Of a stretch of DNA of 48,776 nucleotides, positions 1 to 48,776 are shown in pieces. The notes beneath the pieces are model-generated. The model worked only from the letters and a program-made list of their open reading frames with translations, did not search any database and had not been told where the DNA came from. A program made the position numbers and the translations under genes. The stretch is from a virus, in IMG/VR virus record IMGVR_UViG_3300023703_000855, positions 1 through 48,776 of that record. One strand, given 5' to 3'. Positions within the stretch are counted from its first letter, which is position 1. Each line of letters opens with the position of its first letter.

Positions 1-10
1 AGAAAAGACA

Positions 11-187
11 ATGACATTCGCACAACTTATTAAGCACTTCAAGACCCAAGTTGCGGCAGCCAAGGCTCTTGGTTGCACCCAGCCTTGCGTTTCTAATTGG
101 CAGAAGCGCGGCATCCCAGCGATGCAGCAAGTCAAGATCAACAAGGTGACCAAGGGCGCACTGAAGATCGACAAGGGCATCCTTTAA
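11..187 (+). CDS. Cro-like helix-turn-helix DNA-binding protein
   Basis: A 58-residue protein. Residues about 12-33 read as a helix-turn-helix of the Cro/YdaS kind: 'QVAAAKALGCTQPCVSNW', with Ala-Ala, Gly and the Val-Ser-x-Trp recognition helix. Such proteins bind operator DNA and set early phage transcription. An AG-rich stretch (AGAAAAG) lies just before the ATG. It is followed by a short hairpin and then the primase/helicase gene on the same strand. No CI-type partner is visible, but the partner would normally be divergently encoded to the left of base 1, outside this window. The family call is from sequence pattern only; the role as early repressor is inferred. Confidence 0.72.
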   Translation: MTFAQLIKHFKTQVAAAKALGCTQPCVSNWQKRGIPAMQQVKINKVTKGALKIDKGIL

Positions 188-199
188 ACTTTTAGGTCG

Positions 200-214
200 G
201 GCCACAGGGTGGCC
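200..214 (+). terminator. Short GC hairpin after the Cro-like gene
   Basis: GGCCAC (200-205) and GTGGCC (209-214) form a perfect 6-bp stem with a 3-base loop, 13 bases after the Cro-like stop codon. There is no U tract, so it may be a weak terminator, an RNA-processing or stability element, or chance. Confidence 0.35.
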
Positions 215-283
215 ACCTTCGTGCCAGTTCGTCTTGCTGGCCGTGGCCCGATCACCTTCTCTTCAAGACGTCAAAGCAAGACG

Positions 284-2818
284 ATGACAACAGACAACAA
301 CGAATCAAAACTCTCTGACCTCCAAAAGTCCCAGATAGAGCACGCGTTCGCCTACATGCAGCGCGGCTGGTCATTGGTGATGATGCCAATGAAGACCAAG
401 GGTCCCAACTACCCCGGCTGGAATAGTCCATCCGAGCTGATCAACACCCCAGAGCGCGCGGTATTGAAGCTCAGCCAAGGCCCACAGAACATGGGATTGG
501 TGCACCAACCCAGCGGAACCTGCGCGCTCGACGTGGATGACGAGGCATGGTCTCGTCACATCATGGAGGAGCTTGGCATCGACTACGACGCCATCATCGA
601 GCAGGGCATGCGCATTCGCAGCAAGGACAATCGCGACAAGGTTATCTTCGTCGGCGCCCCTTCTGACTTGCCGCTGCTCAAGATCAGTTGGCCCAAGAAG
701 GATGCGAAGTCCCCAGTCGATCGCTTCACCATCATCGAGTTTCGTGCTGGCCCAAACCAAGACGTGCTGCCACCCAGTCAGCACCCTGATGGGCACAACT
801 ACACGTGGACCGAGGGCAAGGCGCCATGGGACTTTGAAGAGATGCCCACCATGCCAGCGATATTGCTGGACCTGTGGCGTCAGCTGGCTGATCGCTCAAG
901 CGGGCTGCGCGAGGAGATCGACAACATGTGCCCATGGAAGACGATGCACTCTGGCAAGCGTTACGCTCAGCAGAGTCGCACCGTCAACCCTGAGCACAAC
1001 GATGTGATCGGCGCGTACAACAAGGCCGTGAGCTTGGAAGACCAGTTGACGCAGGCTGGCTACCGCAAGAAGGGCAAGCGTTGGCTCGCGCCCAGCTCAA
1101 GCACCAGGATCCCTGGCGTCGTGGTGTTCTTGGATCAAGAGCAGCAAAAGTGCTACTCACACCATGGCAGCGACCCGCTGGCTGATGGGTATGCGCACGA
1201 CGCCTTCGATCTGATGTGCACCCTGCAGCACAACGGTGACATCAAGGCGGCACTCGACGAGGCGGCTAAGCTGGTGGGCATTGAGCGCCACGCACCAAAG
1301 CGCAAGCCCGACGTGGTGATTGACCTCGACGCGGCCCTCGCTGCACAGGCCAAGCGTAAGGCTGCGGCTCAACCCATCCCAGTGCTCGAGCGCAGCACCA
1401 CACCCATCACCTCGACGACCATCATCATCGATGAGGAGCGTGACCTGCCTGTGCTTAAAAAAGAGGCAGCCAACTCGGATGAGTTGGCCTACGACGTGCC
1501 GGACTACCCGCGTCACCTGCTTCAAACTGGCGGCATTGTGCAAGAGATCATGGAGTGGATCTTGCAAACGGCCCAGAAGCCTCAGCCCATCCTCGCCCTA
1601 GCTGGCGCACTGAGCGTGGTGGGCACTGTGCTTGGCCGCAAGGTGGCTACGAGCACTGGCCTGCGCACCAACTACTACCTCGTCGGCGTGGCGGGCACGT
1701 CCGCTGGCAAAGACCATGCACGCAAGTGCGTCAAGGTGCTGATGACCGCGGCTGGACTCAACGACCTGCTCGGCGGTGAAGAGCTCGCCTCCGGTCAGGG
1801 TCTTCTGGCACGCACCGCGGCGCACCCCAACACCCTGTTCCAGATCGACGAGCTCGGGCTGCTGCTCAAGGCTGTGGCCACCAAAGGCTCCGGCCCGCAC
1901 CTCGCATCGATCATTACCAGTTTGATGAAACTCTTCAGCTCTGCGGGCACGGTCTACAACGGCACAGAGTACGCGGACCAAAAGAACCGCAGCCGCGTGG
2001 ACATTGCGTACCCTTGCGTGGGCTTGCATGGCACGACCACACCTGAGACGCTGTGGCCAGCACTGCAGAGCCAAGACGTGGTGAGCGGATACCTGAACCG
2101 AATGATCATGATGTTTGTGCCGGACCGTCGCGTGCAAAAGCAGTACGTGGGTATCGGTCAACCACCACAGAGCATCATTGACTGGATGAAGGCAGCCCGC
2201 GAGATGAGCAACGGCATCATGGGCCTAGACCCAGCCAACCCGATTGAGGTGCCATTCGCTGGCATGACCAACCAGATCTTCATGGACTTTGACACATGGG
2301 TCGAGGACCACATGGAAGAGGTCAAGGCCAAGCAGTTGGCTCCGCTGTGGGGTAGGGCATGGGAGCATGCTGCAAAGTACGCTCTGGGCTTCGCATGCGC
2401 CCGCTACGACGCCAAAACACTCAAGCAGGTAGCTCAGGGTGGGGGACTCGAGATTGACCCCTCCAGCGCCCAATTGGCCATCGACTTCGTCAAGTTCACT
2501 ATGCTGGTCCAAGAGACCCAAGTGGCACAGCGGATGGGTGACAGTGACTTTGATCGTCAGGCACAAGAGACCTTGCGCGTCATCCGTAATGCTGGTGTGC
2601 GTGGACGCACACACGCTGAGCTGGCAGAGGCAAGTCGTATGTTCAGGGCATTGAAACCCAACGAGCAGGATGCGGTGATGGACTCAATCAAGCGCCGTGA
2701 CCTCGTGTCTTTGGTGCAGTACAAGCCAGCATCCGGCAAAGGTAAACCAAGAATGGCATGGGTGGCAGCGGAATTCGTTGTCCCTCCAATTGAAGACGAG
2801 GAGAGTCAACAAAGCTGA
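284..2818 (+). CDS. Phage replicative primase/helicase (prim-pol-like N terminus, DUF3987-like ATPase)
   Basis: An 844-residue protein read from ATG 284. The frame stays open upstream to a GTG at 209, but that extension covers the hairpin and looks untranslated. Residues about 20-220 resemble the bifunctional primase/polymerase N-terminal domain, with a 'CALDVDDEAW' acidic pair near residues 82-84. The second half carries a P-loop, 'GVAGTSAGKD' (about 467-476), and a Walker B-like 'QIDE' (about 520-523), as in DUF3987 phage helicases. The end is winged-helix-like ('GRTHAELAEASRMFR'). It probably primes and unwinds DNA at the phage origin; the repeat-rich AT region just downstream fits this. 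Family placement is confident, the exact biochemical activities less so. Confidence 0.8.
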   Translation: MTTDNNESKLSDLQKSQIEHAFAYMQRGWSLVMMPMKTKGPNYPGWNSPSELINTPERAVLKLSQGPQNMGLVHQPSGTCALDVDDEAWSRHIMEELGIDYDAIIEQGMRIRSKDNRDKVIFVGAPSDLPLLKISWPKKDAKSPVDRFTIIEFRAGPNQDVLPPSQHPDGHNYTWTEGKAPWDFEEMPTMPAILLDLWRQLADRSSGLREEIDNMCPWKTMHSGKRYAQQSRTVNPEHNDVIGAYNKAVSLEDQLTQAGYRKKGKRWLAPSSSTRIPGVVVFLDQEQQKCYSHHGSDPLADGYAHDAFDLMCTLQHNGDIKAALDEAAKLVGIERHAPKRKPDVVIDLDAALAAQAKRKAAAQPIPVLERSTTPITSTTIIIDEERDLPVLKKEAANSDELAYDVPDYPRHLLQTGGIVQEIMEWILQTAQKPQPILALAGALSVVGTVLGRKVATSTGLRTNYYLVGVAGTSAGKDHARKCVKVLMTAAGLNDLLGGEELASGQGLLARTAAHPNTLFQIDELGLLLKAVATKGSGPHLASIITSLMKLFSSAGTVYNGTEYADQKNRSRVDIAYPCVGLHGTTTPETLWPALQSQDVVSGYLNRMIMMFVPDRRVQKQYVGIGQPPQSIIDWMKAAREMSNGIMGLDPANPIEVPFAGMTNQIFMDFDTWVEDHMEEVKAKQLAPLWGRAWEHAAKYALGFACARYDAKTLKQVAQGGGLEIDPSSAQLAIDFVKFTMLVQETQVAQRMGDSDFDRQAQETLRVIRNAGVRGRTHAELAEASRMFRALKPNEQDAVMDSIKRRDLVSLVQYKPASGKGKPRMAWVAAEFVVPPIEDEESQQS

Positions 2819-2822
2819 CAAA

Positions 2823-2850
2823 GCGGACAAAAAGCTGACGGCTTGTCCGC
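2823..2850. repeat. Inverted repeat GCGGACAA / TTGTCCGC
   Basis: GCGGACAA (2823-2830) pairs with TTGTCCGC (2843-2850); AAGC (2832-2835) and GCTT (2841-2844) can extend the stem in an alternative register. It lies 5 bases after the primase/helicase stop. It may terminate transcription, although a U tract is lacking, or serve as a protein-binding site, since its half-site CGGACAAA recurs in the array at 2954-2980. Confidence 0.6.
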
Positions 2851-2953
2851 TCGGGAAAGCCGCATGGATAAAGGGTTTGAGTTATATATACATACAAAAA
2901 GATATACCTTCTTTTTATATAATATATTCTCTCTTCCCTTTGTTTTAGGCCCC

Positions 2954-2980
2954 GTCCGGTTTGTCCGGTTTGTCCGGTTT
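2954..2980. repeat. Three tandem 9-bp repeats GTCCGGTTT
   Basis: GTCCGGTTT occurs at 2954-2962, 2963-2971 and 2972-2980 with no spacer and no mismatch. On the other strand each unit reads AAACCGGAC, related to the CGGACAAA half-site of the inverted repeat about 120 bases upstream. The 9-base period is close to one helical turn, so bound proteins would sit on nearly the same DNA face. Iterons or operators are the likely explanations. Confidence 0.8.
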
Positions 2981-3059
2981 ATTAGATTGATAAGATGGGT
3001 TGTTGTAAAAAAACAACGTTTGTTACTAATAACGAACTGCCATAAAAAGAGGATTTGAT

Positions 3060-3440
3060 ATGACTTTTAAGACTATAGAACTTGAGCTGCCTTGGCCGCC
3101 AACTGGGAACCATGCGACGAAGCACACGCGCACTGGCGTGCACTACAAAACGCCCGAGGCTGTTCGCTACCGCGCTGCCATTGCACAGCTGCTTGGTTGG
3201 AAGGGATTAGGCAAAGAGCCACTGACTGGCCCGATCAAGGTTGAGTGGTTGCTGGCCCCGCCTGACCGACGTGCTCGCGATGTGGACAACGCGCGCAAAG
3301 AGGCAGCCGACGCCCTCACGCTTGGCAAACTTTGGGTCGACGACTCGAACAAGGTCATCCGCAAAGAGACCTTCATCTGGACTGACCCTGAACCGAAGGG
3401 GAAGATTTTCTTAACGATAACTATTGGAGATTTGACATGA
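3060..3440 (+). CDS. rusA: RusA-family Holliday junction resolvase
   Basis: A 126-residue protein, the normal RusA length. The family signature is present: the N-terminal 'LPWPPTGNH' segment, the acidic 'RARDVDNARKEAADAL' helix (Asp near 74 and 76) and the 'WVDDSNKV' turn (Asp near 94-95). These acidic residues bind metal in RusA, which cuts four-way junctions in recombination and replication intermediates. The start is supported by an upstream GAGG (about 3050-3053). The stop overlaps the next ATG by 4 bases, so it heads the small-gene operon. Confidence 0.9.
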   Translation: MTFKTIELELPWPPTGNHATKHTRTGVHYKTPEAVRYRAAIAQLLGWKGLGKEPLTGPIKVEWLLAPPDRRARDVDNARKEAADALTLGKLWVDDSNKVIRKETFIWTDPEPKGKIFLTITIGDLT

Positions 3441-3718
3441 AAGAAAAACACGGAGAGTTCATCTCCATCGTTTGGGATGACTACGAACCAGAGTTTGAGT
3501 ATGTCAGAGGTCACGTCACCCAAGATGAAGCCGTGAAGGCTTGCATCCATTACCACGGTGAACGTGACGCGCCGACGGTGCATGGTGTGAAACACCGCTG
3601 GGCTAGATGGGTGCCTGCGAGCAACTGGAGCGACTTCTCGGCAATGTTCTACACCTACGACGAAAAAAGCAAAGGCACGTTTCCAGTGACTGAGATTCAG
3701 GTCAAGGGGAGTCAATGA
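3437..3718 (+). CDS. Hypothetical phage protein, 93 aa
   Basis: Not recognised. The protein is soluble and rich in acidic and aromatic residues (His-x-Trp-Ala-Arg-Trp near the middle), with no membrane segment or signal. Its ATG overlaps the RusA stop and its stop touches the next ATG, so it is translationally coupled in the operon. No function can be assigned. Confidence 0.7.
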   Translation: MKEKHGEFISIVWDDYEPEFEYVRGHVTQDEAVKACIHYHGERDAPTVHGVKHRWARWVPASNWSDFSAMFYTYDEKSKGTFPVTEIQVKGSQ

Positions 3719-3874
3719 ATGATCGAAGTCATCAAGACCTACACCAGCGGCCCAACTCGCAAGGTTGCAGTGACGCTGGCATATCGCTGCAAGAGCTGCG
3801 AGAGGATATGGCCAGACATCGTCAACGACAGAGTCAAAGCGTACAACCACGAATGCAAAGGAAAGAAACCATGA
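3719..3874 (+). CDS. Small Cys/His zinc-binding-like protein, 51 aa
   Basis: Read from ATG 3719, which overlaps the upstream TGA. The 51-residue product has Cys-Lys-Ser-Cys near residues 24-27 and His-Glu-Cys near 44-46, a C-x2-C...H-x-C arrangement that could bind zinc. The stop TGA (3872-3874) overlaps ATG 3871 of the next gene. A longer reading in another frame from 3715 across this segment is Gln/Arg/Ser-rich and looks artefactual; the overlapping start-stop pairs at both ends favour this frame. Function unknown. Confidence 0.65.
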   Translation: MIEVIKTYTSGPTRKVAVTLAYRCKSCERIWPDIVNDRVKAYNHECKGKKP

Positions 3875-4125
3875 TCAACAAACGAGCACTTGAGAAGGCA
3901 ATCAACGACACCATGCGCGAGCAGTTCGCGGCGCAGATGCGTGAGTTCCTCTGCTACGGCGCACCCAAGGAAATCACTGAGCTGTACAAGCGATACGTCG
4001 ACGAGTGCATCGCAGAGGACAGGCGACGTGCTAAGCGAGTTGAGATTGTTCAGCGTGTTGGCGCGCTGCTGGTGGTGGCTATCAGTATCGGCTGTATCTT
4101 TGCTATTTGGAGTGGACGCGTATGA
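3871..4125 (+). CDS. Small membrane protein with C-terminal TM helix, 84 aa
   Basis: Starts at ATG 3871 with 4-base overlap to the preceding small gene and a good AAAGGAAAG upstream. The N-terminal two thirds is a charged helix ('MREQFAAQMREFLCYGAPKE'). The C-terminal 'VGALLVVAISIGCIFAIW' is one membrane span, leaving a tiny tail. It is tail-anchored by appearance, and the role is unknown. Its stop overlaps the next start (ATGA). Confidence 0.7.
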   Translation: MINKRALEKAINDTMREQFAAQMREFLCYGAPKEITELYKRYVDECIAEDRRRAKRVEIVQRVGALLVVAISIGCIFAIWSGRV

Positions 4126-4319
4126 CACAACTCGACAGCACCGGCGCAGCAGCCGTAGATCACAACTACTTCTGGCAACCCATTGAGACCTGCCCACGCG
4201 GAGCTAAGGTGCAGCTACTCGGCAAAGGTGGCGTGGCCATGTACGGCCAGTACCACGGCAAGGAAACTTTCTACACACATTGGGCGCCATTGCCCAAGCT
4301 CAAGCGGGAGGCATCATGA
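4122..4319 (+). CDS. DUF551-like small phage protein, 65 aa
   Basis: Starts at ATG 4122, overlapping the previous stop. The pattern 'FWQPIETCPRGAKVQLL ... THWAPLPKL' matches the shape of DUF551-type phage proteins (Trp-x-Pro-Ile near the N terminus, Thr-His-Trp-x-Pro-Leu-Pro at the C terminus). Those proteins have no established role. The call rests on motif memory and is tentative. Confidence 0.6.
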   Translation: MTQLDSTGAAAVDHNYFWQPIETCPRGAKVQLLGKGGVAMYGQYHGKETFYTHWAPLPKLKREAS

Positions 4320-4495
4320 AAATTCGGATCATCAAAAAACCAGAATACATGTGCGTGCATCACGTGCAGAAGACGGCCTTTGGCATGTGGTTTACAGTGT
4401 TCGCAGGCACGCTAAGTGAGTGTGAGAAAGTGGTGGAATCACTGACACAAACTGGCACCGTATTTTCAGTCATTAAAGAAGTTGAGGTTTTGTAA
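4316..4495 (+). CDS. Hypothetical phage protein, 59 aa
   Basis: Starts at ATG 4316 (overlaps the previous TGA), preceded by GGGAGG at 4306-4311. The small basic protein ('MKIRIIKKPEYMCVHHVQK') ends in a helix and a beta-rich tail. No known family is recognised. It is coupled to the next gene by TAATG. Confidence 0.6.
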   Translation: MKIRIIKKPEYMCVHHVQKTAFGMWFTVFAGTLSECEKVVESLTQTGTVFSVIKEVEVL

Positions 4496-4848
4496 TGATT
4501 CGAATTCAACCAGACTGGTGCGGCGAGCTGCTCAGCATGTGGGCAGCCAAGGATTGGAGCGATGCGCAAGGTGACCTTGGCTTCCCTCACGTGTCACCCA
4601 TGTTTGCCAAGACCACGGCATTTGCTGCCGAGGTCGAGGACGTCGAGGGCTACAGCAGCGCAGAGCTTCGCGCCATGACCGCCGCAGTTGATTGGCTCAA
4701 GACCACACACCCAGATCACTGGCGCGCACTCAGCCGTGAGTTCAGGCAGTGGACTCGCAAGGATTTGCAAGAGAAAGACAACGACCGCGAGTTGGTGCTC
4801 GAGGCTGGCCGCATGCTCGCAAAATATATTGACGAGACCCTTGGCTGA
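4495..4848 (+). CDS. Conserved-looking phage protein, 117 aa; possible regulator
   Basis: A soluble, mostly helical protein. The segment 'AMTAAVDWLKTTHPDHWRAL' near residues 60-80 resembles small phage proteins that often close the early region and may be transcription regulators. I cannot show a DNA-binding motif. It is the last gene before a likely promoter that overlaps its 3' end (4841-4869). If the late promoters at 8.4 and 12.9 kb need an antiterminator, this is one candidate, by position only. Confidence 0.6.
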   Translation: MIRIQPDWCGELLSMWAAKDWSDAQGDLGFPHVSPMFAKTTAFAAEVEDVEGYSSAELRAMTAAVDWLKTTHPDHWRALSREFRQWTRKDLQEKDNDRELVLEAGRMLAKYIDETLG

Positions 4849-4869
4849 CGTTCACATCTGTTATACAAT
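4841..4869 (+). promoter_or_regulatory. Candidate sigma70 promoter upstream of 4909
   Basis: TTGGCT (4841-4846, 4/6 to TTGACA), a 17-base spacer, then TACAAT (4864-4869, 5/6 to TATAAT). It overlaps the stop codon of the 117-residue gene and lies 40 bases before ATG 4909. The sequence TGTTATACAATC here closely matches TGTGATACAATC at 38953-38964, which precedes a nested gene. Confidence 0.5.
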
Positions 4870-4908
4870 CGCCCAACGCAATTTCGCGTTTCAATCTTGG
4901 AGACGACC

Positions 4909-5106
4909 ATGATCACACCACAAACTGAAGGCGGCCAAATCGTTGGCCACCGCACACTCACCAACTCAACTGTTGACCATCGCCAGCATCCGCTCGTTGT
5001 TGGCTGGGTTCCAGTGCGCGCAGGATCGCAACAGCATGAGGCAATCCCTAGCCGATTCAACGACCGCCTCGAGTATCGCGATGGTCGCGTTGAGGAGTTG
5101 TCATGA
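4909..5106 (+). CDS. Hypothetical phage protein, 65 aa
   Basis: Start at ATG 4909, chosen over an upstream ATG at 4897 because TTGGAGA sits at the right distance. It is a polar 65-residue protein with several His and Arg residues ('TVDHRQHPLVVGWVPVRAG'). No family recognised. First gene after the 4841-4869 promoter; its stop overlaps the next ATG. Confidence 0.6.
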   Translation: MITPQTEGGQIVGHRTLTNSTVDHRQHPLVVGWVPVRAGSQQHEAIPSRFNDRLEYRDGRVEELS

Positions 5107-5342
5107 AGATCACAGCAGTTGACATCGCAAGGGTTGCGGCCTCGCACTACGGTGTGACGACAACTGACATTCTTTCAATCATGAAAGTGCCAACACATCC
5201 GGCAACTTTGCACGACACGTTTGCCGCTGCCGCAATGCAGGGATTGATTGCAGCCGATACGGAAGGGAACATTTCGGCAAGTGATATCGCAGAACTTGCG
5301 TATGCGCAAGCCGACGCAATGTTGGAAGCGAGGGGATTATGA
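5103..5342 (+). CDS. Hypothetical helical phage protein, 79 aa
   Basis: ATG 5103 overlaps the previous stop, with GAGGAG just upstream. The N-terminal 'VDIARVAASHYGVTTTDILS' has the rhythm of a helix-turn-helix and loosely recalls the start of the DnaA DNA-binding domain, but the protein is too short for that domain. A small DNA-binding protein is possible; I would not assign it. Confidence 0.6.
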   Translation: MKITAVDIARVAASHYGVTTTDILSIMKVPTHPATLHDTFAAAAMQGLIAADTEGNISASDIAELAYAQADAMLEARGL

Positions 5343-5893
5343 GGCCAACCAACATAGGCGCTCGACTGCGCAATCTGTTGCTGGCCAATCCAGACGGTAT
5401 GACGACGCGCGATCTGTCAAAGATCGATGGCACGCCACAGGACATAGTCATGGGCGCACTCGAGCGCAACTACGGCTTCTACGTTGGAGGCTGGGAGAAG
5501 GTTTCCGCTGGGAAGTACAGAACTGTCTGGCGATGCGTGGCCGTTCCTGCGAGCGCACCGAAGCCCATGGAATATTCCGAGTCATACGACAAGGAAGAGG
5601 CCCGCATACAACGCCAGCGCGAGAACTACAAAGAGATCAATGCCCAGCTTGTCGCGCAAAGACGCAAGGCTCGCATGGAGTTGAAGGTTCAGCGTGAACG
5701 CGAGAAGCTCGAGGCCAAGCAACGCAAGGCTGAATCGAAAGCCCTGCGCGAGCAAGCCGAGGCTGAAAGGCGTGCTGACGCTGCGCGCAGGAAAAAGCTC
5801 AAGAGCATTGAGCAAAGCCTGCAGCCAGCCGCACCAGAAGGCTACAAGCCAGCAAAAACTGTGTGGGTCACACCACCACCATGGAGTCACTAA
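5339..5893 (+). CDS. Winged-helix-like protein with long charged coiled coil, 184 aa
   Basis: Residues 1-70 look like a small wHTH ('GARLRNLLLANPDGMTTRDLSKIDG', then a beta wing 'VSAGKYRTVWRCV'). Residues about 80-160 form a very charged Arg/Lys/Glu/Gln-rich coiled coil. A Pro-rich tail ends in 'VWVTPPPWSH'. This suggests a DNA-binding, oligomerising phage protein. The specific role is unknown. Both ends overlap neighbouring genes. Confidence 0.65.
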   Translation: MRPTNIGARLRNLLLANPDGMTTRDLSKIDGTPQDIVMGALERNYGFYVGGWEKVSAGKYRTVWRCVAVPASAPKPMEYSESYDKEEARIQRQRENYKEINAQLVAQRRKARMELKVQREREKLEAKQRKAESKALREQAEAERRADAARRKKLKSIEQSLQPAAPEGYKPAKTVWVTPPPWSH

Positions 5894-6084
5894 TGAACAG
5901 CCAACACAAGAAGATCGCTATCTCAATCGGAACTCTGCTGTGGAAGCTCGCAGTTCTAGGTATAATGATTGTGATATGGGTGCACATCGTTGATGGCCTC
6001 ATCCACAAGGATTACATGCAGGCGCTGGCTTGGGCATCGCTTCGTGTGATCGTCGCATTGAACGAGATCGAGGAGAAGTTATGA
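5893..6084 (+). CDS. Small single-span membrane protein, 63 aa
   Basis: Start at ATG 5893 (TAATG with the previous stop). Residues about 8-33 ('ISIGTLLWKLAVLGIMIVIW') are a hydrophobic span with one Lys. The remainder is an amphipathic helix ending 'IVALNEIEEKL'. No family recognised. Coupled to the next gene by ATGA. Confidence 0.6.
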   Translation: MNSQHKKIAISIGTLLWKLAVLGIMIVIWVHIVDGLIHKDYMQALAWASLRVIVALNEIEEKL

Positions 6085-6590
6085 GTACAGAAGCAATGAA
6101 GCTGGCGCTTGAGGCGTTGGAAAACTTACTAAATGAGGCTTCAAGCCACAACAATAATTCGTACTGCCAGTTGGATGTAATTGACACAGAGGAAGCAGAC
6201 AACGCCATCAAAGCCCTAGAAGAAGCACTAGCCAAGCAAGAGCAGGGTGAACATAAAGAATCTGTAAGGCTTCAATGTGTTGTTTGCAATACCGTTTATG
6301 AAGATGGTGTTCCACCACAAGTAGCCAAGCAAGAGCAGGGTGAGCCTGTGGCGTGGGCGTGTTGGCTTGATTCTCAAAACCCAGAAACGGACAAACCTAT
6401 TGTTGTTCAATATGAACCGTTGGCCTATTCAAAACGACGACCACTTACATACACCACACCACAACAACGCAAGCCGCTGACGGATGAGCAGATTAAGCAC
6501 ATGCTAGAACTGTTTGTGGTTCCACCTCAACATGTTGAAATGGTTGTCCGAGCAATCGAAGCCGCCCACGGCATTAAGGAAACACCATGA
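6081..6590 (+). CDS. Modular repeat-containing phage protein, 169 aa
   Basis: Starts at ATG 6081 with GAGGAG upstream. N-terminal 'MSTEAMKLALEALENLL', two copies of 'KQEQGE', a 'GEPVAW' block, 'PQQRKPLTDEQI' and the C-terminal 'AIEAAHGIKE' are all typical of small mosaic proteins in beta- and gammaproteobacterial phages. A Cys-x2-Cys ('LQCVVCNTVY') lies between the two repeats. The same blocks recur in the next two genes, often at DNA level. Function unknown; recombination-shuffled cassettes are likely. Confidence 0.7.
   Translation: MSTEAMKLALEALENLLNEASSHNNNSYCQLDVIDTEEADNAIKALEEALAKQEQGEHKESVRLQCVVCNTVYEDGVPPQVAKQEQGEPVAWACWLDSQNPETDKPIVVQYEPLAYSKRRPLTYTTPQQRKPLTDEQIKHMLELFVVPPQHVEMVVRAIEAAHGIKETP
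6551..6580 (+). repeat. 30-bp exact direct repeat, copy 1
   Basis: Identical over 30 bases to 7291-7320. It encodes the C-terminal 'AIEAAHGIK' of gene 6081-6590, and its end, AAGGA, acts as the ribosome-binding site for the next gene (ATG 6587). Confidence 0.9.
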
Positions 6591-7090
6591 GTAAAGAAGC
6601 AATGAAACTGGCGCTTGAGTTTATTGAGCAAACATCAGCCTATCTTCCACTATCGTTTGATTCTGAAGGGATGAAAATTCATGCAATGCTTAAAGAAGCA
6701 CTAGCCAACCATATTCCTGACGCCACGAAAATGGTTTCAGGTGTAAAGGATTCCTTGACAACTCAGCAAGAGCAGGGTGAGCCTGTGGCGTGGTACATCC
6801 GAGAGAAAGACACAGCGACAACTGATGACAGTTGGATTCACGAGCATCCAGAAATGGTCGAGCCGCTGTACCTGCACCCACAACAACGCAAGCCGCTGAA
6901 TGACTGCGAAGTGTGTAATCACAAAGTCAGCAATCCCGATGGCGGTCACTGCTATATGTTCCGAAAGGAACCAGAGTTCAAATGCGCAAATTTTGATCTG
7001 GCAATGCCCAAGTGCGAACCACAGCCAACGCTGTACGTGAAAGATATTGACGGAAACTTTCACGAGTACGCACATGAAATAAAGGGTTGA
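6587..7090 (+). CDS. Paralogous modular phage protein, 167 aa, Cys-rich C terminus
   Basis: Begins 'MSKEAMKLALEFIEQ', nearly the same as the start of the previous gene, and carries the shared 'QEQGEPVAW' and 'PQQRKPLND' blocks. Its C-terminal third differs: 'CEVCNHKVSNPDGGHCYMF' with further Cys residues could bind a metal. This is a recombined paralogue of 6081-6590. Function unknown. Confidence 0.7.
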   Translation: MSKEAMKLALEFIEQTSAYLPLSFDSEGMKIHAMLKEALANHIPDATKMVSGVKDSLTTQQEQGEPVAWYIREKDTATTDDSWIHEHPEMVEPLYLHPQQRKPLNDCEVCNHKVSNPDGGHCYMFRKEPEFKCANFDLAMPKCEPQPTLYVKDIDGNFHEYAHEIKG

Positions 7091-7093
7091 CTT

Positions 7094-7324
7094 ATGGACG
7101 ACACAGTAATCGAAGGGTTTTGCTACTCATACCTCGGCAACTCTGGCAAAGAGCGGTTGCTGATGGCTAGCTTTGGAAAAACACGGTCAATGGCAAAACG
7201 CAGATTTGGGTTTCACAACCACAAACGCAAGGAAATCATCCTGCCTTATAAAAGGTATGCGGTGCAATTAACTGTGAAGTGCGAAGCGCCAGCAATCGAA
7301 GCCGCCCACGGCATTAAGGAGTAA
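7094..7324 (+). CDS. Hypothetical phage protein, 76 aa, with shared C-terminal repeat
   Basis: The N-terminal 65 residues are unrelated to the two genes before it ('FGKTRSMAKRRFGFHNHKRK', very basic). The last ten residues are 'AIEAAHGIKE', encoded by the exact 30-base repeat at 7291-7320. The repeat looks like a recombination joint that attaches different N-terminal modules to one end and to one ribosome-binding site. Function unknown. Confidence 0.6.
   Translation: MDDTVIEGFCYSYLGNSGKERLLMASFGKTRSMAKRRFGFHNHKRKEIILPYKRYAVQLTVKCEAPAIEAAHGIKE
7291..7320 (+). repeat. 30-bp exact direct repeat, copy 2
   Basis: Identical to 6551-6580. It again encodes the C-terminal 'AIEAAHGIK' and supplies the AAGGAG ribosome-binding site (7316-7321) for ATG 7328. 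Confidence 0.9.
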
Positions 7325-7327
7325 GAC

Positions 7328-7669
7328 ATGATTTCTCAACTACTTGCACGTTGGCGCTTTCGTAAGCACCCAAAGGATGACTACAGGGCGGACTACGAAA
7401 CCCTCATTAGGTTGGCTCGTCGCTGCGCATACGATCTTCGGCACACAATCGATCAACTTCCACCGGATCACTTCTACATAGAAGAGATGGGAATGCGCAA
7501 CCGATCTAACTGGTGGGTGGCTCAGTTTTCAAAGGGCAATCCCGGCAAAGACTATCGACACGAAATGCAGCGCGATATTGATCACCTGAGATACGAGCTA
7601 GACAAACTTCACGCTTGGTGCGCAGAGCGCGGATTGAATCCGCCAGACAGCCGAGATATTCCGTTTTAA
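7328..7669 (+). CDS. Hypothetical phage protein, 113 aa
   Basis: A soluble, helical, charged protein ('DYETLIRLARRCAYDLRHTI', later 'EMQRDIDHLRYELDKLHAWC'), ending Pro-Pro-Asp-Ser-Arg. The AAGGAG supplied by the preceding repeat lies 6 bases before the ATG. No family recognised. Confidence 0.65.
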   Translation: MISQLLARWRFRKHPKDDYRADYETLIRLARRCAYDLRHTIDQLPPDHFYIEEMGMRNRSNWWVAQFSKGNPGKDYRHEMQRDIDHLRYELDKLHAWCAERGLNPPDSRDIPF

Positions 7670-7681
7670 GGAGAAAAGCAC

Positions 7682-7807
7682 ATGACATGCAAACACAGAT
7701 ACGAGCCGACCAACTTCGGCATCAAGTACCGCAACCCAAAAGATTATTGGTGGTGCTGCAAACGTTGCGGACACACCATATTTTCTGGACTCAAGGAGCG
7801 ATCATGA
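7682..7807 (+). CDS. Mini zinc-ribbon-like protein, 41 aa
   Basis: ATG 7682 follows AAGGAGAAA. The 41-residue product has Cys3, His5, Cys25-Cys26 and Cys29, with 'WWCCKRCGHTIF' giving a typical C-x2-C zinc knuckle. The stop overlaps the next ATG (ATGA at 7804). It is small but well framed. Role unknown. Confidence 0.6.
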   Translation: MTCKHRYEPTNFGIKYRNPKDYWWCCKRCGHTIFSGLKERS

Positions 7808-7992
7808 GCGCCGTCAGACAATTGGCAGCATCGATTGAGCAGGTCTCCAAGTCAATGCTAGAGTTGGGCGAGGCGTTCTATCAACGCATCACTCGAGAGT
7901 CAAAACGAATCGATGCACTCGAGCAAGAGATCGAGCGACTCAAGCGCGAGCCTCGCAAATCATTTGGACAAAAGATCAGGGAAAGATCATGA
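7804..7992 (+). CDS. Small coiled-coil protein, 62 aa
   Basis: Starts at ATG 7804, overlapping the previous stop. Heptad-like 'IDALEQEIERLKREP' near residues 38-52 indicates a coiled coil, with a basic tail. No family recognised. Overlaps the next gene by 4 bases. Confidence 0.6.
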   Translation: MSAVRQLAASIEQVSKSMLELGEAFYQRITRESKRIDALEQEIERLKREPRKSFGQKIRERS

Positions 7993-8183
7993 GCAGGAAC
8001 GACATCACCGGCGACTCACTCGTGAGCAGGGTTGCCACAAAGGAATACACCGAGTCACACGAGCGGATATTTGGCAAGCGCCCACCGTGGTACGTGACGC
8101 GCGATGAGCGAGCAAAGCAGGAGCAAGAGAATGAACATCGACAAGCTGAAGCTGGACAAGCCAGCACCACTGACGAACGCTGA
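7989..8183 (+). CDS. Hypothetical short phage protein, 64 aa
   Basis: The N-terminal 'MSRNDITGDSLVSRVATKEY...ERIFGKRPPW' is a pattern I associate with short conserved phage proteins of unknown role. The C-terminal 20 residues overlap the start of the next gene (53 bases) and are low-complexity, so the conserved part is residues 1-35. The ATG overlaps the previous stop. Confidence 0.55.
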   Translation: MSRNDITGDSLVSRVATKEYTESHERIFGKRPPWYVTRDERAKQEQENEHRQAEAGQASTTDER

Positions 8184-8406
8184 GCGCCAAAAGCGTTGGC
8201 GTGCGAAGCAGGCAAGTCGAGGCATTACCGTGGCTTTCCACGCACACACCGAGGCCACGGCTGCCCTCATATACCTGCGCAAGCAGTGGGGCTTCACCAG
8301 CAATCAGGAGGCGGTCGAGGCTGCGCTGCGTCACCTTGCACTCGAGACTCGCATGGGTTTAAAGCGCATCCAACTGGACGCCGTTGACGTCATCGGGAAC
8401 CGGTGA
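8131..8406 (+). CDS. Ribbon-helix-helix-like DNA-binding protein, 91 aa
   Basis: ATG 8131 is preferred over ATG 8104 because AGGAG (8119-8123) is 7 bases upstream. After 'NAERQKRWRAKQASRG' the protein reads as a beta strand ('ITVAFHAHTEATAAL') plus two helices ('SNQEAVEAALRHLA'), the layout of RHH regulators. It may regulate phage promoters. The promoter at 8384-8412 overlaps its own 3' end. Confidence 0.6.
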   Translation: MNIDKLKLDKPAPLTNAERQKRWRAKQASRGITVAFHAHTEATAALIYLRKQWGFTSNQEAVEAALRHLALETRMGLKRIQLDAVDVIGNR

Positions 8407-8412
8407 TATAGT
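8384..8412 (+). promoter_or_regulatory. Strong sigma70 promoter (late, head genes)
   Basis: TTGACG (8384-8389, 5/6), exactly 17 bases, then TATAGT (8407-8412, 5/6). The -10 starts directly after the TGA of the RHH-like gene. Transcription would begin near 8419 and meet the terminator at 8441 after about 20-45 bases, so read-through into the terminase genes probably needs antitermination or leaky termination. A related unit lies at 12945-13016. Confidence 0.75.
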
Positions 8413-8440
8413 GCGCCTCGGAGCAGTGTCTCCAAAATCA

Positions 8441-8463
8441 GCCCGCCGCGTGCGGGCTTTTTC
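8441..8463 (+). terminator. Rho-independent terminator in the late leader
   Basis: GCCCGC (8441-8446) pairs with GCGGGC (8452-8457) around a 5-base loop and is followed by TTTTT. It ends the short transcript from the 8384-8412 promoter and the early operon arriving from the left. Upstream, GGAG (8420-8423) and CTCC (8430-8433) can form a smaller leader hairpin. Confidence 0.8.
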
Positions 8464-8556
8464 ATTTTTATTGACCCCCTGCCGCCCTTTCAAGTGTCCG
8501 TCTCCCATGAGATAGGGATGGCTAGGGGCGTCATTCACCCTTGTGGAGACGTCACC

Positions 8557-8715
8557 ATGAACAAGCAAACCCCAGCCCAGCAAAAGAAAGTGGGCCTCAT
8601 CATGCGCGAGTTCGCCAAGGGCCAGCTCCACTCAGGCAAGGGCGGTCCCATCGTCAAGGACCAGAAGCAGGCCGTGGCTATTGCCATGAGCCAAGCCCGC
8701 CAACTCAAGAAGTGA
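8557..8715 (+). CDS. DUF6496-type small basic protein, 52 aa
   Basis: ATG 8557 is chosen (TGGAGA 13 bases upstream) over an in-frame start further left. The pattern 'MREFAKGQLHSGKGGPIVKD' then 'KQAVAIAMSQARQLKK' matches DUF6496 proteins, which occur next to phage packaging genes and have no proven role. It lies directly before the terminase small subunit. Confidence 0.7.
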   Translation: MNKQTPAQQKKVGLIMREFAKGQLHSGKGGPIVKDQKQAVAIAMSQARQLKK

Positions 8716-8716
8716 T

Positions 8717-9229
8717 ATGAGCGACACACCCGAAAAGAAACCCCGCCGCAAGTACGTGCCAGAGACGGTGGCACTACACCGCAAGCCAGAGCGCGACGCC
8801 GCCGAGGTTTTGCGTGAGCAGGTTCTTGCCGTGGCCGACGACGTCTTTGACCGCTACGTGTGGGGTGAATCTTTTCAAGCCATCGCTGACACGCTTGACT
8901 TCAAGGTGGCTGGCTGGAAACTGCGTGCCATCCTGATGGAGCACGAATCAACCAAGGAAACCTACGCCAAGATCGGCGCCCTGCGCGCCCACAACTTGGT
9001 GGACGCTGCCATCGACTATGGCCGCAGTGCTGCAGCCATCGGTGACGCCGCAGGCTTTCGCGTCGCCGTCGACACCAACCTCAAAGTGGCGGCCAAGCTC
9101 AACGCCTTGGACTATGGCGACAAGTCTAAGCTCGAGCTGACTGGCAAGAACGGTGGCGCCATCGAGGTCAAGGCCGACCTCACGCTGACCGCTGAGCAAG
9201 CCTACGAGCGCATGGTCAAAGGGATGTGA
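8717..9229 (+). CDS. terS: Terminase small subunit
   Basis: A 170-residue protein immediately upstream of the large subunit. An N-terminal helical DNA-binding part ('GESFQAIADTLDFKVAGWKL' is HTH-like, about residues 50-70) is followed by helices and the typical tail 'KSKLELTGKNGGAIEVKADLTLT', ending 'AYERMVKGM'. It should recognise phage DNA and recruit the large subunit for packaging. The stop overlaps the next start (TGATG). Confidence 0.85.
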   Translation: MSDTPEKKPRRKYVPETVALHRKPERDAAEVLREQVLAVADDVFDRYVWGESFQAIADTLDFKVAGWKLRAILMEHESTKETYAKIGALRAHNLVDAAIDYGRSAAAIGDAAGFRVAVDTNLKVAAKLNALDYGDKSKLELTGKNGGAIEVKADLTLTAEQAYERMVKGM

Positions 9230-10746
9230 TGGAAAACTTCGACTGGATCAACCCGAACTACGAAGAGGTTTTCAAGCAGCGCGTCGAGCGCCTCGAGCGC
9301 ATGCGTGCGCAGCCCGAGATCGTGCACCGCCTCAAAGATTACTACGCTGGCAACCCCGCCGACTTCATCAACGACTGGGGCATGACGTTTGACCCACGCT
9401 TGGCCGAACGTGGGTTGCGCACCGTGGTCCCATTCGTTCTGTTCCCAAAGCAGCGCGAGTTCATTGACTGGCTGCTGCAACGCTGGATGAGCCGCGAGGA
9501 CGGCCTAGTCGAGAAGTCTCGTGACATGGGCCTGAGCTGGCTCACCGTGGGCTTCGCAGCTTGGATGATGCTGTTCAAGACCGGCACTGTGGTGGGCTTC
9601 GGCTCGCGCAAAGAGAGCTACGTCGACCAGATCGGCAACCCCGCGTCGCTGTTCTGGAAGGTGCGAGAGTTCATCAACCTGCTGCCAGCCGAGTTCCAGC
9701 CTGACAGCTGGGACCCTAGCAAGCATGCGCCGTTCATGAAGATCCAGAACCCAGAGAACGGGTCGTTCATCACTGGCGAGGCTGGCGACAACATTGGCCG
9801 CGGTAACCGCACGTCAATCTATTTCGTGGACGAGGCCGCATTCTTGGAGCACCCAGAGTCAGCCGACGCCGCGCTGTCCCAAACCTCCAACTGTCGACTG
9901 TATGTGTCCACGCCCAACGGCGCGGGCAACCCGTTCTATCGCCGCGCGCACGACGGCAAGACCAAGAAGTTCGTCTTCGACTGGCGTGACGACCCGCGCA
10001 AAGACGATGCGTGGTACGAGAAGCAAAAGGCTACGCTCGACCCCGTCGTGCTGGCGCAAGAGGTGGACCGCAGCTACACAGCCTCGGTGGCCAACGCGTT
10101 CATCCCTGGCGAGCTGGTCATGGCCGCTTCGCGCAAAGGCCCCATGGACGTCATACCCTACGGCCCGATCATCATGGGCATTGACGTCGCCCGCTTTGGT
10201 GACGACGGCAGCTCAATCAGCCTGCGCCAAGGGCGCGTGCTGCTGCGACAGATCAACTTCCGCGGCGCTGATGTGGTGGACGTTGCCGGCAGGGCCAAAG
10301 AGGTGTACCGCGAGCAGATGGGTGAGATCGCCCAGATCGCAGTCGATACCATCGGCATTGGCTCCGGTGTGGCGGACATCCTGCGTCGCGACTTTGGCGA
10401 CATCGTGGTGGACGTCAACAGCTCGCTGCGCATGAGCGACGGCAAGAGCTACAACCTGCGCGCGCACATGTGGCGCGAAATGCGTGAGTGGCTCAAGAAC
10501 GGCGCCTCCATTCCAAACGACAATGACCTCATCACCGACCTTACTGCGTTGCAGTACGGCTACAAGGGTGGTGAGCTGCTGCTCGAGAGCAAGCAAGACG
10601 CCAAGAAGCGCGGCATCAAATCCCCAGACCGAGCTGATAGCTTGGCTCTGACATTCGCTTACCCGGTCGAGAAGAAAGACGACTGGGTTGTTCCAACTGG
10701 GCAGCACCATGCGTGGGCTGCGCTGGATGAAGTCACTGGATACTAG
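9229..10746 (+). CDS. terL: Terminase large subunit (packaging ATPase/nuclease)
   Basis: A 505-residue protein from ATG 9229 (a GTG at 9226 is directly before it). The ATPase half has the terminase-type Walker A 'EKSRDMGLSW' (about 95-104) and Walker B 'IYFVDEAAF' (about 196-206). The nuclease half has an RNase H-like 'IMGIDVARFGDDGS' (Asp near 319) and 'SPDRADSLALTF' (about 465-476). It pumps DNA into the prohead through the portal and cuts the concatemer. Gene order small subunit, large subunit, portal is standard. Confidence 0.93.
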   Translation: MENFDWINPNYEEVFKQRVERLERMRAQPEIVHRLKDYYAGNPADFINDWGMTFDPRLAERGLRTVVPFVLFPKQREFIDWLLQRWMSREDGLVEKSRDMGLSWLTVGFAAWMMLFKTGTVVGFGSRKESYVDQIGNPASLFWKVREFINLLPAEFQPDSWDPSKHAPFMKIQNPENGSFITGEAGDNIGRGNRTSIYFVDEAAFLEHPESADAALSQTSNCRLYVSTPNGAGNPFYRRAHDGKTKKFVFDWRDDPRKDDAWYEKQKATLDPVVLAQEVDRSYTASVANAFIPGELVMAASRKGPMDVIPYGPIIMGIDVARFGDDGSSISLRQGRVLLRQINFRGADVVDVAGRAKEVYREQMGEIAQIAVDTIGIGSGVADILRRDFGDIVVDVNSSLRMSDGKSYNLRAHMWREMREWLKNGASIPNDNDLITDLTALQYGYKGGELLLESKQDAKKRGIKSPDRADSLALTFAYPVEKKDDWVVPTGQHHAWAALDEVTGY

Positions 10747-10762
10747 CCAAAAAGAGAACATT

Positions 10763-12943
10763 ATGCACAACCCAGACGAAAACAAACAACACCTCGCCGT
10801 CATCGACGGCAACGAGATCATGACGCGCGAGCAATACGACCAGCGCGTGCACCAAGAGGTCGAGAAGTTGCACGGCATGTTCTCGCAGCTGCGCGACAAG
10901 TGGGTGCAGCACCGCGCTCAAAGCAACGTCGAGAAGCGTTGGCGCCGTGCGGCTCAGCTCTACTGGGGCGAGCACAACACCACGACCGGCGAGTTTGAGA
11001 ACACGTTACGTAACGGCCCGCCCGCCCGCAAGGTCACGGACGGCAACCGCTCACGCGTGGTGGTCAACATCGTGCGCCCCAAGGTGGACCAAGCCATTGC
11101 GCGCATGTGCGAGATTCTGTTCCCCACCGACGACAAGAACTGGGGCATCAAGCCTACGCCAATCCCAGACATAGCCAACATGATGGGCGACGAGCGCAAG
11201 ACGGTGAATCCACAGACCGGCGAACCCACCGGAATGACGGCAAACCAAGAGGCTCAGTTGGTGGTTGAGGCTGCCAAGAAGTCCGCTGAATCCATGGAGA
11301 AGTCCATCGACGACAGCCTGACCGAGGCTAAGTTCAATGGCGAGAGTCGTGAGCTGATCGACAACGCTGTGCGATTGGGCACAGGCATCATGCACGGCCC
11401 CTTTCCAGCCCGTCAAACGAGCAAGGTGTGGATACCCCAGCAGGGTGGCACGCAAATGCTTCAGATCAACGAATCCATCGTCCCATCGTCCGAGTCGCTC
11501 GACCCATGGAACACCTTCTTTGATCCAGCCTGCGGCAACGACCACCAGCGTGGCCGTGGTTTCTTCATCCGTCGCGACGTAACCCGCAAGGAATTGCGCC
11601 GCCTCGTGGGCATTCCTGGCTACGATGCCGACGCTATCCGCGACGTGCTGCGCGCGCCACCCAACCGCATCCGTGTGGCCGAGGGCCGCGTCATGCGCGA
11701 CGTCATCAAGGAAGACAGCTACGAGATGTGGACCTATCACGGCGAGATCGAGCCTGACGAGATGGAGTTGCTGACCATGCGCACCAACGCCGACCCGTTG
11801 ACTGACGTCGACTTCGGTGTACTGATCATGGTGAACGACAAAGTCATCGGCGCCATGGAGTCGTGGGTCGAAGACAAGAGTCTGCCGGTTGACGTGTGGT
11901 GCTGGCGCAAGTCCGACGACTCGCCTTATGGCTTTGGCTTGTGCGACGAGCTGGAGCACCAGCAGCGCGTGGTGAACTCTGCTTGGCGTCAGGTCATGGA
12001 CAACGGTCGCACCTCGCTTGGCGGCCAAGTGGTCATGCGCAAGGGCATGGTCATTCCACAGAACGGCAGCTACGAGATCACGCCCAACAAGATCTGGCTG
12101 GCCAAGGACGACACCGAGGACGTGAGCAAAGCCTTCAGCGTGTTCGAGTTCAACAGCCACTTGCAAGAGCTGCTTGCCATCGCGCAGGCAGCCATGACAT
12201 TTGCTGAGCAAGAGACCGGCATGCCCCAGCTCATGGGTGGCGAGAAGGGTAGCGCGCCCGAGACTGTCGGCGGCATGGTCATGCTGTACAACAACGCCAA
12301 CAGCGTGCTGCGCCAGCGCGTCAAGCTGTATGACGACTGCATCACCCGCCCACACATCGGTCGCTACTACGACTGGAAGATGGCCAACGATCCAGATCCA
12401 GAGATCAAGGGCGACTACGAGGTCGACGCCCGCGGCAGCACTGCGCTGATCGAGCGCGACATCCAGAACCAAGCCCTGCTGAACCTGGCCAACATCACCA
12501 ACAACCCACGCTACGTGCCTTACATGAAGGACCGTGCTGAGTTGCAGGCTATCTTGAAAGCATTCAAGGTCAACCCTGAAGAGCTGATGAAGTCCGAGGA
12601 TGAGTACAACCAGTTCATGGAGCAGCAAGCTAAGCAAGGCCAGCAGCAAGATCCTCGCATCGTGGCAGCCCAGATGAAGGCTCAGACCGAAGCGGCCAAG
12701 CTGGAAGACAACAAGGCTCAGCGAGAGTTTGAGGCGCAGAAGGAGCAGGGTGAGTACGAGATCGCGATGACTGATGCCTCCATCACTCGAGACCTTGGCA
12801 TCGCCAAGCTCGAGCAGGACGGCACGCTGACCCGCGAGGAGATCGCAGCCAAAGAACGCTTGGCCTCGCTCGAGATAAACAACGAGCGCGAGCTGTTCAA
12901 TGCCGAGGCCGCCATCAAGGTGAACCAAGGTTCTGGAATTTAA
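10763..12943 (+). CDS. Portal protein
   Basis: A 726-residue protein starting at ATG 10763; in-frame codons to its left overlap the terminase gene. The core has the portal-type 'NIVRPKVDQAIARMCEILFP' and 'SYEMWTYHGEIEPDEME', with 'KSDDSPYGFGLCDELEHQQR' and 'PQLMGGEKGSAPETVGGMVM' in the middle. The last 130 residues are a Gln/Glu-rich coiled coil, like the barrel of podovirus portals. The length fits podovirus portals. It forms the ring for DNA entry and tail attachment. Confidence 0.88.
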   Translation: MHNPDENKQHLAVIDGNEIMTREQYDQRVHQEVEKLHGMFSQLRDKWVQHRAQSNVEKRWRRAAQLYWGEHNTTTGEFENTLRNGPPARKVTDGNRSRVVVNIVRPKVDQAIARMCEILFPTDDKNWGIKPTPIPDIANMMGDERKTVNPQTGEPTGMTANQEAQLVVEAAKKSAESMEKSIDDSLTEAKFNGESRELIDNAVRLGTGIMHGPFPARQTSKVWIPQQGGTQMLQINESIVPSSESLDPWNTFFDPACGNDHQRGRGFFIRRDVTRKELRRLVGIPGYDADAIRDVLRAPPNRIRVAEGRVMRDVIKEDSYEMWTYHGEIEPDEMELLTMRTNADPLTDVDFGVLIMVNDKVIGAMESWVEDKSLPVDVWCWRKSDDSPYGFGLCDELEHQQRVVNSAWRQVMDNGRTSLGGQVVMRKGMVIPQNGSYEITPNKIWLAKDDTEDVSKAFSVFEFNSHLQELLAIAQAAMTFAEQETGMPQLMGGEKGSAPETVGGMVMLYNNANSVLRQRVKLYDDCITRPHIGRYYDWKMANDPDPEIKGDYEVDARGSTALIERDIQNQALLNLANITNNPRYVPYMKDRAELQAILKAFKVNPEELMKSEDEYNQFMEQQAKQGQQQDPRIVAAQMKAQTEAAKLEDNKAQREFEAQKEQGEYEIAMTDASITRDLGIAKLEQDGTLTREEIAAKERLASLEINNERELFNAEAAIKVNQGSGI

Positions 12944-12944
12944 T

Positions 12945-12973
12945 TTGCACATCGTCAAAAAATGATGTACATT
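12945..12973 (+). promoter_or_regulatory. Candidate promoter for the capsid genes
   Basis: TTGCAC (12945-12950), 17-base spacer, TACATT (12968-12973). The match is weaker than the 8.4-kb promoter, but the following leader aligns with that unit: TGAT-TA, CGC-TCGG, GCAG and TGTCTC occur in the same order and spacing, then a GCCCGC hairpin and T run. The shared layout supports real promoters at both places. Confidence 0.55.
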
Positions 12974-12979
12974 TCGCTT

Positions 12980-13016
12980 CGGGCAGGTGTCTCTTGATGC
13001 AGGCCCGCGGTTTTTT
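12980..13016 (+). terminator. Leader hairpin with T6 after the 12.9-kb promoter
   Basis: CGGGC (12980-12984) and GCCCG (13003-13007) can pair around an 18-base loop, with T6 at 13011-13016. It matches the terminator at 8441 in position within the leader. It is weaker, because the loop is long and three bases separate stem and T run. Confidence 0.5.
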
Positions 13017-13033
13017 CATGAGCCATTAGTTGA

Positions 13034-13066
13034 GGCGCCCCTTAAAAAAGGGCGCCTTTTCTTTTT
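13034..13066 (+). terminator. Rho-independent terminator upstream of the capsid operon
   Basis: GGCGCCC (13034-13040) pairs with GGGCGCC (13050-13056) and is followed by TTTTCTTTTT. It stands between the portal and the 13079 gene, so portal transcripts would stop here unless antiterminated. The ribosome-binding site of the next gene begins 3 bases after the T run. Confidence 0.85.
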
Positions 13067-13078
13067 CCGGAGACGACA

Positions 13079-13312
13079 TTGAAACTTGAAGACTTCCACA
13101 GCATGTGCTGGAAGCGGCTTTCGAAATTGATTGACGAACGGGTCGATGAATTACGAAAGCTCAACGACTCTGAACTGAGTCCTGAGAAAACAGCCTTGGT
13201 GCGTGGTGGCATCAAGGAACTGAAAAAGATCCTCGCCCTTGCAGAAGATGCAAGCGCGGGAGCAGCAGTCAGCCCCGATGAATTAAGCGGCGCCGACATT
13301 ACCCGCCAGTAA
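13079..13312 (+). CDS. Small helical head-region protein, 77 aa, TTG start
   Basis: Initiates at TTG 13079 with CCGGAG ideally placed at 13067-13072. The N-terminal 60 residues are helical and charged ('KLIDERVDELRKLNDSEL', 'GGIKELKKILALAEDA'), with a flexible Ala/Gly/Ser tail. Position between portal and scaffold suggests a minor head or assembly protein. No family recognised. Confidence 0.65.
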   Translation: MKLEDFHSMCWKRLSKLIDERVDELRKLNDSELSPEKTALVRGGIKELKKILALAEDASAGAAVSPDELSGADITRQ

Positions 13313-13337
13313 TGGTGACAAGTGAGACGACAACCAA

Positions 13338-14234
13338 ATGACCGTACAGGAACAAACTAACCCACAAGACGAAGCCCAGAAGATTTGGGACCAGCTCGAC
13401 GCTGAGGAAACTGGCAAGGCATTGCCGGACGACAAGGCTGAGGGAACTCAGGCAACTGAGTCATTGGATTCGCAAGAGGCATCAGATCAACGCCAGCAAG
13501 CACCCGCCGATCAGGCCGATGCAAGCGCAGGCGCTGGCGCTGAGAGCAACGAGCAATCATTGATGGACAAAATCGCTGGCTTGGAGAGCATGCTCTCACA
13601 AGTGACAACTCGTCTTCGGAATGCAGAAGGCCATATCGGCGGCTTGAATGGACAGTTGAAGCAACATCAGCAATTGGCCAAGCAAGTAGCCAACTCAGGC
13701 GGCGACGCGCCTAACGCGGATCAAATCCGTCAGGCGCAGAGCAGCCCAGAGGCCATGGCCAACTTAAAGCGCGACTACCCAGAGTTCGCGGACGCAATGG
13801 AGTCTGCCTTAAAGCAGCAGATGCTCGAGCAGGAGCAGCGCCTCAAAGCGTTGATCCAAGATCAAAAGGGTGGCGTCAGCCACGAAGAGATCGCTCAGAT
13901 GCGTTCAGAGCTGGCGGTGGAAGCAAAGCATCCAGGTTGGCAAGATCGTGTACAGACGCCTGAATTCATGGGCTGGCTGCAACGCCAGCAACCCGAAGTC
14001 CAGATGCTTGCGGCGAGCGAAAGCCCGCGAGATGCAATTCGATTGCTAGATCTGCACAACGAAGCCACGAATCCAGCAACGTCAGCAAACAAAACGCAGC
14101 GCCTTAGCTCTGCGGCGGCTATTCCTTCTGGGCGCAGCGCCGGTTCATCCGCACGCGGCAAAGCAGTAGAGGATATGACGCCACAGGAATATTGGCGCTA
14201 CCTCGATGAACTCGATAAGCAAAAAGGTAATTAA
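13338..14234 (+). CDS. Scaffolding protein (likely)
   Basis: 298 residues, acidic and Gln/Ala-rich, with an unstructured N terminus, a central coiled coil ('DKIAGLESMLSQVTTRLRNA') and a helical C terminus ending 'MTPQEYWRYLDELDKQKGN'. It lies directly before the major capsid gene with a 2-base gap, as phage scaffolds do. It would guide capsid assembly inside the prohead and leave before or during packaging. Assignment is by position and composition. Confidence 0.72.
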   Translation: MTVQEQTNPQDEAQKIWDQLDAEETGKALPDDKAEGTQATESLDSQEASDQRQQAPADQADASAGAGAESNEQSLMDKIAGLESMLSQVTTRLRNAEGHIGGLNGQLKQHQQLAKQVANSGGDAPNADQIRQAQSSPEAMANLKRDYPEFADAMESALKQQMLEQEQRLKALIQDQKGGVSHEEIAQMRSELAVEAKHPGWQDRVQTPEFMGWLQRQQPEVQMLAASESPRDAIRLLDLHNEATNPATSANKTQRLSSAAAIPSGRSAGSSARGKAVEDMTPQEYWRYLDELDKQKGN

Positions 14235-14236
14235 CC

Positions 14237-15283
14237 ATGCAAACGTATTCCTTAGTTCCCTCACGGAACCTCATCATGGCCGAGCGCGAAATGCTCAAGC
14301 ATGCTCAGCCAATCAAAGTTTTGTCAACCTTCGGTTCACAAAAACAAGTCCCTCAAAACAAGACTGACACCGTGGTGTTCCGTCGTGCTCTTCCTTTGGA
14401 TGCTGGCACAAACGGCGCTCCTAACGTGACAGCAAGCAACTACTTGATGCAAGAAGGCGTGACTCCAGCAGCTCGCACCATCACGTATCAAGACGTGCAA
14501 GTGACATTGCAACAGTACGGCGTGTTGATGAAAATCTCTAGCAAAGCTGAGTCTTTGTACGAAGACGACATCCCTGCTGACATGGTCAAGCTGGTTGGCG
14601 AGCACATGGCTACTCTGGAAGAGTTGATCTCTTACGGTGTGGTTCGTGGCGGCACCAACGTCGTGTTTGCCAACGGTACCGTGCGTACTGCTGTGAACAC
14701 TGCAGTGACCGTGAACAAGTTGCGTCAAGCTGCTCGCCAATTGGAGAGCGCACACGCACAACTCGTGACTGAGCGTCTGTCTGCCAGCGTGAACTTCGGT
14801 ACATCCGCTATCGAACCTGGCTACTTGGTGTTCATCCACACTGACTTGGAAGCCGACTTCCGTAACTTGTCCGTCAACGGCGTGACAGTGTTCACACCTG
14901 TGGCTAAGTACGGTTCACAAAAGCCAGTGCACGAGCGCGAGATCGGTACTGTTGAGCGTTTCCGCATCATCACATCGCCTTACTTCAAGCCATTCTTGGC
15001 TGCTGGTGGCACTGTGACTGCAGGCGCTTTCTTGTCTAACGGCGGCACCACTGGTACCACCGCTGACGTGTACCCAATCATGGTCGTTGGCCAAGAAGCT
15101 TGGGGTCAAGTTGCATTGAAGGGCCAAAACGCCATTCAACCAATCTACTTGCCCGCAAAGACAATCACCCACGCTAACCCAATGGGTCAGTTCGGTTATG
15201 TCGGCGCAAACTTCTGGAAGAACGCCGTCCGTCTCAATGAGAACTGGATGGTGAGGGTCGAGGTCGCAGCTTCTGGCTTGTGA
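14237..15283 (+). CDS. Major capsid protein, N4-gp56 type
   Basis: 348 residues. Segments characteristic of the N4-gp56 capsid family are visible: 'VTLQQYGVLMKISSKAESLY', then 'EHMATLEELISYGVVRGGTN', 'VNKLRQAARQLESAHAQL', and a C-terminal 'VGQEAWGQVALKG' followed by 'PMGQFGYVGANFWKNAVRL'. Codon choice shifts here to GCT, GGT, CGT and TTG, unlike the flanking genes, as expected for the most abundant virion protein. It forms the icosahedral shell. Confidence 0.88.
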   Translation: MQTYSLVPSRNLIMAEREMLKHAQPIKVLSTFGSQKQVPQNKTDTVVFRRALPLDAGTNGAPNVTASNYLMQEGVTPAARTITYQDVQVTLQQYGVLMKISSKAESLYEDDIPADMVKLVGEHMATLEELISYGVVRGGTNVVFANGTVRTAVNTAVTVNKLRQAARQLESAHAQLVTERLSASVNFGTSAIEPGYLVFIHTDLEADFRNLSVNGVTVFTPVAKYGSQKPVHEREIGTVERFRIITSPYFKPFLAAGGTVTAGAFLSNGGTTGTTADVYPIMVVGQEAWGQVALKGQNAIQPIYLPAKTITHANPMGQFGYVGANFWKNAVRLNENWMVRVEVAASGL

Positions 15284-15296
15284 TTATTCTGAGTGA

Positions 15297-15797
15297 ATGA
15301 CCATGAAGACTTGCCGCTCCTGCCAAGTTAGTTTGCCTCTTGAGCTTTTTTCAAAGTCCAAGAGGAACTCTGACGGGTTTCAGAGTGAATGCAAGTCTTG
15401 TCACAATGCTTATGCTCGCGAGCACTATCAAGCCAACAAAGAAAAGCACAACGCCCAGTCTAAAGCTTGGCGTCAAGCTCACCCAGAGTTGGATAGAAAA
15501 TGGTCTCGCGAGCGTCAAGCAAAGCGGCGCAGGGAAAGTGCTCACCTCGTCAATGCTGCAACCGCCGCACGCAAGAGTTACATCAAGCAGGCAACACCAG
15601 CATGGGCCAACAAGTTCTTTATCACCGAGGCATACCATCTTGCCAAGTTGCGTGAGAAAATGTTGGGAGGTAAGTGGCAGGTTGACCACATCATTCCGCT
15701 TCGCGGAAAAAAAGTGTCAGGTCTTCACGTCGAGCACAATCTTCAGGTCATACCAGCTCGATTGAATCTCACAAAGCACGCTAGTTTTACGGTTTAA
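15297..15797 (+). CDS. Free-standing HNH endonuclease (homing type)
   Basis: 166 residues. The N-terminal zinc-knuckle pairs 'CRSCQ' and 'CKSCHNAYAR' are followed by a basic linker and a C-terminal HNH motif: 'QVDHIIPLRG' (Asp-His), then 'VEHNLQVIPARLNLTK' with the conserved Asn residues. Such enzymes nick or cut DNA and spread as selfish genes. It sits between the capsid gene and the next structural gene and differs from both in composition, so recent insertion is likely. An alternative start is ATG 15303. Confidence 0.88.
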   Translation: MTMKTCRSCQVSLPLELFSKSKRNSDGFQSECKSCHNAYAREHYQANKEKHNAQSKAWRQAHPELDRKWSRERQAKRRRESAHLVNAATAARKSYIKQATPAWANKFFITEAYHLAKLREKMLGGKWQVDHIIPLRGKKVSGLHVEHNLQVIPARLNLTKHASFTV

Positions 15798-15819
15798 TTT
15801 TTTTTCAAAGGATTCCAAA

Positions 15820-16332
15820 ATGGATAACTTATCTCTCACCCAAGGCGCAACCCTCGCGTTGGCCGCCGCCGGCTTGGCTGAAGGCACAAACGCCAACACC
15901 ATCAAGACAGCAAACACTGTCCCTTACGTGATCGATGGTCGCTTCTACTCGAAGTCTGCCACTGACAACATCGCTATCAGCTACTCTGGTCCCGTTGTGT
16001 ACCAAGCTGCTGCTGGTGGTATTCAGGCTGTGAACGGCGGCTTCACCGGCGGCGTGAACGGTTCTACTCGCATCTTCAGCTTGTTCTTGGATGCAGCTGG
16101 CGCCGTGTCGTTGTTGCCTGGCCGTATCGTTGACAACGCTGAGTTGTCTGCTGGCCGCGTTGCATTGGAATTCCCTGATGCACCTAAAGGCGTTTGCCCA
16201 TTCGGCGCCTTGCGCGTTGCAGTGACTGCCGGTACTACCTTCACCCCTGGCCAAGTGGACTTGTCCGCTACCGGCGTGACTGCTACCTTCTACGATTTGG
16301 CCGACATCCCGTCGAACCCATTGACTGCCTAA
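15820..16332 (+). CDS. Capsid decoration or minor head protein (likely), 170 aa
   Basis: Rich in Ala/Gly/Thr/Val and beta strands, with no charged helices, like head decoration or fibre proteins. The AAAGGA 8 bases upstream and the optimised codons (TTG, GCT, GGT, as in the capsid gene) indicate high expression. A stable UUCG hairpin follows the gene. Before the HNH insertion it was probably the gene next to the capsid gene. Role inferred from position and composition. Confidence 0.6.
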   Translation: MDNLSLTQGATLALAAAGLAEGTNANTIKTANTVPYVIDGRFYSKSATDNIAISYSGPVVYQAAAGGIQAVNGGFTGGVNGSTRIFSLFLDAAGAVSLLPGRIVDNAELSAGRVALEFPDAPKGVCPFGALRVAVTAGTTFTPGQVDLSATGVTATFYDLADIPSNPLTA

Positions 16333-16341
16333 TAGCAGTTC

Positions 16342-16365
16342 GGCACTCACCTTCGGGTGGGTGCC
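16342..16365 (+). terminator. 10-bp UUCG-capped hairpin after 16332
   Basis: Bases 16342-16351 pair with 16356-16365 (one G-U pair) around the extra-stable tetraloop TTCG. Only a short CCCCCTTT follows, so it may be a weak terminator or a 3'-end stabiliser for the abundant capsid mRNA. Confidence 0.75.
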
Positions 16366-16391
16366 TCCCCCTTTAATTCATGGAGACCATC

Positions 16392-16874
16392 ATGTCATCG
16401 AAACCCACAACCTACGAGCGCAAAGCTACCGTCGACTCAAACAACATCGACATCACCAACTCAGTCCAATCAGTCGAAGAGGTAAAGAGTGCACGCGGCG
16501 TCGAGATCGACACCGACCGCGTTATCAGCACGGATGCAATCGACCAAGAAGACTTCATGCGTGACGAGCTAGTTGTGTTTGTGCAAGAGCCAGGCAATGA
16601 GAACGACCCCGCCTTCGTTGAGATCAACGTCAATGGCGACTACCGCATGGTGGTCCGAGGCAATGAAGCTAAGCTCCGTCGTTACCACGTGGCCGTGCTG
16701 GCAAGTGCCAAGCAATCGCGCCTGCGTCAAACGAAGATTGTGAATCAAGATGGCAGCATGGGTTTCCGCGAGGACAACGTCTTGTCGTTGACCTACCCCT
16801 TCCAAGTGATGCACGACCCTCGCCCAAAGCAGGGCACACCTTGGCTCCGTCAACTCTTGCAAACACCCGCCTAA
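16392..16874 (+). CDS. Minor structural protein (likely), 160 aa
   Basis: ATG 16392 is chosen because ATGGAGA at 16380-16386 then serves as the ribosome-binding site. A Ser/Thr/Val-rich N-terminal 45 residues is followed by a mixed alpha/beta part ('PAFVEINVNGDYRMVVRGNE', 'LRRYHVAVLASAKQSRL'). No named family recognised. Its place between head and adaptor genes suggests a head-completion or minor virion protein. Confidence 0.6.
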   Translation: MSSKPTTYERKATVDSNNIDITNSVQSVEEVKSARGVEIDTDRVISTDAIDQEDFMRDELVVFVQEPGNENDPAFVEINVNGDYRMVVRGNEAKLRRYHVAVLASAKQSRLRQTKIVNQDGSMGFREDNVLSLTYPFQVMHDPRPKQGTPWLRQLLQTPA

Positions 16875-16877
16875 TAC

Positions 16878-17576
16878 ATGAACTACCTCGAGCTAACCAA
16901 GATGCTGCGCCAAGAGTGCGGCATCCCTGGCACTGGTCCAGTATCTGTCGTTGCTCAGACTGGCGAGGCTGCACGCCTTGCCACCTACATCAACGATGCT
17001 TGGCTCGAGCTGCAGGGAATGTATGACAACTGGGGCTGGATGCGTTTGCCATTCAGCTACCAGACTGTCGCAGAGCAGGGTGACTACGCACCCTTCACCA
17101 CCACCAACGATCTCACCGGCAACCCGATGACCGATCTGCGTTACTGGTGGAAGGAGACCGTGCGTTCCTATCGCACTGACATCGGCATCTACGATGAGCA
17201 GTGGTTGGTTGAATGGGAATACCAAGTCTTTCGCAACACCTACCGCTACAACGCGCAGGTGAGCGGTCGACCTGTAGTGTTCGCCATTCATCCAACGGAG
17301 AAGGCCATGATGCTTGGCCAGATTCCAAACACCATTTACACCATGGTTGGCGAGTACCAACGCCTGCCGTCCTCGATGACGGTCGACGCTGACCTGCCAA
17401 CAGGTTTGCCAACCCACCTGCACAAGATCCTTGTCTACAAGGCGATGCAGTTCTATGGTTTGTTTGAGGCCGCGCCAGAGGTATTGGCACGTGGGCAAAG
17501 AGGCGAGACATCTTTGATGGCTCAGCTCACCCGCGAGTGGCTGCCTGAAGTTTCTCTTGGCAATCCATTGGCATAA
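16878..17576 (+). CDS. Head-tail adaptor-like structural protein, 232 aa
   Basis: The N-terminal 'MNYLELTKMLRQECGIPGTG' and the following helix with 'ATYINDAWLELQGMYDNWGW' match the start of podovirus adaptor-type proteins ('...I..a..elq..yddW.w'). Then comes a beta-rich middle ('SGRPVVFAIHPTEKAMML') and C-terminal helices. It sits right before the nozzle-like protein, the usual order in short-tailed phages. It should bind the portal and form the tail's first ring. Confidence 0.7.
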   Translation: MNYLELTKMLRQECGIPGTGPVSVVAQTGEAARLATYINDAWLELQGMYDNWGWMRLPFSYQTVAEQGDYAPFTTTNDLTGNPMTDLRYWWKETVRSYRTDIGIYDEQWLVEWEYQVFRNTYRYNAQVSGRPVVFAIHPTEKAMMLGQIPNTIYTMVGEYQRLPSSMTVDADLPTGLPTHLHKILVYKAMQFYGLFEAAPEVLARGQRGETSLMAQLTREWLPEVSLGNPLA

Positions 17577-17585
17577 GGAAACGAC

Positions 17586-19640
17586 ATGGCTCAGCCCCAA
17601 GTCCAAATGCCAAAGGTCAACTATGACCTTATCCACCTTGCTGGCGGCCTAGATCAAGTAACCCCCACGCTGTCGTTGCCAGCTGGCTACGCGCGCAGGG
17701 CTGCAAACTTCGAGTGCTCGATCAATGGCGGCTACACGCGCATCGCTGGCTATGAACGCTACGATGGCCATGCCAACCCGTCCGACGCAAACTACAACGT
17801 GCTGGTGTGCGTTCTCACCGGTGCAGTCGCAGTTGGCAATACCGTTACTGGCGTAACGTCAGGCGCCACTGGCAAGGTGATTGCGCGCACCGATTCAAAA
17901 GTGGTGATCACGCGCGAGACCGGTACATTCCTAACCGGTGAAACAATTCAAGTCAGCTCGACGAATGTCGGATCGATCACTTCTGTGCAGGGCATGGACA
18001 TCGACGGCTTGACCGATGCGACCTACCGAGGGTTGGCTGCCGACGAGTACCGCACGTCGATCTCCGCAGTTCCAGGCTCTGGCTCAATCCTTGGCGTCGC
18101 CTACTTCAACAACGTCGTCTACGCTTGGCGCAACAACGCTGGCGGCACTGCTGCCAACATCTACAAGTCAAGCTCATCTGGTTGGGTGCAGGTTGCCCTT
18201 GGCTACGAAATCAAATTCGACGGCGGCACGGCTGAGATCTTCGACGGGCAGACCGTTGTAGGTGGCACCAGTGGCGCGAGCGGCGCCGTCACCCGCGTCG
18301 TGCTCGAGTCAGGCAGCTGGTCTGCTGGAACGGCCACTGGCAAGCTGATCATGTCCCTCACCCTCGGCACATTCGTTGACAACGAGGCTCTCAAAGTTGG
18401 TGGCGTGAACAAGGCTGTGGCCGACGGCACAAGCTCTGCGATCACGCTACTGCCTAGCGGTCGAGTCGAGACAATGATCGGCAACTTCGGTGGCGGAACG
18501 GTCAACACCAAGATTTACGGATGCGACGGCAAGAACCGCGGCTTCGAGTTTGATGGCACTGTGTATGTACCCATCAAGACCGGCATGACGGTCGACGTGC
18601 CCACGCGTGTCGCGGTGCACAAGAACCACCTGTTCTTTGCGTTCAACGAATCCCTGCAGTTCTCTGGCATCGGCGAGCCATACAAGTGGACACCACTGCT
18701 TGGCGCCGGCGAGATTGCACTGAACGGCACGATCACCAATTTGCTGATCCTGCCAGGCAACCAGACAACCGGCGCTCTGGGCGTGTACACGCGCAATGAC
18801 ACCAACATTCTGTACGGCACAAGCGAAGCCAACTTCCAGCTGTCCACGTTCAACAGCGGAACCGGTGGCCTACCGTTCACGTCGCAGAACATGGACCAAG
18901 CCTACGTTCTCGATGACCGTGGCGTCATGAACATGAACACGTCGCTGAACTACGGCAACTTCGAGTCCAACGCTTTGACGCTGCGCATTCGCCCGTTCAT
19001 CCAGTCTCGTCGCAACTTGGCCACGGCCAGCGTGCTCAACCGCGAGAAGGGCCAGTACCGAATTTTCTTCAGTGACGGCTACGGCATCTACATGACGTTC
19101 AACGGCAGCAAGGTGCTTGGCATCATGCCTGTGCAGTTCTCGCAGCCGGTCACATGTTGCGTCGAGGGCGAGACCCCAGACGGCTCTTCGACATCGTTCT
19201 TTGGCTCGACCAATGGCTTTGTCTACCGACTCGACGCTGGCACATCTTTTGACGGGGCTGTCATTCCTGCCAACATCAACTTGGTCTACAACAGCATCAA
19301 GTCGCCTCGCGTCTTGAAGCGCTTCCGTAAGGCCAGCGTTGAGATGACGGGTGACTCGTATGCCGAGATCTCTTTTGGCTACGACTTGGGCTACCGCAGC
19401 GTTGAACTCCAGCAATCGACAGCCGCGTTGTACACCAACGACCTGCGCTCGAGCTACTGGGACGACATGACGTGGGACAACTTTGTTTGGGACGGACGCG
19501 ACATCTCGCCGTCGGAGGTGGAAGTTTTGGGTACTGCCGAGAATATGGCTATCCAACTTTCATCTGTGTCGGCGATAATTAAACCATTCACGGTGAACAG
19601 CATCATCGTGCACTATTCCATGCGCCGAGGACTTCGATAA
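17586..19640 (+). CDS. Tail nozzle/stabilisation protein, 684 aa
   Basis: N-terminal 'VNYDLIHLAGGLDQVTPTLSLPAGYARRAANFECSI' is the classic start of podovirus nozzle-type proteins (Gly-Gly-Leu-Asp...Pro-Gly-x-Ala...N-x-E). The body is beta-propeller-like ('GRVETMIGNFGGG', 'NHLFFAFNESLQFSGIGEP'). Two small inserted beta modules share the pattern 'G..V.G.TSGA.G.V.R...G.....G': about residues 75-130 and 210-280. The stop overlaps the next ATG. Confidence 0.75.
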   Translation: MAQPQVQMPKVNYDLIHLAGGLDQVTPTLSLPAGYARRAANFECSINGGYTRIAGYERYDGHANPSDANYNVLVCVLTGAVAVGNTVTGVTSGATGKVIARTDSKVVITRETGTFLTGETIQVSSTNVGSITSVQGMDIDGLTDATYRGLAADEYRTSISAVPGSGSILGVAYFNNVVYAWRNNAGGTAANIYKSSSSGWVQVALGYEIKFDGGTAEIFDGQTVVGGTSGASGAVTRVVLESGSWSAGTATGKLIMSLTLGTFVDNEALKVGGVNKAVADGTSSAITLLPSGRVETMIGNFGGGTVNTKIYGCDGKNRGFEFDGTVYVPIKTGMTVDVPTRVAVHKNHLFFAFNESLQFSGIGEPYKWTPLLGAGEIALNGTITNLLILPGNQTTGALGVYTRNDTNILYGTSEANFQLSTFNSGTGGLPFTSQNMDQAYVLDDRGVMNMNTSLNYGNFESNALTLRIRPFIQSRRNLATASVLNREKGQYRIFFSDGYGIYMTFNGSKVLGIMPVQFSQPVTCCVEGETPDGSSTSFFGSTNGFVYRLDAGTSFDGAVIPANINLVYNSIKSPRVLKRFRKASVEMTGDSYAEISFGYDLGYRSVELQQSTAALYTNDLRSSYWDDMTWDNFVWDGRDISPSEVEVLGTAENMAIQLSSVSAIIKPFTVNSIIVHYSMRRGLR

Positions 19641-21523
19641 TGGCAAACGATTTTTACAACCACGGAACGTACCCAACACCGAACTCCGCAGGCGCATCAG
19701 CCTCGATGCGAGCCGAGCTGGATGCGATCTCCGCGGGCTTCAACAAACTACCAACGCTGGCTGGCAACGGCTACAAAGTCGTTGGCGTCAACGCCGCTGG
19801 CACTGCACTCGAGGCAGATGCCAAGCTGATGAACGTGGACTTCAGCACCACCAACGTAGCCGCTGGCGCTGTTGGTCGACTGACATGGAACGACACTGAC
19901 GGCACGCTCGACCTCGGCTTGAAGGGTGGCAACGTCACCTTGCAAATCGGTCAAGAGCAAAACGTGCGCATCTACAACGAGACCGCAACAGGCTTCGTTG
20001 ATATGCAGGTTGTGAAGATCACCGGCTCGTCCGGCACTCGTCTCACCGCCGATCTAGCCAAGGGCGACAGCGATGCAAACTCTGCATCAACACTGGCCAT
20101 CATGACTGAGCCAGCGGCGTCGCATGGTGAAGGCTTCGCCACCACGTTTGGCCTGATTCGTCAAATCAATACCTCGGCATTTACCGAGGGTGCAACCCTG
20201 TACTTGTCACCAACAGTTTTTGGTGGCATCACAACAACCCGACCAACAGCCCCAAACCACACAGTGGTATTGGGCTGGTGCGTTCGTTCTCATGCAACCC
20301 AAGGCGTCATCTACGTCAACATCAACAACGGCTACGAGCTGGATGAGTTGCATGACGTGCTCATCACATCGGCCTCTGCTTACAACATGCTGCGTCGCAA
20401 TGCTGCGAACACCGTGTGGGAAAACATTGCAGGCCCAACTGGCGCAATCGTTGGCACGACTGATACCCAGACACTGACCAACAAGACCATCTCTGGCGGC
20501 ACTGTGACGGGCGCTGTGGTGACGGGCTTGTCTACCCCTTCATCCGACTCCGATGCAGCCACCAAGGCCTATGTCGACAGCGTGGTGAGCGGTCTCGACC
20601 CGAAGGCGTCTTGCGTTGTGGCGACCACGGCCAACATCACCCTGTCTGGCACGCAAACAATTGACGGCGTGGCCGTCACTGTTGGACAGCGCGTGCTGGT
20701 CAAGGATCAATCGAGCCAAGCAGCCAACGGCATTTACTTGGTGGCTTCTGGCTCATGGACTCGCACCACAGATTTCGACTCATGGGCTGAAGTGCCTAGC
20801 GCGTTTGTGTTCGTCGAGGCCGGCTCAACCAACGCCAACAACGGCTACGTCTGTACATCCACAGCTGGCGGCACTATCGGCTCGACAGCGATCACATGGT
20901 CGCAGTTCTCTGGCGCTGGTCAGATCACGGCTGGTGCCGGTATGACGAAGACGGGCAACACGCTCGACGTTGTCACAGCCTCGTCGTCACGCATCGTGGT
21001 GAACGCCAATGACATCGACTTGGCTACCACCGGCGTGAGTGCTGGTACATACAAGTCCGTCACTGTCGACGTGTATGGCCGTATCACCGGCGGCACAAAC
21101 CCAACCACACTGGCTGGCTACGGCATCACTGATGCGTACACCAAGACCTACATCGACACACTGTTTGGCTCCACAAGCTCGGCTGCCGCAAGCGCCGCCG
21201 CTGCACTGGTCAGCCAGAACGCTGCGGCAGCAAGCCAGTCTGCAGCCGCTACAAGCGCCAGCAACGCGTCAACAAGCGAGACCAATGCCGCGGCATCTGC
21301 TGCGTCTGCAGCGGCCTCGTATGACTCGTTTGACGATCGCTACCTCGGCCCAAAGGCCACGGCCCCAACACTCGACAACGACGGCAACGCGTTACTCGTT
21401 GGCGCCCTGTACTGGAACACTGGTGTCAGCGCACTCTACGTGTACGACGGCGCAGGCTGGAATTTTTACGGCGCGGCAGACCCTGCGGGAACCGCAGTGG
21501 CCATGGCCATCGCCCTGGGTTGA
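19640..21523 (+). CDS. Tail fibre protein, 627 aa
   Basis: The N terminus ('MANDFYNHGTYPTPNSAGAS', 'ELDAISAGFNKLP') is a tail-attachment type. The middle has a 'TQTLTNKTISGG' fibre repeat and a 'SDAATKAYVDSVVSGL' coiled start, followed by a 'VRVLVKDQSSQAANGIYLV'-like fibre domain. Residues about 520-570 are a long Ala/Ser heptad stretch, a trimeric coiled coil. The C terminus 'GALYWNTGVSALYVYDGAGW' is a common fibre end module. It probably forms the trimeric host-binding fibre shaft. Confidence 0.82.
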   Translation: MANDFYNHGTYPTPNSAGASASMRAELDAISAGFNKLPTLAGNGYKVVGVNAAGTALEADAKLMNVDFSTTNVAAGAVGRLTWNDTDGTLDLGLKGGNVTLQIGQEQNVRIYNETATGFVDMQVVKITGSSGTRLTADLAKGDSDANSASTLAIMTEPAASHGEGFATTFGLIRQINTSAFTEGATLYLSPTVFGGITTTRPTAPNHTVVLGWCVRSHATQGVIYVNINNGYELDELHDVLITSASAYNMLRRNAANTVWENIAGPTGAIVGTTDTQTLTNKTISGGTVTGAVVTGLSTPSSDSDAATKAYVDSVVSGLDPKASCVVATTANITLSGTQTIDGVAVTVGQRVLVKDQSSQAANGIYLVASGSWTRTTDFDSWAEVPSAFVFVEAGSTNANNGYVCTSTAGGTIGSTAITWSQFSGAGQITAGAGMTKTGNTLDVVTASSSRIVVNANDIDLATTGVSAGTYKSVTVDVYGRITGGTNPTTLAGYGITDAYTKTYIDTLFGSTSSAAASAAAALVSQNAAAASQSAAATSASNASTSETNAAASAASAAASYDSFDDRYLGPKATAPTLDNDGNALLVGALYWNTGVSALYVYDGAGWNFYGAADPAGTAVAMAIALG

Positions 21524-21539
21524 TTAACAAGGAATCAAA

Positions 21540-21866
21540 ATGGCAAACAACTTCACCTCCTACGCCAACAAAGATGTCGGCACATCCGCAGCTACCGTGG
21601 TCACCGTGGGCGCCTCGACGCAGACAACAGTGATTGGCATGTCGTGCGCAAATACAACTGCAAGCCCAGTAACTGCTGACGCGTACATCACCCGTTCTGG
21701 CGTAAACTACTACCTGATCAAAGGCGCAACAGTCCCAGTGGGCGGCGCGCTCGTGATCGTTGGTGGAGACCAGAAAGTTGTGCTGACTACGAACGACGCA
21801 TTGAAAGTTGTGTCGTCTGCTGCCGCGTCATTGGACGTGGTGACAAGCGTGCTCAACATCACCTAA
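21540..21866 (+). CDS. Small beta-rich tail/fibre-region protein, 108 aa
   Basis: Ala/Thr/Val-rich beta protein ('YLIKGATVPVGGALVIVGGD', 'LTTNDALKVVSSAAASLDVV'), typical of small virion proteins next to fibres. The AAGGAATCAAA before its ATG is repeated before the ferritin gene. Likely a tail accessory protein. Confidence 0.65.
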   Translation: MANNFTSYANKDVGTSAATVVTVGASTQTTVIGMSCANTTASPVTADAYITRSGVNYYLIKGATVPVGGALVIVGGDQKVVLTTNDALKVVSSAAASLDVVTSVLNIT

Positions 21867-21876
21867 GAGGTAGTCG

Positions 21877-22695
21877 ATGTCCTACGTAGGTAACACACCC
21901 ACCCAGCAGGCTTTCACGCCAGCCGTTGACTACTTCAGTGGCAACGGTGCTAACACTGCGTTCACACTGTCTCGCCCTGTCGCATCTGCCGCGCAGGTTG
22001 AAGTCATTGTCAACAACGTAGTGCAAAACCCCAGCACAGCCTACACAGTCAACGGCAACACGGTCACCTTCACCGGTGCACCGTCCGCTGGCACAAACAA
22101 CATCTACGTTCGCTACACATCGCCGATCACTCAGGTGATTCAACCAGGTCAAGGCACTGTTGGCACATCTGCTTTGGTGGATGCTGCTGTCACGACTGCG
22201 AAGATTGCTGATGCAAACATCACGGCTTCGAAGTTGGCTGCTGGTCAAGTGCTGAGCTTGAACGGTGTGGCCTTCCCATCAACGCAAGTCGCATCATCTG
22301 ACGCAAACACGCTGGATGATTATGAGGAAGGGACTTGGACGCCAAGCATTGGTGGGACAGCAACATACACAAGTCGATCTGGACGATACACGAAGGTCGG
22401 TAATTTGGTGACGGTGTTCTATGCAATTTCAGTCAACGTGATTGGAACCGGCAGTATTTATGGGATTCAAAATTTACCGTTTGTATCAGCAGCAGGTATT
22501 ACGCAGTTTGGGCCGACTGGAAACTTCACAGCTCTAAACACTTCGCTGTATTACTTGTATTCATATACTGACCCAGCTAGTAACAGTATCAATTTTGGTG
22601 GTACGTCATCTCTTGGTACTGGAAGCGGTGCACCCCAGCCTATTTTCAAAAGCGGCGCTTCGGTTGCTGGGCAATTTTCATATTTTGTAGACTAA
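21877..22695 (+). CDS. Tail fibre/receptor-binding protein with variable C terminus, 272 aa
   Basis: N-terminal domain 'MSYVGNTPTQQAF...YFSGNGANTAFTLSRPV...QNPSTAYTVNGNTVTFTGAPSAGTNNIYVRY' (residues 1-90) is a known fibre-attachment fold, here paralogous to that in 22960-23970. A linker ('ALVDAAVTTAKIADANITASKL') leads to a C-terminal domain from residue about 145 ('LDDYEEGTWTPSIGG...SRSGRYTKVGNLV'), a common phage tail tip module. Its DNA is AT-richer than the N-terminal half, a sign of module exchange. Confidence 0.78.
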   Translation: MSYVGNTPTQQAFTPAVDYFSGNGANTAFTLSRPVASAAQVEVIVNNVVQNPSTAYTVNGNTVTFTGAPSAGTNNIYVRYTSPITQVIQPGQGTVGTSALVDAAVTTAKIADANITASKLAAGQVLSLNGVAFPSTQVASSDANTLDDYEEGTWTPSIGGTATYTSRSGRYTKVGNLVTVFYAISVNVIGTGSIYGIQNLPFVSAAGITQFGPTGNFTALNTSLYYLYSYTDPASNSINFGGTSSLGTGSGAPQPIFKSGASVAGQFSYFVD

Positions 22696-22707
22696 AAGGA
22701 ACACATC

Positions 22708-22959
22708 ATGTCACTCCAAGAAACCAAAGTCATCGACCAAATCACCGTCACAGAGAACGGCACGGTGCTGTACCGCGAAGCAACTCGCATCCTCAAAGAC
22801 GGCGAGCAAATCGCACAGACATTCCACCGCACATCGCTAACACCTGGCCAAGACCTGACAGGCCAGCCAGCTAACGTGGTTGCAATTTGCAACGCAGCAT
22901 GGACAGTGGAAGTCGTATCTGCGTACAACGCTCAGGTAGCAGCTCAACAAGGGGCTTAA
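22708..22959 (+). CDS. Small fibre-region protein, 83 aa
   Basis: 'VIDQITVTENGTVLYREATRI' and 'ANVVAICNAAWTVEVVSAYN' recall short proteins found between tail-fibre genes, probably chaperones or fibre accessories. AAAAGGA precedes the ATG. The function is not established. Confidence 0.6.
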   Translation: MSLQETKVIDQITVTENGTVLYREATRILKDGEQIAQTFHRTSLTPGQDLTGQPANVVAICNAAWTVEVVSAYNAQVAAQQGA

Positions 22960-23970
22960 ATGTCATACATCGGCAACCAGCCAACCAGCGTAGCCTTCCT
23001 AACTGACACGTTCAGCGGAACGGGCTTAGCTACGGCATTCACTATGCAAGTGGCTCCGGCCACTACGTCATCCATTCTTGTCGCCATCACAGGCGTGGTG
23101 CAAGACCCGTCGACCTACTCTGTGGTCGGTACAACGCTGACTTTTAGCCAAGCGCCTCCTGTCGGTACTAGCAACATCTCCGTGCGCTACATGGGCATCC
23201 CTGCATCTGGTGTCACAACCACTGCATACCGCACTGTGACCAACTTCACAGCGACCGGTGGCCAGACAACATTCAGCGTGCCCAGCTACACAGTTGGCTA
23301 CGTTGACGTCTACCGCAACGGTGTCCGCTTGGCCGCTGCTGACTACACCGCGACAAACGGAACAACAGTTGTTCTGGCAAACGCTGCCACCTCCGGTGAC
23401 TCTGTGGTGACTGAGAGCTTCTATGTGAGCTCGGTGTTGAACGCTATCCCTGCTGTTGCTGGTGCGGTGAACTCCACCTACATCACAGACGGTGCGGTGA
23501 CTCAGGCCAAGCTCGGTGCAAACGTGGCGGGTAATGGGCCTACGTTTAGCGCTTACGCAAACACTAACCAGACAATTTCAAACGTAACATGGACAAAAGT
23601 TCAGTTTCAAACAGAAGAATGGGACACGAACAGCAACTTTAACAACACAGGGTCTACGGTTGGCTCAACCCCCGCGTACGCTTTTTTGCCAACTGTTGCT
23701 GGATACTATCAACTCAACGCAAACATAACAATTCAAGGCTCAACAACGGGCAATTTGATTCTTGATTTGTATAAAAACGGAAGCCCATATCGCCAAGGAA
23801 CACAAGTTATTGCTGAGGCTGCTGGTGCTGTTGTTTCTACAATTGTTTATGCAAATGGAACTACAGACTATTTTGAAGTTTTTGTTTATCAGGGTGGCGG
23901 AGTATCAAAATCTCTTTACGGGATATACCCATACAACTTATTTACAGCAGCACTTGTAAGGGCCGCATGA
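22960..23970 (+). CDS. Tail fibre with C1q-like tip, 336 aa
   Basis: Residues 1-85 ('MSYIGNQPTSVAF...FSGTGLATAFTM...VQDPSTYSVVGTTLTFSQAPPVGTSNISVRYMG') are paralogous to the N terminus of 21877-22695. A second beta unit follows ('GYVDVYRNGVRLAAADYTATNG'). The C-terminal 135 residues ('FSAYANTNQTI...VQFQTEEWDTNSNF...FLPTVAGYYQLNANITIQ') have the C1q/TNF-like jelly-roll pattern used by fibre tips. The tip DNA is AT-rich relative to the start. Confidence 0.78.
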   Translation: MSYIGNQPTSVAFLTDTFSGTGLATAFTMQVAPATTSSILVAITGVVQDPSTYSVVGTTLTFSQAPPVGTSNISVRYMGIPASGVTTTAYRTVTNFTATGGQTTFSVPSYTVGYVDVYRNGVRLAAADYTATNGTTVVLANAATSGDSVVTESFYVSSVLNAIPAVAGAVNSTYITDGAVTQAKLGANVAGNGPTFSAYANTNQTISNVTWTKVQFQTEEWDTNSNFNNTGSTVGSTPAYAFLPTVAGYYQLNANITIQGSTTGNLILDLYKNGSPYRQGTQVIAEAAGAVVSTIVYANGTTDYFEVFVYQGGGVSKSLYGIYPYNLFTAALVRAA

Positions 23971-24131
23971 TGACACTCTACGAAAAAATCAAAGCACTCT
24001 ATCCTGAACTGCAAGACGCAGACTTCATGGACACCATTCGCTTGCAAAACGACAGCGATGGCAAAGGTGACTACATTGCTAAGTGGGAACACCCAACATT
24101 GGCACAACCAACTGAGGAGCAGCTCGCATGA
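23967..24131 (+). CDS. Small fibre-associated protein, 54 aa
   Basis: ATGATG at 23967 overlaps the preceding stop. The product 'MMTLYEKIKALYPELQDADF...TIRLQNDSDGKGDYIAKWEHP' resembles short XkdW-like proteins near phage fibre genes. Its TGA overlaps the next ATG. Probably an assembly accessory; not proven. Confidence 0.6.
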   Translation: MMTLYEKIKALYPELQDADFMDTIRLQNDSDGKGDYIAKWEHPTLAQPTEEQLA

Positions 24132-24655
24132 CACAAGCAGCAAACCTAGCCCAAGTAGGCTCTAACGCGAACTCAGGTGGTACTCTGATTACCAGCGGTA
24201 CCGCTGTGGCTTCCACATCTGGCACAAGCATCGACTTCACTAGCATCCCTGCTGGTGTGAAGCGTATTACTGTGATGTTGTCTGGTGTGTCTCTTAGTGG
24301 TACATCACAAATACTTACGCAAATTGGTGATGGTACTGTAAACACTTCTGGTTATTCATCTTCAAGTGGAAAGGTAAACAACTCGGGAGTTGCTACCTCT
24401 GTTACAAGCACTGCTGGATTTATTGCAGCTATTGACCCTGCTGCCGCTTCTCTTACTTGGGGACAAATTGTATTGACTCTAATTAGCGGAACTACATGGG
24501 TTTATTCTGTAAACGGTGGATGTTCGGGTAATGCTGTTGGATTTTTCGGTGGTGGTTCAAAAGCACTATCAAGCACGCTCGATCGTGTACGCATCACCAC
24601 AGTCAATGGCACGGATACTTTCGACGCTGGTTCAATCAACATTCTTTACGAGTAA
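24128..24655 (+). CDS. Fibre/receptor-binding module protein, 175 aa
   Basis: The first 55 residues ('GTSIDFTSIPAGVKRITVML') are a fold common in phage tail accessory proteins with a beta-sandwich. The rest is Ser/Gly/Thr-rich beta. The central DNA (about 24300-24550) is AT-rich compared with the ends, suggesting an exchanged module. A likely secondary fibre or receptor-binding subunit. Confidence 0.65.
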   Translation: MTQAANLAQVGSNANSGGTLITSGTAVASTSGTSIDFTSIPAGVKRITVMLSGVSLSGTSQILTQIGDGTVNTSGYSSSSGKVNNSGVATSVTSTAGFIAAIDPAAASLTWGQIVLTLISGTTWVYSVNGGCSGNAVGFFGGGSKALSSTLDRVRITTVNGTDTFDAGSINILYE

Positions 24656-24660
24656 AAATC

Positions 24661-25677
24661 ATGGCTTTAACAACAGTTGATCAAGGGCTGCTGGGTACGA
24701 ACGCCCAGTACACAGGATTCAAAAACCGCATCATCAACGGTGCGATGATGATTGACCAGCGTAATGCGGGGGCTAGTGTTACTCCTAATTTATTGGCCTA
24801 TCCAGTAGATCGAACATTTGGCTTTGGTTCTGTAACAGGTAAATTTTCTTGCCAGCAAAATTCTGGAAGTGTTACCCCGCCAGCAGGGTTTATAAACTAC
24901 ATTGGCGCAGTTTCTTTGTCGGCTTATTCAGTAGGTTCTGGGGAGCAATATATTTTTGGCCAAGTAATTGAAGGTCTAAATGTTGCAGACTTAAATTGGG
25001 GTACAGCAAATGCCCAATCAGTAACTTTATCTTTCTGGGTTCGTTCTAGTTTGACTGGTACTTTTGGCGGGTCTTTGCAAAATAATGGATTTGATAGAAG
25101 TTACCCATTTAGTTATGTAATAAATTCTGCAAACACTTGGGAATATAAAACTATAACAATTGCTGGAGATACGACTGGAACTTGGTTAAAAACAAATGGT
25201 GCTGGTATTCGTTTGGGATTTAGTTTAGGTGCTGGTTCAACTTTAAGCGGTTCTGCTGGCTCTTGGGCTGGCGCAAATTATGTTTCAGCCACAGGCGCAA
25301 CCAGCGTAGTCGGCACATCTGGAGCCACTTTCTACATCACAGGCGTTCAACTAGAAAAAGGCAACACAGCCACATCGTTTGACTACCGCCCGTATGGTAC
25401 TGAGTTGGCTTTGTGTCAGCGGTATTATGAATCACGAACAACTAACGGCAATATGCTGTTTAGTATGCCAACTCCAATAGATGCCTCAAGATGGCTGAAT
25501 TATCAATTCAAAGCAACAAAAAGAGCAAATCCAACAATGACTTTTGTACTCGGGGGTTCATACACAACAGTTGCCAATAGCAGTGTAGATGTTGACAGTT
25601 TTTCTGTTTGGTCAAGTCCAGGCAATAACAATAATTATTCTGCTTTGGCATCGTTTACTGCATCATCGGAGCTTTAA
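24661..25677 (+). CDS. Tail fibre/receptor-binding protein, 338 aa
   Basis: Begins '[35 protein letters not shown]', a very common start of phage fibre proteins. The middle (24780-25300) is a carbohydrate-binding-like beta sandwich ('[19 protein letters not shown]', '[16 protein letters not shown]') ending '[25 protein letters not shown]', the standard linker into the tip ('[12 protein letters not shown]'). The module is strongly AT-rich, unlike the 5' 100 bases. Likely host-range determinant. Confidence 0.78.
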
Positions 25678-25679
25678 TC

Positions 25680-25847
25680 ATGTACAAACTTCAACCAAAC
25701 ACATTTATGGGCGGGACTGCGAAATGTGTGCAACGTCTTTCTGACAACGCCTTCATCCCTTTCGACCCCGCCAACACAGACTACCAAGCCTATTTGAAAT
25801 GGTTGGAAGAAGGTAACACGCCTGAACCTGCGGACGAGGTGGCCTAA
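25680..25847 (+). CDS. Small tail-fibre accessory protein, 55 aa
   Basis: ATG 25680 follows the fibre stop (TAATC). The product contains '[29 protein letters not shown]', a pattern shared by short fibre-assembly/accessory proteins of many phages. Its stop overlaps ATG 25847. Role by analogy only. Confidence 0.65.
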
Positions 25848-26164
25848 TGTTTACTGACGACCAAGGCGATAGCAAAGAGACATCGGCAGAGATCAGCATT
25901 GAGCGCAAGCTTGATCTGATTCTCGAGCAGATACATCACATGTCTGGCGCGTTTCCAAAAGACAAAGATGGTGAGGTTGACTACGAGGGTCATCGCAAAT
26001 ACCACGAGGCTTTGATCGAGTCTGCCAAGGCGCAGACCGAATTCTGGCAAGCGCTCAAGCTTGACATTGCTAAGCGTGGTGCGTGGGCGATTCTCACCAT
26101 ACTGTGCGGACTCGTTGTGCTTGGCATCTCCGCGAAGTTCGGTATCGGTGTAGTGGTGAAGTGA
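25847..26164 (+). CDS. Membrane-anchored protein, 105 aa
   Basis: Acidic N terminus, a helix ('IERKLDLILEQIHHMSGAF') and a C-terminal hydrophobic span 'GAWAILTILCGLVVLGISA' near residues 78-96. It heads the lysis-region membrane cluster. It could be a holin-like or anchoring protein; no family recognised. Confidence 0.6.
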   Translation: MFTDDQGDSKETSAEISIERKLDLILEQIHHMSGAFPKDKDGEVDYEGHRKYHEALIESAKAQTEFWQALKLDIAKRGAWAILTILCGLVVLGISAKFGIGVVVK

Positions 26165-26165
26165 T

Positions 26166-26852
26166 GTGCCGATAGGGACCGCGTTATTCGCTGCGACCAC
26201 TGCGTTCCAACTCGTCAAAGATGGGTGTGCGCTTTACAAAGAGGTCAAGGGTGTAGCCGGTAACGTCAAGCAGATCTACGACGAGATCAATGGTCAGTTC
26301 GCTGGGAAAAAAGTTTCCAAAGAGCAGGCCAAGAAGATTGAGGAGGAGAAGCAGCGAGTTGCCAAGGTGGCCGCTGCGAATCCTGATGAGGTGATTTTCA
26401 AGATCGGCGATGAGTTGGGCAACATGTTCGACGCATTCGACAGGCTTGAAGCATTGTTCTGGGAGCAGGAGCGAGAGGCAAAGAAGCTGCAGTCTGCTGA
26501 TGTATCTCTGAAGCGAATGGCGCTCAAAAGAATTTTGATTCGTCAAAAACTTTTGGCCATGCAAGTTGAGTTGAGGGAGCAAATGGTTTACCACTCGCCG
26601 CCTGAACTCGGTGCACTATGGTCACAGTTCGAAGAGATGCGTGAACAGATTGAGGAAGAGCAAAGGGTTGCAAGAGAGAAGCAGGCGCGTGAAGACGCGA
26701 TTGCATTGAAAGAGCGCAACGAGTTGATGGAAGAGGTTCGCATCAAATCGATGGACGCAAGCTTGGCCGTTGTTGGTTTACTTTTTATTGGGTGGTTGCT
26801 GTGGCAAGTAAAAAACCAAGCGATAGCACGAGCGTCTTTCTGGCACACCTAA
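26166..26852 (+). CDS. Coiled-coil membrane protein, 228 aa, GTG start
   Basis: Starts at GTG 26166, 1 base after the previous stop. Mostly helical and charged ('KKVSKEQAKKIEEEKQRVAK', 'EMREQIEEEQRVAREKQARE'), with a C-terminal membrane span 'SLAVVGLLFIGWLLWQV' (about 198-214). Family unknown. Its last 17 codons overlap the next gene. Confidence 0.65.
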   Translation: MPIGTALFAATTAFQLVKDGCALYKEVKGVAGNVKQIYDEINGQFAGKKVSKEQAKKIEEEKQRVAKVAAANPDEVIFKIGDELGNMFDAFDRLEALFWEQEREAKKLQSADVSLKRMALKRILIRQKLLAMQVELREQMVYHSPPELGALWSQFEEMREQIEEEQRVAREKQAREDAIALKERNELMEEVRIKSMDASLAVVGLLFIGWLLWQVKNQAIARASFWHT

Positions 26853-26995
26853 TCGTGTTGGCAGTATTGATCGTCGTGTTCTCACTGTCGTTCATTGCCT
26901 ACGTCGAGACGCTGTGGATGAAAGATGAAATCAGGAAAGAGGCTCGCGAATTACGCAAGCTGAAAGAGAAATTGAAAAAGGAGATTGCAAAGTGA
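26801..26995 (+). CDS. Small membrane protein with basic coiled tail, 64 aa
   Basis: Initiates at GTG 26801 (or GTG 26792), overlapping the previous gene in another frame. Hydrophobic 'VFLAHLIVLAVLIVVFSLSFIAYV' is one span, followed by a highly charged 'KEARELRKLKEKLKKEI' coil. Its shape suits a lysis accessory such as a holin-type or spanin-like component, but that is inference. Confidence 0.55.
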   Translation: MASKKPSDSTSVFLAHLIVLAVLIVVFSLSFIAYVETLWMKDEIRKEARELRKLKEKLKKEIAK

Positions 26996-27207
26996 AGTAT
27001 TTAATTCTGTTTGTTGTGTTCTTGGCGGCGCTCGCCGGTTGCGAGGATCGCTACCGGTACTTTTGCCAAGACCCAAAGAACTTCAGTGCCAAGCGTTGTC
27101 AACGTCCTGACTGCCTGTTCACGCAGGACTGTCCAGATTATTTGGTCGCACCCATCTTGGAAAAGCAAGCCCAGCAACCCGCGTCTGCCGCATCATCGGA
27201 GAAGTAA
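26992..27207 (+). CDS. Lipoprotein, 71 aa
   Basis: Signal peptide 'MKYLILFVVFLAALAGC' ends in a lipobox (Leu-Ala-Gly-Cys, Cys17). The mature part has six more... paired Cys residues ('FCQDPKNF', 'KRCQRPDCLF', 'DCPDYL'). Similar Cys-patterned small lipoproteins occur in many aquatic phages, with unknown role. ATG overlaps the previous stop. Confidence 0.68.
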   Translation: MKYLILFVVFLAALAGCEDRYRYFCQDPKNFSAKRCQRPDCLFTQDCPDYLVAPILEKQAQQPASAASSEK

Positions 27208-27714
27208 ATGTTTTCAGAATTCAGAATTCGCTCAGTCGATGAGCTGGTGTTCTTGATCCAAGCGCTTGCTTGGTCGTTCGTCGTGCTCGTCCTCATGTCC
27301 GTGTTCGGCGGCACTGTCGGCTCCATGCTCTGGTCCGTCATGTTCAACCAGCAACCCATGAAGTCGATGTCACCCATCGACATGGCGTTCACCAAGATGC
27401 TCAATGACGTGATGCTCTTGATGACTGGCTCGGTCACAACGCTGATCGCAATGTTTGCCGTCAACAAGGGCGCTAAGGCTTTGGCCGAGAAGATTGCGCC
27501 TGCCGTCGTCACGCCAACGCCAACGCCTCCACAAGCGCCTATCGCGCCTGCCCCTGCCTCGGGTATGCCTGACATGAATTGGATGGGTCTAGCGCCCGTA
27601 CAGTTCGACGAGGAGTGGCGTGCACCACCACCGCCCACCACGCCAGCAGACTACCTGCACCCAGAGCGTGAAGAGATCGCCTACGAGCGCGCAGCCGCAG
27701 CCAAGGAGCAGTGA
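27208..27714 (+). CDS. Two-span membrane protein, holin candidate, 168 aa
   Basis: Two hydrophobic segments: 'LVFLIQALAWSFVVLVLMSVF' (about 13-33) and 'DVMLLMTGSVTTLIAMFAV' (about 68-86). They are followed by a Pro-rich tail ('TPTPTPPQAPIAPAPASG'). Position just before Rz/Rz1 and the endolysin makes it the best holin candidate, but sequence does not prove it. The Pro-rich tail is unusual for a holin. Confidence 0.55.
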   Translation: MFSEFRIRSVDELVFLIQALAWSFVVLVLMSVFGGTVGSMLWSVMFNQQPMKSMSPIDMAFTKMLNDVMLLMTGSVTTLIAMFAVNKGAKALAEKIAPAVVTPTPTPPQAPIAPAPASGMPDMNWMGLAPVQFDEEWRAPPPPTTPADYLHPEREEIAYERAAAAKEQ

Positions 27715-28175
27715 TGAAGCGCACCGCCATCACTGTACTGGTGACCTTGCTGGTCATCTTGGGCATCTACCGCTTCGGCTTTAGCAAAGGCTGGGGCGAG
27801 CGTGATGCTGAGATGCAAAGCGAGATCGCCGTCAAGAACGAAGAGTCGCGCGCACGCGAGCAACAGCTCGGCGAGCAACTCAACCAAACCTCAACCCAAT
27901 TGAAAGATGCCAATGATGCAATCAATCAAAAACAGTCTGCTCTTGACCGTGCTATCAGTGCTGGCAGGGTGCGCCTCCCCTCCGCAAGTTGCGTACAAAC
28001 CAGTGCAGGTTCCACCCCTGCCAGCGGGAATAGCCAAGCAGGAAGCGAATCTGACCGACAGACTCTCGAGCTTATTGCTCAAATCGCAGCCGACGGCGAC
28101 CGAGCAATCACCCAGCTCAACGCCTGCATCGACGCCTACAACTCAGTCAGGAGCCAAGTAAATGATCAGCGCTGA
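27714..28175 (+). CDS. Rz: Rz-like inner-membrane spanin (i-spanin)
   Basis: 153 residues from ATG 27714. An N-terminal signal anchor ('AITVLVTLLVILGIYRFGF') precedes a periplasmic coiled coil ('EEQQLGEQLNQTSTQLKDAN'-like, about 45-90), and the C terminus has 'LNACIDAYNSVRSQVN', the typical end of Rz/DUF2514 proteins. Together with the nested Rz1 it would fuse inner and outer membranes at lysis. It overlaps the endolysin start by 14 bases. Confidence 0.82.
   Translation: MKRTAITVLVTLLVILGIYRFGFSKGWGERDAEMQSEIAVKNEESRAREQQLGEQLNQTSTQLKDANDAINQKQSALDRAISAGRVRLPSASCVQTSAGSTPASGNSQAGSESDRQTLELIAQIAADGDRAITQLNACIDAYNSVRSQVNDQR
27907..28161 (+). CDS. Rz1: Rz1-like outer-membrane spanin (o-spanin), nested in Rz
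   Basis: 84 residues in the +1 frame, wholly inside the Rz gene. Signal peptide ending 'LSVLAGC' (lipobox Cys22) is followed by a Pro-rich mature part ('PPQVAYKPVQVPPLPAG'), as in lambda Rz1. The frame stops at TAA 28159-28161, directly before the endolysin ATG. Embedded Rz1 is a known architecture, so this is a confident call. Confidence 0.85.
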   Translation: MPMMQSIKNSLLLTVLSVLAGCASPPQVAYKPVQVPPLPAGIAKQEANLTDRLSSLLLKSQPTATEQSPSSTPASTPTTQSGAK

Positions 28176-28776
28176 ACAACTAAAAAAACTGCACATCAAC
28201 CCAGAGCTGGCGCCATACTTCAACGAGACGTTTGATCGCTGGGGTATCAAGACCCCACGCCAGCAGGCTGCGTTCCTTGGGCAGGCGGGCCACGAGTCCG
28301 GCAACTTCACCAAGTTGGAAGAGGGCCTGAGCTATGCGGCTGACCGCCTGATGAAGATCTGGCCAAAGCGATTCCCCACCATGGAGATCGCCAACAAGTA
28401 CGCCCGCAACCCGAAAGCCCTGGCCAACTTTGTTTACGCGAACCGTATGGGCAACCGAGATGAGGCGAGCGGTGACGGTTTTCGTTTCCGCGGCGCGGGC
28501 TGGCTCCAACTCACCGGACACGACAACTTCTACCATGCAAGCAAGGGCTGCGGCTTTGACTACGTCATGAACCCAGACCTCGTGCGCACACCTAAGCATG
28601 CCGCCCTGACGGCTGGCTGGTTTTGGGCGACGCATGACTGCAACCGCTTGGCCGATGCTAGTGACTGGGTGTCGCTCACAAAGAAGATCAACGGCGGGAC
28701 TATCGGCCTTGACGACCGCGTGCGCCACACCGCTTTGGCCATGAATATTTTTGATGCCGGTCCAGTCCTAGCATGA
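28162..28776 (+). CDS. Endolysin, glycoside hydrolase 19 (chitinase/lysozyme-like)
   Basis: 204 residues with AGGAG upstream. 'FLGQAGHESGNF' (catalytic Glu45) and the second acid near 53-54, then 'FRFRGAGWLQLTGHDNFYHA' (about 106-125) and 'GWFWATHDCNRLAD', are diagnostic of phage GH19 endolysins. It cleaves the glycan strand of peptidoglycan. No signal peptide, so release depends on a holin. Confidence 0.9.
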   Translation: MISAEQLKKLHINPELAPYFNETFDRWGIKTPRQQAAFLGQAGHESGNFTKLEEGLSYAADRLMKIWPKRFPTMEIANKYARNPKALANFVYANRMGNRDEASGDGFRFRGAGWLQLTGHDNFYHASKGCGFDYVMNPDLVRTPKHAALTAGWFWATHDCNRLADASDWVSLTKKINGGTIGLDDRVRHTALAMNIFDAGPVLA

Positions 28777-28777
28777 T

Positions 28778-28806
28778 TTGCTTGACCGCGTCAATTGATC
28801 TAGAAT
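28778..28806 (+). promoter_or_regulatory. Candidate promoter for the ejection-protein operon
   Basis: TTGCTT (28778-28783), exactly 17 bases, TAGAAT (28801-28806, 5/6). It lies between the endolysin stop and the 28860 gene. The -35 resembles TTGCAC of the 12.9-kb promoter, and CCTCGG follows the -10, as in the 8.4-kb unit. Confidence 0.55.
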
Positions 28807-28811
28807 CCACC

Positions 28812-28839
28812 TCGGCTATCCACGTCTTCGTGGGGCCGA
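28812..28839 (+). promoter_or_regulatory. 5'-leader hairpin upstream of 28860
   Basis: CCACG (28820-28824) and CGTGG (28829-28833) pair around TCTT, and TCGGC (28812-28816) pairs with GCCGA (28835-28839), giving a two-part stem near the predicted transcript start. There is no T run, so it is more likely an mRNA-stabilising or regulatory leader than a terminator. GAAAGG ribosome-binding bases follow at about 28849. Confidence 0.55.
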
Positions 28840-28859
28840 CTTCCCATTGAAAGGCCGAC

Positions 28860-29729
28860 ATGGCTACCACTGTACAAAATCCTTTTGACACGCAGCAGGC
28901 GTCGGCCACAAACACTGACATCAATTCACCTGCGTCTACCGTAACGCCGACAACCACCACGGCGCCAGCGCCAACTGGTTTGGTGAACACGGCTTCAGCA
29001 GCAAACAAGATTGACGTCGGTGCAACAGCAACGAACCCCACCGAGGGCGTCACACCCCAGACCTACAACGCAACAACCAGTCAGGTGAACGCACCGACTG
29101 AGACCGTGCAAGGTCAGGTCAACAGCATCCTCGCTACAGACAATCCGCTCATGCAGCGCGCGCGCACTCTTGCTACCCAGCAAATGGCGCAACGTGGCTT
29201 GGTCAACACCTCCATGAACGCTGGCGCCGGTGTGGCTGCCATGACAGACAAGGCAATGCAGATTGGTGCGCAAGATGCCGCAACATATTCGCAACGCGCA
29301 ATGGCCAACACTGAAGCCACCAATGCAGCAAACCAGTTCAACACATCTGCCACCAATGACTTGTTCAAGTTCGGTGAGAACGCAAAGCTGCAAACAAACT
29401 TGGCCACGCAGCAACAGCAAGCCGCACTGCAGCAGCAAACTCAATCTGAGAAGGCTACAGCAGAGCGTCAGTTAATTGACAACCAAGCCCAGCTCGATCG
29501 CCTCGGCTTGCAGATCAATGCAAACAAGCAGACGATCCCAACGACATTTGCTGCGAACATCTCCAACACCGCGATGACCGGTGTTAATGCCATCATGGCA
29601 GATGGCAACATGACTGCCGATGCCAAGAAGAACGCTATCGCAAACTTGGTGACATACGCCAACAGCCAGATCTCTTGGGCCGAGAAGTTCTACGGAACAA
29701 CCGTTCCGAAAATCACAACACCCGTATGA
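28860..29729 (+). CDS. Internal/ejection-type virion protein, 289 aa
   Basis: N-terminal 90 residues are a Thr/Ala/Pro/Asn-rich linker. Then comes 'RTLATQQMAQRGLVNTSMNAGAGVAAMTDKAM', a pattern common in podovirus internal proteins, and a Gln-rich coiled coil ('QAALQQQTQSEKATAERQL'). The C terminus is helical. It is first in the operon after promoter 28778 and precedes further ejection-like proteins. Probably ejected with DNA; inference from position. Confidence 0.68.
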   Translation: MATTVQNPFDTQQASATNTDINSPASTVTPTTTTAPAPTGLVNTASAANKIDVGATATNPTEGVTPQTYNATTSQVNAPTETVQGQVNSILATDNPLMQRARTLATQQMAQRGLVNTSMNAGAGVAAMTDKAMQIGAQDAATYSQRAMANTEATNAANQFNTSATNDLFKFGENAKLQTNLATQQQQAALQQQTQSEKATAERQLIDNQAQLDRLGLQINANKQTIPTTFAANISNTAMTGVNAIMADGNMTADAKKNAIANLVTYANSQISWAEKFYGTTVPKITTPV

Positions 29730-30166
29730 TCTTTCGCAGAGCAAAGCTTGATGACATTCCAGCGATTGTTGACATCGCTGTTGAGTCAGTGTCTCAAGAT
29801 CCTTTGCCGCTCAAGATCAACCGCGAGGCCATGGCCGACACGGCTAAGGTTTGCTTGAACCCAGCTCACTTCATGTGGGTTGCAGAGGACGACGGCGTCG
29901 TTGTTGCTGCGGTGGCTGCATGTGTGCAGCAGGGGTTCTGGTTTGACAAGATGCAGTGCTCTGTGCTTTTGTTCTACACGCGCAAGGCGGCAGCTGGTCT
30001 GCCATTGCTTCGCGAGTTTGCCCGTTGGGTGAAGAGTCGCAGCGGCATCAAGTTAGCCATCATTTCATTGGAGCCAAACGCAGATCCGCGTCTGGTGAAG
30101 TTTTTTAAAAAGGTTGGGTTTGACCGCGAGTCAATCCAGCTCACCTATGCAAGGAGTGCATCATGA
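29726..30166 (+). CDS. GNAT-family N-acetyltransferase, 146 aa
   Basis: Start at ATG 29726, overlapping the previous TGA. 'IFRRAKLDDIPAIVDIAVES' opens the fold, 'MWVAEDDGVVVAAVAACV' is the beta-hairpin, and 'LVKFFKKVGFDRESIQLTYARS' is the typical C-terminal helix-strand of GNAT enzymes. The usual Q/RxxGxG/A acetyl-CoA loop is weak here ('RKAAAGLPLLREFARW'). Such genes sit among ejection-protein genes in related phages; substrate unknown. Confidence 0.75.
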   Translation: MIFRRAKLDDIPAIVDIAVESVSQDPLPLKINREAMADTAKVCLNPAHFMWVAEDDGVVVAAVAACVQQGFWFDKMQCSVLLFYTRKAAAGLPLLREFARWVKSRSGIKLAIISLEPNADPRLVKFFKKVGFDRESIQLTYARSAS

Positions 30167-31041
30167 GTAAGGCAGTTTCATCCGTAGCGCGCAGCGTTAC
30201 CAACGTGGTAAGCGGCGCCGTCAAGGCTGTCGGCAGTGTAGCGAAGGGCGCCGTCGGCGCGGTCAAAGATGTCGCCTCCTCAAAGCTTGGCAAGATCTTG
30301 ATCACGGCTGCCGTTATTTATTTCGGAGGTGCTGCTATTGCTGGCGGTATGAGTTCATCCGCGGCAGGAGGTAGCTTCTTGTCTGGGATGGGGACTGGCG
30401 TAGCGAATGCTGCGTCCAGTCTATCAACCGCATGGGGCAGCGCTATGTCTGGCAACCTGTCTCAAGCTGGCAGCCAGATCGCTACAGGCTTCGGCGGTGA
30501 AGCTGCTGGCGCCGGTGCAACCACAGGCACTGGCATGACAACTGGCGCAACGCAAGTTGGCACAACAACCGGAAGCACAGTTCAAGCTGGCGCTCCATCT
30601 ACCGTTGGTGCTGGTGGCGGTGCAAACTTGACCGCGCCATCAAACGCAATTGGCGGCAACCTCGGTCAGAGCGTTGCGGGTGTGTCAACCACAGTTCCAG
30701 CAACCACGGCTCCAGCCGCAGGCGGCATGTCCGTCGGCGAAGGCTTGATGGGCGCGGCCAAGATTCAGGCTGGCACAGCATTGATTGGCGGCGCTATGCA
30801 AGGCAAGGCCGCACAAGAGCAACGCGATGCAGAACTCGAACAACAACGCTTGGCTCGTGAGCGCTACAACGCAAACGCTGGTGCTCGCTTATTCAGCGAC
30901 CAGCAACCGGTCTCTGGCGGTGTGTCAGGCCCATCCGGCGCATACTCTTACGACCCGTTGGCTGAGGCGAATGCCGTAAGCAATCAACGTCTTGCTGAAT
31001 ATCAAGCGCGCCAAGGTCTGGTGTCGCGCAACATGGCTTAA
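30163..31041 (+). CDS. Ala/Gly/Ser-rich internal protein with membrane-active N terminus, 292 aa
   Basis: Residues 1-40 are a repeated amphipathic Val/Ala/Lys helix ('VKAVGSVAKGAVGAVKDVAS'), followed by a hydrophobic span 'ILITAAVIYFGGAAIAGG' and a long Gly/Ala/Thr/Ser-rich region. The C terminus has 'AAQEQRDAELEQQRLARERY' helix. This layout suits a protein that enters or crosses the host membrane during DNA ejection. Role inferred. Confidence 0.62.
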   Translation: MSKAVSSVARSVTNVVSGAVKAVGSVAKGAVGAVKDVASSKLGKILITAAVIYFGGAAIAGGMSSSAAGGSFLSGMGTGVANAASSLSTAWGSAMSGNLSQAGSQIATGFGGEAAGAGATTGTGMTTGATQVGTTTGSTVQAGAPSTVGAGGGANLTAPSNAIGGNLGQSVAGVSTTVPATTAPAAGGMSVGEGLMGAAKIQAGTALIGGAMQGKAAQEQRDAELEQQRLARERYNANAGARLFSDQQPVSGGVSGPSGAYSYDPLAEANAVSNQRLAEYQARQGLVSRNMA

Positions 31042-31052
31042 AGGAAAAAATC

Positions 31053-31613
31053 ATGGCTGGATTGATCAATAAAAAAATGGCTGGCTCTCAAGACGAGACC
31101 AACGAACAAGAGCCGGTTGAGGGTACAGGCCCCGATGGTTCAGCCCAGCACGAGGGCATGGAAGGCGAAGCGCCAGAAGCTAATGACACAAGCGGTCAAG
31201 GCAGCGAGGTGGATGCAAACAACCCAGCATTCTTGGCTGCCACGAAGCTGGCCATGCAGGCGTTGTATGAGAAGGGTGCAGCCCAAGATGTGGCCAAGCA
31301 ACTGCGCGCAACTGGCGACCATGTGAAAGCCTTGTCTGACATCGCCTACGAGATGACGTCGGTCATCGACGAAAAGACCGAAGGTCAAGTGCCAGACGAA
31401 CTCATCATGATGCTGGCCATCAAAGTTCTGACTGAAGTCGGCGACATCGCCGAGGCTGCTGGCATTCAAGTGTCTGCGCAAGACATCGCTGGCGCATTCA
31501 AGGATATGCTGTTGCGTTTCTTGGGTGAGAACGGTATGGACACAAGCCAACTCCAACAAGCCATGGATCAGATCGATCCAAAGGTTTTTGAAGAAGCTCA
31601 ACAAGGAGCCTGA
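31053..31613 (+). CDS. Acidic ejection-region protein, 186 aa
   Basis: The N-terminal 55 residues are acidic and disordered (Glu/Gly/Asp/Gln). Then follow helices 'NPAFLAATKLAMQALYEKGA', 'VAKQLRATGDHVKALSDIAYEM' and 'AGAFKDMLLRFLGENGMD'. Likely a virion accessory or chaperone in the ejection module. No family recognised. Confidence 0.65.
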   Translation: MAGLINKKMAGSQDETNEQEPVEGTGPDGSAQHEGMEGEAPEANDTSGQGSEVDANNPAFLAATKLAMQALYEKGAAQDVAKQLRATGDHVKALSDIAYEMTSVIDEKTEGQVPDELIMMLAIKVLTEVGDIAEAAGIQVSAQDIAGAFKDMLLRFLGENGMDTSQLQQAMDQIDPKVFEEAQQGA

Positions 31614-31615
31614 TC

Positions 31616-32524
31616 ATGAGTGGACTTATTCTTGCTGGTATCGGCAAAGGTATCGCCGACGCAGGCGCTGCCTACGGTGGCGGCATGTCAAAGTTGGCTG
31701 AGTTCGAGATGCAGCAAGAGCGCGAGGCCCAGCGTGAGCAGCGCCAACTCCGCTTGGCCGACCAACTGGAAACCCAGAAGCAGGAGAAGGCTGCGAAAAC
31801 GGACATTGAGATTGCCAAGCGGGCAGATCTTGCACCACTCAAGCGTGAGGCTGTTGACGTTGTTGCTGCTGGATCAAAGGTCGCAGGCGAGTCGCCAGTG
31901 GCTACCAAGGAAGAAGTGCTGCAACTCATTCGCGACAATCCTCAATACCGCGAGGTCTACCGCAAGGCTGGATTGATTGGTGAAGACAAGATGGATCCCA
32001 GTGTTCGTCGAGCCATGGACGAAGAGGCCGCCGCTCGCGAAGTGGGTGCACCAGCTACCACGATTGAAAGCTATCGCAAAGCGAAGAATGATCAACTGGC
32101 TCGCCTCAGAGAAGAGGCTCGACAAGCTCATACTGATGTGGTTGAGAGGCAAGGTCAAGAGCGTCTTGATATTCTTTCTCGCGGCATTACCGCGAAAGAA
32201 AATCGAGCCAATCAACCTGCGGCAGAAAAGCCAATCACTGGTGTTGACCTCGAGCGCACGGCCAAGGCGGCAGAGCGCGCGTTGGCATTGCAGCTGGGCG
32301 TGCCATTGAAGGACGTGCCAGAGACTGTTGCTCGTTTGAAAAAGCAGGGCAAGGTTGACGCAGACACTCAAGGCTATCTCGACGAGTACCAAACCGCCCT
32401 CAAAGATTGGCAGGGTTACAAGCGCAAACCAAAGCCAGTGGGTGATAATGCAACACCACCCGCAGTGCCAGCAGTTAAACCAGCCAGCGGCGGCGGGGCA
32501 GATTACAGCAACCTTTGGAAATAA
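31616..32524 (+). CDS. Coiled-coil ejection-region protein, 302 aa
   Basis: An N-terminal Gly/Ala-rich helix ('LILAGIGKGIADAGAAYGGG') leads into a Gln/Glu/Arg coiled coil (about 30-70) and a helical middle ('ATKEEVLQLIRDNPQYREVY'). AAGGAG lies 8 bases before ATG 31616. The compositional style and place directly before the giant protein suggest an internal virion protein. Confidence 0.65.
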   Translation: MSGLILAGIGKGIADAGAAYGGGMSKLAEFEMQQEREAQREQRQLRLADQLETQKQEKAAKTDIEIAKRADLAPLKREAVDVVAAGSKVAGESPVATKEEVLQLIRDNPQYREVYRKAGLIGEDKMDPSVRRAMDEEAAAREVGAPATTIESYRKAKNDQLARLREEARQAHTDVVERQGQERLDILSRGITAKENRANQPAAEKPITGVDLERTAKAAERALALQLGVPLKDVPETVARLKKQGKVDADTQGYLDEYQTALKDWQGYKRKPKPVGDNATPPAVPAVKPASGGGADYSNLWK

Positions 32525-32527
32525 ATC

Positions 32528-35500
32528 ATGGCAAAAGCATGGTCTGACGTAGCGGGTAGTTCCGCATTCCAGGCCCTCTCACTTGAGCAGCAAGAAGAGG
32601 CGCGAACTCAATACTTTGATAGCGTCGTTGCGCCTCGAGTGCCTAGCGAAGATATTGAGATTGCAAGGTCCCAGTTCATGGGGGCCACCAAACTTGGCGG
32701 GCCAGCTACCGCAGCGACGCCAGCCAAAGAAGACAAGGGCATCATCCAACGCATCAAAGATGCGGTGATGCCAGAGTACAAGAGCGTGCTCGAAACTCAG
32801 GCGCCAACACAGCAGCAAGAGCAAGCCAACGTCAGCCAGCGCTTGTCGCTGGGTGCAGGTCCAATCAGCAAAGAGACTGCAGCAAAGGCTGATTTGTTGC
32901 GCAGCGGCATACTCAAAGAGCCAGCCACTTTGCCGGTGCAAAAAGCTGCAGCAGGTTTGGCTGAGCAGAACGCTCCCACATTCGCTGAAATCTCACGCAA
33001 CCCAGAGCGTGAAGCCGAGTTGGCCAAGCAGATCAGTCGTCAGCAATTCGCCGAAGAGAACCCACTGCTTGGCAGCGTTGCTTCTGGAGCGGCCAGCATG
33101 TTGGCTGGCAACATCAATATCCCAACCGTGGCAGCTGACGTCTTTAACAAGACGGTGATTGACCCAGTGCTTCAGGTTGCAGGCTTCAAGCCAATGCAGC
33201 GCGTCGGCAATATGTTCGGCACTGAGTATCTGGACAAGGCGGCAAGCGACTTCATGCCTGCCATCGGCAAGAAGTCAATGACCGGTGCGTGGAATCGTGA
33301 AGAGTTCTCGCCATGGCTGATGTCCAAGTTGGCATCAAACTCACCACAGGTTGCGCAGCAATTGCTTGCTGCATTCTCGCCAGCTCTACGTGGCGGCATG
33401 CTGCTGTCCATGTCCGGAACTGCAGCCGGTCAAAGCTTCGCTCAGGGTGACGACTCACGTGTGGCCATGATGAAGGGCGCACTCGAGTACGCGACCGAGA
33501 AGCTACCGCTTGGCGTATTCGACAAGGTGGGCGACATCTTTAAGGGCATGCCAGTTCCCAAGCAGAACGCGATCTTGGCCATTGCAGGCCAACGTGTTTT
33601 GCAGGCTGGCGCTCAGGTCACCGCCAACACTTTGACCAACGCAATCGAGGAGACGGCTGCGCAATACGGCGGCAACGTGCTCGACAAGTATTTGCAAGGC
33701 AAGGACATCGACATCAACAAGGGCGTCGCTGAGTCTGCTTTGGTGGGCGGATTGACCGGCACGATGATGACGACGCCGCAGGTAGCCGCCACCCTTGGCG
33801 GGGCTAATGAGCGCCCATTTGAGCAACCCGCACCAGAGGTATCAACCGCTGAACAAATGGCTAAGGAGCGTGGTTTCCTGACGCCTCAGCGCCCCGCTAC
33901 CCAGCTCACCAACTTCACCCCAGCCGACAGCCCTACAAAGGCCGCCGGTTTGGTGGACGTTGTTGTGCCTGTGCCGGTAGCAACCCCGTCGATAACCCCG
34001 TCCATAACTCCATTGGAAGGGGTTCAGATTAACCCCGAGACTGAGCAGCAGTTCGGTCTTGACAAACTACGACTGGGGACAACCAATGTCGGCGTACCAA
34101 GCACAGCTGGAACCACGAATGTACCTAGCGGTGCAGGCGGGGGCGTTGAAAATATCGGAGGCGTGGGCACTGCAGGACCTAGCGTATCTGGTGGGACCCA
34201 ACCAAGTGCTGCTGCTACCACCGCAGCTCAGCTCGGCGGTGGACAGGTTGCAGCTGCTGGAGCAGCCAACGGCCAACAGCCTACCACTCTAAAGCAGGAA
34301 TGGTATGGACGCCGCGGCGATGGCTACCTCACCAAGCCCGACGCCGAGCAGGCGTTGGCTGGACGTCAGCGCATGTTCCCAGACCTGCAGTGGCAGGTCG
34401 ACCAATTACCCACCGGCAAGTACCGTCTTGCTGGCTATGAAGCTGCAACGCCAGAGGTGGCTCAGGCTGTTGTCGGCGAGAAGATCAACAAAGACTGGAC
34501 CGCATTCTCACCAGAGTCTGGCAGCCTCGGCATCCCCCGCGCGGACATGCCACAAGTTAAGTCAGAGCATCGCGGTGCAATGGTCAACTTTCTCAATGCG
34601 CGCGGCATCACCAGCGAGCAAGAGTCCGTCGACCCGTCAACACTCAAGCCAACGCAGGCCGAGTTTTCTCCGGCAAAGGTTGAGATGGCCAAAGAGAATC
34701 GCGGCACTGACCGCGCAATTCTTGTGTCCTCTGACAACCGTGTGATCGACGGCCACCACCAGTGGATGGCCAAGCTTGAGAGCGGCGAACCCGTCAACGT
34801 CATCAGGCTCAACGCGCCAGCATCGGAGTTGATTGATGCCATCAAAGAATTCCCAAGTTCAACAACAGCAACAGGATCAAACCTTGGCACTCAAACCACT
34901 CAAGCCCAGCAAGCAGCGCAAGAAGGACAGCAAGCAATCACCCCAGCCATCGGCGCCGCTGCGCCCAATGTGCAAGGTGCTGGACTTGAAGGACTGAAGC
35001 TCGCGCCTCAAGCATCGATGCGCGTGATCAGCTCTGTGCGCAAGGCGTTGATCAAAGAGAACGTCGAGATCGCGCCAGTGCCACAGGTTGACATGAGTGA
35101 ATCTCAAAAGGCAGCGAGTGCTGTTGCCCACATGCTTGGCAAGACGCTCACCGTGGTGCGCTACGAATCTGGTGACCAGTCGGCCATGCCCAACGGCATG
35201 ATCGACAAGCTGGGTGGCAACAATATTTTTGTGGCCAGCGACACAGAGGATTCGCCATTGTTTGTGGTGATGCACGAAGCGCATCACGGCCTGCCGCAAG
35301 AGACTCGCACCAAGCTGAATGATGCGCTCAACTCTTTGTTCAAAGAAGAGATGCGTGGCGAGTTCGCTCGAGAGTTCAACTACACCGAAGACAAACTCGA
35401 CGAAGAGATCCCCGCCTTCATGGTGCAGGCAATCTCAAAGCGTGCTGACTTTTGGGAACAGCTACGAGCCAAGATGGGCAACAAGGATTTTGCCGAGGTA

Positions 35501-38500
35501 GCAAAGCACATCCTGTCCAAGCTCAATGAGATCATCACAGGCGCACGCAAAGAGTACGGCGAAGACTTCGTCACCAAGTACATCAAAGACGTGGAGAAGG
35601 CTCGCGACTTGTTGACCACAGCCTATGCTGACGCGATCAACAACAAGGCTGCCGCCGAATCTGCCAAGCAGGTTGCGTCTGTCACTGGCCCTGTCACAAA
35701 AGATGAGGCCGTCATCGATGGCGTCATGTACTCCGCGCGCTCGCGCGACTTGGTGAAGCTGCCAACGATTGAGATCAAGGACCTGCTGGGCAAGCGAGTC
35801 ATGGGCATCAAGGCTGACTTGACCGACGCGGGCGTGAGCTACACCGGCATCGACGGTAGCCAGCTCGAGTTCCCTATCGAGATGATGGGTGGCCCCAACT
35901 TTGTGGCGCTGCCAGCAAACGTGAAGAGCAATGTGGTGTGGGCTGTTCGTGGTGGCGCAACGCTGACCAAGATCATGAACGTGGTCAACAACAGTGACTA
36001 CATCATTGTGCACGCCATGAATGGCAACAGCCACTTGACAAACGCAACCATCTCTCAAGCGTATGTGCAAACCGTTGAGGCTTACCTCAAAGACAAGCGC
36101 ATCAGCGTGGAGAACTTGCGCGCGCTGGACAAGATCGTTCGCTCACCAGCAAACAAAAACTCGTTGCCAGATTTCGTTGGCTTCGAGTCACCCAACATCA
36201 TCGAGTACATCGATGGCTTGTCGTTTGATCAGCGCGGTGCGTTGGCTAAGATCTTGGAAAAGAAAGAGGCGCAAATCCACGGTCTGCCAAACCTTGATCG
36301 CTTCCGTCGCGAGACCATTGACCCAGAGTACGCTGGCTACCGTCAAGGTGACGCCATGCTGGTGATCGAGGTCGACAAAAAGAACCCAACCGTCAAGCTC
36401 GGTGAAGAGGGCACGAAGATGCATCCCTCCTACCCGCTTGGCCTGCGTGGCAAGGTGGTGGGCAAGCTCGCCAAGGGTATCAACTACGAGCTGATCTACC
36501 GCGACTACTTCGAGAACAAGGTCCCAACACTTGGCAACAAAGAGGCCGGTGCGTGGTACGCATTCGACCGCGTGCTGCCAGTGCAAGAGATCACACCAGA
36601 GATCGCTGCATCTGTTTCAGAGGGTGGCTACAAAGCTATCAAGTCTGCACGACAGGCCGAGGCTTCACTCGCGTTGGCCAACAACAACTGGCTCGTGTCT
36701 GGCAAGACCAAGGCAGAGGGTGGCGTGTCGGTGCAAGAGTTCGTCGACGCACTCGCTGCGAACGAAGGCGCTGCTGCGCTGACCATGTACACGCCTGAGC
36801 AAGTCAAGGCTGGCATCAAGGACAAGAGCTTCAGCATCTACCAACTCGGCAAGCAAGGTGGCGACAAGGGCCTGCAAGTTTTCTTCGGTCTCAAGCGCGG
36901 CGCGCCTTGGTACAAGGACATGATCGACGGCGTCTCGGACAACGAGGTCGAGGTCGTGTCGGTCACCAACAACGAGACCGGTGCACAGGGTGTTGGAATT
37001 CCTGCTATCATCACAAAAGCTATACAAGAAGGTGCGACTATCTTGGATGCGTTCGCCGTCAAGAGCAAGCGCTTCCCTGATGGATTCTTGCCTGAGATGT
37101 ACAGCCAATTCGGCTTCGAGACGATTGGTTCAATCCCATTCGACGAAAGCTTTTACGATGCCAACCAGATGGCTGACCTGAAAAAGTTTTGGGCAGACGG
37201 TGGCTGGAAAGAATCTGATGGCTACCCAGATGTGGTGGTCATGAAGTGGAAAGGTAATGATGATGAACGATCAACAGCAATTGAGCGATATGCAAGATCG
37301 GGTGCTACAGGTGTTTCCGGACGAGGTGTGGAAGACGTTCGCGCAGCAGCAGCAGAATCTCGCAAACAACGCAATGGATCGCGTGCTGAAAAAGGACGGG
37401 CCAAAGGCGCTAACGCTGGACAGGTTGGAGGGGATCAAGGAGTTGGTAACGCAGCACCTGTGGTCCGACGCGCTTACGACAGCATCCAAGAGCTTGCCAG
37501 CCTCAGCGATGGCGACATCCGAAACCTCGGACTCGACCCAGCTGAAGTCGCCAAGCTCAGAGATTCGATCAGCGGCATTCAATTCAGCAAGCGCGGACTC
37601 AATGAATCTGCCGGAGGACCCAGCGTTGGGCGCGATCCGAGCGGCGCAAGCGGCTCAATCAAAGTCGTCGGCGCAGTCCACTACGGAAAGCAAGCAGGGC
37701 TGAGCATGCTGTCTGGTACCAGCTCTGGTACTGGAATAAAAGGCGCCGAGCAACAACGCTTGGCCCAGCCCAATGTTGACCCACGCATCAAGCGTCGCGT
37801 CTACTTCTACCTGCCTATGGCGGGCGGCATTCCTCAAGCTGAAATCGGCTTGGGCACAAACGTCTACACCGCAAACCTGAGCAACCTGTACGACCCATCT
37901 TCTGGCGTGCTGAAAGTTCCATCGGAACCCAACGCATTCGAGTCGTTCATCCTTGACTCTGGCTACCGTGGCTACATCAACCGCGAGCAGGGCACTGCCG
38001 TGGTGTTGAACTCTGACGTCCCAGTCAAGGCTATTGGCAAGTCAACCGAGCAGGCGGTTGTGCCTCGCAAAGTTGAGCGCGTGGTGGCCGCCGTCAAGAC
38101 CCGTGCAGAGGGTGATGAGCTGGTGCGCAAACCAACCAACGACGAGATGGCTGGCATCATCAAGGCTCGCCCCGCGTTGACCAAGGCTGCCCCGTCATTC
38201 AAGCTTGAGTTCGGTGAGGCTCGCGTCAAGGCCAGCGAATCAGCTGCCGCCGATGCTGCGTTGACTGATGCGGGTGCAAGCTTCCAGTTTGGCGGCCCAG
38301 CATTTAGCAACCGCTCAATTGGCCAGGCCTTGCAAGAGCGCATCAATGCCAACCCAGAGCAGGTCATCGGCGAGTACGAGAACCTCAAAGGCACAGACGG
38401 TGGTCGCATCTTGGATACCGACATGGTGCGCGAGCTGTCGCCTGAGTACCGTGCCGACAGATCTCGTGCAGCTGAGGTTCATGAGGCTGCCAGCGAGTTG

Positions 38501-39340
38501 ACTCAGCTCATGTTCGAACAGCGCATGGCCGCCAACAAGGTTGGCGCTGTGGCGTTCATGGCTGGTGGCGGCGGCGCTGGCAAGTCAACTGCTGACGATC
38601 TCGTCGGAGACAAGCTAAAAAATGCTCACACAATTTTGGATGGCACGCTGTCCAGCTATGACAAGGCCAAGCGGAATGTGCAGCTTGCGCTTGATCATGG
38701 CAATAGCGTGCGCATTTATTACGTGTATCGTGAGCCTGTGGAGGCGCTTCGCAATGGTGTTCTCACAAGAGCAATGCGCACGGGTCGCACCGTCACCATC
38801 GATGCGTTGGTCAAGGGTCATGCTGGCTCTAGTAGTGTTGTAAGAAAACTACAAGATGAGTTCGGCGACAACCCATTGTTTGATCTTGTTGTGATCGATA
38901 ACTCGCGCGGACAAGGCAACGCAAAGATCGTAGATCTGAAAGACATCACACCTGTGATACAATCAGGACTGAAAGAGAGGTTACAAAATGAGACAGAAAA
39001 GCTTTATCAAGAGGGACGCATCGGGGAAACTGTACGTCGAGCAACCACCGCCTCGTACCCTGACGCCACAAGAGATTCTGGAGCGGGATCGGATCGCGAA
39101 GGAAATAGACGAGGGAATCAGGGAGGCGTTCAAGGACGGGCTGGATCTGAGCAACTACAACTCTCGTTGACCAAGTTGTTCACGGACCTTCGCGGCGCTC
39201 GTGGCCTGAAGCTTGCCCGCGTGCAAGAGCAGGTGGAAAATAACCCGCTTAGCGCGGCAATCAAAAACGTCGAAGAGAACTTCTACGACATCGTCGGCCA
39301 GCTCGAAGAGGACGGCCTCATCAAAATCAATTGCAAGTAA
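32528..39340 (+). CDS. Giant polyvalent virion protein, 2270 aa (ParB-like, HExxH peptidase-like, GNAT-like, zeta-kinase-like)
   Basis: The N terminus ('MAKAWSDVAGSSAFQAL') and residues 1-450 look like the internal core proteins of podoviruses. Residues about 650-778 carry a ParB/Srx-like 'NRVIDGHHQWMAKLESG'. H916-E917-A918-H919-H920 with a downstream 'DEEIPAF' is a zinc-peptidase pattern. Residues 1058-1400 are an unnamed conserved-looking module. Residues 1400-1576 look GNAT-like ('PEMYSQFGFETIGSIPF'). Residues 1711-1932 hold a polyvalent-type domain ('HYGKQAGLSMLSGTSSGTGIKGAEQQRL'). Residues about 2000-2150 are zeta-toxin-like with P-loop 'AGGGGAGKST'. Such polyvalent proteins are thought to enter the host with phage DNA and counter defences. 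Two other genes are overprinted in its linkers. Confidence 0.82.
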   Translation: MAKAWSDVAGSSAFQALSLEQQEEARTQYFDSVVAPRVPSEDIEIARSQFMGATKLGGPATAATPAKEDKGIIQRIKDAVMPEYKSVLETQAPTQQQEQANVSQRLSLGAGPISKETAAKADLLRSGILKEPATLPVQKAAAGLAEQNAPTFAEISRNPEREAELAKQISRQQFAEENPLLGSVASGAASMLAGNINIPTVAADVFNKTVIDPVLQVAGFKPMQRVGNMFGTEYLDKAASDFMPAIGKKSMTGAWNREEFSPWLMSKLASNSPQVAQQLLAAFSPALRGGMLLSMSGTAAGQSFAQGDDSRVAMMKGALEYATEKLPLGVFDKVGDIFKGMPVPKQNAILAIAGQRVLQAGAQVTANTLTNAIEETAAQYGGNVLDKYLQGKDIDINKGVAESALVGGLTGTMMTTPQVAATLGGANERPFEQPAPEVSTAEQMAKERGFLTPQRPATQLTNFTPADSPTKAAGLVDVVVPVPVATPSITPSITPLEGVQINPETEQQFGLDKLRLGTTNVGVPSTAGTTNVPSGAGGGVENIGGVGTAGPSVSGGTQPSAAATTAAQLGGGQVAAAGAANGQQPTTLKQEWYGRRGDGYLTKPDAEQALAGRQRMFPDLQWQVDQLPTGKYRLAGYEAATPEVAQAVVGEKINKDWTAFSPESGSLGIPRADMPQVKSEHRGAMVNFLNARGITSEQESVDPSTLKPTQAEFSPAKVEMAKENRGTDRAILVSSDNRVIDGHHQWMAKLESGEPVNVIRLNAPASELIDAIKEFPSSTTATGSNLGTQTTQAQQAAQEGQQAITPAIGAAAPNVQGAGLEGLKLAPQASMRVISSVRKALIKENVEIAPVPQVDMSESQKAASAVAHMLGKTLTVVRYESGDQSAMPNGMIDKLGGNNIFVASDTEDSPLFVVMHEAHHGLPQETRTKLNDALNSLFKEEMRGEFAREFNYTEDKLDEEIPAFMVQAISKRADFWEQLRAKMGNKDFAEVAKHILSKLNEIITGARKEYGEDFVTKYIKDVEKARDLLTTAYADAINNKAAAESAKQVASVTGPVTKDEAVIDGVMYSARSRDLVKLPTIEIKDLLGKRVMGIKADLTDAGVSYTGIDGSQLEFPIEMMGGPNFVALPANVKSNVVWAVRGGATLTKIMNVVNNSDYIIVHAMNGNSHLTNATISQAYVQTVEAYLKDKRISVENLRALDKIVRSPANKNSLPDFVGFESPNIIEYIDGLSFDQRGALAKILEKKEAQIHGLPNLDRFRRETIDPEYAGYRQGDAMLVIEVDKKNPTVKLGEEGTKMHPSYPLGLRGKVVGKLAKGINYELIYRDYFENKVPTLGNKEAGAWYAFDRVLPVQEITPEIAASVSEGGYKAIKSARQAEASLALANNNWLVSGKTKAEGGVSVQEFVDALAANEGAAALTMYTPEQVKAGIKDKSFSIYQLGKQGGDKGLQVFFGLKRGAPWYKDMIDGVSDNEVEVVSVTNNETGAQGVGIPAIITKAIQEGATILDAFAVKSKRFPDGFLPEMYSQFGFETIGSIPFDESFYDANQMADLKKFWADGGWKESDGYPDVVVMKWKGNDDERSTAIERYARSGATGVSGRGVEDVRAAAAESRKQRNGSRAEKGRAKGANAGQVGGDQGVGNAAPVVRRAYDSIQELASLSDGDIRNLGLDPAEVAKLRDSISGIQFSKRGLNESAGGPSVGRDPSGASGSIKVVGAVHYGKQAGLSMLSGTSSGTGIKGAEQQRLAQPNVDPRIKRRVYFYLPMAGGIPQAEIGLGTNVYTANLSNLYDPSSGVLKVPSEPNAFESFILDSGYRGYINREQGTAVVLNSDVPVKAIGKSTEQAVVPRKVERVVAAVKTRAEGDELVRKPTNDEMAGIIKARPALTKAAPSFKLEFGEARVKASESAAADAALTDAGASFQFGGPAFSNRSIGQALQERINANPEQVIGEYENLKGTDGGRILDTDMVRELSPEYRADRSRAAEVHEAASELTQLMFEQRMAANKVGAVAFMAGGGGAGKSTADDLVGDKLKNAHTILDGTLSSYDKAKRNVQLALDHGNSVRIYYVYREPVEALRNGVLTRAMRTGRTVTIDALVKGHAGSSSVVRKLQDEFGDNPLFDLVVIDNSRGQGNAKIVDLKDITPVIQSGLKERLQNETEKLYQEGRIGETVRRATTASYPDATRDSGAGSDREGNRRGNQGGVQGRAGSEQLQLSLTKLFTDLRGARGLKLARVQEQVENNPLSAAIKNVEENFYDIVGQLEEDGLIKINCK
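37263..37703 (+). CDS. Overprinted small protein inside the giant gene (+1 frame), 146 aa
   Basis: In the +1 frame relative to the giant gene, a run of three ATG codons (37257, 37260, 37263) follows GGAAAGG, and a 146-residue frame runs to 37703. It reads as a real protein ('LSDMQDRVLQVFPDEVWKTF', 'AMDRVLKKDGPKALTLDRLE'). The giant protein at this point is a low-complexity Ala/Gly/Arg linker, as expected where a second frame carries the constraint. Family unknown. Moderate confidence: it needs expression data. Confidence 0.55.
   Translation: MNDQQQLSDMQDRVLQVFPDEVWKTFAQQQQNLANNAMDRVLKKDGPKALTLDRLEGIKELVTQHLWSDALTTASKSLPASAMATSETSDSTQLKSPSSEIRSAAFNSASADSMNLPEDPALGAIRAAQAAQSKSSAQSTTESKQG
38956..38963 (+). 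promoter_or_regulatory. Extended -10 promoter inside the giant gene
   Basis: Bases before 38988 read TGTGATACAATC, an extended -10 (TGnTACAAT) at about 38955-38963. It has no clear -35. The same 12 bases, with one change, form the 4861-4870 promoter core. It is 25 bases before ATG 38988. Confidence 0.45.
38988..39170 (+). CDS. Overprinted small protein near the giant gene's 3' end (+1 frame), 60 aa
   Basis: ATG 38988 follows GAGAGG. In the +1 frame a 60-residue basic protein 'MRQKSFIKRDASGKLYVEQP...LTPQEILERDRIAKEIDEG' is encoded. The giant protein's own frame here is an Arg/Gly/Ser-rich linker. Its own promoter-like sequence lies just upstream. Same relative frame as the 37263 gene. Family unknown. 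Confidence 0.55.
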   Translation: MRQKSFIKRDASGKLYVEQPPPRTLTPQEILERDRIAKEIDEGIREAFKDGLDLSNYNSR

Positions 39341-39349
39341 GGAATCAAA

Positions 39350-39835
39350 ATGGCAACCCGTAACTTTCTCAAGCCCGCCACCGAGGCGATCCTCAACAAG
39401 GCCGTTCACTCTGAGCTGTTCGCGTCCAACTTGTACAAGCACCTGTCGAATCACATGCAGCGCATGGGTTTCTTTGGCGCACAGAAGTTCTTCGCTGGCG
39501 AGAGTGCTGATGAGCTGACTCACTACCAGAAGCTGGCTGACTACATGAATGACCGCGGCTCAGTCGCCAACATCCCCATGGTCGAGGCGATGCGCGACAA
39601 ACCAACAAGTCTGCTCGATGCAATTGAAGTTGCGTTCGACACAGAGGTTGAGCTGATGGAGAACTACGAAAAGTGGTACGACGAAGCTGACTGCATTACC
39701 CAGCAATTCCTGTTGCAGTTTCTCGAGATCCAACGCAAGAGCGTCGGCGAGTACGGCGACTTGCTCGCACGTCTTTCCTTGATTGGCGACGACAAGTGCG
39801 GCCTGATCATCATTGACCAAGAGCTTGGCGAATGA
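39350..39835 (+). CDS. Ferritin (non-haem, FtnA-like), 161 aa
   Basis: The whole length aligns by eye to bacterial FtnA: 'ILNKAVHSELFASNLYKHLS' (Glu22), 'FFAGESADELTHYQKLADYM' (Glu55, His58), 'AIEVAFDTEVELMENYEKWY' (Glu99), 'FLEIQRK' (Gln128), then 'LARLSLIGDDKCGLIIIDQEL'. These give both ligands of ferroxidase site A and the bridging Glu. The FtnA C-site acids near 126-130 are replaced by Ile, Lys and Ser. It probably oxidises and stores iron. Preceded by AAGGAATCAAA; its stop overlaps the next ATG. A ferritin between two giant virion-type genes is unusual. Confidence 0.85.
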   Translation: MATRNFLKPATEAILNKAVHSELFASNLYKHLSNHMQRMGFFGAQKFFAGESADELTHYQKLADYMNDRGSVANIPMVEAMRDKPTSLLDAIEVAFDTEVELMENYEKWYDEADCITQQFLLQFLEIQRKSVGEYGDLLARLSLIGDDKCGLIIIDQELGE

Positions 39836-42561
39836 GCTGCACTTACAAGTTCAGCACCAAGGACGGGGAGCAGACCATCGTCGGCATGGCCGAGATGAAG
39901 GCTTTCCTCGTGTTGAATGGTGTCGACTCCATCATTGGTGGCGTTGACATTCAGATGAGTAAGCCATCTCTCAAGCTGTCTGAAGATGCAGAGATGCAAC
40001 AGGTCTACCTTGAGCAGAAGGCCAAAGAGGCTGGCTTCAAAACCGTCGACGAGTTTGTTGATGGCGACTACGAGGGCTTCGTGAAGGCGGCAGCTGACTG
40101 GCGCTATGAGCATCCAGCCGAGATGATGGAGGCCAAGCGTGGTAAGAAAGCCGAGGGTCCAACTCAGGCAACGGGCAAGGCCACCAATGGGTGGCTGCTG
40201 GCGCGTGATGATCTTGGCAACTTCCGCTTTGGTGCTGGCGCCAAGGCATACCGCTATGCAGCCGACGTGGCCAACTCGGTGCTGGACTTGGTAAAGCTCA
40301 AGCCGATTAGCCAAGACCTGTCTCGCGCCATCCGCAAGATGAAGGTTGAGATTGAGAAGGCCCAGAACTTGACGGTCGATGTGGCCAGCAAGATGAAGGA
40401 CCTGCCCGAGCAAGAGCGCCAGATGATCAGCGACATCATCGAGGGTGAACTCAAGCGCGGAGCTAAGCCACCAAAGCACATCCTCGAGCTGGCTGCATCC
40501 ATGCAGTCCATCATGTCTGAGCAGTCGGCTGAGCTGGTGCGCTTGGGCATGCTGAGCGAAGATGCCGCGGGCCGCTGGGATGGCAAGTACCTGCCACGCT
40601 TCTACGAGTCAAGGCTCAAAGATGAAACCAAGGCCTGGATGAAAGCTGCCAAGGCGCTGTTTGCCCGCAAGAAAACAATGCAGGGTATCGGTGGATCTAG
40701 CCTCAAGGGCCGTGGCATTTTCCAGAACGTGCCAGTGGAAGACAAGCAAGCTTGGCTCGATGAGGGATGGGAGGAGCGCGACGCTGACTTCGACCCAGCC
40801 GTCGACACCGAGATCACCATGTGGCGTGACTACACCCGCGAAGAGCGCGACGACATGGGCGAGATCCGTGACGCCATGTTCCGCTTCGTCATGGGTTACA
40901 ACAAGAGCCAGCGCGACATCGCACTTGGCCGCCTATATGAGAACCTGGCCAACACCGTGGCCATCAAGCACGAGGCCGAAGGCTACGTCGAGGTGCCCAA
41001 CACAAAGGTCGAGGGGACCAACGTCAAGACCTACGGCAAGCTGGCTGGCAAGTTCGTACCAACCGAAGTGCTTGATCACCTGAGCGCCTTTGATTCATCC
41101 ATGCAGGGCGACCTGATGAAGATGTACCTCAAGGGCCTGAGCATGTGGAAGGAAGGCAAGACGGTACTGAACCCAGTCTCACACGCCAACAACGTGCTGT
41201 CCAACCTGACCATGGCTCACTTCGCTGGCGTGTCCTATTGGGATGCTCACAAGTACGTGGGCGCGCTGCGTGACTTGGTCAAGGGTAACGCCATGATCGA
41301 TGAGGCCAAAGACGCTGGCCTGTTCGGTGGCACGTTCAACAAGGCCGACCTACTCAACGACATGCCCGAGCAGCTCAAGGTTCTGGCCATGGCCAGCGAA
41401 TCGAAGGCAGCCCAAGGCGTCGAGACCGTATGGAATGCCCTGTCATTCTGGCTGCGCAAGCCTGCAGGAAAGGCCTACGAGGCCGAAGATTTGTTCTTCC
41501 GATACCTGATATACCGCGATGCCCGTCAGCGCGGTCTAGACCCTGATGATGCGGTCGACTATGCCCAGAAGTACATCTTCACCTACGATGACTTGCCAAA
41601 GGGCGCACGCACGCTGCGCGACTTTGCGCTGCCGTTCTTCAGCTACACCTACAAGGTGGTCCCAACCCTAGCCCAGACTGCGCTCGAGCAGCCATGGCGC
41701 TATGCCGCACCGGCTGCCGCTCTGTACACGGTCAACGCCATGATGTACGCCATGGCCGCAAGCCTTGGTGGTGGCGACGACGAGGACTGGTGGGATGTGA
41801 TTCGTCGTTACGTAACGGACGAAGAGTTCCGAAACAAGGCGCGTGAGCTTGAGAAGTACGAGCGCAGCAACCTGCCACCATGGATGAAGGGCGCCAGCTT
41901 CACGCTTGGCACACCCAAGGCTATCCGCATGGGCATGGACGACGTCACCAACCTGCCGTTGTTCTTGGACGTGAGCCGCATTTTCCCTGGCGGTGACTTG
42001 CTTGATGCCAACTCAAACTCTGGCGGCATTCCATTGCTCCAGCCCTTGACGCCAAGCAGCCCGATTCTCAACACGATCGGCGCCATGATCTGGAACAAAG
42101 ACCCGTTCTTTGGGAAAGAGATTGTCGACAAGAACGACACCGGCGCAGAGGCCGCAGCAAAGCGAGGCAAGTGGTTGTGGACCCAGTTCGCACCCGCCGT
42201 GGCCATTGGCAACTACCACTGGGACCGAGCCATGAACGTGATTGCAAACGCAACCGGCGAACCTGTGCTCGGGTACACCGGCGTGGGCAAGGACGGCTTA
42301 CCAGTCCAACCTAGCTTAGCCGCTGCGCAAACCATCGGCATCAAGATTCGACCAGTTGACTTGGACCTATCCGAGAAAATCAACAAGGCCGAAAGACAGA
42401 AGCTCATCCAAGGTTTGGACTCCGAGATCAAACGACTCAAACGACTTGAGAACAAGGGTGCTATCACACCTGAGAACGCAGAGCGTGAGCGTGAGTTCCA
42501 GAAGCTGAAGATGCAGCGACTCAAGGAAGGTCTGGATGTCGAGGGCAACCCGATAGACTAA
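39832..42561 (+). CDS. Large ejection-type/polyvalent-associated protein (LPD38-like), 909 aa
   Basis: N-terminal 100 residues are a small alpha/beta part; the middle is long helices ('LSRAIRKMKVEIEKAQNLTV', 'AASMQSIMSEQSAELVRLGM'). The C-terminal third has 'DDLPKGARTLRDFALPFFSYTYKVVPTLAQ' and a hydrophobic 'AAALYTVNAMMYAMAASLGGG' stretch, patterns of large polyvalent-protein-associated phage proteins. It ends in a charged coiled coil. Likely packaged and ejected; membrane interaction is possible. Last gene of the late operon. Confidence 0.68.
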   Translation: MSCTYKFSTKDGEQTIVGMAEMKAFLVLNGVDSIIGGVDIQMSKPSLKLSEDAEMQQVYLEQKAKEAGFKTVDEFVDGDYEGFVKAAADWRYEHPAEMMEAKRGKKAEGPTQATGKATNGWLLARDDLGNFRFGAGAKAYRYAADVANSVLDLVKLKPISQDLSRAIRKMKVEIEKAQNLTVDVASKMKDLPEQERQMISDIIEGELKRGAKPPKHILELAASMQSIMSEQSAELVRLGMLSEDAAGRWDGKYLPRFYESRLKDETKAWMKAAKALFARKKTMQGIGGSSLKGRGIFQNVPVEDKQAWLDEGWEERDADFDPAVDTEITMWRDYTREERDDMGEIRDAMFRFVMGYNKSQRDIALGRLYENLANTVAIKHEAEGYVEVPNTKVEGTNVKTYGKLAGKFVPTEVLDHLSAFDSSMQGDLMKMYLKGLSMWKEGKTVLNPVSHANNVLSNLTMAHFAGVSYWDAHKYVGALRDLVKGNAMIDEAKDAGLFGGTFNKADLLNDMPEQLKVLAMASESKAAQGVETVWNALSFWLRKPAGKAYEAEDLFFRYLIYRDARQRGLDPDDAVDYAQKYIFTYDDLPKGARTLRDFALPFFSYTYKVVPTLAQTALEQPWRYAAPAAALYTVNAMMYAMAASLGGGDDEDWWDVIRRYVTDEEFRNKARELEKYERSNLPPWMKGASFTLGTPKAIRMGMDDVTNLPLFLDVSRIFPGGDLLDANSNSGGIPLLQPLTPSSPILNTIGAMIWNKDPFFGKEIVDKNDTGAEAAAKRGKWLWTQFAPAVAIGNYHWDRAMNVIANATGEPVLGYTGVGKDGLPVQPSLAAAQTIGIKIRPVDLDLSEKINKAERQKLIQGLDSEIKRLKRLENKGAITPENAEREREFQKLKMQRLKEGLDVEGNPID

Positions 42562-42564
42562 AAG

Positions 42565-42588
42565 AAAAGGGACCCGAGGGTCCCTTTT
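42565..42588. terminator. Bidirectional terminator between convergent operons
   Basis: AAAAGGGACC (42565-42574) pairs with GGTCCCTTTT (42579-42588) around a 4-base loop. A T run follows on the plus strand and another (complement of AAAGAAAA) on the minus strand. It ends the rightward late operon and the leftward operon. Confidence 0.88.
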
Positions 42589-42589
42589 T

Positions 42590-42826
42590 TTATACGTCCA
42601 ACTTGTCTGCTATCCAGTCAAGAAGTCGCACCGCCCAATACTCGTAGCACAGGACGCACACCATGCTGATGAAAAAGCAGAGCACGTGGTACAGCGGATC
42701 TGGTGACTTGTTGACAAGCCAGTCGAACGTGGACCACATGATGCCGACACCAACAAAGAACATGACGAAGACAACATAGAGACCAACTCCCCACTTTGTC
42801 AGCGTGAACTTGATCTCTTTGGTCAT
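42590..42826 (-). CDS. Small two-span membrane protein, 78 aa
   Basis: Last gene of the leftward operon. Hydrophobic segments 'VGLYVVFVMFFVGVGIMW' (about 14-31) and 'LYHVLCFFISMVCVLCYEYW' (about 45-64) with charged ends. Start overlaps the previous gene's stop by 4 bases. No family recognised. Confidence 0.65.
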   Translation of the reverse strand: MTKEIKFTLTKWGVGLYVVFVMFFVGVGIMWSTFDWLVNKSPDPLYHVLCFFISMVCVLCYEYWAVRLLDWIADKLDV

Positions 42827-43272
42827 ACGAACTCAGACAGGTCAGGTGGTGTCCAGCCCTCTGGCTTACCGATCTTGCCACCCTCTAGGATGACAGGCTC
42901 GCCATCAACCAGCTTTGCTTCGTTGGACTCCAACACAGCTTGGTCGGCCATGGGTTTGTTGAAGCCGAGCAGGTGGGCCACGCCGTTGCCAGTCACCTCG
43001 CGATCACACAGCGAGTCGAGCGCGTCAATGCGTTCGCTCTCGTGAATGGTCGCCACATCTGCACCAGTCTTCAGAGCTGTGGCCACTCGCTTCAAACCAC
43101 GAATTGCTTCGCGCAATAGCGTCGCGTTTCCATCGCTTGAGAGGGTCAAGCATTCGAGGAACTCGACCTCCTCTTCAATGTCGCAACCGATCTGCAAGGA
43201 TGCAGTTTCAACCGACGGCACTTTGCCGCATGCTGTCAGCCAGTCCGCTGTGCGGTGGTAGTTATTGTCCAT
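42823..43272 (-). CDS. MazG-like nucleotide pyrophosphohydrolase, 149 aa
   Basis: Residues about 20-60 have the acidic helix pattern 'DIEEEVEFLECLTL', 'REAIRGLKRVATALKTG', then 'IDALDSLCDREVTGNGVAHLLGF' (D-x-L-x-D). The C terminus 'AKLVDGEPVILEGGKIGKP' plus 'WTPPDLSEFV' is the standard end of phage all-alpha NTP pyrophosphatases. It would hydrolyse a noncanonical or signal nucleotide. The catalytic Glu/Asp set is plausible but not fully verified. Confidence 0.78.
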   Translation of the reverse strand: MDNNYHRTADWLTACGKVPSVETASLQIGCDIEEEVEFLECLTLSSDGNATLLREAIRGLKRVATALKTGADVATIHESERIDALDSLCDREVTGNGVAHLLGFNKPMADQAVLESNEAKLVDGEPVILEGGKIGKPEGWTPPDLSEFV

Positions 43273-43450
43273 TGTTCATTTCTCCTTGTTCATTGACCAT
43301 TTGCCCCATCATGGATGCGGTCATGTTTACCATTGTGACGGCCATGTTATGGGCGCCGCTAATTGGGCTTCCGCCCTCCTCACCAAAGTTGATGTCGATC
43401 GTCACCGTACCATCATCTTGATCTTCCAAAGTCACGATTGCTTTACTCAT
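43262..43450 (-). CDS. Small acidic phage protein, 62 aa
   Basis: 'AIVTLEDQDDGTVTIDINFG' followed by 'SGAHNMAVTMVNMTASMMGQ' helix and an Asn/Gly tail. Small, acidic and Met-rich, with no known family. The start overlaps the previous stop by 4 bases and it overlaps the next gene by 11 bases, typical of operon coupling. Confidence 0.6.
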   Translation of the reverse strand: MSKAIVTLEDQDDGTVTIDINFGEEGGSPISGAHNMAVTMVNMTASMMGQMVNEQGEMNNGQ

Positions 43451-43617
43451 GCCGTATCTCCACCTTCGTTGATTGCTTCTTGTACCACCTTATCAATCTC
43501 CTTTGATCGAGCGCGGCACGCCTCCTTTGCGTGTTGTGGCACGGCTGGATCAAGCGCCATGCCGAGGCAGAAGTTTGATGCATTCTCGAGGTGTTGAATT
43601 AACTCATCCCGCGTCAT
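43447..43617 (-). CDS. Small helical phage protein, 56 aa
   Basis: From ATG 43617 (complement) to TGA 43447-43449. Overlaps both neighbours by 4 bases. The product 'MTRDELIQHLENASNFCLGM' then 'KEACRARSKEIDKVVQEAIN' is helical and charged. Family unknown. Both tight junctions support it. Confidence 0.58.
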   Translation of the reverse strand: MTRDELIQHLENASNFCLGMALDPAVPQHAKEACRARSKEIDKVVQEAINEGGDTA

Positions 43618-43922
43618 GCCTCACCACCTTCTGTGTCTTCAGATTTTTTACGTTGCCACTTCGGCAGCACTGGGTACATCTTGCCGTCGTGATCGATGAG
43701 CATTGGCTCTTCCAACTCATCGCGACGAACGACCTTGCAGTCGTGGATCAGGTCAGGCTCCATGCCTTCGTCAGCACCCAGCTCAAGGCGCAACTCTTCC
43801 AACCACCAATGCGGCGCAGCAATGATTGGCAAAGGCGTCTCGCACCACTTGTCTGGATCGATCTGTTCTTTCAAGATCTGTAGGGCAGCACCTACGTTGA
43901 ACACTGCGTGGGCGTTACTCAT
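43614..43922 (-). CDS. Hypothetical phage protein, 102 aa
   Basis: Acidic and soluble, with 'LPIIAAPHWWLEELRLELGA' and a helical N terminus ('VGAALQILKEQIDPDKWCE'). It ends in a charged Lys/Glu tail. No family recognised. Overlaps neighbours by 4 bases on both sides. Confidence 0.65.
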   Translation of the reverse strand: MSNAHAVFNVGAALQILKEQIDPDKWCETPLPIIAAPHWWLEELRLELGADEGMEPDLIHDCKVVRRDELEEPMLIDHDGKMYPVLPKWQRKKSEDTEGGEA

Positions 43923-44428
43923 TCAAGGATCACCCAGTCTTCGCTGAGCATGTCGCTCTGTGATGCGAGCCAGCCCATCAAGATCTCACCAGTGGCAACC
44001 TTCATGGTGATGCATGGCAACACGGTGGCAGCACCACCCAAAGAGTCAGCGTACTCGCGATTGTTCTGTGACCAAAAGCCTGACGAGGAAACTTCGCGAG
44101 TCTCACCGCAGCTAAGCGACAGCCACATGTCTTTACCGTTCCAGCCTGCGCGAGCGATGCGCTTGCCATCCTTCAAAGCCTCGAGCGCCAAGCTGAATGA
44201 CAGGGCGTCAGATTGACGGTAGGCTTTTTCGAATTGCTCTTTGGGTGACCAGCTCACGTAGCCCTCGAACTTGTCAGTGTTGGGTTTGCCGCCGTCAAGG
44301 TATTCAACAAGGTAACCCTCATCATTACCGTCCTCATTCTCTGGCAATTCCCAGCCACGGAAGTCGTTGTACTTCTGGCGGTTCATTGGCTCAGCGTTGA
44401 TGATCTTCGTGCCGATATAGCGTTGCAT
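43919..44428 (-). CDS. tad2: Tad2 (DUF2829) anti-Thoeris domain fused to a conserved phage domain, 169 aa
   Basis: Residues 1-70 ('MQRYIGTKIINAEPMNRQKY', 'YVSWSPKEQFEKAYR') match an N-terminal domain common in phage proteins. Residues about 75-169 read as DUF2829: 'LALEALKDGKRIARAGWNG', 'MWLSLSC', then 'LPCITMKVATGEILMGWLASQSDMLSEDWVIL'. DUF2829 proteins of the Tad2 family bind Thoeris signalling nucleotides and block defence. The domain fit is strong by eye; activity here is inferred. TGGAGA precedes the ATG. Confidence 0.82.
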   Translation of the reverse strand: MQRYIGTKIINAEPMNRQKYNDFRGWELPENEDGNDEGYLVEYLDGGKPNTDKFEGYVSWSPKEQFEKAYRQSDALSFSLALEALKDGKRIARAGWNGKDMWLSLSCGETREVSSSGFWSQNNREYADSLGGAATVLPCITMKVATGEILMGWLASQSDMLSEDWVILE

Positions 44429-44452
44429 CTTCGTTCTCCAGTTGGTTAAAAA

Positions 44453-44779
44453 TTACTTGCCGTCACGCTCATAGATCGCACCACGAATGTAGTTGCACGC
44501 ATCCAAGAGTTCTTCGTAAAGGTCCTGCATCATATCACGTCCGTTATGTGGTTGAAGCGGTGTGCCGTATCGTTGTTGGCCAAGCAGTTTACGGGCGAGC
44601 ATGTCCTGCATGACGAGGTCTTGAATGGCTGGCTTGTTGTTTGGCTTGGGTAACTGTTGGTCGCCTTCGCGCTGCGGCTTCTGGTTTGACTGCATCGGTG
44701 GATAGCACATTTGACCAACTCTGCATTCGTTGGTTTTGCAATCGCAATTGGGCCAAACACATGGTTTATTTTCTTGCAT
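44453..44779 (-). CDS. MazG/NTP-PPase-like phage protein, 108 aa, Cys-rich N terminus
   Basis: Start at ATG 44779 with AAAGGAAA upstream. N terminus 'CVWPNCDCKTNECRVGQMC' has six Cys residues. The C-terminal 'QRYGTPLQPHNGRDMMQDLYEELLDACNYIRGAIYERDG' has the pattern of phage MazG-like proteins (R-Y-G...EExxD). It may process nucleotides. Tentative, since the MazG core is truncated. Confidence 0.6.
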   Translation of the reverse strand: MQENKPCVWPNCDCKTNECRVGQMCYPPMQSNQKPQREGDQQLPKPNNKPAIQDLVMQDMLARKLLGQQRYGTPLQPHNGRDMMQDLYEELLDACNYIRGAIYERDGK

Positions 44780-44793
44780 TGTTTTTTCCTTTA

Positions 44794-44994
44794 TCAGAAT
44801 GGGATGGAATCCCAATTCCACTCATCGCAGCCAACTTGCTGCACCTCGGGCGGTGGGGTTGCGTTGAACTGTGTGCACTGACCCTGCTGAAAATTTAAGC
44901 AGTCGTTGCATGACTTTCTCTTGATCACTTCCTGCCAGAACTCCATCTCTCGACGGGCCACATTGATCTTGACTTGTATCTCTACTGGTTTCAT
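44794..44994 (-). CDS. Small Cys-rich zinc-binding-like protein, 66 aa
   Basis: 'SCNDCLNFQQGQCTQF' plus a later 'VGCDEW' gives four Cys in a C-x2-C...C...C pattern suited to a zinc site. N-terminal helix 'NVARREMEFWQEVIKRK'. Overlaps the previous gene by 4 bases. Function unknown. Confidence 0.6.
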   Translation of the reverse strand: MKPVEIQVKINVARREMEFWQEVIKRKSCNDCLNFQQGQCTQFNATPPPEVQQVGCDEWNWDSIPF

Positions 44995-45188
44995 TGCACT
45001 GCCACCAAGGCTGAGCGAAGCTCAGTTTCCTTGGCGCCTTTCTTGTCGATTAGCTTGACGGCTTTTTTGTAAGACTCCTTGTAGTCTCGAACCGCCTGCA
45101 CTGATGCGCTATTGATTCGAGCTGGCACTCGCTTTGTCGCCTCGCGCAATTGGTTGCGTAGGTTTTCAATTACTTTTGGGTCATCCAT
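44991..45188 (-). CDS. Small basic helical protein, 65 aa
   Basis: Highly charged, helical ('VIENLRNQLREATKRVPARI', 'YKKAVKLIDKKGAKETELRS'). It lies 3 bases after the helicase stop in the same operon. May bind nucleic acid; no family recognised. Confidence 0.6.
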   Translation of the reverse strand: MDDPKVIENLRNQLREATKRVPARINSASVQAVRDYKESYKKAVKLIDKKGAKETELRSALVAVQ

Positions 45189-45191
45189 TTT

Positions 45192-46793
45192 TTAACTCCA
45201 GTTATAAGAAAGAATTGATGGGTACTTCTCTTTGCTCACGGTCAAGCCTGTTGGCTTGCGCAAAATTGACTCGCTATAGTTGAGCCACTCGAGGGCGTCG
45301 TGTGTGCTGCTTGGGATCGCATCGATGGTCGCGCGCTGACGCCACCACGACTCAGCTTTCCTGCGGGCGTAGCCTTCGTGAGACAGGCACACCCACTCGC
45401 TGGCCACTCGCATGAGGCCGCTGTAATACTCGACGCGCAGGCTGTCTGGCTTGTCCTCTTTTTGATGCAGCTTATAGGCGACTCGATCTACGGCAACCGC
45501 ATTGAACATGGTCTCCTTCTGCGAGCTGAGCACCGGTGCTGCGCTTGCCTCTGAGCCGTGGGTGATGCGCTCTGGTGGCGGGAATATGTGGCCGCACTCC
45601 AAGCACTCGGGTGCGCTGGCTGGGTTTGGGTTGCCGCAGTTGGGGCAGATCTTGGTGGGCGCCACACCCTTCTTCCCACCGCTTGGCACACGGCCCTTGA
45701 TCTCGTCAACCGGTCCGAGGGTGACGATGGTGTCGGTGAAGTCTGCGATCAAGGCATCGGTCTTGCCCTCGGCTGTGCGCAGGGCGCGACCCAAGATCTG
45801 AACGTAAAGCACCGGCGATTTGGTGGCGCGCAGCAGGACAAGGAAGTCGATGTCACGCACGTTGAACCCAGTGGTCAGCACCGACACGTTGACAAGGCAG
45901 CGAAGCTCACCGCGACGGTATGCCGCAATGGCCCCGTCACGCTGCGCAGAAGGCGTGTCTCCGGTCACTACTGCCGTAGGTATTCCCCGCTCAATTAAGG
46001 CTGCGCAAACGTGCTCTGCGTGGGCCACGTTGACCGCAAACACCAGCCACTTCTTTCGGGGTGCACCCATCTCCACGATCTCGTCGCAGGCTGCCTGCAC
46101 CAGCTCGTCCTTGTCGGTCAACTTGGCCAGGTCTTGGAGGTTGTAGTCACCGGCTACGGTGCGCGCCTCGCTGACATCGATGTGGGTCTTGGTCTCAATG
46201 GTGGTGAGTGGTGACAGGAAGCCAAGGTCGAGCAGCTCGCGGATGGTTACCCGAGTGCACACGTTGGTGAACAACGGCTCCTCACCGCAGGTAAGCCAAG
46301 CACCGTTGCCGCGAAACGGCGTGCCCGTCAAGCCAACGACGCGGGCTGGGCTGCCGTACTTGCGCAGGTCACCGATGAAACTGCGCCACATGCCGGTGTC
46401 TTTAGGGTTGATGCCATGGCACTCGTCTGCCAAGATGAGATCGATACGACCCATGAGGTGGGCCTGTTTGTAGATCGATCCGATCGTGGCGTAAGTCAGG
46501 TCGTAGCCAAGCTGCTTGCTCTTGACCGCGGCAGAGTAAACCCCAGCGCGCGCCTCTGGCCACACCGAGTACAGCTCCTCGACGTTCTGAACGAGCAGCT
46601 CTTTGCTTGGCACGATCACCACAATGCGCGTGCCTGGATACTCAGTCATGGCACGCTGAGCGATCATGGCCACCATCATTGACTTACCCGCACCGACGCA
46701 AGCTTCAATGATTGGGTTGCCATCTGGGTGCTTCTCAAAGAAGGTCCATAGGTCGTCGACCACGCGTGACTGGTACGGGCGCGGGACAAGCAT
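45192..46793 (-). CDS. SF2 DEAD/DEAH-type DNA helicase with zinc ribbon, 533 aa
   Basis: Motif I 'CVGAGKSMM' (Gly36-Lys37-Ser38), motif II 'ADECHG' (Asp123-Glu124-Cys125-His126), motif III 'GLTGTPF' (about 154-160) and motif VI 'QILGRALRT' (about 330) are present. A C-terminal zinc ribbon 'CPNCGNPNPASAPECLECGH' lies near 385-405. The layout is that of UvsW/Ssl2-type phage helicases that act on replication and recombination intermediates. The TAATG overlap couples it to the upstream gene. Confidence 0.88.
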   Translation of the reverse strand: MLVPRPYQSRVVDDLWTFFEKHPDGNPIIEACVGAGKSMMVAMIAQRAMTEYPGTRIVVIVPSKELLVQNVEELYSVWPEARAGVYSAAVKSKQLGYDLTYATIGSIYKQAHLMGRIDLILADECHGINPKDTGMWRSFIGDLRKYGSPARVVGLTGTPFRGNGAWLTCGEEPLFTNVCTRVTIRELLDLGFLSPLTTIETKTHIDVSEARTVAGDYNLQDLAKLTDKDELVQAACDEIVEMGAPRKKWLVFAVNVAHAEHVCAALIERGIPTAVVTGDTPSAQRDGAIAAYRRGELRCLVNVSVLTTGFNVRDIDFLVLLRATKSPVLYVQILGRALRTAEGKTDALIADFTDTIVTLGPVDEIKGRVPSGGKKGVAPTKICPNCGNPNPASAPECLECGHIFPPPERITHGSEASAAPVLSSQKETMFNAVAVDRVAYKLHQKEDKPDSLRVEYYSGLMRVASEWVCLSHEGYARRKAESWWRQRATIDAIPSSTHDALEWLNYSESILRKPTGLTVSKEKYPSILSYNWS

Positions 46794-47128
46794 TAGAGAT
46801 CTACCTTGAAATTTCTGCGCATCCCGTCGCTTTGACCATCGGTGTAGGCGCGGTAAAGCAGATTCACCAACTCGTCGTAGCTAAGTGCGACGCATGTAAC
46901 CTTGGTGGCCATACCTTCTGGCTCGTTATAAGTCTTGATTTGTGCGCGATCCATCAACTGGCCGACAAACTTGTGGCAGATCTGGTCGGCAGCCTTGAGT
47001 ATCAGTTGCCGCTTGATCTCATCCTCACTGTCGCGGCTCTGATATAGCGACTGCCACGTGTTGATTTGGTTGTATTGAAAGAGCGGAACTTCTGCGGCAA
47101 TCTTTCTAACTTCAATCGGGTAATTCAT
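46793..47128 (-). CDS. Hypothetical phage protein, 111 aa
   Basis: Start at ATG 47128, overlapping the nuclease stop. Soluble helical protein ('EDEIKRQLILKAADQICHKF', 'SYDELVNLLYRAYTDGQSDG'). Between a nuclease and a helicase gene, so a replication or recombination accessory is possible. Family unknown. Confidence 0.62.
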   Translation of the reverse strand: MNYPIEVRKIAAEVPLFQYNQINTWQSLYQSRDSEDEIKRQLILKAADQICHKFVGQLMDRAQIKTYNEPEGMATKVTCVALSYDELVNLLYRAYTDGQSDGMRRNFKVDL

Positions 47129-48183
47129 CACTTCACCACCGTTCCACTCACGCCTTGCGCCTGCAAGTCAAGCTTCAGCTTGGCTACGTCGCCAAGCAGC
47201 AGTTTGTTTTCCAAGTCACGGATCTCTTGCGAATCGAGCGAGGTCAGGCGCTCGCCGTTGGCAAACGTCTGGCCAGTGGCCTTGGTTGTATATACAACGT
47301 CGCCGTCCACGAAGTCGGTCATGGTGGCGAAGTTGTCCAGCAGGATCGGGATGTAGCGATGGTTGGTGCAACCCTCGCGCTGCACCTCGAGCGGCAGGTC
47401 GAACTTGTGGTGCGCGCAGGACCAGCGTGCATCTCCATCAGGCTCAGCGGTTGAGTGTGCGCACGTGCGGCAGTTGACTGCCGGCGCCATCTCGCCATGG
47501 CAGTGGGCGTGGAAGTCGCACATCTTGCAAGTGAACCAGCTCGGGTCATTGCTGCACTTGAGTGGCGGCTCATTCGAGAAGATGACACGCTCAGCACGCG
47601 CCTTCAGTTTGGCGAACTCGTTCACATCGAAGTGGACCCACTCCGTGTAGATCTCATCCGTCTCTTTGCAGATGCAGGTGTACATTGCTCGGTCCATGTT
47701 GGTGTATCCGCAATAGGTCATCATTTGCGAATAGTGCAGCGGCTTAGCCTTTTGGACACCGTTTTTTTGCAGCTCACGAAAGCCCTTGGTGTTGCTAGTC
47801 TTGCACTCCCATACCGCCCAAGTTTTTGGACCCTCTGGAAAACCTTTTCCAGCGCCATCCATTGATCCACCGAAGTGCTTGCCAAGATCTTCGACTTTCC
47901 ACTGTTTACCATCTGGGGTTTCCGTGTGAAGTTCCACCCCGATGCGACGCAAGTTCTTCGCCATCCGCTCTTCTGCAAGTTGGCCGGTTTCGAAAAGTCG
48001 AAGCATGCGACCTTCAAATTTTTTTGCATCCACCCATCTGAATGTGAGCCACAAAAATCGCTCACATGCATGTCCGATCAATGAGGCTCCGAGGTGTGGG
48101 CGATTTCCGTTCTCAGCATCCTCTTCGTATGCCGCATAAATCATGCTTGCTGTTGCGTGAATCGGTTCTGGTAGCTTAGCCAT
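47128..48183 (-). CDS. PD-(D/E)XK nuclease (RecB/Cas4-like), 351 aa
   Basis: ATG 48183 is preferred over longer frames because AAATCTTGGAGA is just upstream. Catalytic motifs: 'GSMDG' (Asp109) and 'WECKTSN' (Glu126-x-Lys128), with an N-terminal 'GASLIGHACERFLWL' helix. A C-terminal Cys cluster ('CSNDPSWFTCKMCDFHAHC', 'CRTCAH') may hold an Fe-S or zinc site, as in Cas4-like nucleases. It likely resects DNA ends or recombination intermediates with the helicase nearby. Overlaps the GIY-YIG gene end by 8 bases. Confidence 0.85.
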   Translation of the reverse strand: MAKLPEPIHATASMIYAAYEEDAENGNRPHLGASLIGHACERFLWLTFRWVDAKKFEGRMLRLFETGQLAEERMAKNLRRIGVELHTETPDGKQWKVEDLGKHFGGSMDGAGKGFPEGPKTWAVWECKTSNTKGFRELQKNGVQKAKPLHYSQMMTYCGYTNMDRAMYTCICKETDEIYTEWVHFDVNEFAKLKARAERVIFSNEPPLKCSNDPSWFTCKMCDFHAHCHGEMAPAVNCRTCAHSTAEPDGDARWSCAHHKFDLPLEVQREGCTNHRYIPILLDNFATMTDFVDGDVVYTTKATGQTFANGERLTSLDSQEIRDLENKLLLGDVAKLKLDLQAQGVSGTVVK

Positions 48184-48769
48184 TGATATTTCTCCAAGAT
48201 TTTCCAGACCAGATATTCCTGACGACATGCCAAGAAACGCCAAGATTTTTAGCAACATCTTTGGCGGTCGCAGTCCCTTTTGCATGTTTAATTTTCACTG
48301 CCAGCTCTTCATCAATTGTTGCTTTCGGATGCTTTGATCCGGTAAATACATCAACCTTCGCGGCTGAAAGCTTCGCCCGAGTCTCTGCTGAGTGCTTTCG
48401 ACCAAACATTGGGTTCTTTTCCCCAGAATTATTTCGTGAAGCAATAGCAGATAGTTTTGCGCGAGACTCATCATTCCACTTATATCCAGAGTTGCCTTCG
48501 CCGCCAATTGTTTTGTTGACAATATCAACACCCATGTTGCGCATGGTGTCAATTAAAAACACTTCATGATTGTGTGCTTCTTTTTCGGTTTCCCACTGAG
48601 CAAGAATGTGAACTTCATAACCATGCTTATTTGCAACATTTGACCAGTGGGCGCCACGCTTGCTGCGTCTGTTATCCCAAGCCCTGCGAGCAGAACCTTT
48701 TCCAATGTAAAAAGGTTTCCCCGTATCGTTCCTTGTGTGCATGTATGTGTAGTAGGGCAGTGCTGCCAT
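48176..48769 (-). CDS. GIY-YIG homing endonuclease with NUMOD3-like repeats
   Basis: Residues 1-90 form the GIY-YIG fold ('YYTYMHTRNDTGKPFYIGKG', later 'EAHNHEVFLIDTM'). Then follow a NUMOD3-type segment 'GEKNPMFGRKHSAETRAKLS' and a C-terminal wHTH ('TAKDVAKNLGVSWHVVRNIW'). It likely cuts phage DNA to spread. Only 7 bases lie before the ATG in this window, so a start further upstream cannot be excluded. Overlaps the nuclease start. Confidence 0.87.
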   Translation of the reverse strand: MAALPYYTYMHTRNDTGKPFYIGKGSARRAWDNRRSKRGAHWSNVANKHGYEVHILAQWETEKEAHNHEVFLIDTMRNMGVDIVNKTIGGEGNSGYKWNDESRAKLSAIASRNNSGEKNPMFGRKHSAETRAKLSAAKVDVFTGSKHPKATIDEELAVKIKHAKGTATAKDVAKNLGVSWHVVRNIWSGKSWRNING

Positions 48770-48776
48770 GTTGTTC

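Follow-up and report, generated by a model that had tools for sequence, protein, structure and literature searches.

Phage lambda has a single Q-dependent late site. The Q proteins fall into families that include lambda Q (PF03589), Q21 (PF06530) and Q82 (PF06323), according to the part of the source available to us (PMC7171158). In Pseudomonas aeruginosa one antiterminator, AlpA, is described in the available part of its report as acting at two promoters, whose terminators lie at +26 and +54; its binding element is placed between the -35 and -10 boxes (PMC7969949). GafZ, of the Caulobacter gene transfer agent, antiterminates a phage-like late cluster, also has its element between -35 and -10, and is stated, in the text available, to be without similarity to known antiterminators (PMC11150451).

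The stretch of viral DNA analysed here (IMG/VR record IMGVR_UViG_3300023703_000855, 48,776 nt, hereafter the window) carries three promoter modules, u1, u2 and u3 (Table 1). It resembles the lambdoid phages in that a late promoter has a terminator directly behind it, as at PR'-tR' (here at u1, at u2 and in relatives), and in that a small early gene near rusA encodes the putative factor, for which a Q21-like fold is predicted. It differs from the lambdoid Q systems in having three modules per genome rather than one, terminators at 22-60 nt from the start, a conserved sequence from +1 to +15, few -10-like pause elements, and a protein that the Q profiles miss. With AlpA the phage modules would share an antiterminator serving more than one promoter; AlpA, as presented in the available part of its report, by contrast regulates bacterial cell death, acts at two loci, is predicted to contain a winged helix and has another sequence element; a conserved start element is not mentioned there. 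GafZ differs in having one target promoter, a terminator behind the first gene and a requirement for GafY and IHF, again following the available text (PMC11150451). We regard Q-type antitermination at several late promoters, with a 117-aa early protein as a Q21-like factor, as the probable explanation of this arrangement.

Table 1. Coordinates of the features of the window discussed in the text
Feature	Coordinates	Strand	Details
Candidate Q-like antiterminator, 117 aa	4495-4848	+	early gene; kept in 6/7 relatives; Q21 best structural match
Small protein of unassigned function, upstream of u1	8131-8406	+	kept in 7/7 relatives
u1 promoter	8384-8412	+	-35 TTGACG 8384-8389; -10 TATAGT 8407-8412; start expected at 8419
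u1 initially transcribed element	8419-8433	+	CGGAGCAGTGTCTCC; folds as 5' hairpin 8420-8433
u1 intrinsic terminator	8440-8463	+	stem AGCCCGCCGCGTGCGGGCT 8440-8458; T-run TTTTT 8459-8463
Terminase small subunit	8717-9229	+	with the large subunit, first identified late genes behind u1
Terminase large subunit	9226-10746	+	see small subunit
Portal / head-tail adaptor-like protein	10763-12943	+	last gene before u2
u2 promoter	12945-12973	+	TTGCAC 12945-12950; 17 nt; TACATT 12968-12973
u2 initially transcribed element (from 12980) in 5' hairpin, then T6	12980-13007	+	terminator scan
u2 main terminator	13032-13066	+	GGCGCCC..GGGCGCC + TTTTCTTTTT
Major head protein	14237-15283	+	behind u2
Endolysin	28162-28776	+	last gene before u3
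u3 promoter	28778-28806	+	weak -35 TTGCTT 28778-28783, placed by position only; -10 TAGAAT 28801-28806
u3 initially transcribed element and hairpin	28813-28838	+	without T-run
Bidirectional terminator, end of late region	42566-42590	both	terminator scan

An earlier note on this DNA had claimed a promoter at 8384-8412 and a terminator at 8440-8463, and both are found there in the sequence and by the scan; the 5/6 boxes with 17-base spacing and a terminator about 22-45 bases after the start are likewise borne out, the terminator lying at +22 to +45 from the expected start (stem +22 to +40, T-run +41 to +45). The u1 promoter (10/12 over the two boxes, 17-nt spacer, extended TG before the -10) is the best of the 6 promoter-like sites that a scan of positions 1..20000 returned. 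In that same interval neither promoter-like sites (6 versus 7.5 expected in shuffles) nor terminator-like sites (19 versus 21.5) exceed chance, so that the evidence for u1 resides in the promoter-terminator pairing and its conservation. The leader 8419-8472 folds with -17.5 kcal/mol (z -1.98), and its 5' hairpin, GGAG-N6-CTCC, was absent from the earlier note. The upstream ORF 8131-8406 terminates within the extended -10 of u1, and a 52-aa ORF and then the genes for terminase small subunit, terminase large subunit and portal follow downstream. The note had assigned the promoter to terminase and portal expression, and u1 does precede these genes; its view of a single site was too narrow, as u1 is one of three modules.

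The u2 module (12945-13062) lies between the portal gene and the scaffold and capsid genes, and the u3 module (28778-28838) between the endolysin gene and the next gene; in the other u2 modules TTGCNC occupies the same -35 position. Under a strict rule, which asks for a hairpin of dG <= -8 and for 6 or more T in 8, only 4 terminators were identified on the + strand of the whole window, at 8440, 12976, 13032 and 42567: three of them sit behind u1 or u2, and the fourth closes the late region. The hairpin of the window's u3 is without a T-run, hence there is no intrinsic terminator at this module, which may perhaps be a plain late promoter now.

The three modules are described by the pattern TANNNT-N6-CGG-N5-Y-N-Y-S-Y-Y, which occurs exactly 3 times in the window (shuffle mean 0.35, 0/100 shuffles reaching 3); as the pattern was built from the window and related sites this shuffle test is not independent, and more weight falls on the counts in other records. 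The pattern is found 3 times, on a single strand per record, in each of G002, G005 and G010. Allowing a spacing of 5 or 6, three late-strand modules were identified in each of six relatives (G002, G003, G004, G005, G006 and G008), the subset of the seven fetched records that was analysed after exclusion of G001, a 34-kb record close to the window, from the module count. A terminator lies within 110 nt behind 17 of these 18 modules by rule, and by eye behind the remaining one (u1 of G008); the same rule finds 53 terminators in total on the late strands of the six relatives, so the modules are not their only location. In related contigs, 57 distinct sequences match the pattern, with a terminator of dG <= -8 in 43 and of -7.5 to -7.9 in 4 more; 9 of the 57 cores, without a -35 and without a terminator, were set aside by eye as chance, which biases the remaining 48 towards terminators. 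The classes u1, u2 and u3 come from a crude rule that misfiled at least 3 rows (L154 7682, L157 and L158) as u1, and the counts are independent of them.

With the terminase small subunit as query, 13 and then 40 loci were retrieved from IMG/VR, and most of those reaching far enough upstream are arranged alike: the promoter is followed by a short 5' hairpin, a GC-rich terminator with its T-run, 0-2 small ORFs and then terminase. In L013 and L014 the large terminase near the module differs in type from that of the window, while the small subunit is still found together with the u1 module and the homologue of 8131-8406. No relative of the terminase small subunit was found in the host genomes, and 4 matches of the module pattern there were judged by eye to be chance. 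Of three named phages whose capsid or terminase is related, two (L163, L164) have pattern matches without a terminator by rule and one (L162) has no match. Start element and terminator, without the TATCACAATG spacer, also occur at L218 1826, L221 2687 (reverse strand) and L224 2346, and by eye the L221 element stands upstream of terminase-like genes. Six of the 16 contigs searched (L216, L219, L222, L225, L226, L227) were without a clear terminator by eye and were left unused.

The spacing from the -10 to the start element, whose consensus is CGGGnnAnTnYSYCY, is exactly 6 nt in all three window modules. Column conservation was computed from 31 modules sharing no more than 75% identity, and the best conserved columns beyond the -35 and -10 are CGGG at +1 to +4, A at +7, T at +9, Y at +11, G or C at +12 and C at +14; the search pattern itself requires CGG, the +11 pyrimidine and some of the other columns, whose 31/31 is therefore by construction. 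Columns that the pattern did not impose are conserved too: G at +4 in 25/31, A at +7 in 28/31, and T rather than C at +9 in 30/31. The positions of the element fit the consensus elemental pause, given as -10G, -9G, -1Y and +1G in the available part of the source (PMC10268239), at +11, with G at +12 in 21/31 modules and, in the window, in u3 only. From this match one might infer a polymerase pause at +11. The sigma-dependent -10-like pause element was recognised by a simple rule in only 4/31 modules.

The element forms a hairpin in leaders of the u1 type, with a mean of -6.92 kcal/mol versus -5.23 kcal/mol when the 3' halves are swapped (17 distinct leaders, 0/500 as low). The GGG of the u2 and u3 elements pairs further downstream than in u1; this difference of partner means that sequence and register are conserved more than any one structure. 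It bears on an attenuation model, in which the 5' hairpin would act as a put-like cis-acting RNA and control the terminator without a protein. A structured 5' end does stand upstream of each terminator, as such a model would have it, yet the partner of the GGG varies among u1, u2 and u3 while the start sequence is constant, and a Q-like gene accompanies the modules; we hold this model to be highly improbable. A variant in which the 5' arm pairs with a terminator arm was rejected, the arms in the window not being complementary by eye.

The same leaders could themselves be the product: the short terminated RNAs from u1 and u2 would be stable, structured small RNAs acting in trans on host or phage messengers. 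There is a precedent in StxS of the Stx phages, like the RNAs expected here a short RNA made by termination directly behind a late promoter; it differs in its processing by RNase E from a longer leader and in having one promoter, as far as the available part of the report describes it (PMC7873438). The two-hairpin u1 RNA with its structured 5' end and the sequence of the 5' element, kept across all modules, speak for a small RNA, and u1 has some weak likeness to RF02278 and isrK. With RF02278, a betaproteobacterial toxic small RNA, it shares the UGUCUCC start and an aligned GCCCG terminator stem; the candidate was rejected, as it scores 20.2 bits where the gathering score is 50, aligns 39 nt to a 64-position model and has no match in the six relatives. 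The Trp leader (RF00513) reaches 25.6 of 41 bits at u1, with an alignment made mainly of the terminator stem, and the isrK and Yfr1 matches of u1 are below their Rfam gathering scores. None of these four families has a match in the six relatives, where a single weak and unrelated match, to asX2, was obtained. Similarity of phage DNA to u1 extends to 297 records, with short matches mostly on the GC stem and E up to 10, which we took to be generic terminators. Against a small RNA as the product, u1, u2 and u3 have different RNA bodies between start element and terminator, the motif GUCUCC, of the pairing type, is not conserved across modules, and every module precedes a late block and has a Q-like gene upstream of it. 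We therefore consider this explanation unlikely; a functional leader RNA and antitermination may coexist.

A further candidate for factor binding at the promoters, besides the +1 to +15 element present in all modules, is a motif found in relatives. The sequence GTATCACAATG forms the spacer between -35 and -10 in most of them, and not in the window's own close group; its core TATCACAATG is multi-copy in those relatives, with up to nine exact copies per record; the window has none. Copies of TATCACAATG or TATCACATTG are also repeated in early intergenic regions of relatives G002-G014 (e.g. L105, L106, L140), outside the three late modules, and these early copies often follow a stop codon directly or closely precede a start codon. 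From its distribution, the motif is possibly a phage-wide operator.

Such a motif, multi-copy and placed between -35 and -10, would suit control at initiation, in which a phage protein (e.g. the product of 8131-8406 or of 4495-4848) binds it and activates the promoters, with the terminators serving as insulation only. The -35 boxes of u2 and u3 are weak, and 8131-8406 is kept in all seven relatives. Its product looks by eye like a ribbon-helix-helix protein, with no PDB match by sequence. An insulating terminator would however be expected upstream of the promoter, and here it is downstream in 20/21 modules of the window and the six relatives (19 by rule, one by eye). The spacer motif, moreover, is absent from the window, and the u1 promoter there matches at 10/12 and has an extended TG. 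Control at initiation seems to us quite improbable, and we return to Q-type antitermination as the preferred explanation.

When the window was compared with the seven relatives, two conserved early genes of unassigned kind stood out, 8131-8406 in 7/7 and 4495-4848 in 6/7, the record without the latter being G006, which starts shortly upstream of terminase. The product of 4495-4848, the 117-aa protein, has no notable match in PHROGs, NCBIfam or Pfam, nor in a sequence search of the PDB, and a search with its most diverged relative gave no named phage. The PF06530 (Q21) profile found 0/8 records at E <= 1, with a positive E. coli control, and PF06530 was absent from a Pfam scan of the protein and its relatives; PF03589 (lambda Q) likewise found 0/8 (hhalign E 0.49), and PF06323 (Q82) 0/8 with equally silent control genomes. 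As the PF06530 test is negative we do not file the protein in that family, and our proposal is that it works in a Q-like way. Alignment by hhalign to ten proteins of the Q21 type (PF06530 family) gave E 0.0018, a probability of 15% and 77 colinear columns, against E 0.49, 0.24 and 0.019 for the controls.

Foldseek preselected 301 PDB chains, and the structural match is restricted to these; on re-alignment of the predicted structure (pLDDT 73.6, residues 32-50 poor) the top three were Q21, with Z 7.0, 6.8 and 6.6 over 86-90 residues at rmsd 3.4-3.7 (90 residues and rmsd 3.5 for the best), followed by sigma region 4 domains (Z 5.5 and 5.0). The model of a homologue 49% identical to the window protein gave Q21 as the first four of 170 chains, likewise preselected (Z 6.4-6.3; 96 aligned residues and rmsd 4.0 for Z 6.4), with sigma region 4 next; most of the alignment behind the models is common to both, which are therefore not fully independent. 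The tool itself warns that a structural Z below 8 can come from an arrangement that is common, and with Foldseek on its own no match reached E <= 0.001 in PDB or BFVD, so that the evidence for a Q21 fold is good, but not final.

The genomic position of the gene agrees with that of Q. A rusA gene (3060-3440) lies upstream of it, both being early and upstream of u1, and rusA followed by Q is also the order in HK97, HK620 and the DLP12 prophage of K-12. Among 35 viral contigs with the candidate gene, 30 have a module with terminator 2.3-5.4 kb downstream; of the other five, two have a module with 5-nt spacing and three end within 2 kb. The 117-aa protein is our candidate for the factor. The antitermination that the earlier note had proposed gains much support, all of it computational: the promoter-terminator pair is conserved, is repeated three times per genome before late blocks, and accompanies an early protein with a predicted Q21-like fold.

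The computation gives the three modules, shows that they are conserved and linked to the protein gene, and predicts the fold; from this we infer the starts, the termination, the loading and the read-through of the following scheme. The late blocks would begin at host-type (sigma-70) promoters whose transcripts meet an intrinsic terminator at once, so that unaided polymerase would make short RNAs only, of about 45 nt from u1; the terminator at 8440 would also stop early transcripts arriving from upstream. Later in infection, the Q21-like early protein would load onto polymerase at the late promoters, at sites marked by the +1 to +15 element in its fixed register and, in relatives, also by the spacer GTATCACAATG, and the modified polymerase would read past the terminators into terminase, capsid and post-lysis genes. 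Q-type antitermination explains at one time promoters capable of firing, terminators directly behind them, an early-made factor, and late blocks that depend on it. Several findings count against it: the spacer motif is absent from the window, the window's u3 is without a terminator, -10-like pause elements are few, and element and terminator occur in L218, L221 and L224, records with no match to the candidate protein or to PF06530.

A more specific version, with three late operons opened by a single diverged factor of Q21 fold that loads at the elemental pause in +1 to +15, and not at a sigma-dependent -10-like pause, is a tentative proposal that we think possible, with the odds against it. 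If true, the element with terminator in the unlike contigs L218, L221 and L224 would point to a widespread, unnamed loading site. The general reading, Q-type antitermination at these promoters, would widen this kind of control from a single promoter to a three-operon regulon, and the phages would be a natural case for whether an elemental pause can substitute for the sigma-dependent one in loading. There would then also be a Q21-like factor outside the reach of current profiles, and a complete late-gene switch for an uncultured phage group, with factor, promoters, candidate loading sequence and terminators. In the open-licence literature, which makes this weak evidence of novelty, we found no description of several Q-dependent late promoters in one phage.

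Some other features of the window may be mentioned. Behind the u1 terminator lies another conserved hairpin (8469-8551, TGACCCC..GGGGTGTCA in the window), and its outer arms covary in relatives. The nearly invariant CGTCTCCC within it has its complement, in the window, in GGAGACG, the ribosome-binding region of the ORF that comes next. The late messenger may have this hairpin as a leader element. Among the early genes, two adjacent ORFs have repeated stretches in common (6062-6113 with 6568-6619, and 6328-6356 with 6765-6793), and by their sequence they are likely a tandem duplication. The very large ORF 32528-39340 encodes 2270 aa, and Stenotrophomonas phage StenR_269 has an ORF of equal length with the annotation putative virion-associated RNA polymerase.

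Follow-up and report, generated by a model that had tools for sequence, protein, structure and literature searches.

A phage-specific ferritin and two flanking protein termini form a cassette that splits a giant late-protein gene in uncultured phages

Why should a phage carry a ferritin gene, and why should that gene lie between two large late proteins? The window (the whole stretch of DNA analysed here, 48,776 nucleotides, positions 1 to 48,776 of IMG/VR virus record IMGVR_UViG_3300023703_000855) holds such an arrangement, which the initial annotation had described as a 161-residue ferritin aligned with bacterial FtnA between a 2270-residue and a 909-residue neighbour; all three are present as open reading frames (ORFs), laid out as follows.

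32528..39340, + strand: POLY, a polyvalent protein of 2270 aa, upstream half of a split giant protein (ORF; domain matches)
39338..39343, + strand: Shine-Dalgarno sequence TAAGGA, sharing bases with the POLY stop codon (most relatives: T(A/G)AGG)
39350..39835, + strand: ferritin gene, 161 aa, ATG start (Pfam match, PDB alignment, AF2 fold, residue conservation, dN/dS)
39832..42561, + strand: downstream late protein of 909 aa (core homologous to the C-terminal part of a continuous giant ORF)
42565..42588, no strand assigned: terminator-like hairpin just after the 909-aa gene, which may close the operon (pattern match only; 10 pairs, T tract called on the - strand)

The product of the 161-aa gene matches the Pfam family PF00210 (Ferritin) with an E value of 7.1e-21 and 75.1 bits, against a gathering cut-off of 24.5, and its residues 7-160 align with bacterial and archaeal ferritins in the PDB. 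An AF2 model built on an alignment of 15 phage relatives has a mean pLDDT of 91.7 and five helices (residues 9-39, 42-68, 88-112, 115-145 and 149-160), the last being the short C-terminal helix E, and Foldseek superposes it on E. coli FtnA (9bye/1eum) with a TM score of 0.92 and an rmsd of 1.1 A. The window ORF is therefore a genuine classical five-helix ferritin, and the likeness to FtnA that had been noticed from the sequence holds in the predicted structure as well. Two other identities were ruled out: that of a Dps protein, by the lack of a BC helix, the presence of helix E, the intra-bundle ligands and best structural matches that are Ftn, and that of an encapsulin cargo ferritin-like protein (a two-helix fold with its own targeting peptide), by the five-helix Ftn fold.

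Six residues (E22, Y29, E55, H58, E99 and Q128) do not vary in any of the 65 unique full-length phage relatives. In the register of the PDB alignment, site A consists of E22, E55 and H58, which had been recognised at the outset, with E55 as the bridging ligand; E99, which had been taken for the bridge, instead belongs to site B together with Q128, and Y29 is the conserved tyrosine (E55, E99, Q128 and Y29 are equivalent to FtnA E50, E94, Q127 and Y24). The position of FtnA E130 is occupied by S131, and because of this the ferroxidase centre resembles the vertebrate H-chain set, which has A144 there. The initial annotation also held that the third-site acids of FtnA are replaced, and this is so for E126 and E129 (I127 and K130 in the window ferritin) but incomplete for E49, which becomes D54; among the relatives D54 is variable, position 127 is I, T or L, position 130 is T or K, and S131 recurs. 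The set of four third-site acids, E49, E126, E129 and E130, is accordingly not kept in the phage ferritin. Selection on the gene is strongly purifying, with dN/dS values of 0.02-0.15 among the six closest relatives, its ferroxidase residues are kept, and its product is best read, from these residues, as ferroxidase-competent.

One scan of IMG/VR confirmed relatives of this ferritin in at least 89 records, 80 of which were kept (49-94% identity). In the INPHARED collection of isolates there were four weak matches, 20-27% identical and all in unannotated "UNVERIFIED" records, three of which served only as outgroup. The view that phage ferritins are uncommon thus stands for sequenced isolates, where this ferritin is rare, but not for the uncultured lineage of the window, where it is common. 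In the tree, read without row OUT_L292, the phage ferritins form a deep phage-only clade apart from the three cellular-type outgroup ferritins, and by its sequence the window ferritin belongs to a phage-specific subfamily. When 84,980 species of bacteria and archaea were scanned by pattern, no bacterial chromosome with a close copy came up; the only two contigs with a close relative (L131 and L132, from metagenome-assembled genomes binned as Burkholderiales and Rhodoferax) both carry the same phage cassette, a weak hint to the host of the window lineage. Two of 300 genomes of the order Burkholderiales match this ferritin type, one of the two being a phage contig, and the host order is uncertain.

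The spacing of the genes is tight. In the window, the POLY stop codon is followed after 9 nt by the ferritin ATG, with the Shine-Dalgarno sequence lying over the stop, and the ferritin stop overlaps the start of the 909-aa gene by 4 nt (ATGA), which bears out the coupled stop-start that had been reported; co-transcription with the probable ejected proteins, proposed at the same time, agrees with the appearance of this layout. The same gene order was sought in other phages and recurs in dozens: wherever the flanks are long enough, nearly all sampled loci place the ferritin after a giant polyvalent protein and before another large late protein. Its start lies 7-19 nt downstream of the giant ORF (TAAGG or TGAGG over its stop), the second large ORF starts -26 to +4 nt from the ferritin stop, and over dozens of loci the distances to the tail-bearing and head-bearing neighbours span -26 to +17 nt. 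Even three very divergent phages (L085, L124 and L129) keep the order of POLY tail, ferritin and downstream-protein head that is defined below. Promoter matches in the window were not above chance (5 found, 4.6 expected), and searches of the window for RNA families and tRNAs found none. At the window end, a homing endonuclease-like gene (48176-48769) lies beside a Cas4-type exonuclease gene.

The two neighbours are themselves unusual proteins, and POLY contains two regions with recognisable relatives.

34394..34888, + strand: POLY residues 623-787, a region common to phage proteins annotated as DarB-like antirestriction, PLxRFG and internal virion polymerase (tblastn, 50-58% identity)
38306..39148, + strand: POLY residues 1927-2207, a zeta-toxin (P-loop kinase) region (PF06414, E 1.5e-11; PDB match to zeta_1 toxin)

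The first of these may be read, from the annotations of its relatives and a DGHH motif, as a DdrB-like ParB domain. Taken together, the zeta toxin, the DdrB/DarB-like region and continuous homologues of 3.2-3.9k aa mark POLY as a polyvalent protein, and it is probably packaged in the head and ejected. The core of the 909-aa protein is 66% identical to the C-terminus of the continuous ORF in two ferritin-less relatives (G018 and G021); its AF2 model, from a 13-row alignment, has a pLDDT of 45 and was not taken to a fold search, and a role in ejection is suggested by its gene context and homology. The zeta-toxin domain lies upstream of the ferritin in the window group (38306-39148 in the window) and follows it in some twenty relatives, a relocation between the giant-protein halves seen in L020, L021, L022, L029 and L082-L084; large domains therefore shuffle across while the ferritin keeps its place. 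The C-terminal bulk of the downstream protein also exists in at least two non-alignable versions that have been exchanged (L006:10489-13512; L069:603-3488; G012 ORF 5442-15083), both of which occur in ferritin-less continuous ORFs as well, the modular swap falling just after the head of about 40 aa.

What the ferritin interrupts becomes clear from relatives that lack it, in which a single uninterrupted ORF occupies the site (3213 aa in G012, 3469 in G009, 3513 in G018, 3884 in G020 and 3395 in G021). Ferritin-less and ferritin-bearing phages have backbones with identities of 85-86% for the major capsid protein (MCP), 68-73% for the portal and 52-85% for the helicase. Homology to the G012 protein ends at POLY residue 2207 (G012 residue 2282) and begins again at G012 residue 2286, which corresponds to residue 40 of the downstream protein in L069. 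From these breakpoints, the insert comprises a tail of about 63 aa, the ferritin and a head of about 39 aa, about 800 bp in all (39149-39949 in the window), and adds two features to those given above.

39149..39337, + strand: cassette part 1, POLY residues 2208-2270, the C-terminal tail with the end ...LIKINCK (G012 homology stops at POLY residue 2207)
39832..39948, + strand: cassette part 3, the N-terminal head of the downstream protein, about 39 aa, MSCTYKFSTKDGEQTIVGMAEMKAFL... (G012 homology from L069 residue 40)

Among relatives, the tail (about 60 aa) has the consensus end (K/E/S)INC(K/D), and the head begins M..C.Y.F. When IMG/VR was searched with the tail, 58 of 58 loci adjoined a ferritin; the head found 60 loci, of which two end at a contig edge and all 58 testable ones have a ferritin upstream. 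The patterns for both searches came from ferritin loci, so the searches are biased towards such loci and not fully independent. Neither the tail nor the head HMM matched in the ferritin-less records checked. A ferritin search of the ferritin-less sisters, run without a positive control, found none, and its repetition on other records gave three positives among 16 long MCP-related records, some of them fragments; the ferritin is therefore dispensable for the backbone. Ferritin, tail and head diverge in step, their distances correlating at 0.80-0.83 across 42 loci (r = 0.83 for the tail and for the head, each against the ferritin). Tail, ferritin and head form one cassette that splits a giant ORF, with strict co-occurrence in the loci examined; its distribution may reflect either gain or loss. 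The tail has a single Cys, conserved in 58 of 58 loci within the last two residues, and the head likewise, at position 3-6 in 59 of 60 loci, the remaining head being cut by a contig end; in the window these are the Cys of the INCK end near 39335-39337 and head Cys3 at 39838-39840, and they may serve in a disulfide, a metal site or docking. Intein-like splicing of the INC and MxC ends, entertained as an idea only, was dropped for lack of an intein signature. Because a stretch of 319 aa is identical in the "ADP-ribosyltransferase" of Y3 and its polyvalent protein, Y3 does not serve here as the main comparison without ferritin.

The ferritin is also found at other positions. In two lambda-type loci (L080 and L081) it directly follows the portal gene, with the major head protein downstream in L081; these ferritins and that of L079 are closely related (61-64% identity), a possible case of transfer between unrelated phage types (the portal was profiled in L080 and L081 only). 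The L079 locus resembles the other two. In L130 the neighbours of the ferritin are a GroES-like gene and virion structural genes, and three prohead proteases of uncultured phages in BFVD (A0A6J7XDU5, A0A6J7WIS1 and A0A6J7WPK9) have predicted structures that match the ferritin/Dps bundle weakly and could possibly be head-targeted Dps fusions. From the placement in L080, L081 and L130 and these structural matches, ferritin-superfamily proteins seem to recur in head or virion gene blocks.

What, then, might the ferritin do? It is tied to the large proteins more closely than first noted, because both neighbours have dedicated termini and together correspond to one ORF that is continuous in the ferritin-less sisters. 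These termini are most simply explained as docking or guiding the ferritin, or as setting its spacing, relative to the two late proteins, so that it would be loaded with them. We propose that the ferritin would be translated in step with both giant-protein halves from the late operon; that the POLY tail, the 909-aa head or both would bind or guide it; that it would be assembled with the ejection proteins, or loaded next to them, in the capsid; and that it would there oxidise and sequester Fe(II), shielding the packaged DNA and the injected enzymes from Fenton damage, or alternatively would serve the particle as a carrier of iron. That the ferritin is co-loaded into the virion with the ejection proteins via the cassette ends, with iron chemistry taking place there, is in our judgment an even call; the fuller proposal, a ferritin-cargo system in which terminal peptides of two ejection proteins dock the ferritin, which is then enclosed in the capsid for use there or for delivery, is put forward tentatively, as something short of probable. 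What we infer is that the termini bind the ferritin, that it is present in the virion and loaded with iron, and that it brings a benefit at infection. The least secure step is delivery into the cell: a ferritin 24-mer is a cage of about 12 nm, and an assembled one would be too large for a podovirus tail channel, so that subunits would have to be ejected unfolded or before assembly. Conservation of the tail and head may, moreover, reflect their joint inheritance as parts of the cassette and not binding to ferritin.

The main rival, which we think somewhat unlikely, places the ferritin in the host cytoplasm late in infection, where, without ever entering the virion, it would limit Fenton damage to phage DNA and proteins by mopping up Fe(II) set free as the host is damaged, or by storing iron; its place in the late operon would then mean no more than that a moron-type gene can be expressed there. 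An intact ferroxidase centre and coupling to a late operon fit this account, a freshwater phage ferritin has earlier been read as a defence against reactive oxygen (PMC6802176), and the scarcity of this ferritin type in Burkholderiales-order genomes means that it may add a function that the host lacks; yet the account leaves unexplained the ferritin-only ends of both flanking proteins, the splitting of one particular ORF and the recurrence of ferritins in the head blocks of unrelated phages. Those ends would be explained if a ferritin oligomer acted as a structural hub that joins the split halves via tail and head, with iron chemistry secondary, and the sharp break that gives each half a new terminus, the joint inheritance of tail, ferritin and head and the one conserved Cys in each end all fit; we nevertheless regard a hub as improbable, since a pure scaffold would not need ferroxidase residues that are invariant in 65 of 65 relatives, the ferritin-less sisters manage with one chain, and the halves differ greatly in size. 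Finally, a passenger gene recently taken from a bacterium and without a role in the phage would suit the patchy presence among close relatives (three of 16 records), but this reading is scarcely credible and is refuted by the low dN/dS (0.02-0.15) and by the depth of a clade that holds phage sequences only, apart from the cellular ferritins used for comparison, unless further members mostly turn out to carry decayed or relaxed copies, and both the recurrent synteny and the lack of a close chromosomal copy in the pattern scan of 84,980 species also stand against it.

Returning to a ferritin co-loaded with the ejection proteins, the cassette offers a defined, conserved and widespread genetic unit for testing whether phage particles carry ferritin, a question usually discussed only by way of tail-fibre iron and the Ferrojan horse hypothesis, which deals with iron carried by tail fibres and with receptors for siderophores; a siderophore-route "Ferrojan" entry is unsupported either way here. 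The comparison of phages with and without ferritin is a clean one, since apart from this difference their capsid proteins are 85% identical. Should the termini prove to bind ferritin, they would amount to a naturally occurring cargo system, with an end on either side, that loads it into a capsid, and if the cargo reading is true, ferritin would be built into the virus particle by design.

Phage ferritins and Dps proteins as such are already known; the new findings are a family specific to phages, a cassette that splits an ORF, and termini that occur together with the ferritin, and in the open-access literature text we found no description of a ferritin tied to polyvalent ejection proteins. Gut and Lactobacillus phages carry other proteins of the ferritin superfamily, Dps and Mn-catalase, and these (the Dps being of the 12-mer type) were reported without a split-ORF cassette (PMC8008677, PMC6669764). 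A Vi01-like phage has a ferritin-like prediction, gp217, which was reported in the virion proteome and whose gene was assigned, together with one for tail completion, to a suggested operon; entry of that phage did not depend on TonB or FeoB in the same study. Its designation as "ferritin" is a Phyre2 assignment only, at 22% identity, and the phage type differs from that of the window (PMC10892097). Head-packaged, injected polyvalent proteins are established in P1 DdrB and N4 vRNAP, and POLY is like these and P1 DarB in being a giant multi-domain late protein beside virion genes, with a DdrB-like region, a zeta toxin and a large C-terminal part (PMC5512222). The word "ferritin" is absent from the text of that paper, and the window lineage, unlike the P1 and N4 proteins, has its polyvalent protein split in two with a ferritin filling the gap.

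FtnA and the phage ferritin have in common the fold, helix E, the site-A ligands and the Glu, Gln and Tyr of site B. They are only 24-30% identical, the CD hairpin of the phage protein is about four residues shorter, and its score with the FtnA equivalog model NF007638 (NCBIfam) is 52.5 bits, below the cut-off of 178; to the replacement of E130 by S131 and the loss of the third-site E126 and E129 must be added that the phage ferritin, unlike FtnA, belongs to a phage-only clade with dedicated, docking-like flanks. In encapsulin systems, short terminal peptides bring a ferritin-type iron protein into an HK97-fold shell. The proposed loading of the phage ferritin would follow the same idea, and it differs in that the ferritin is of the classical five-helix and not the two-helix encapsulated type, the shell would be the phage capsid and the terminal peptides are borne by the neighbouring proteins.
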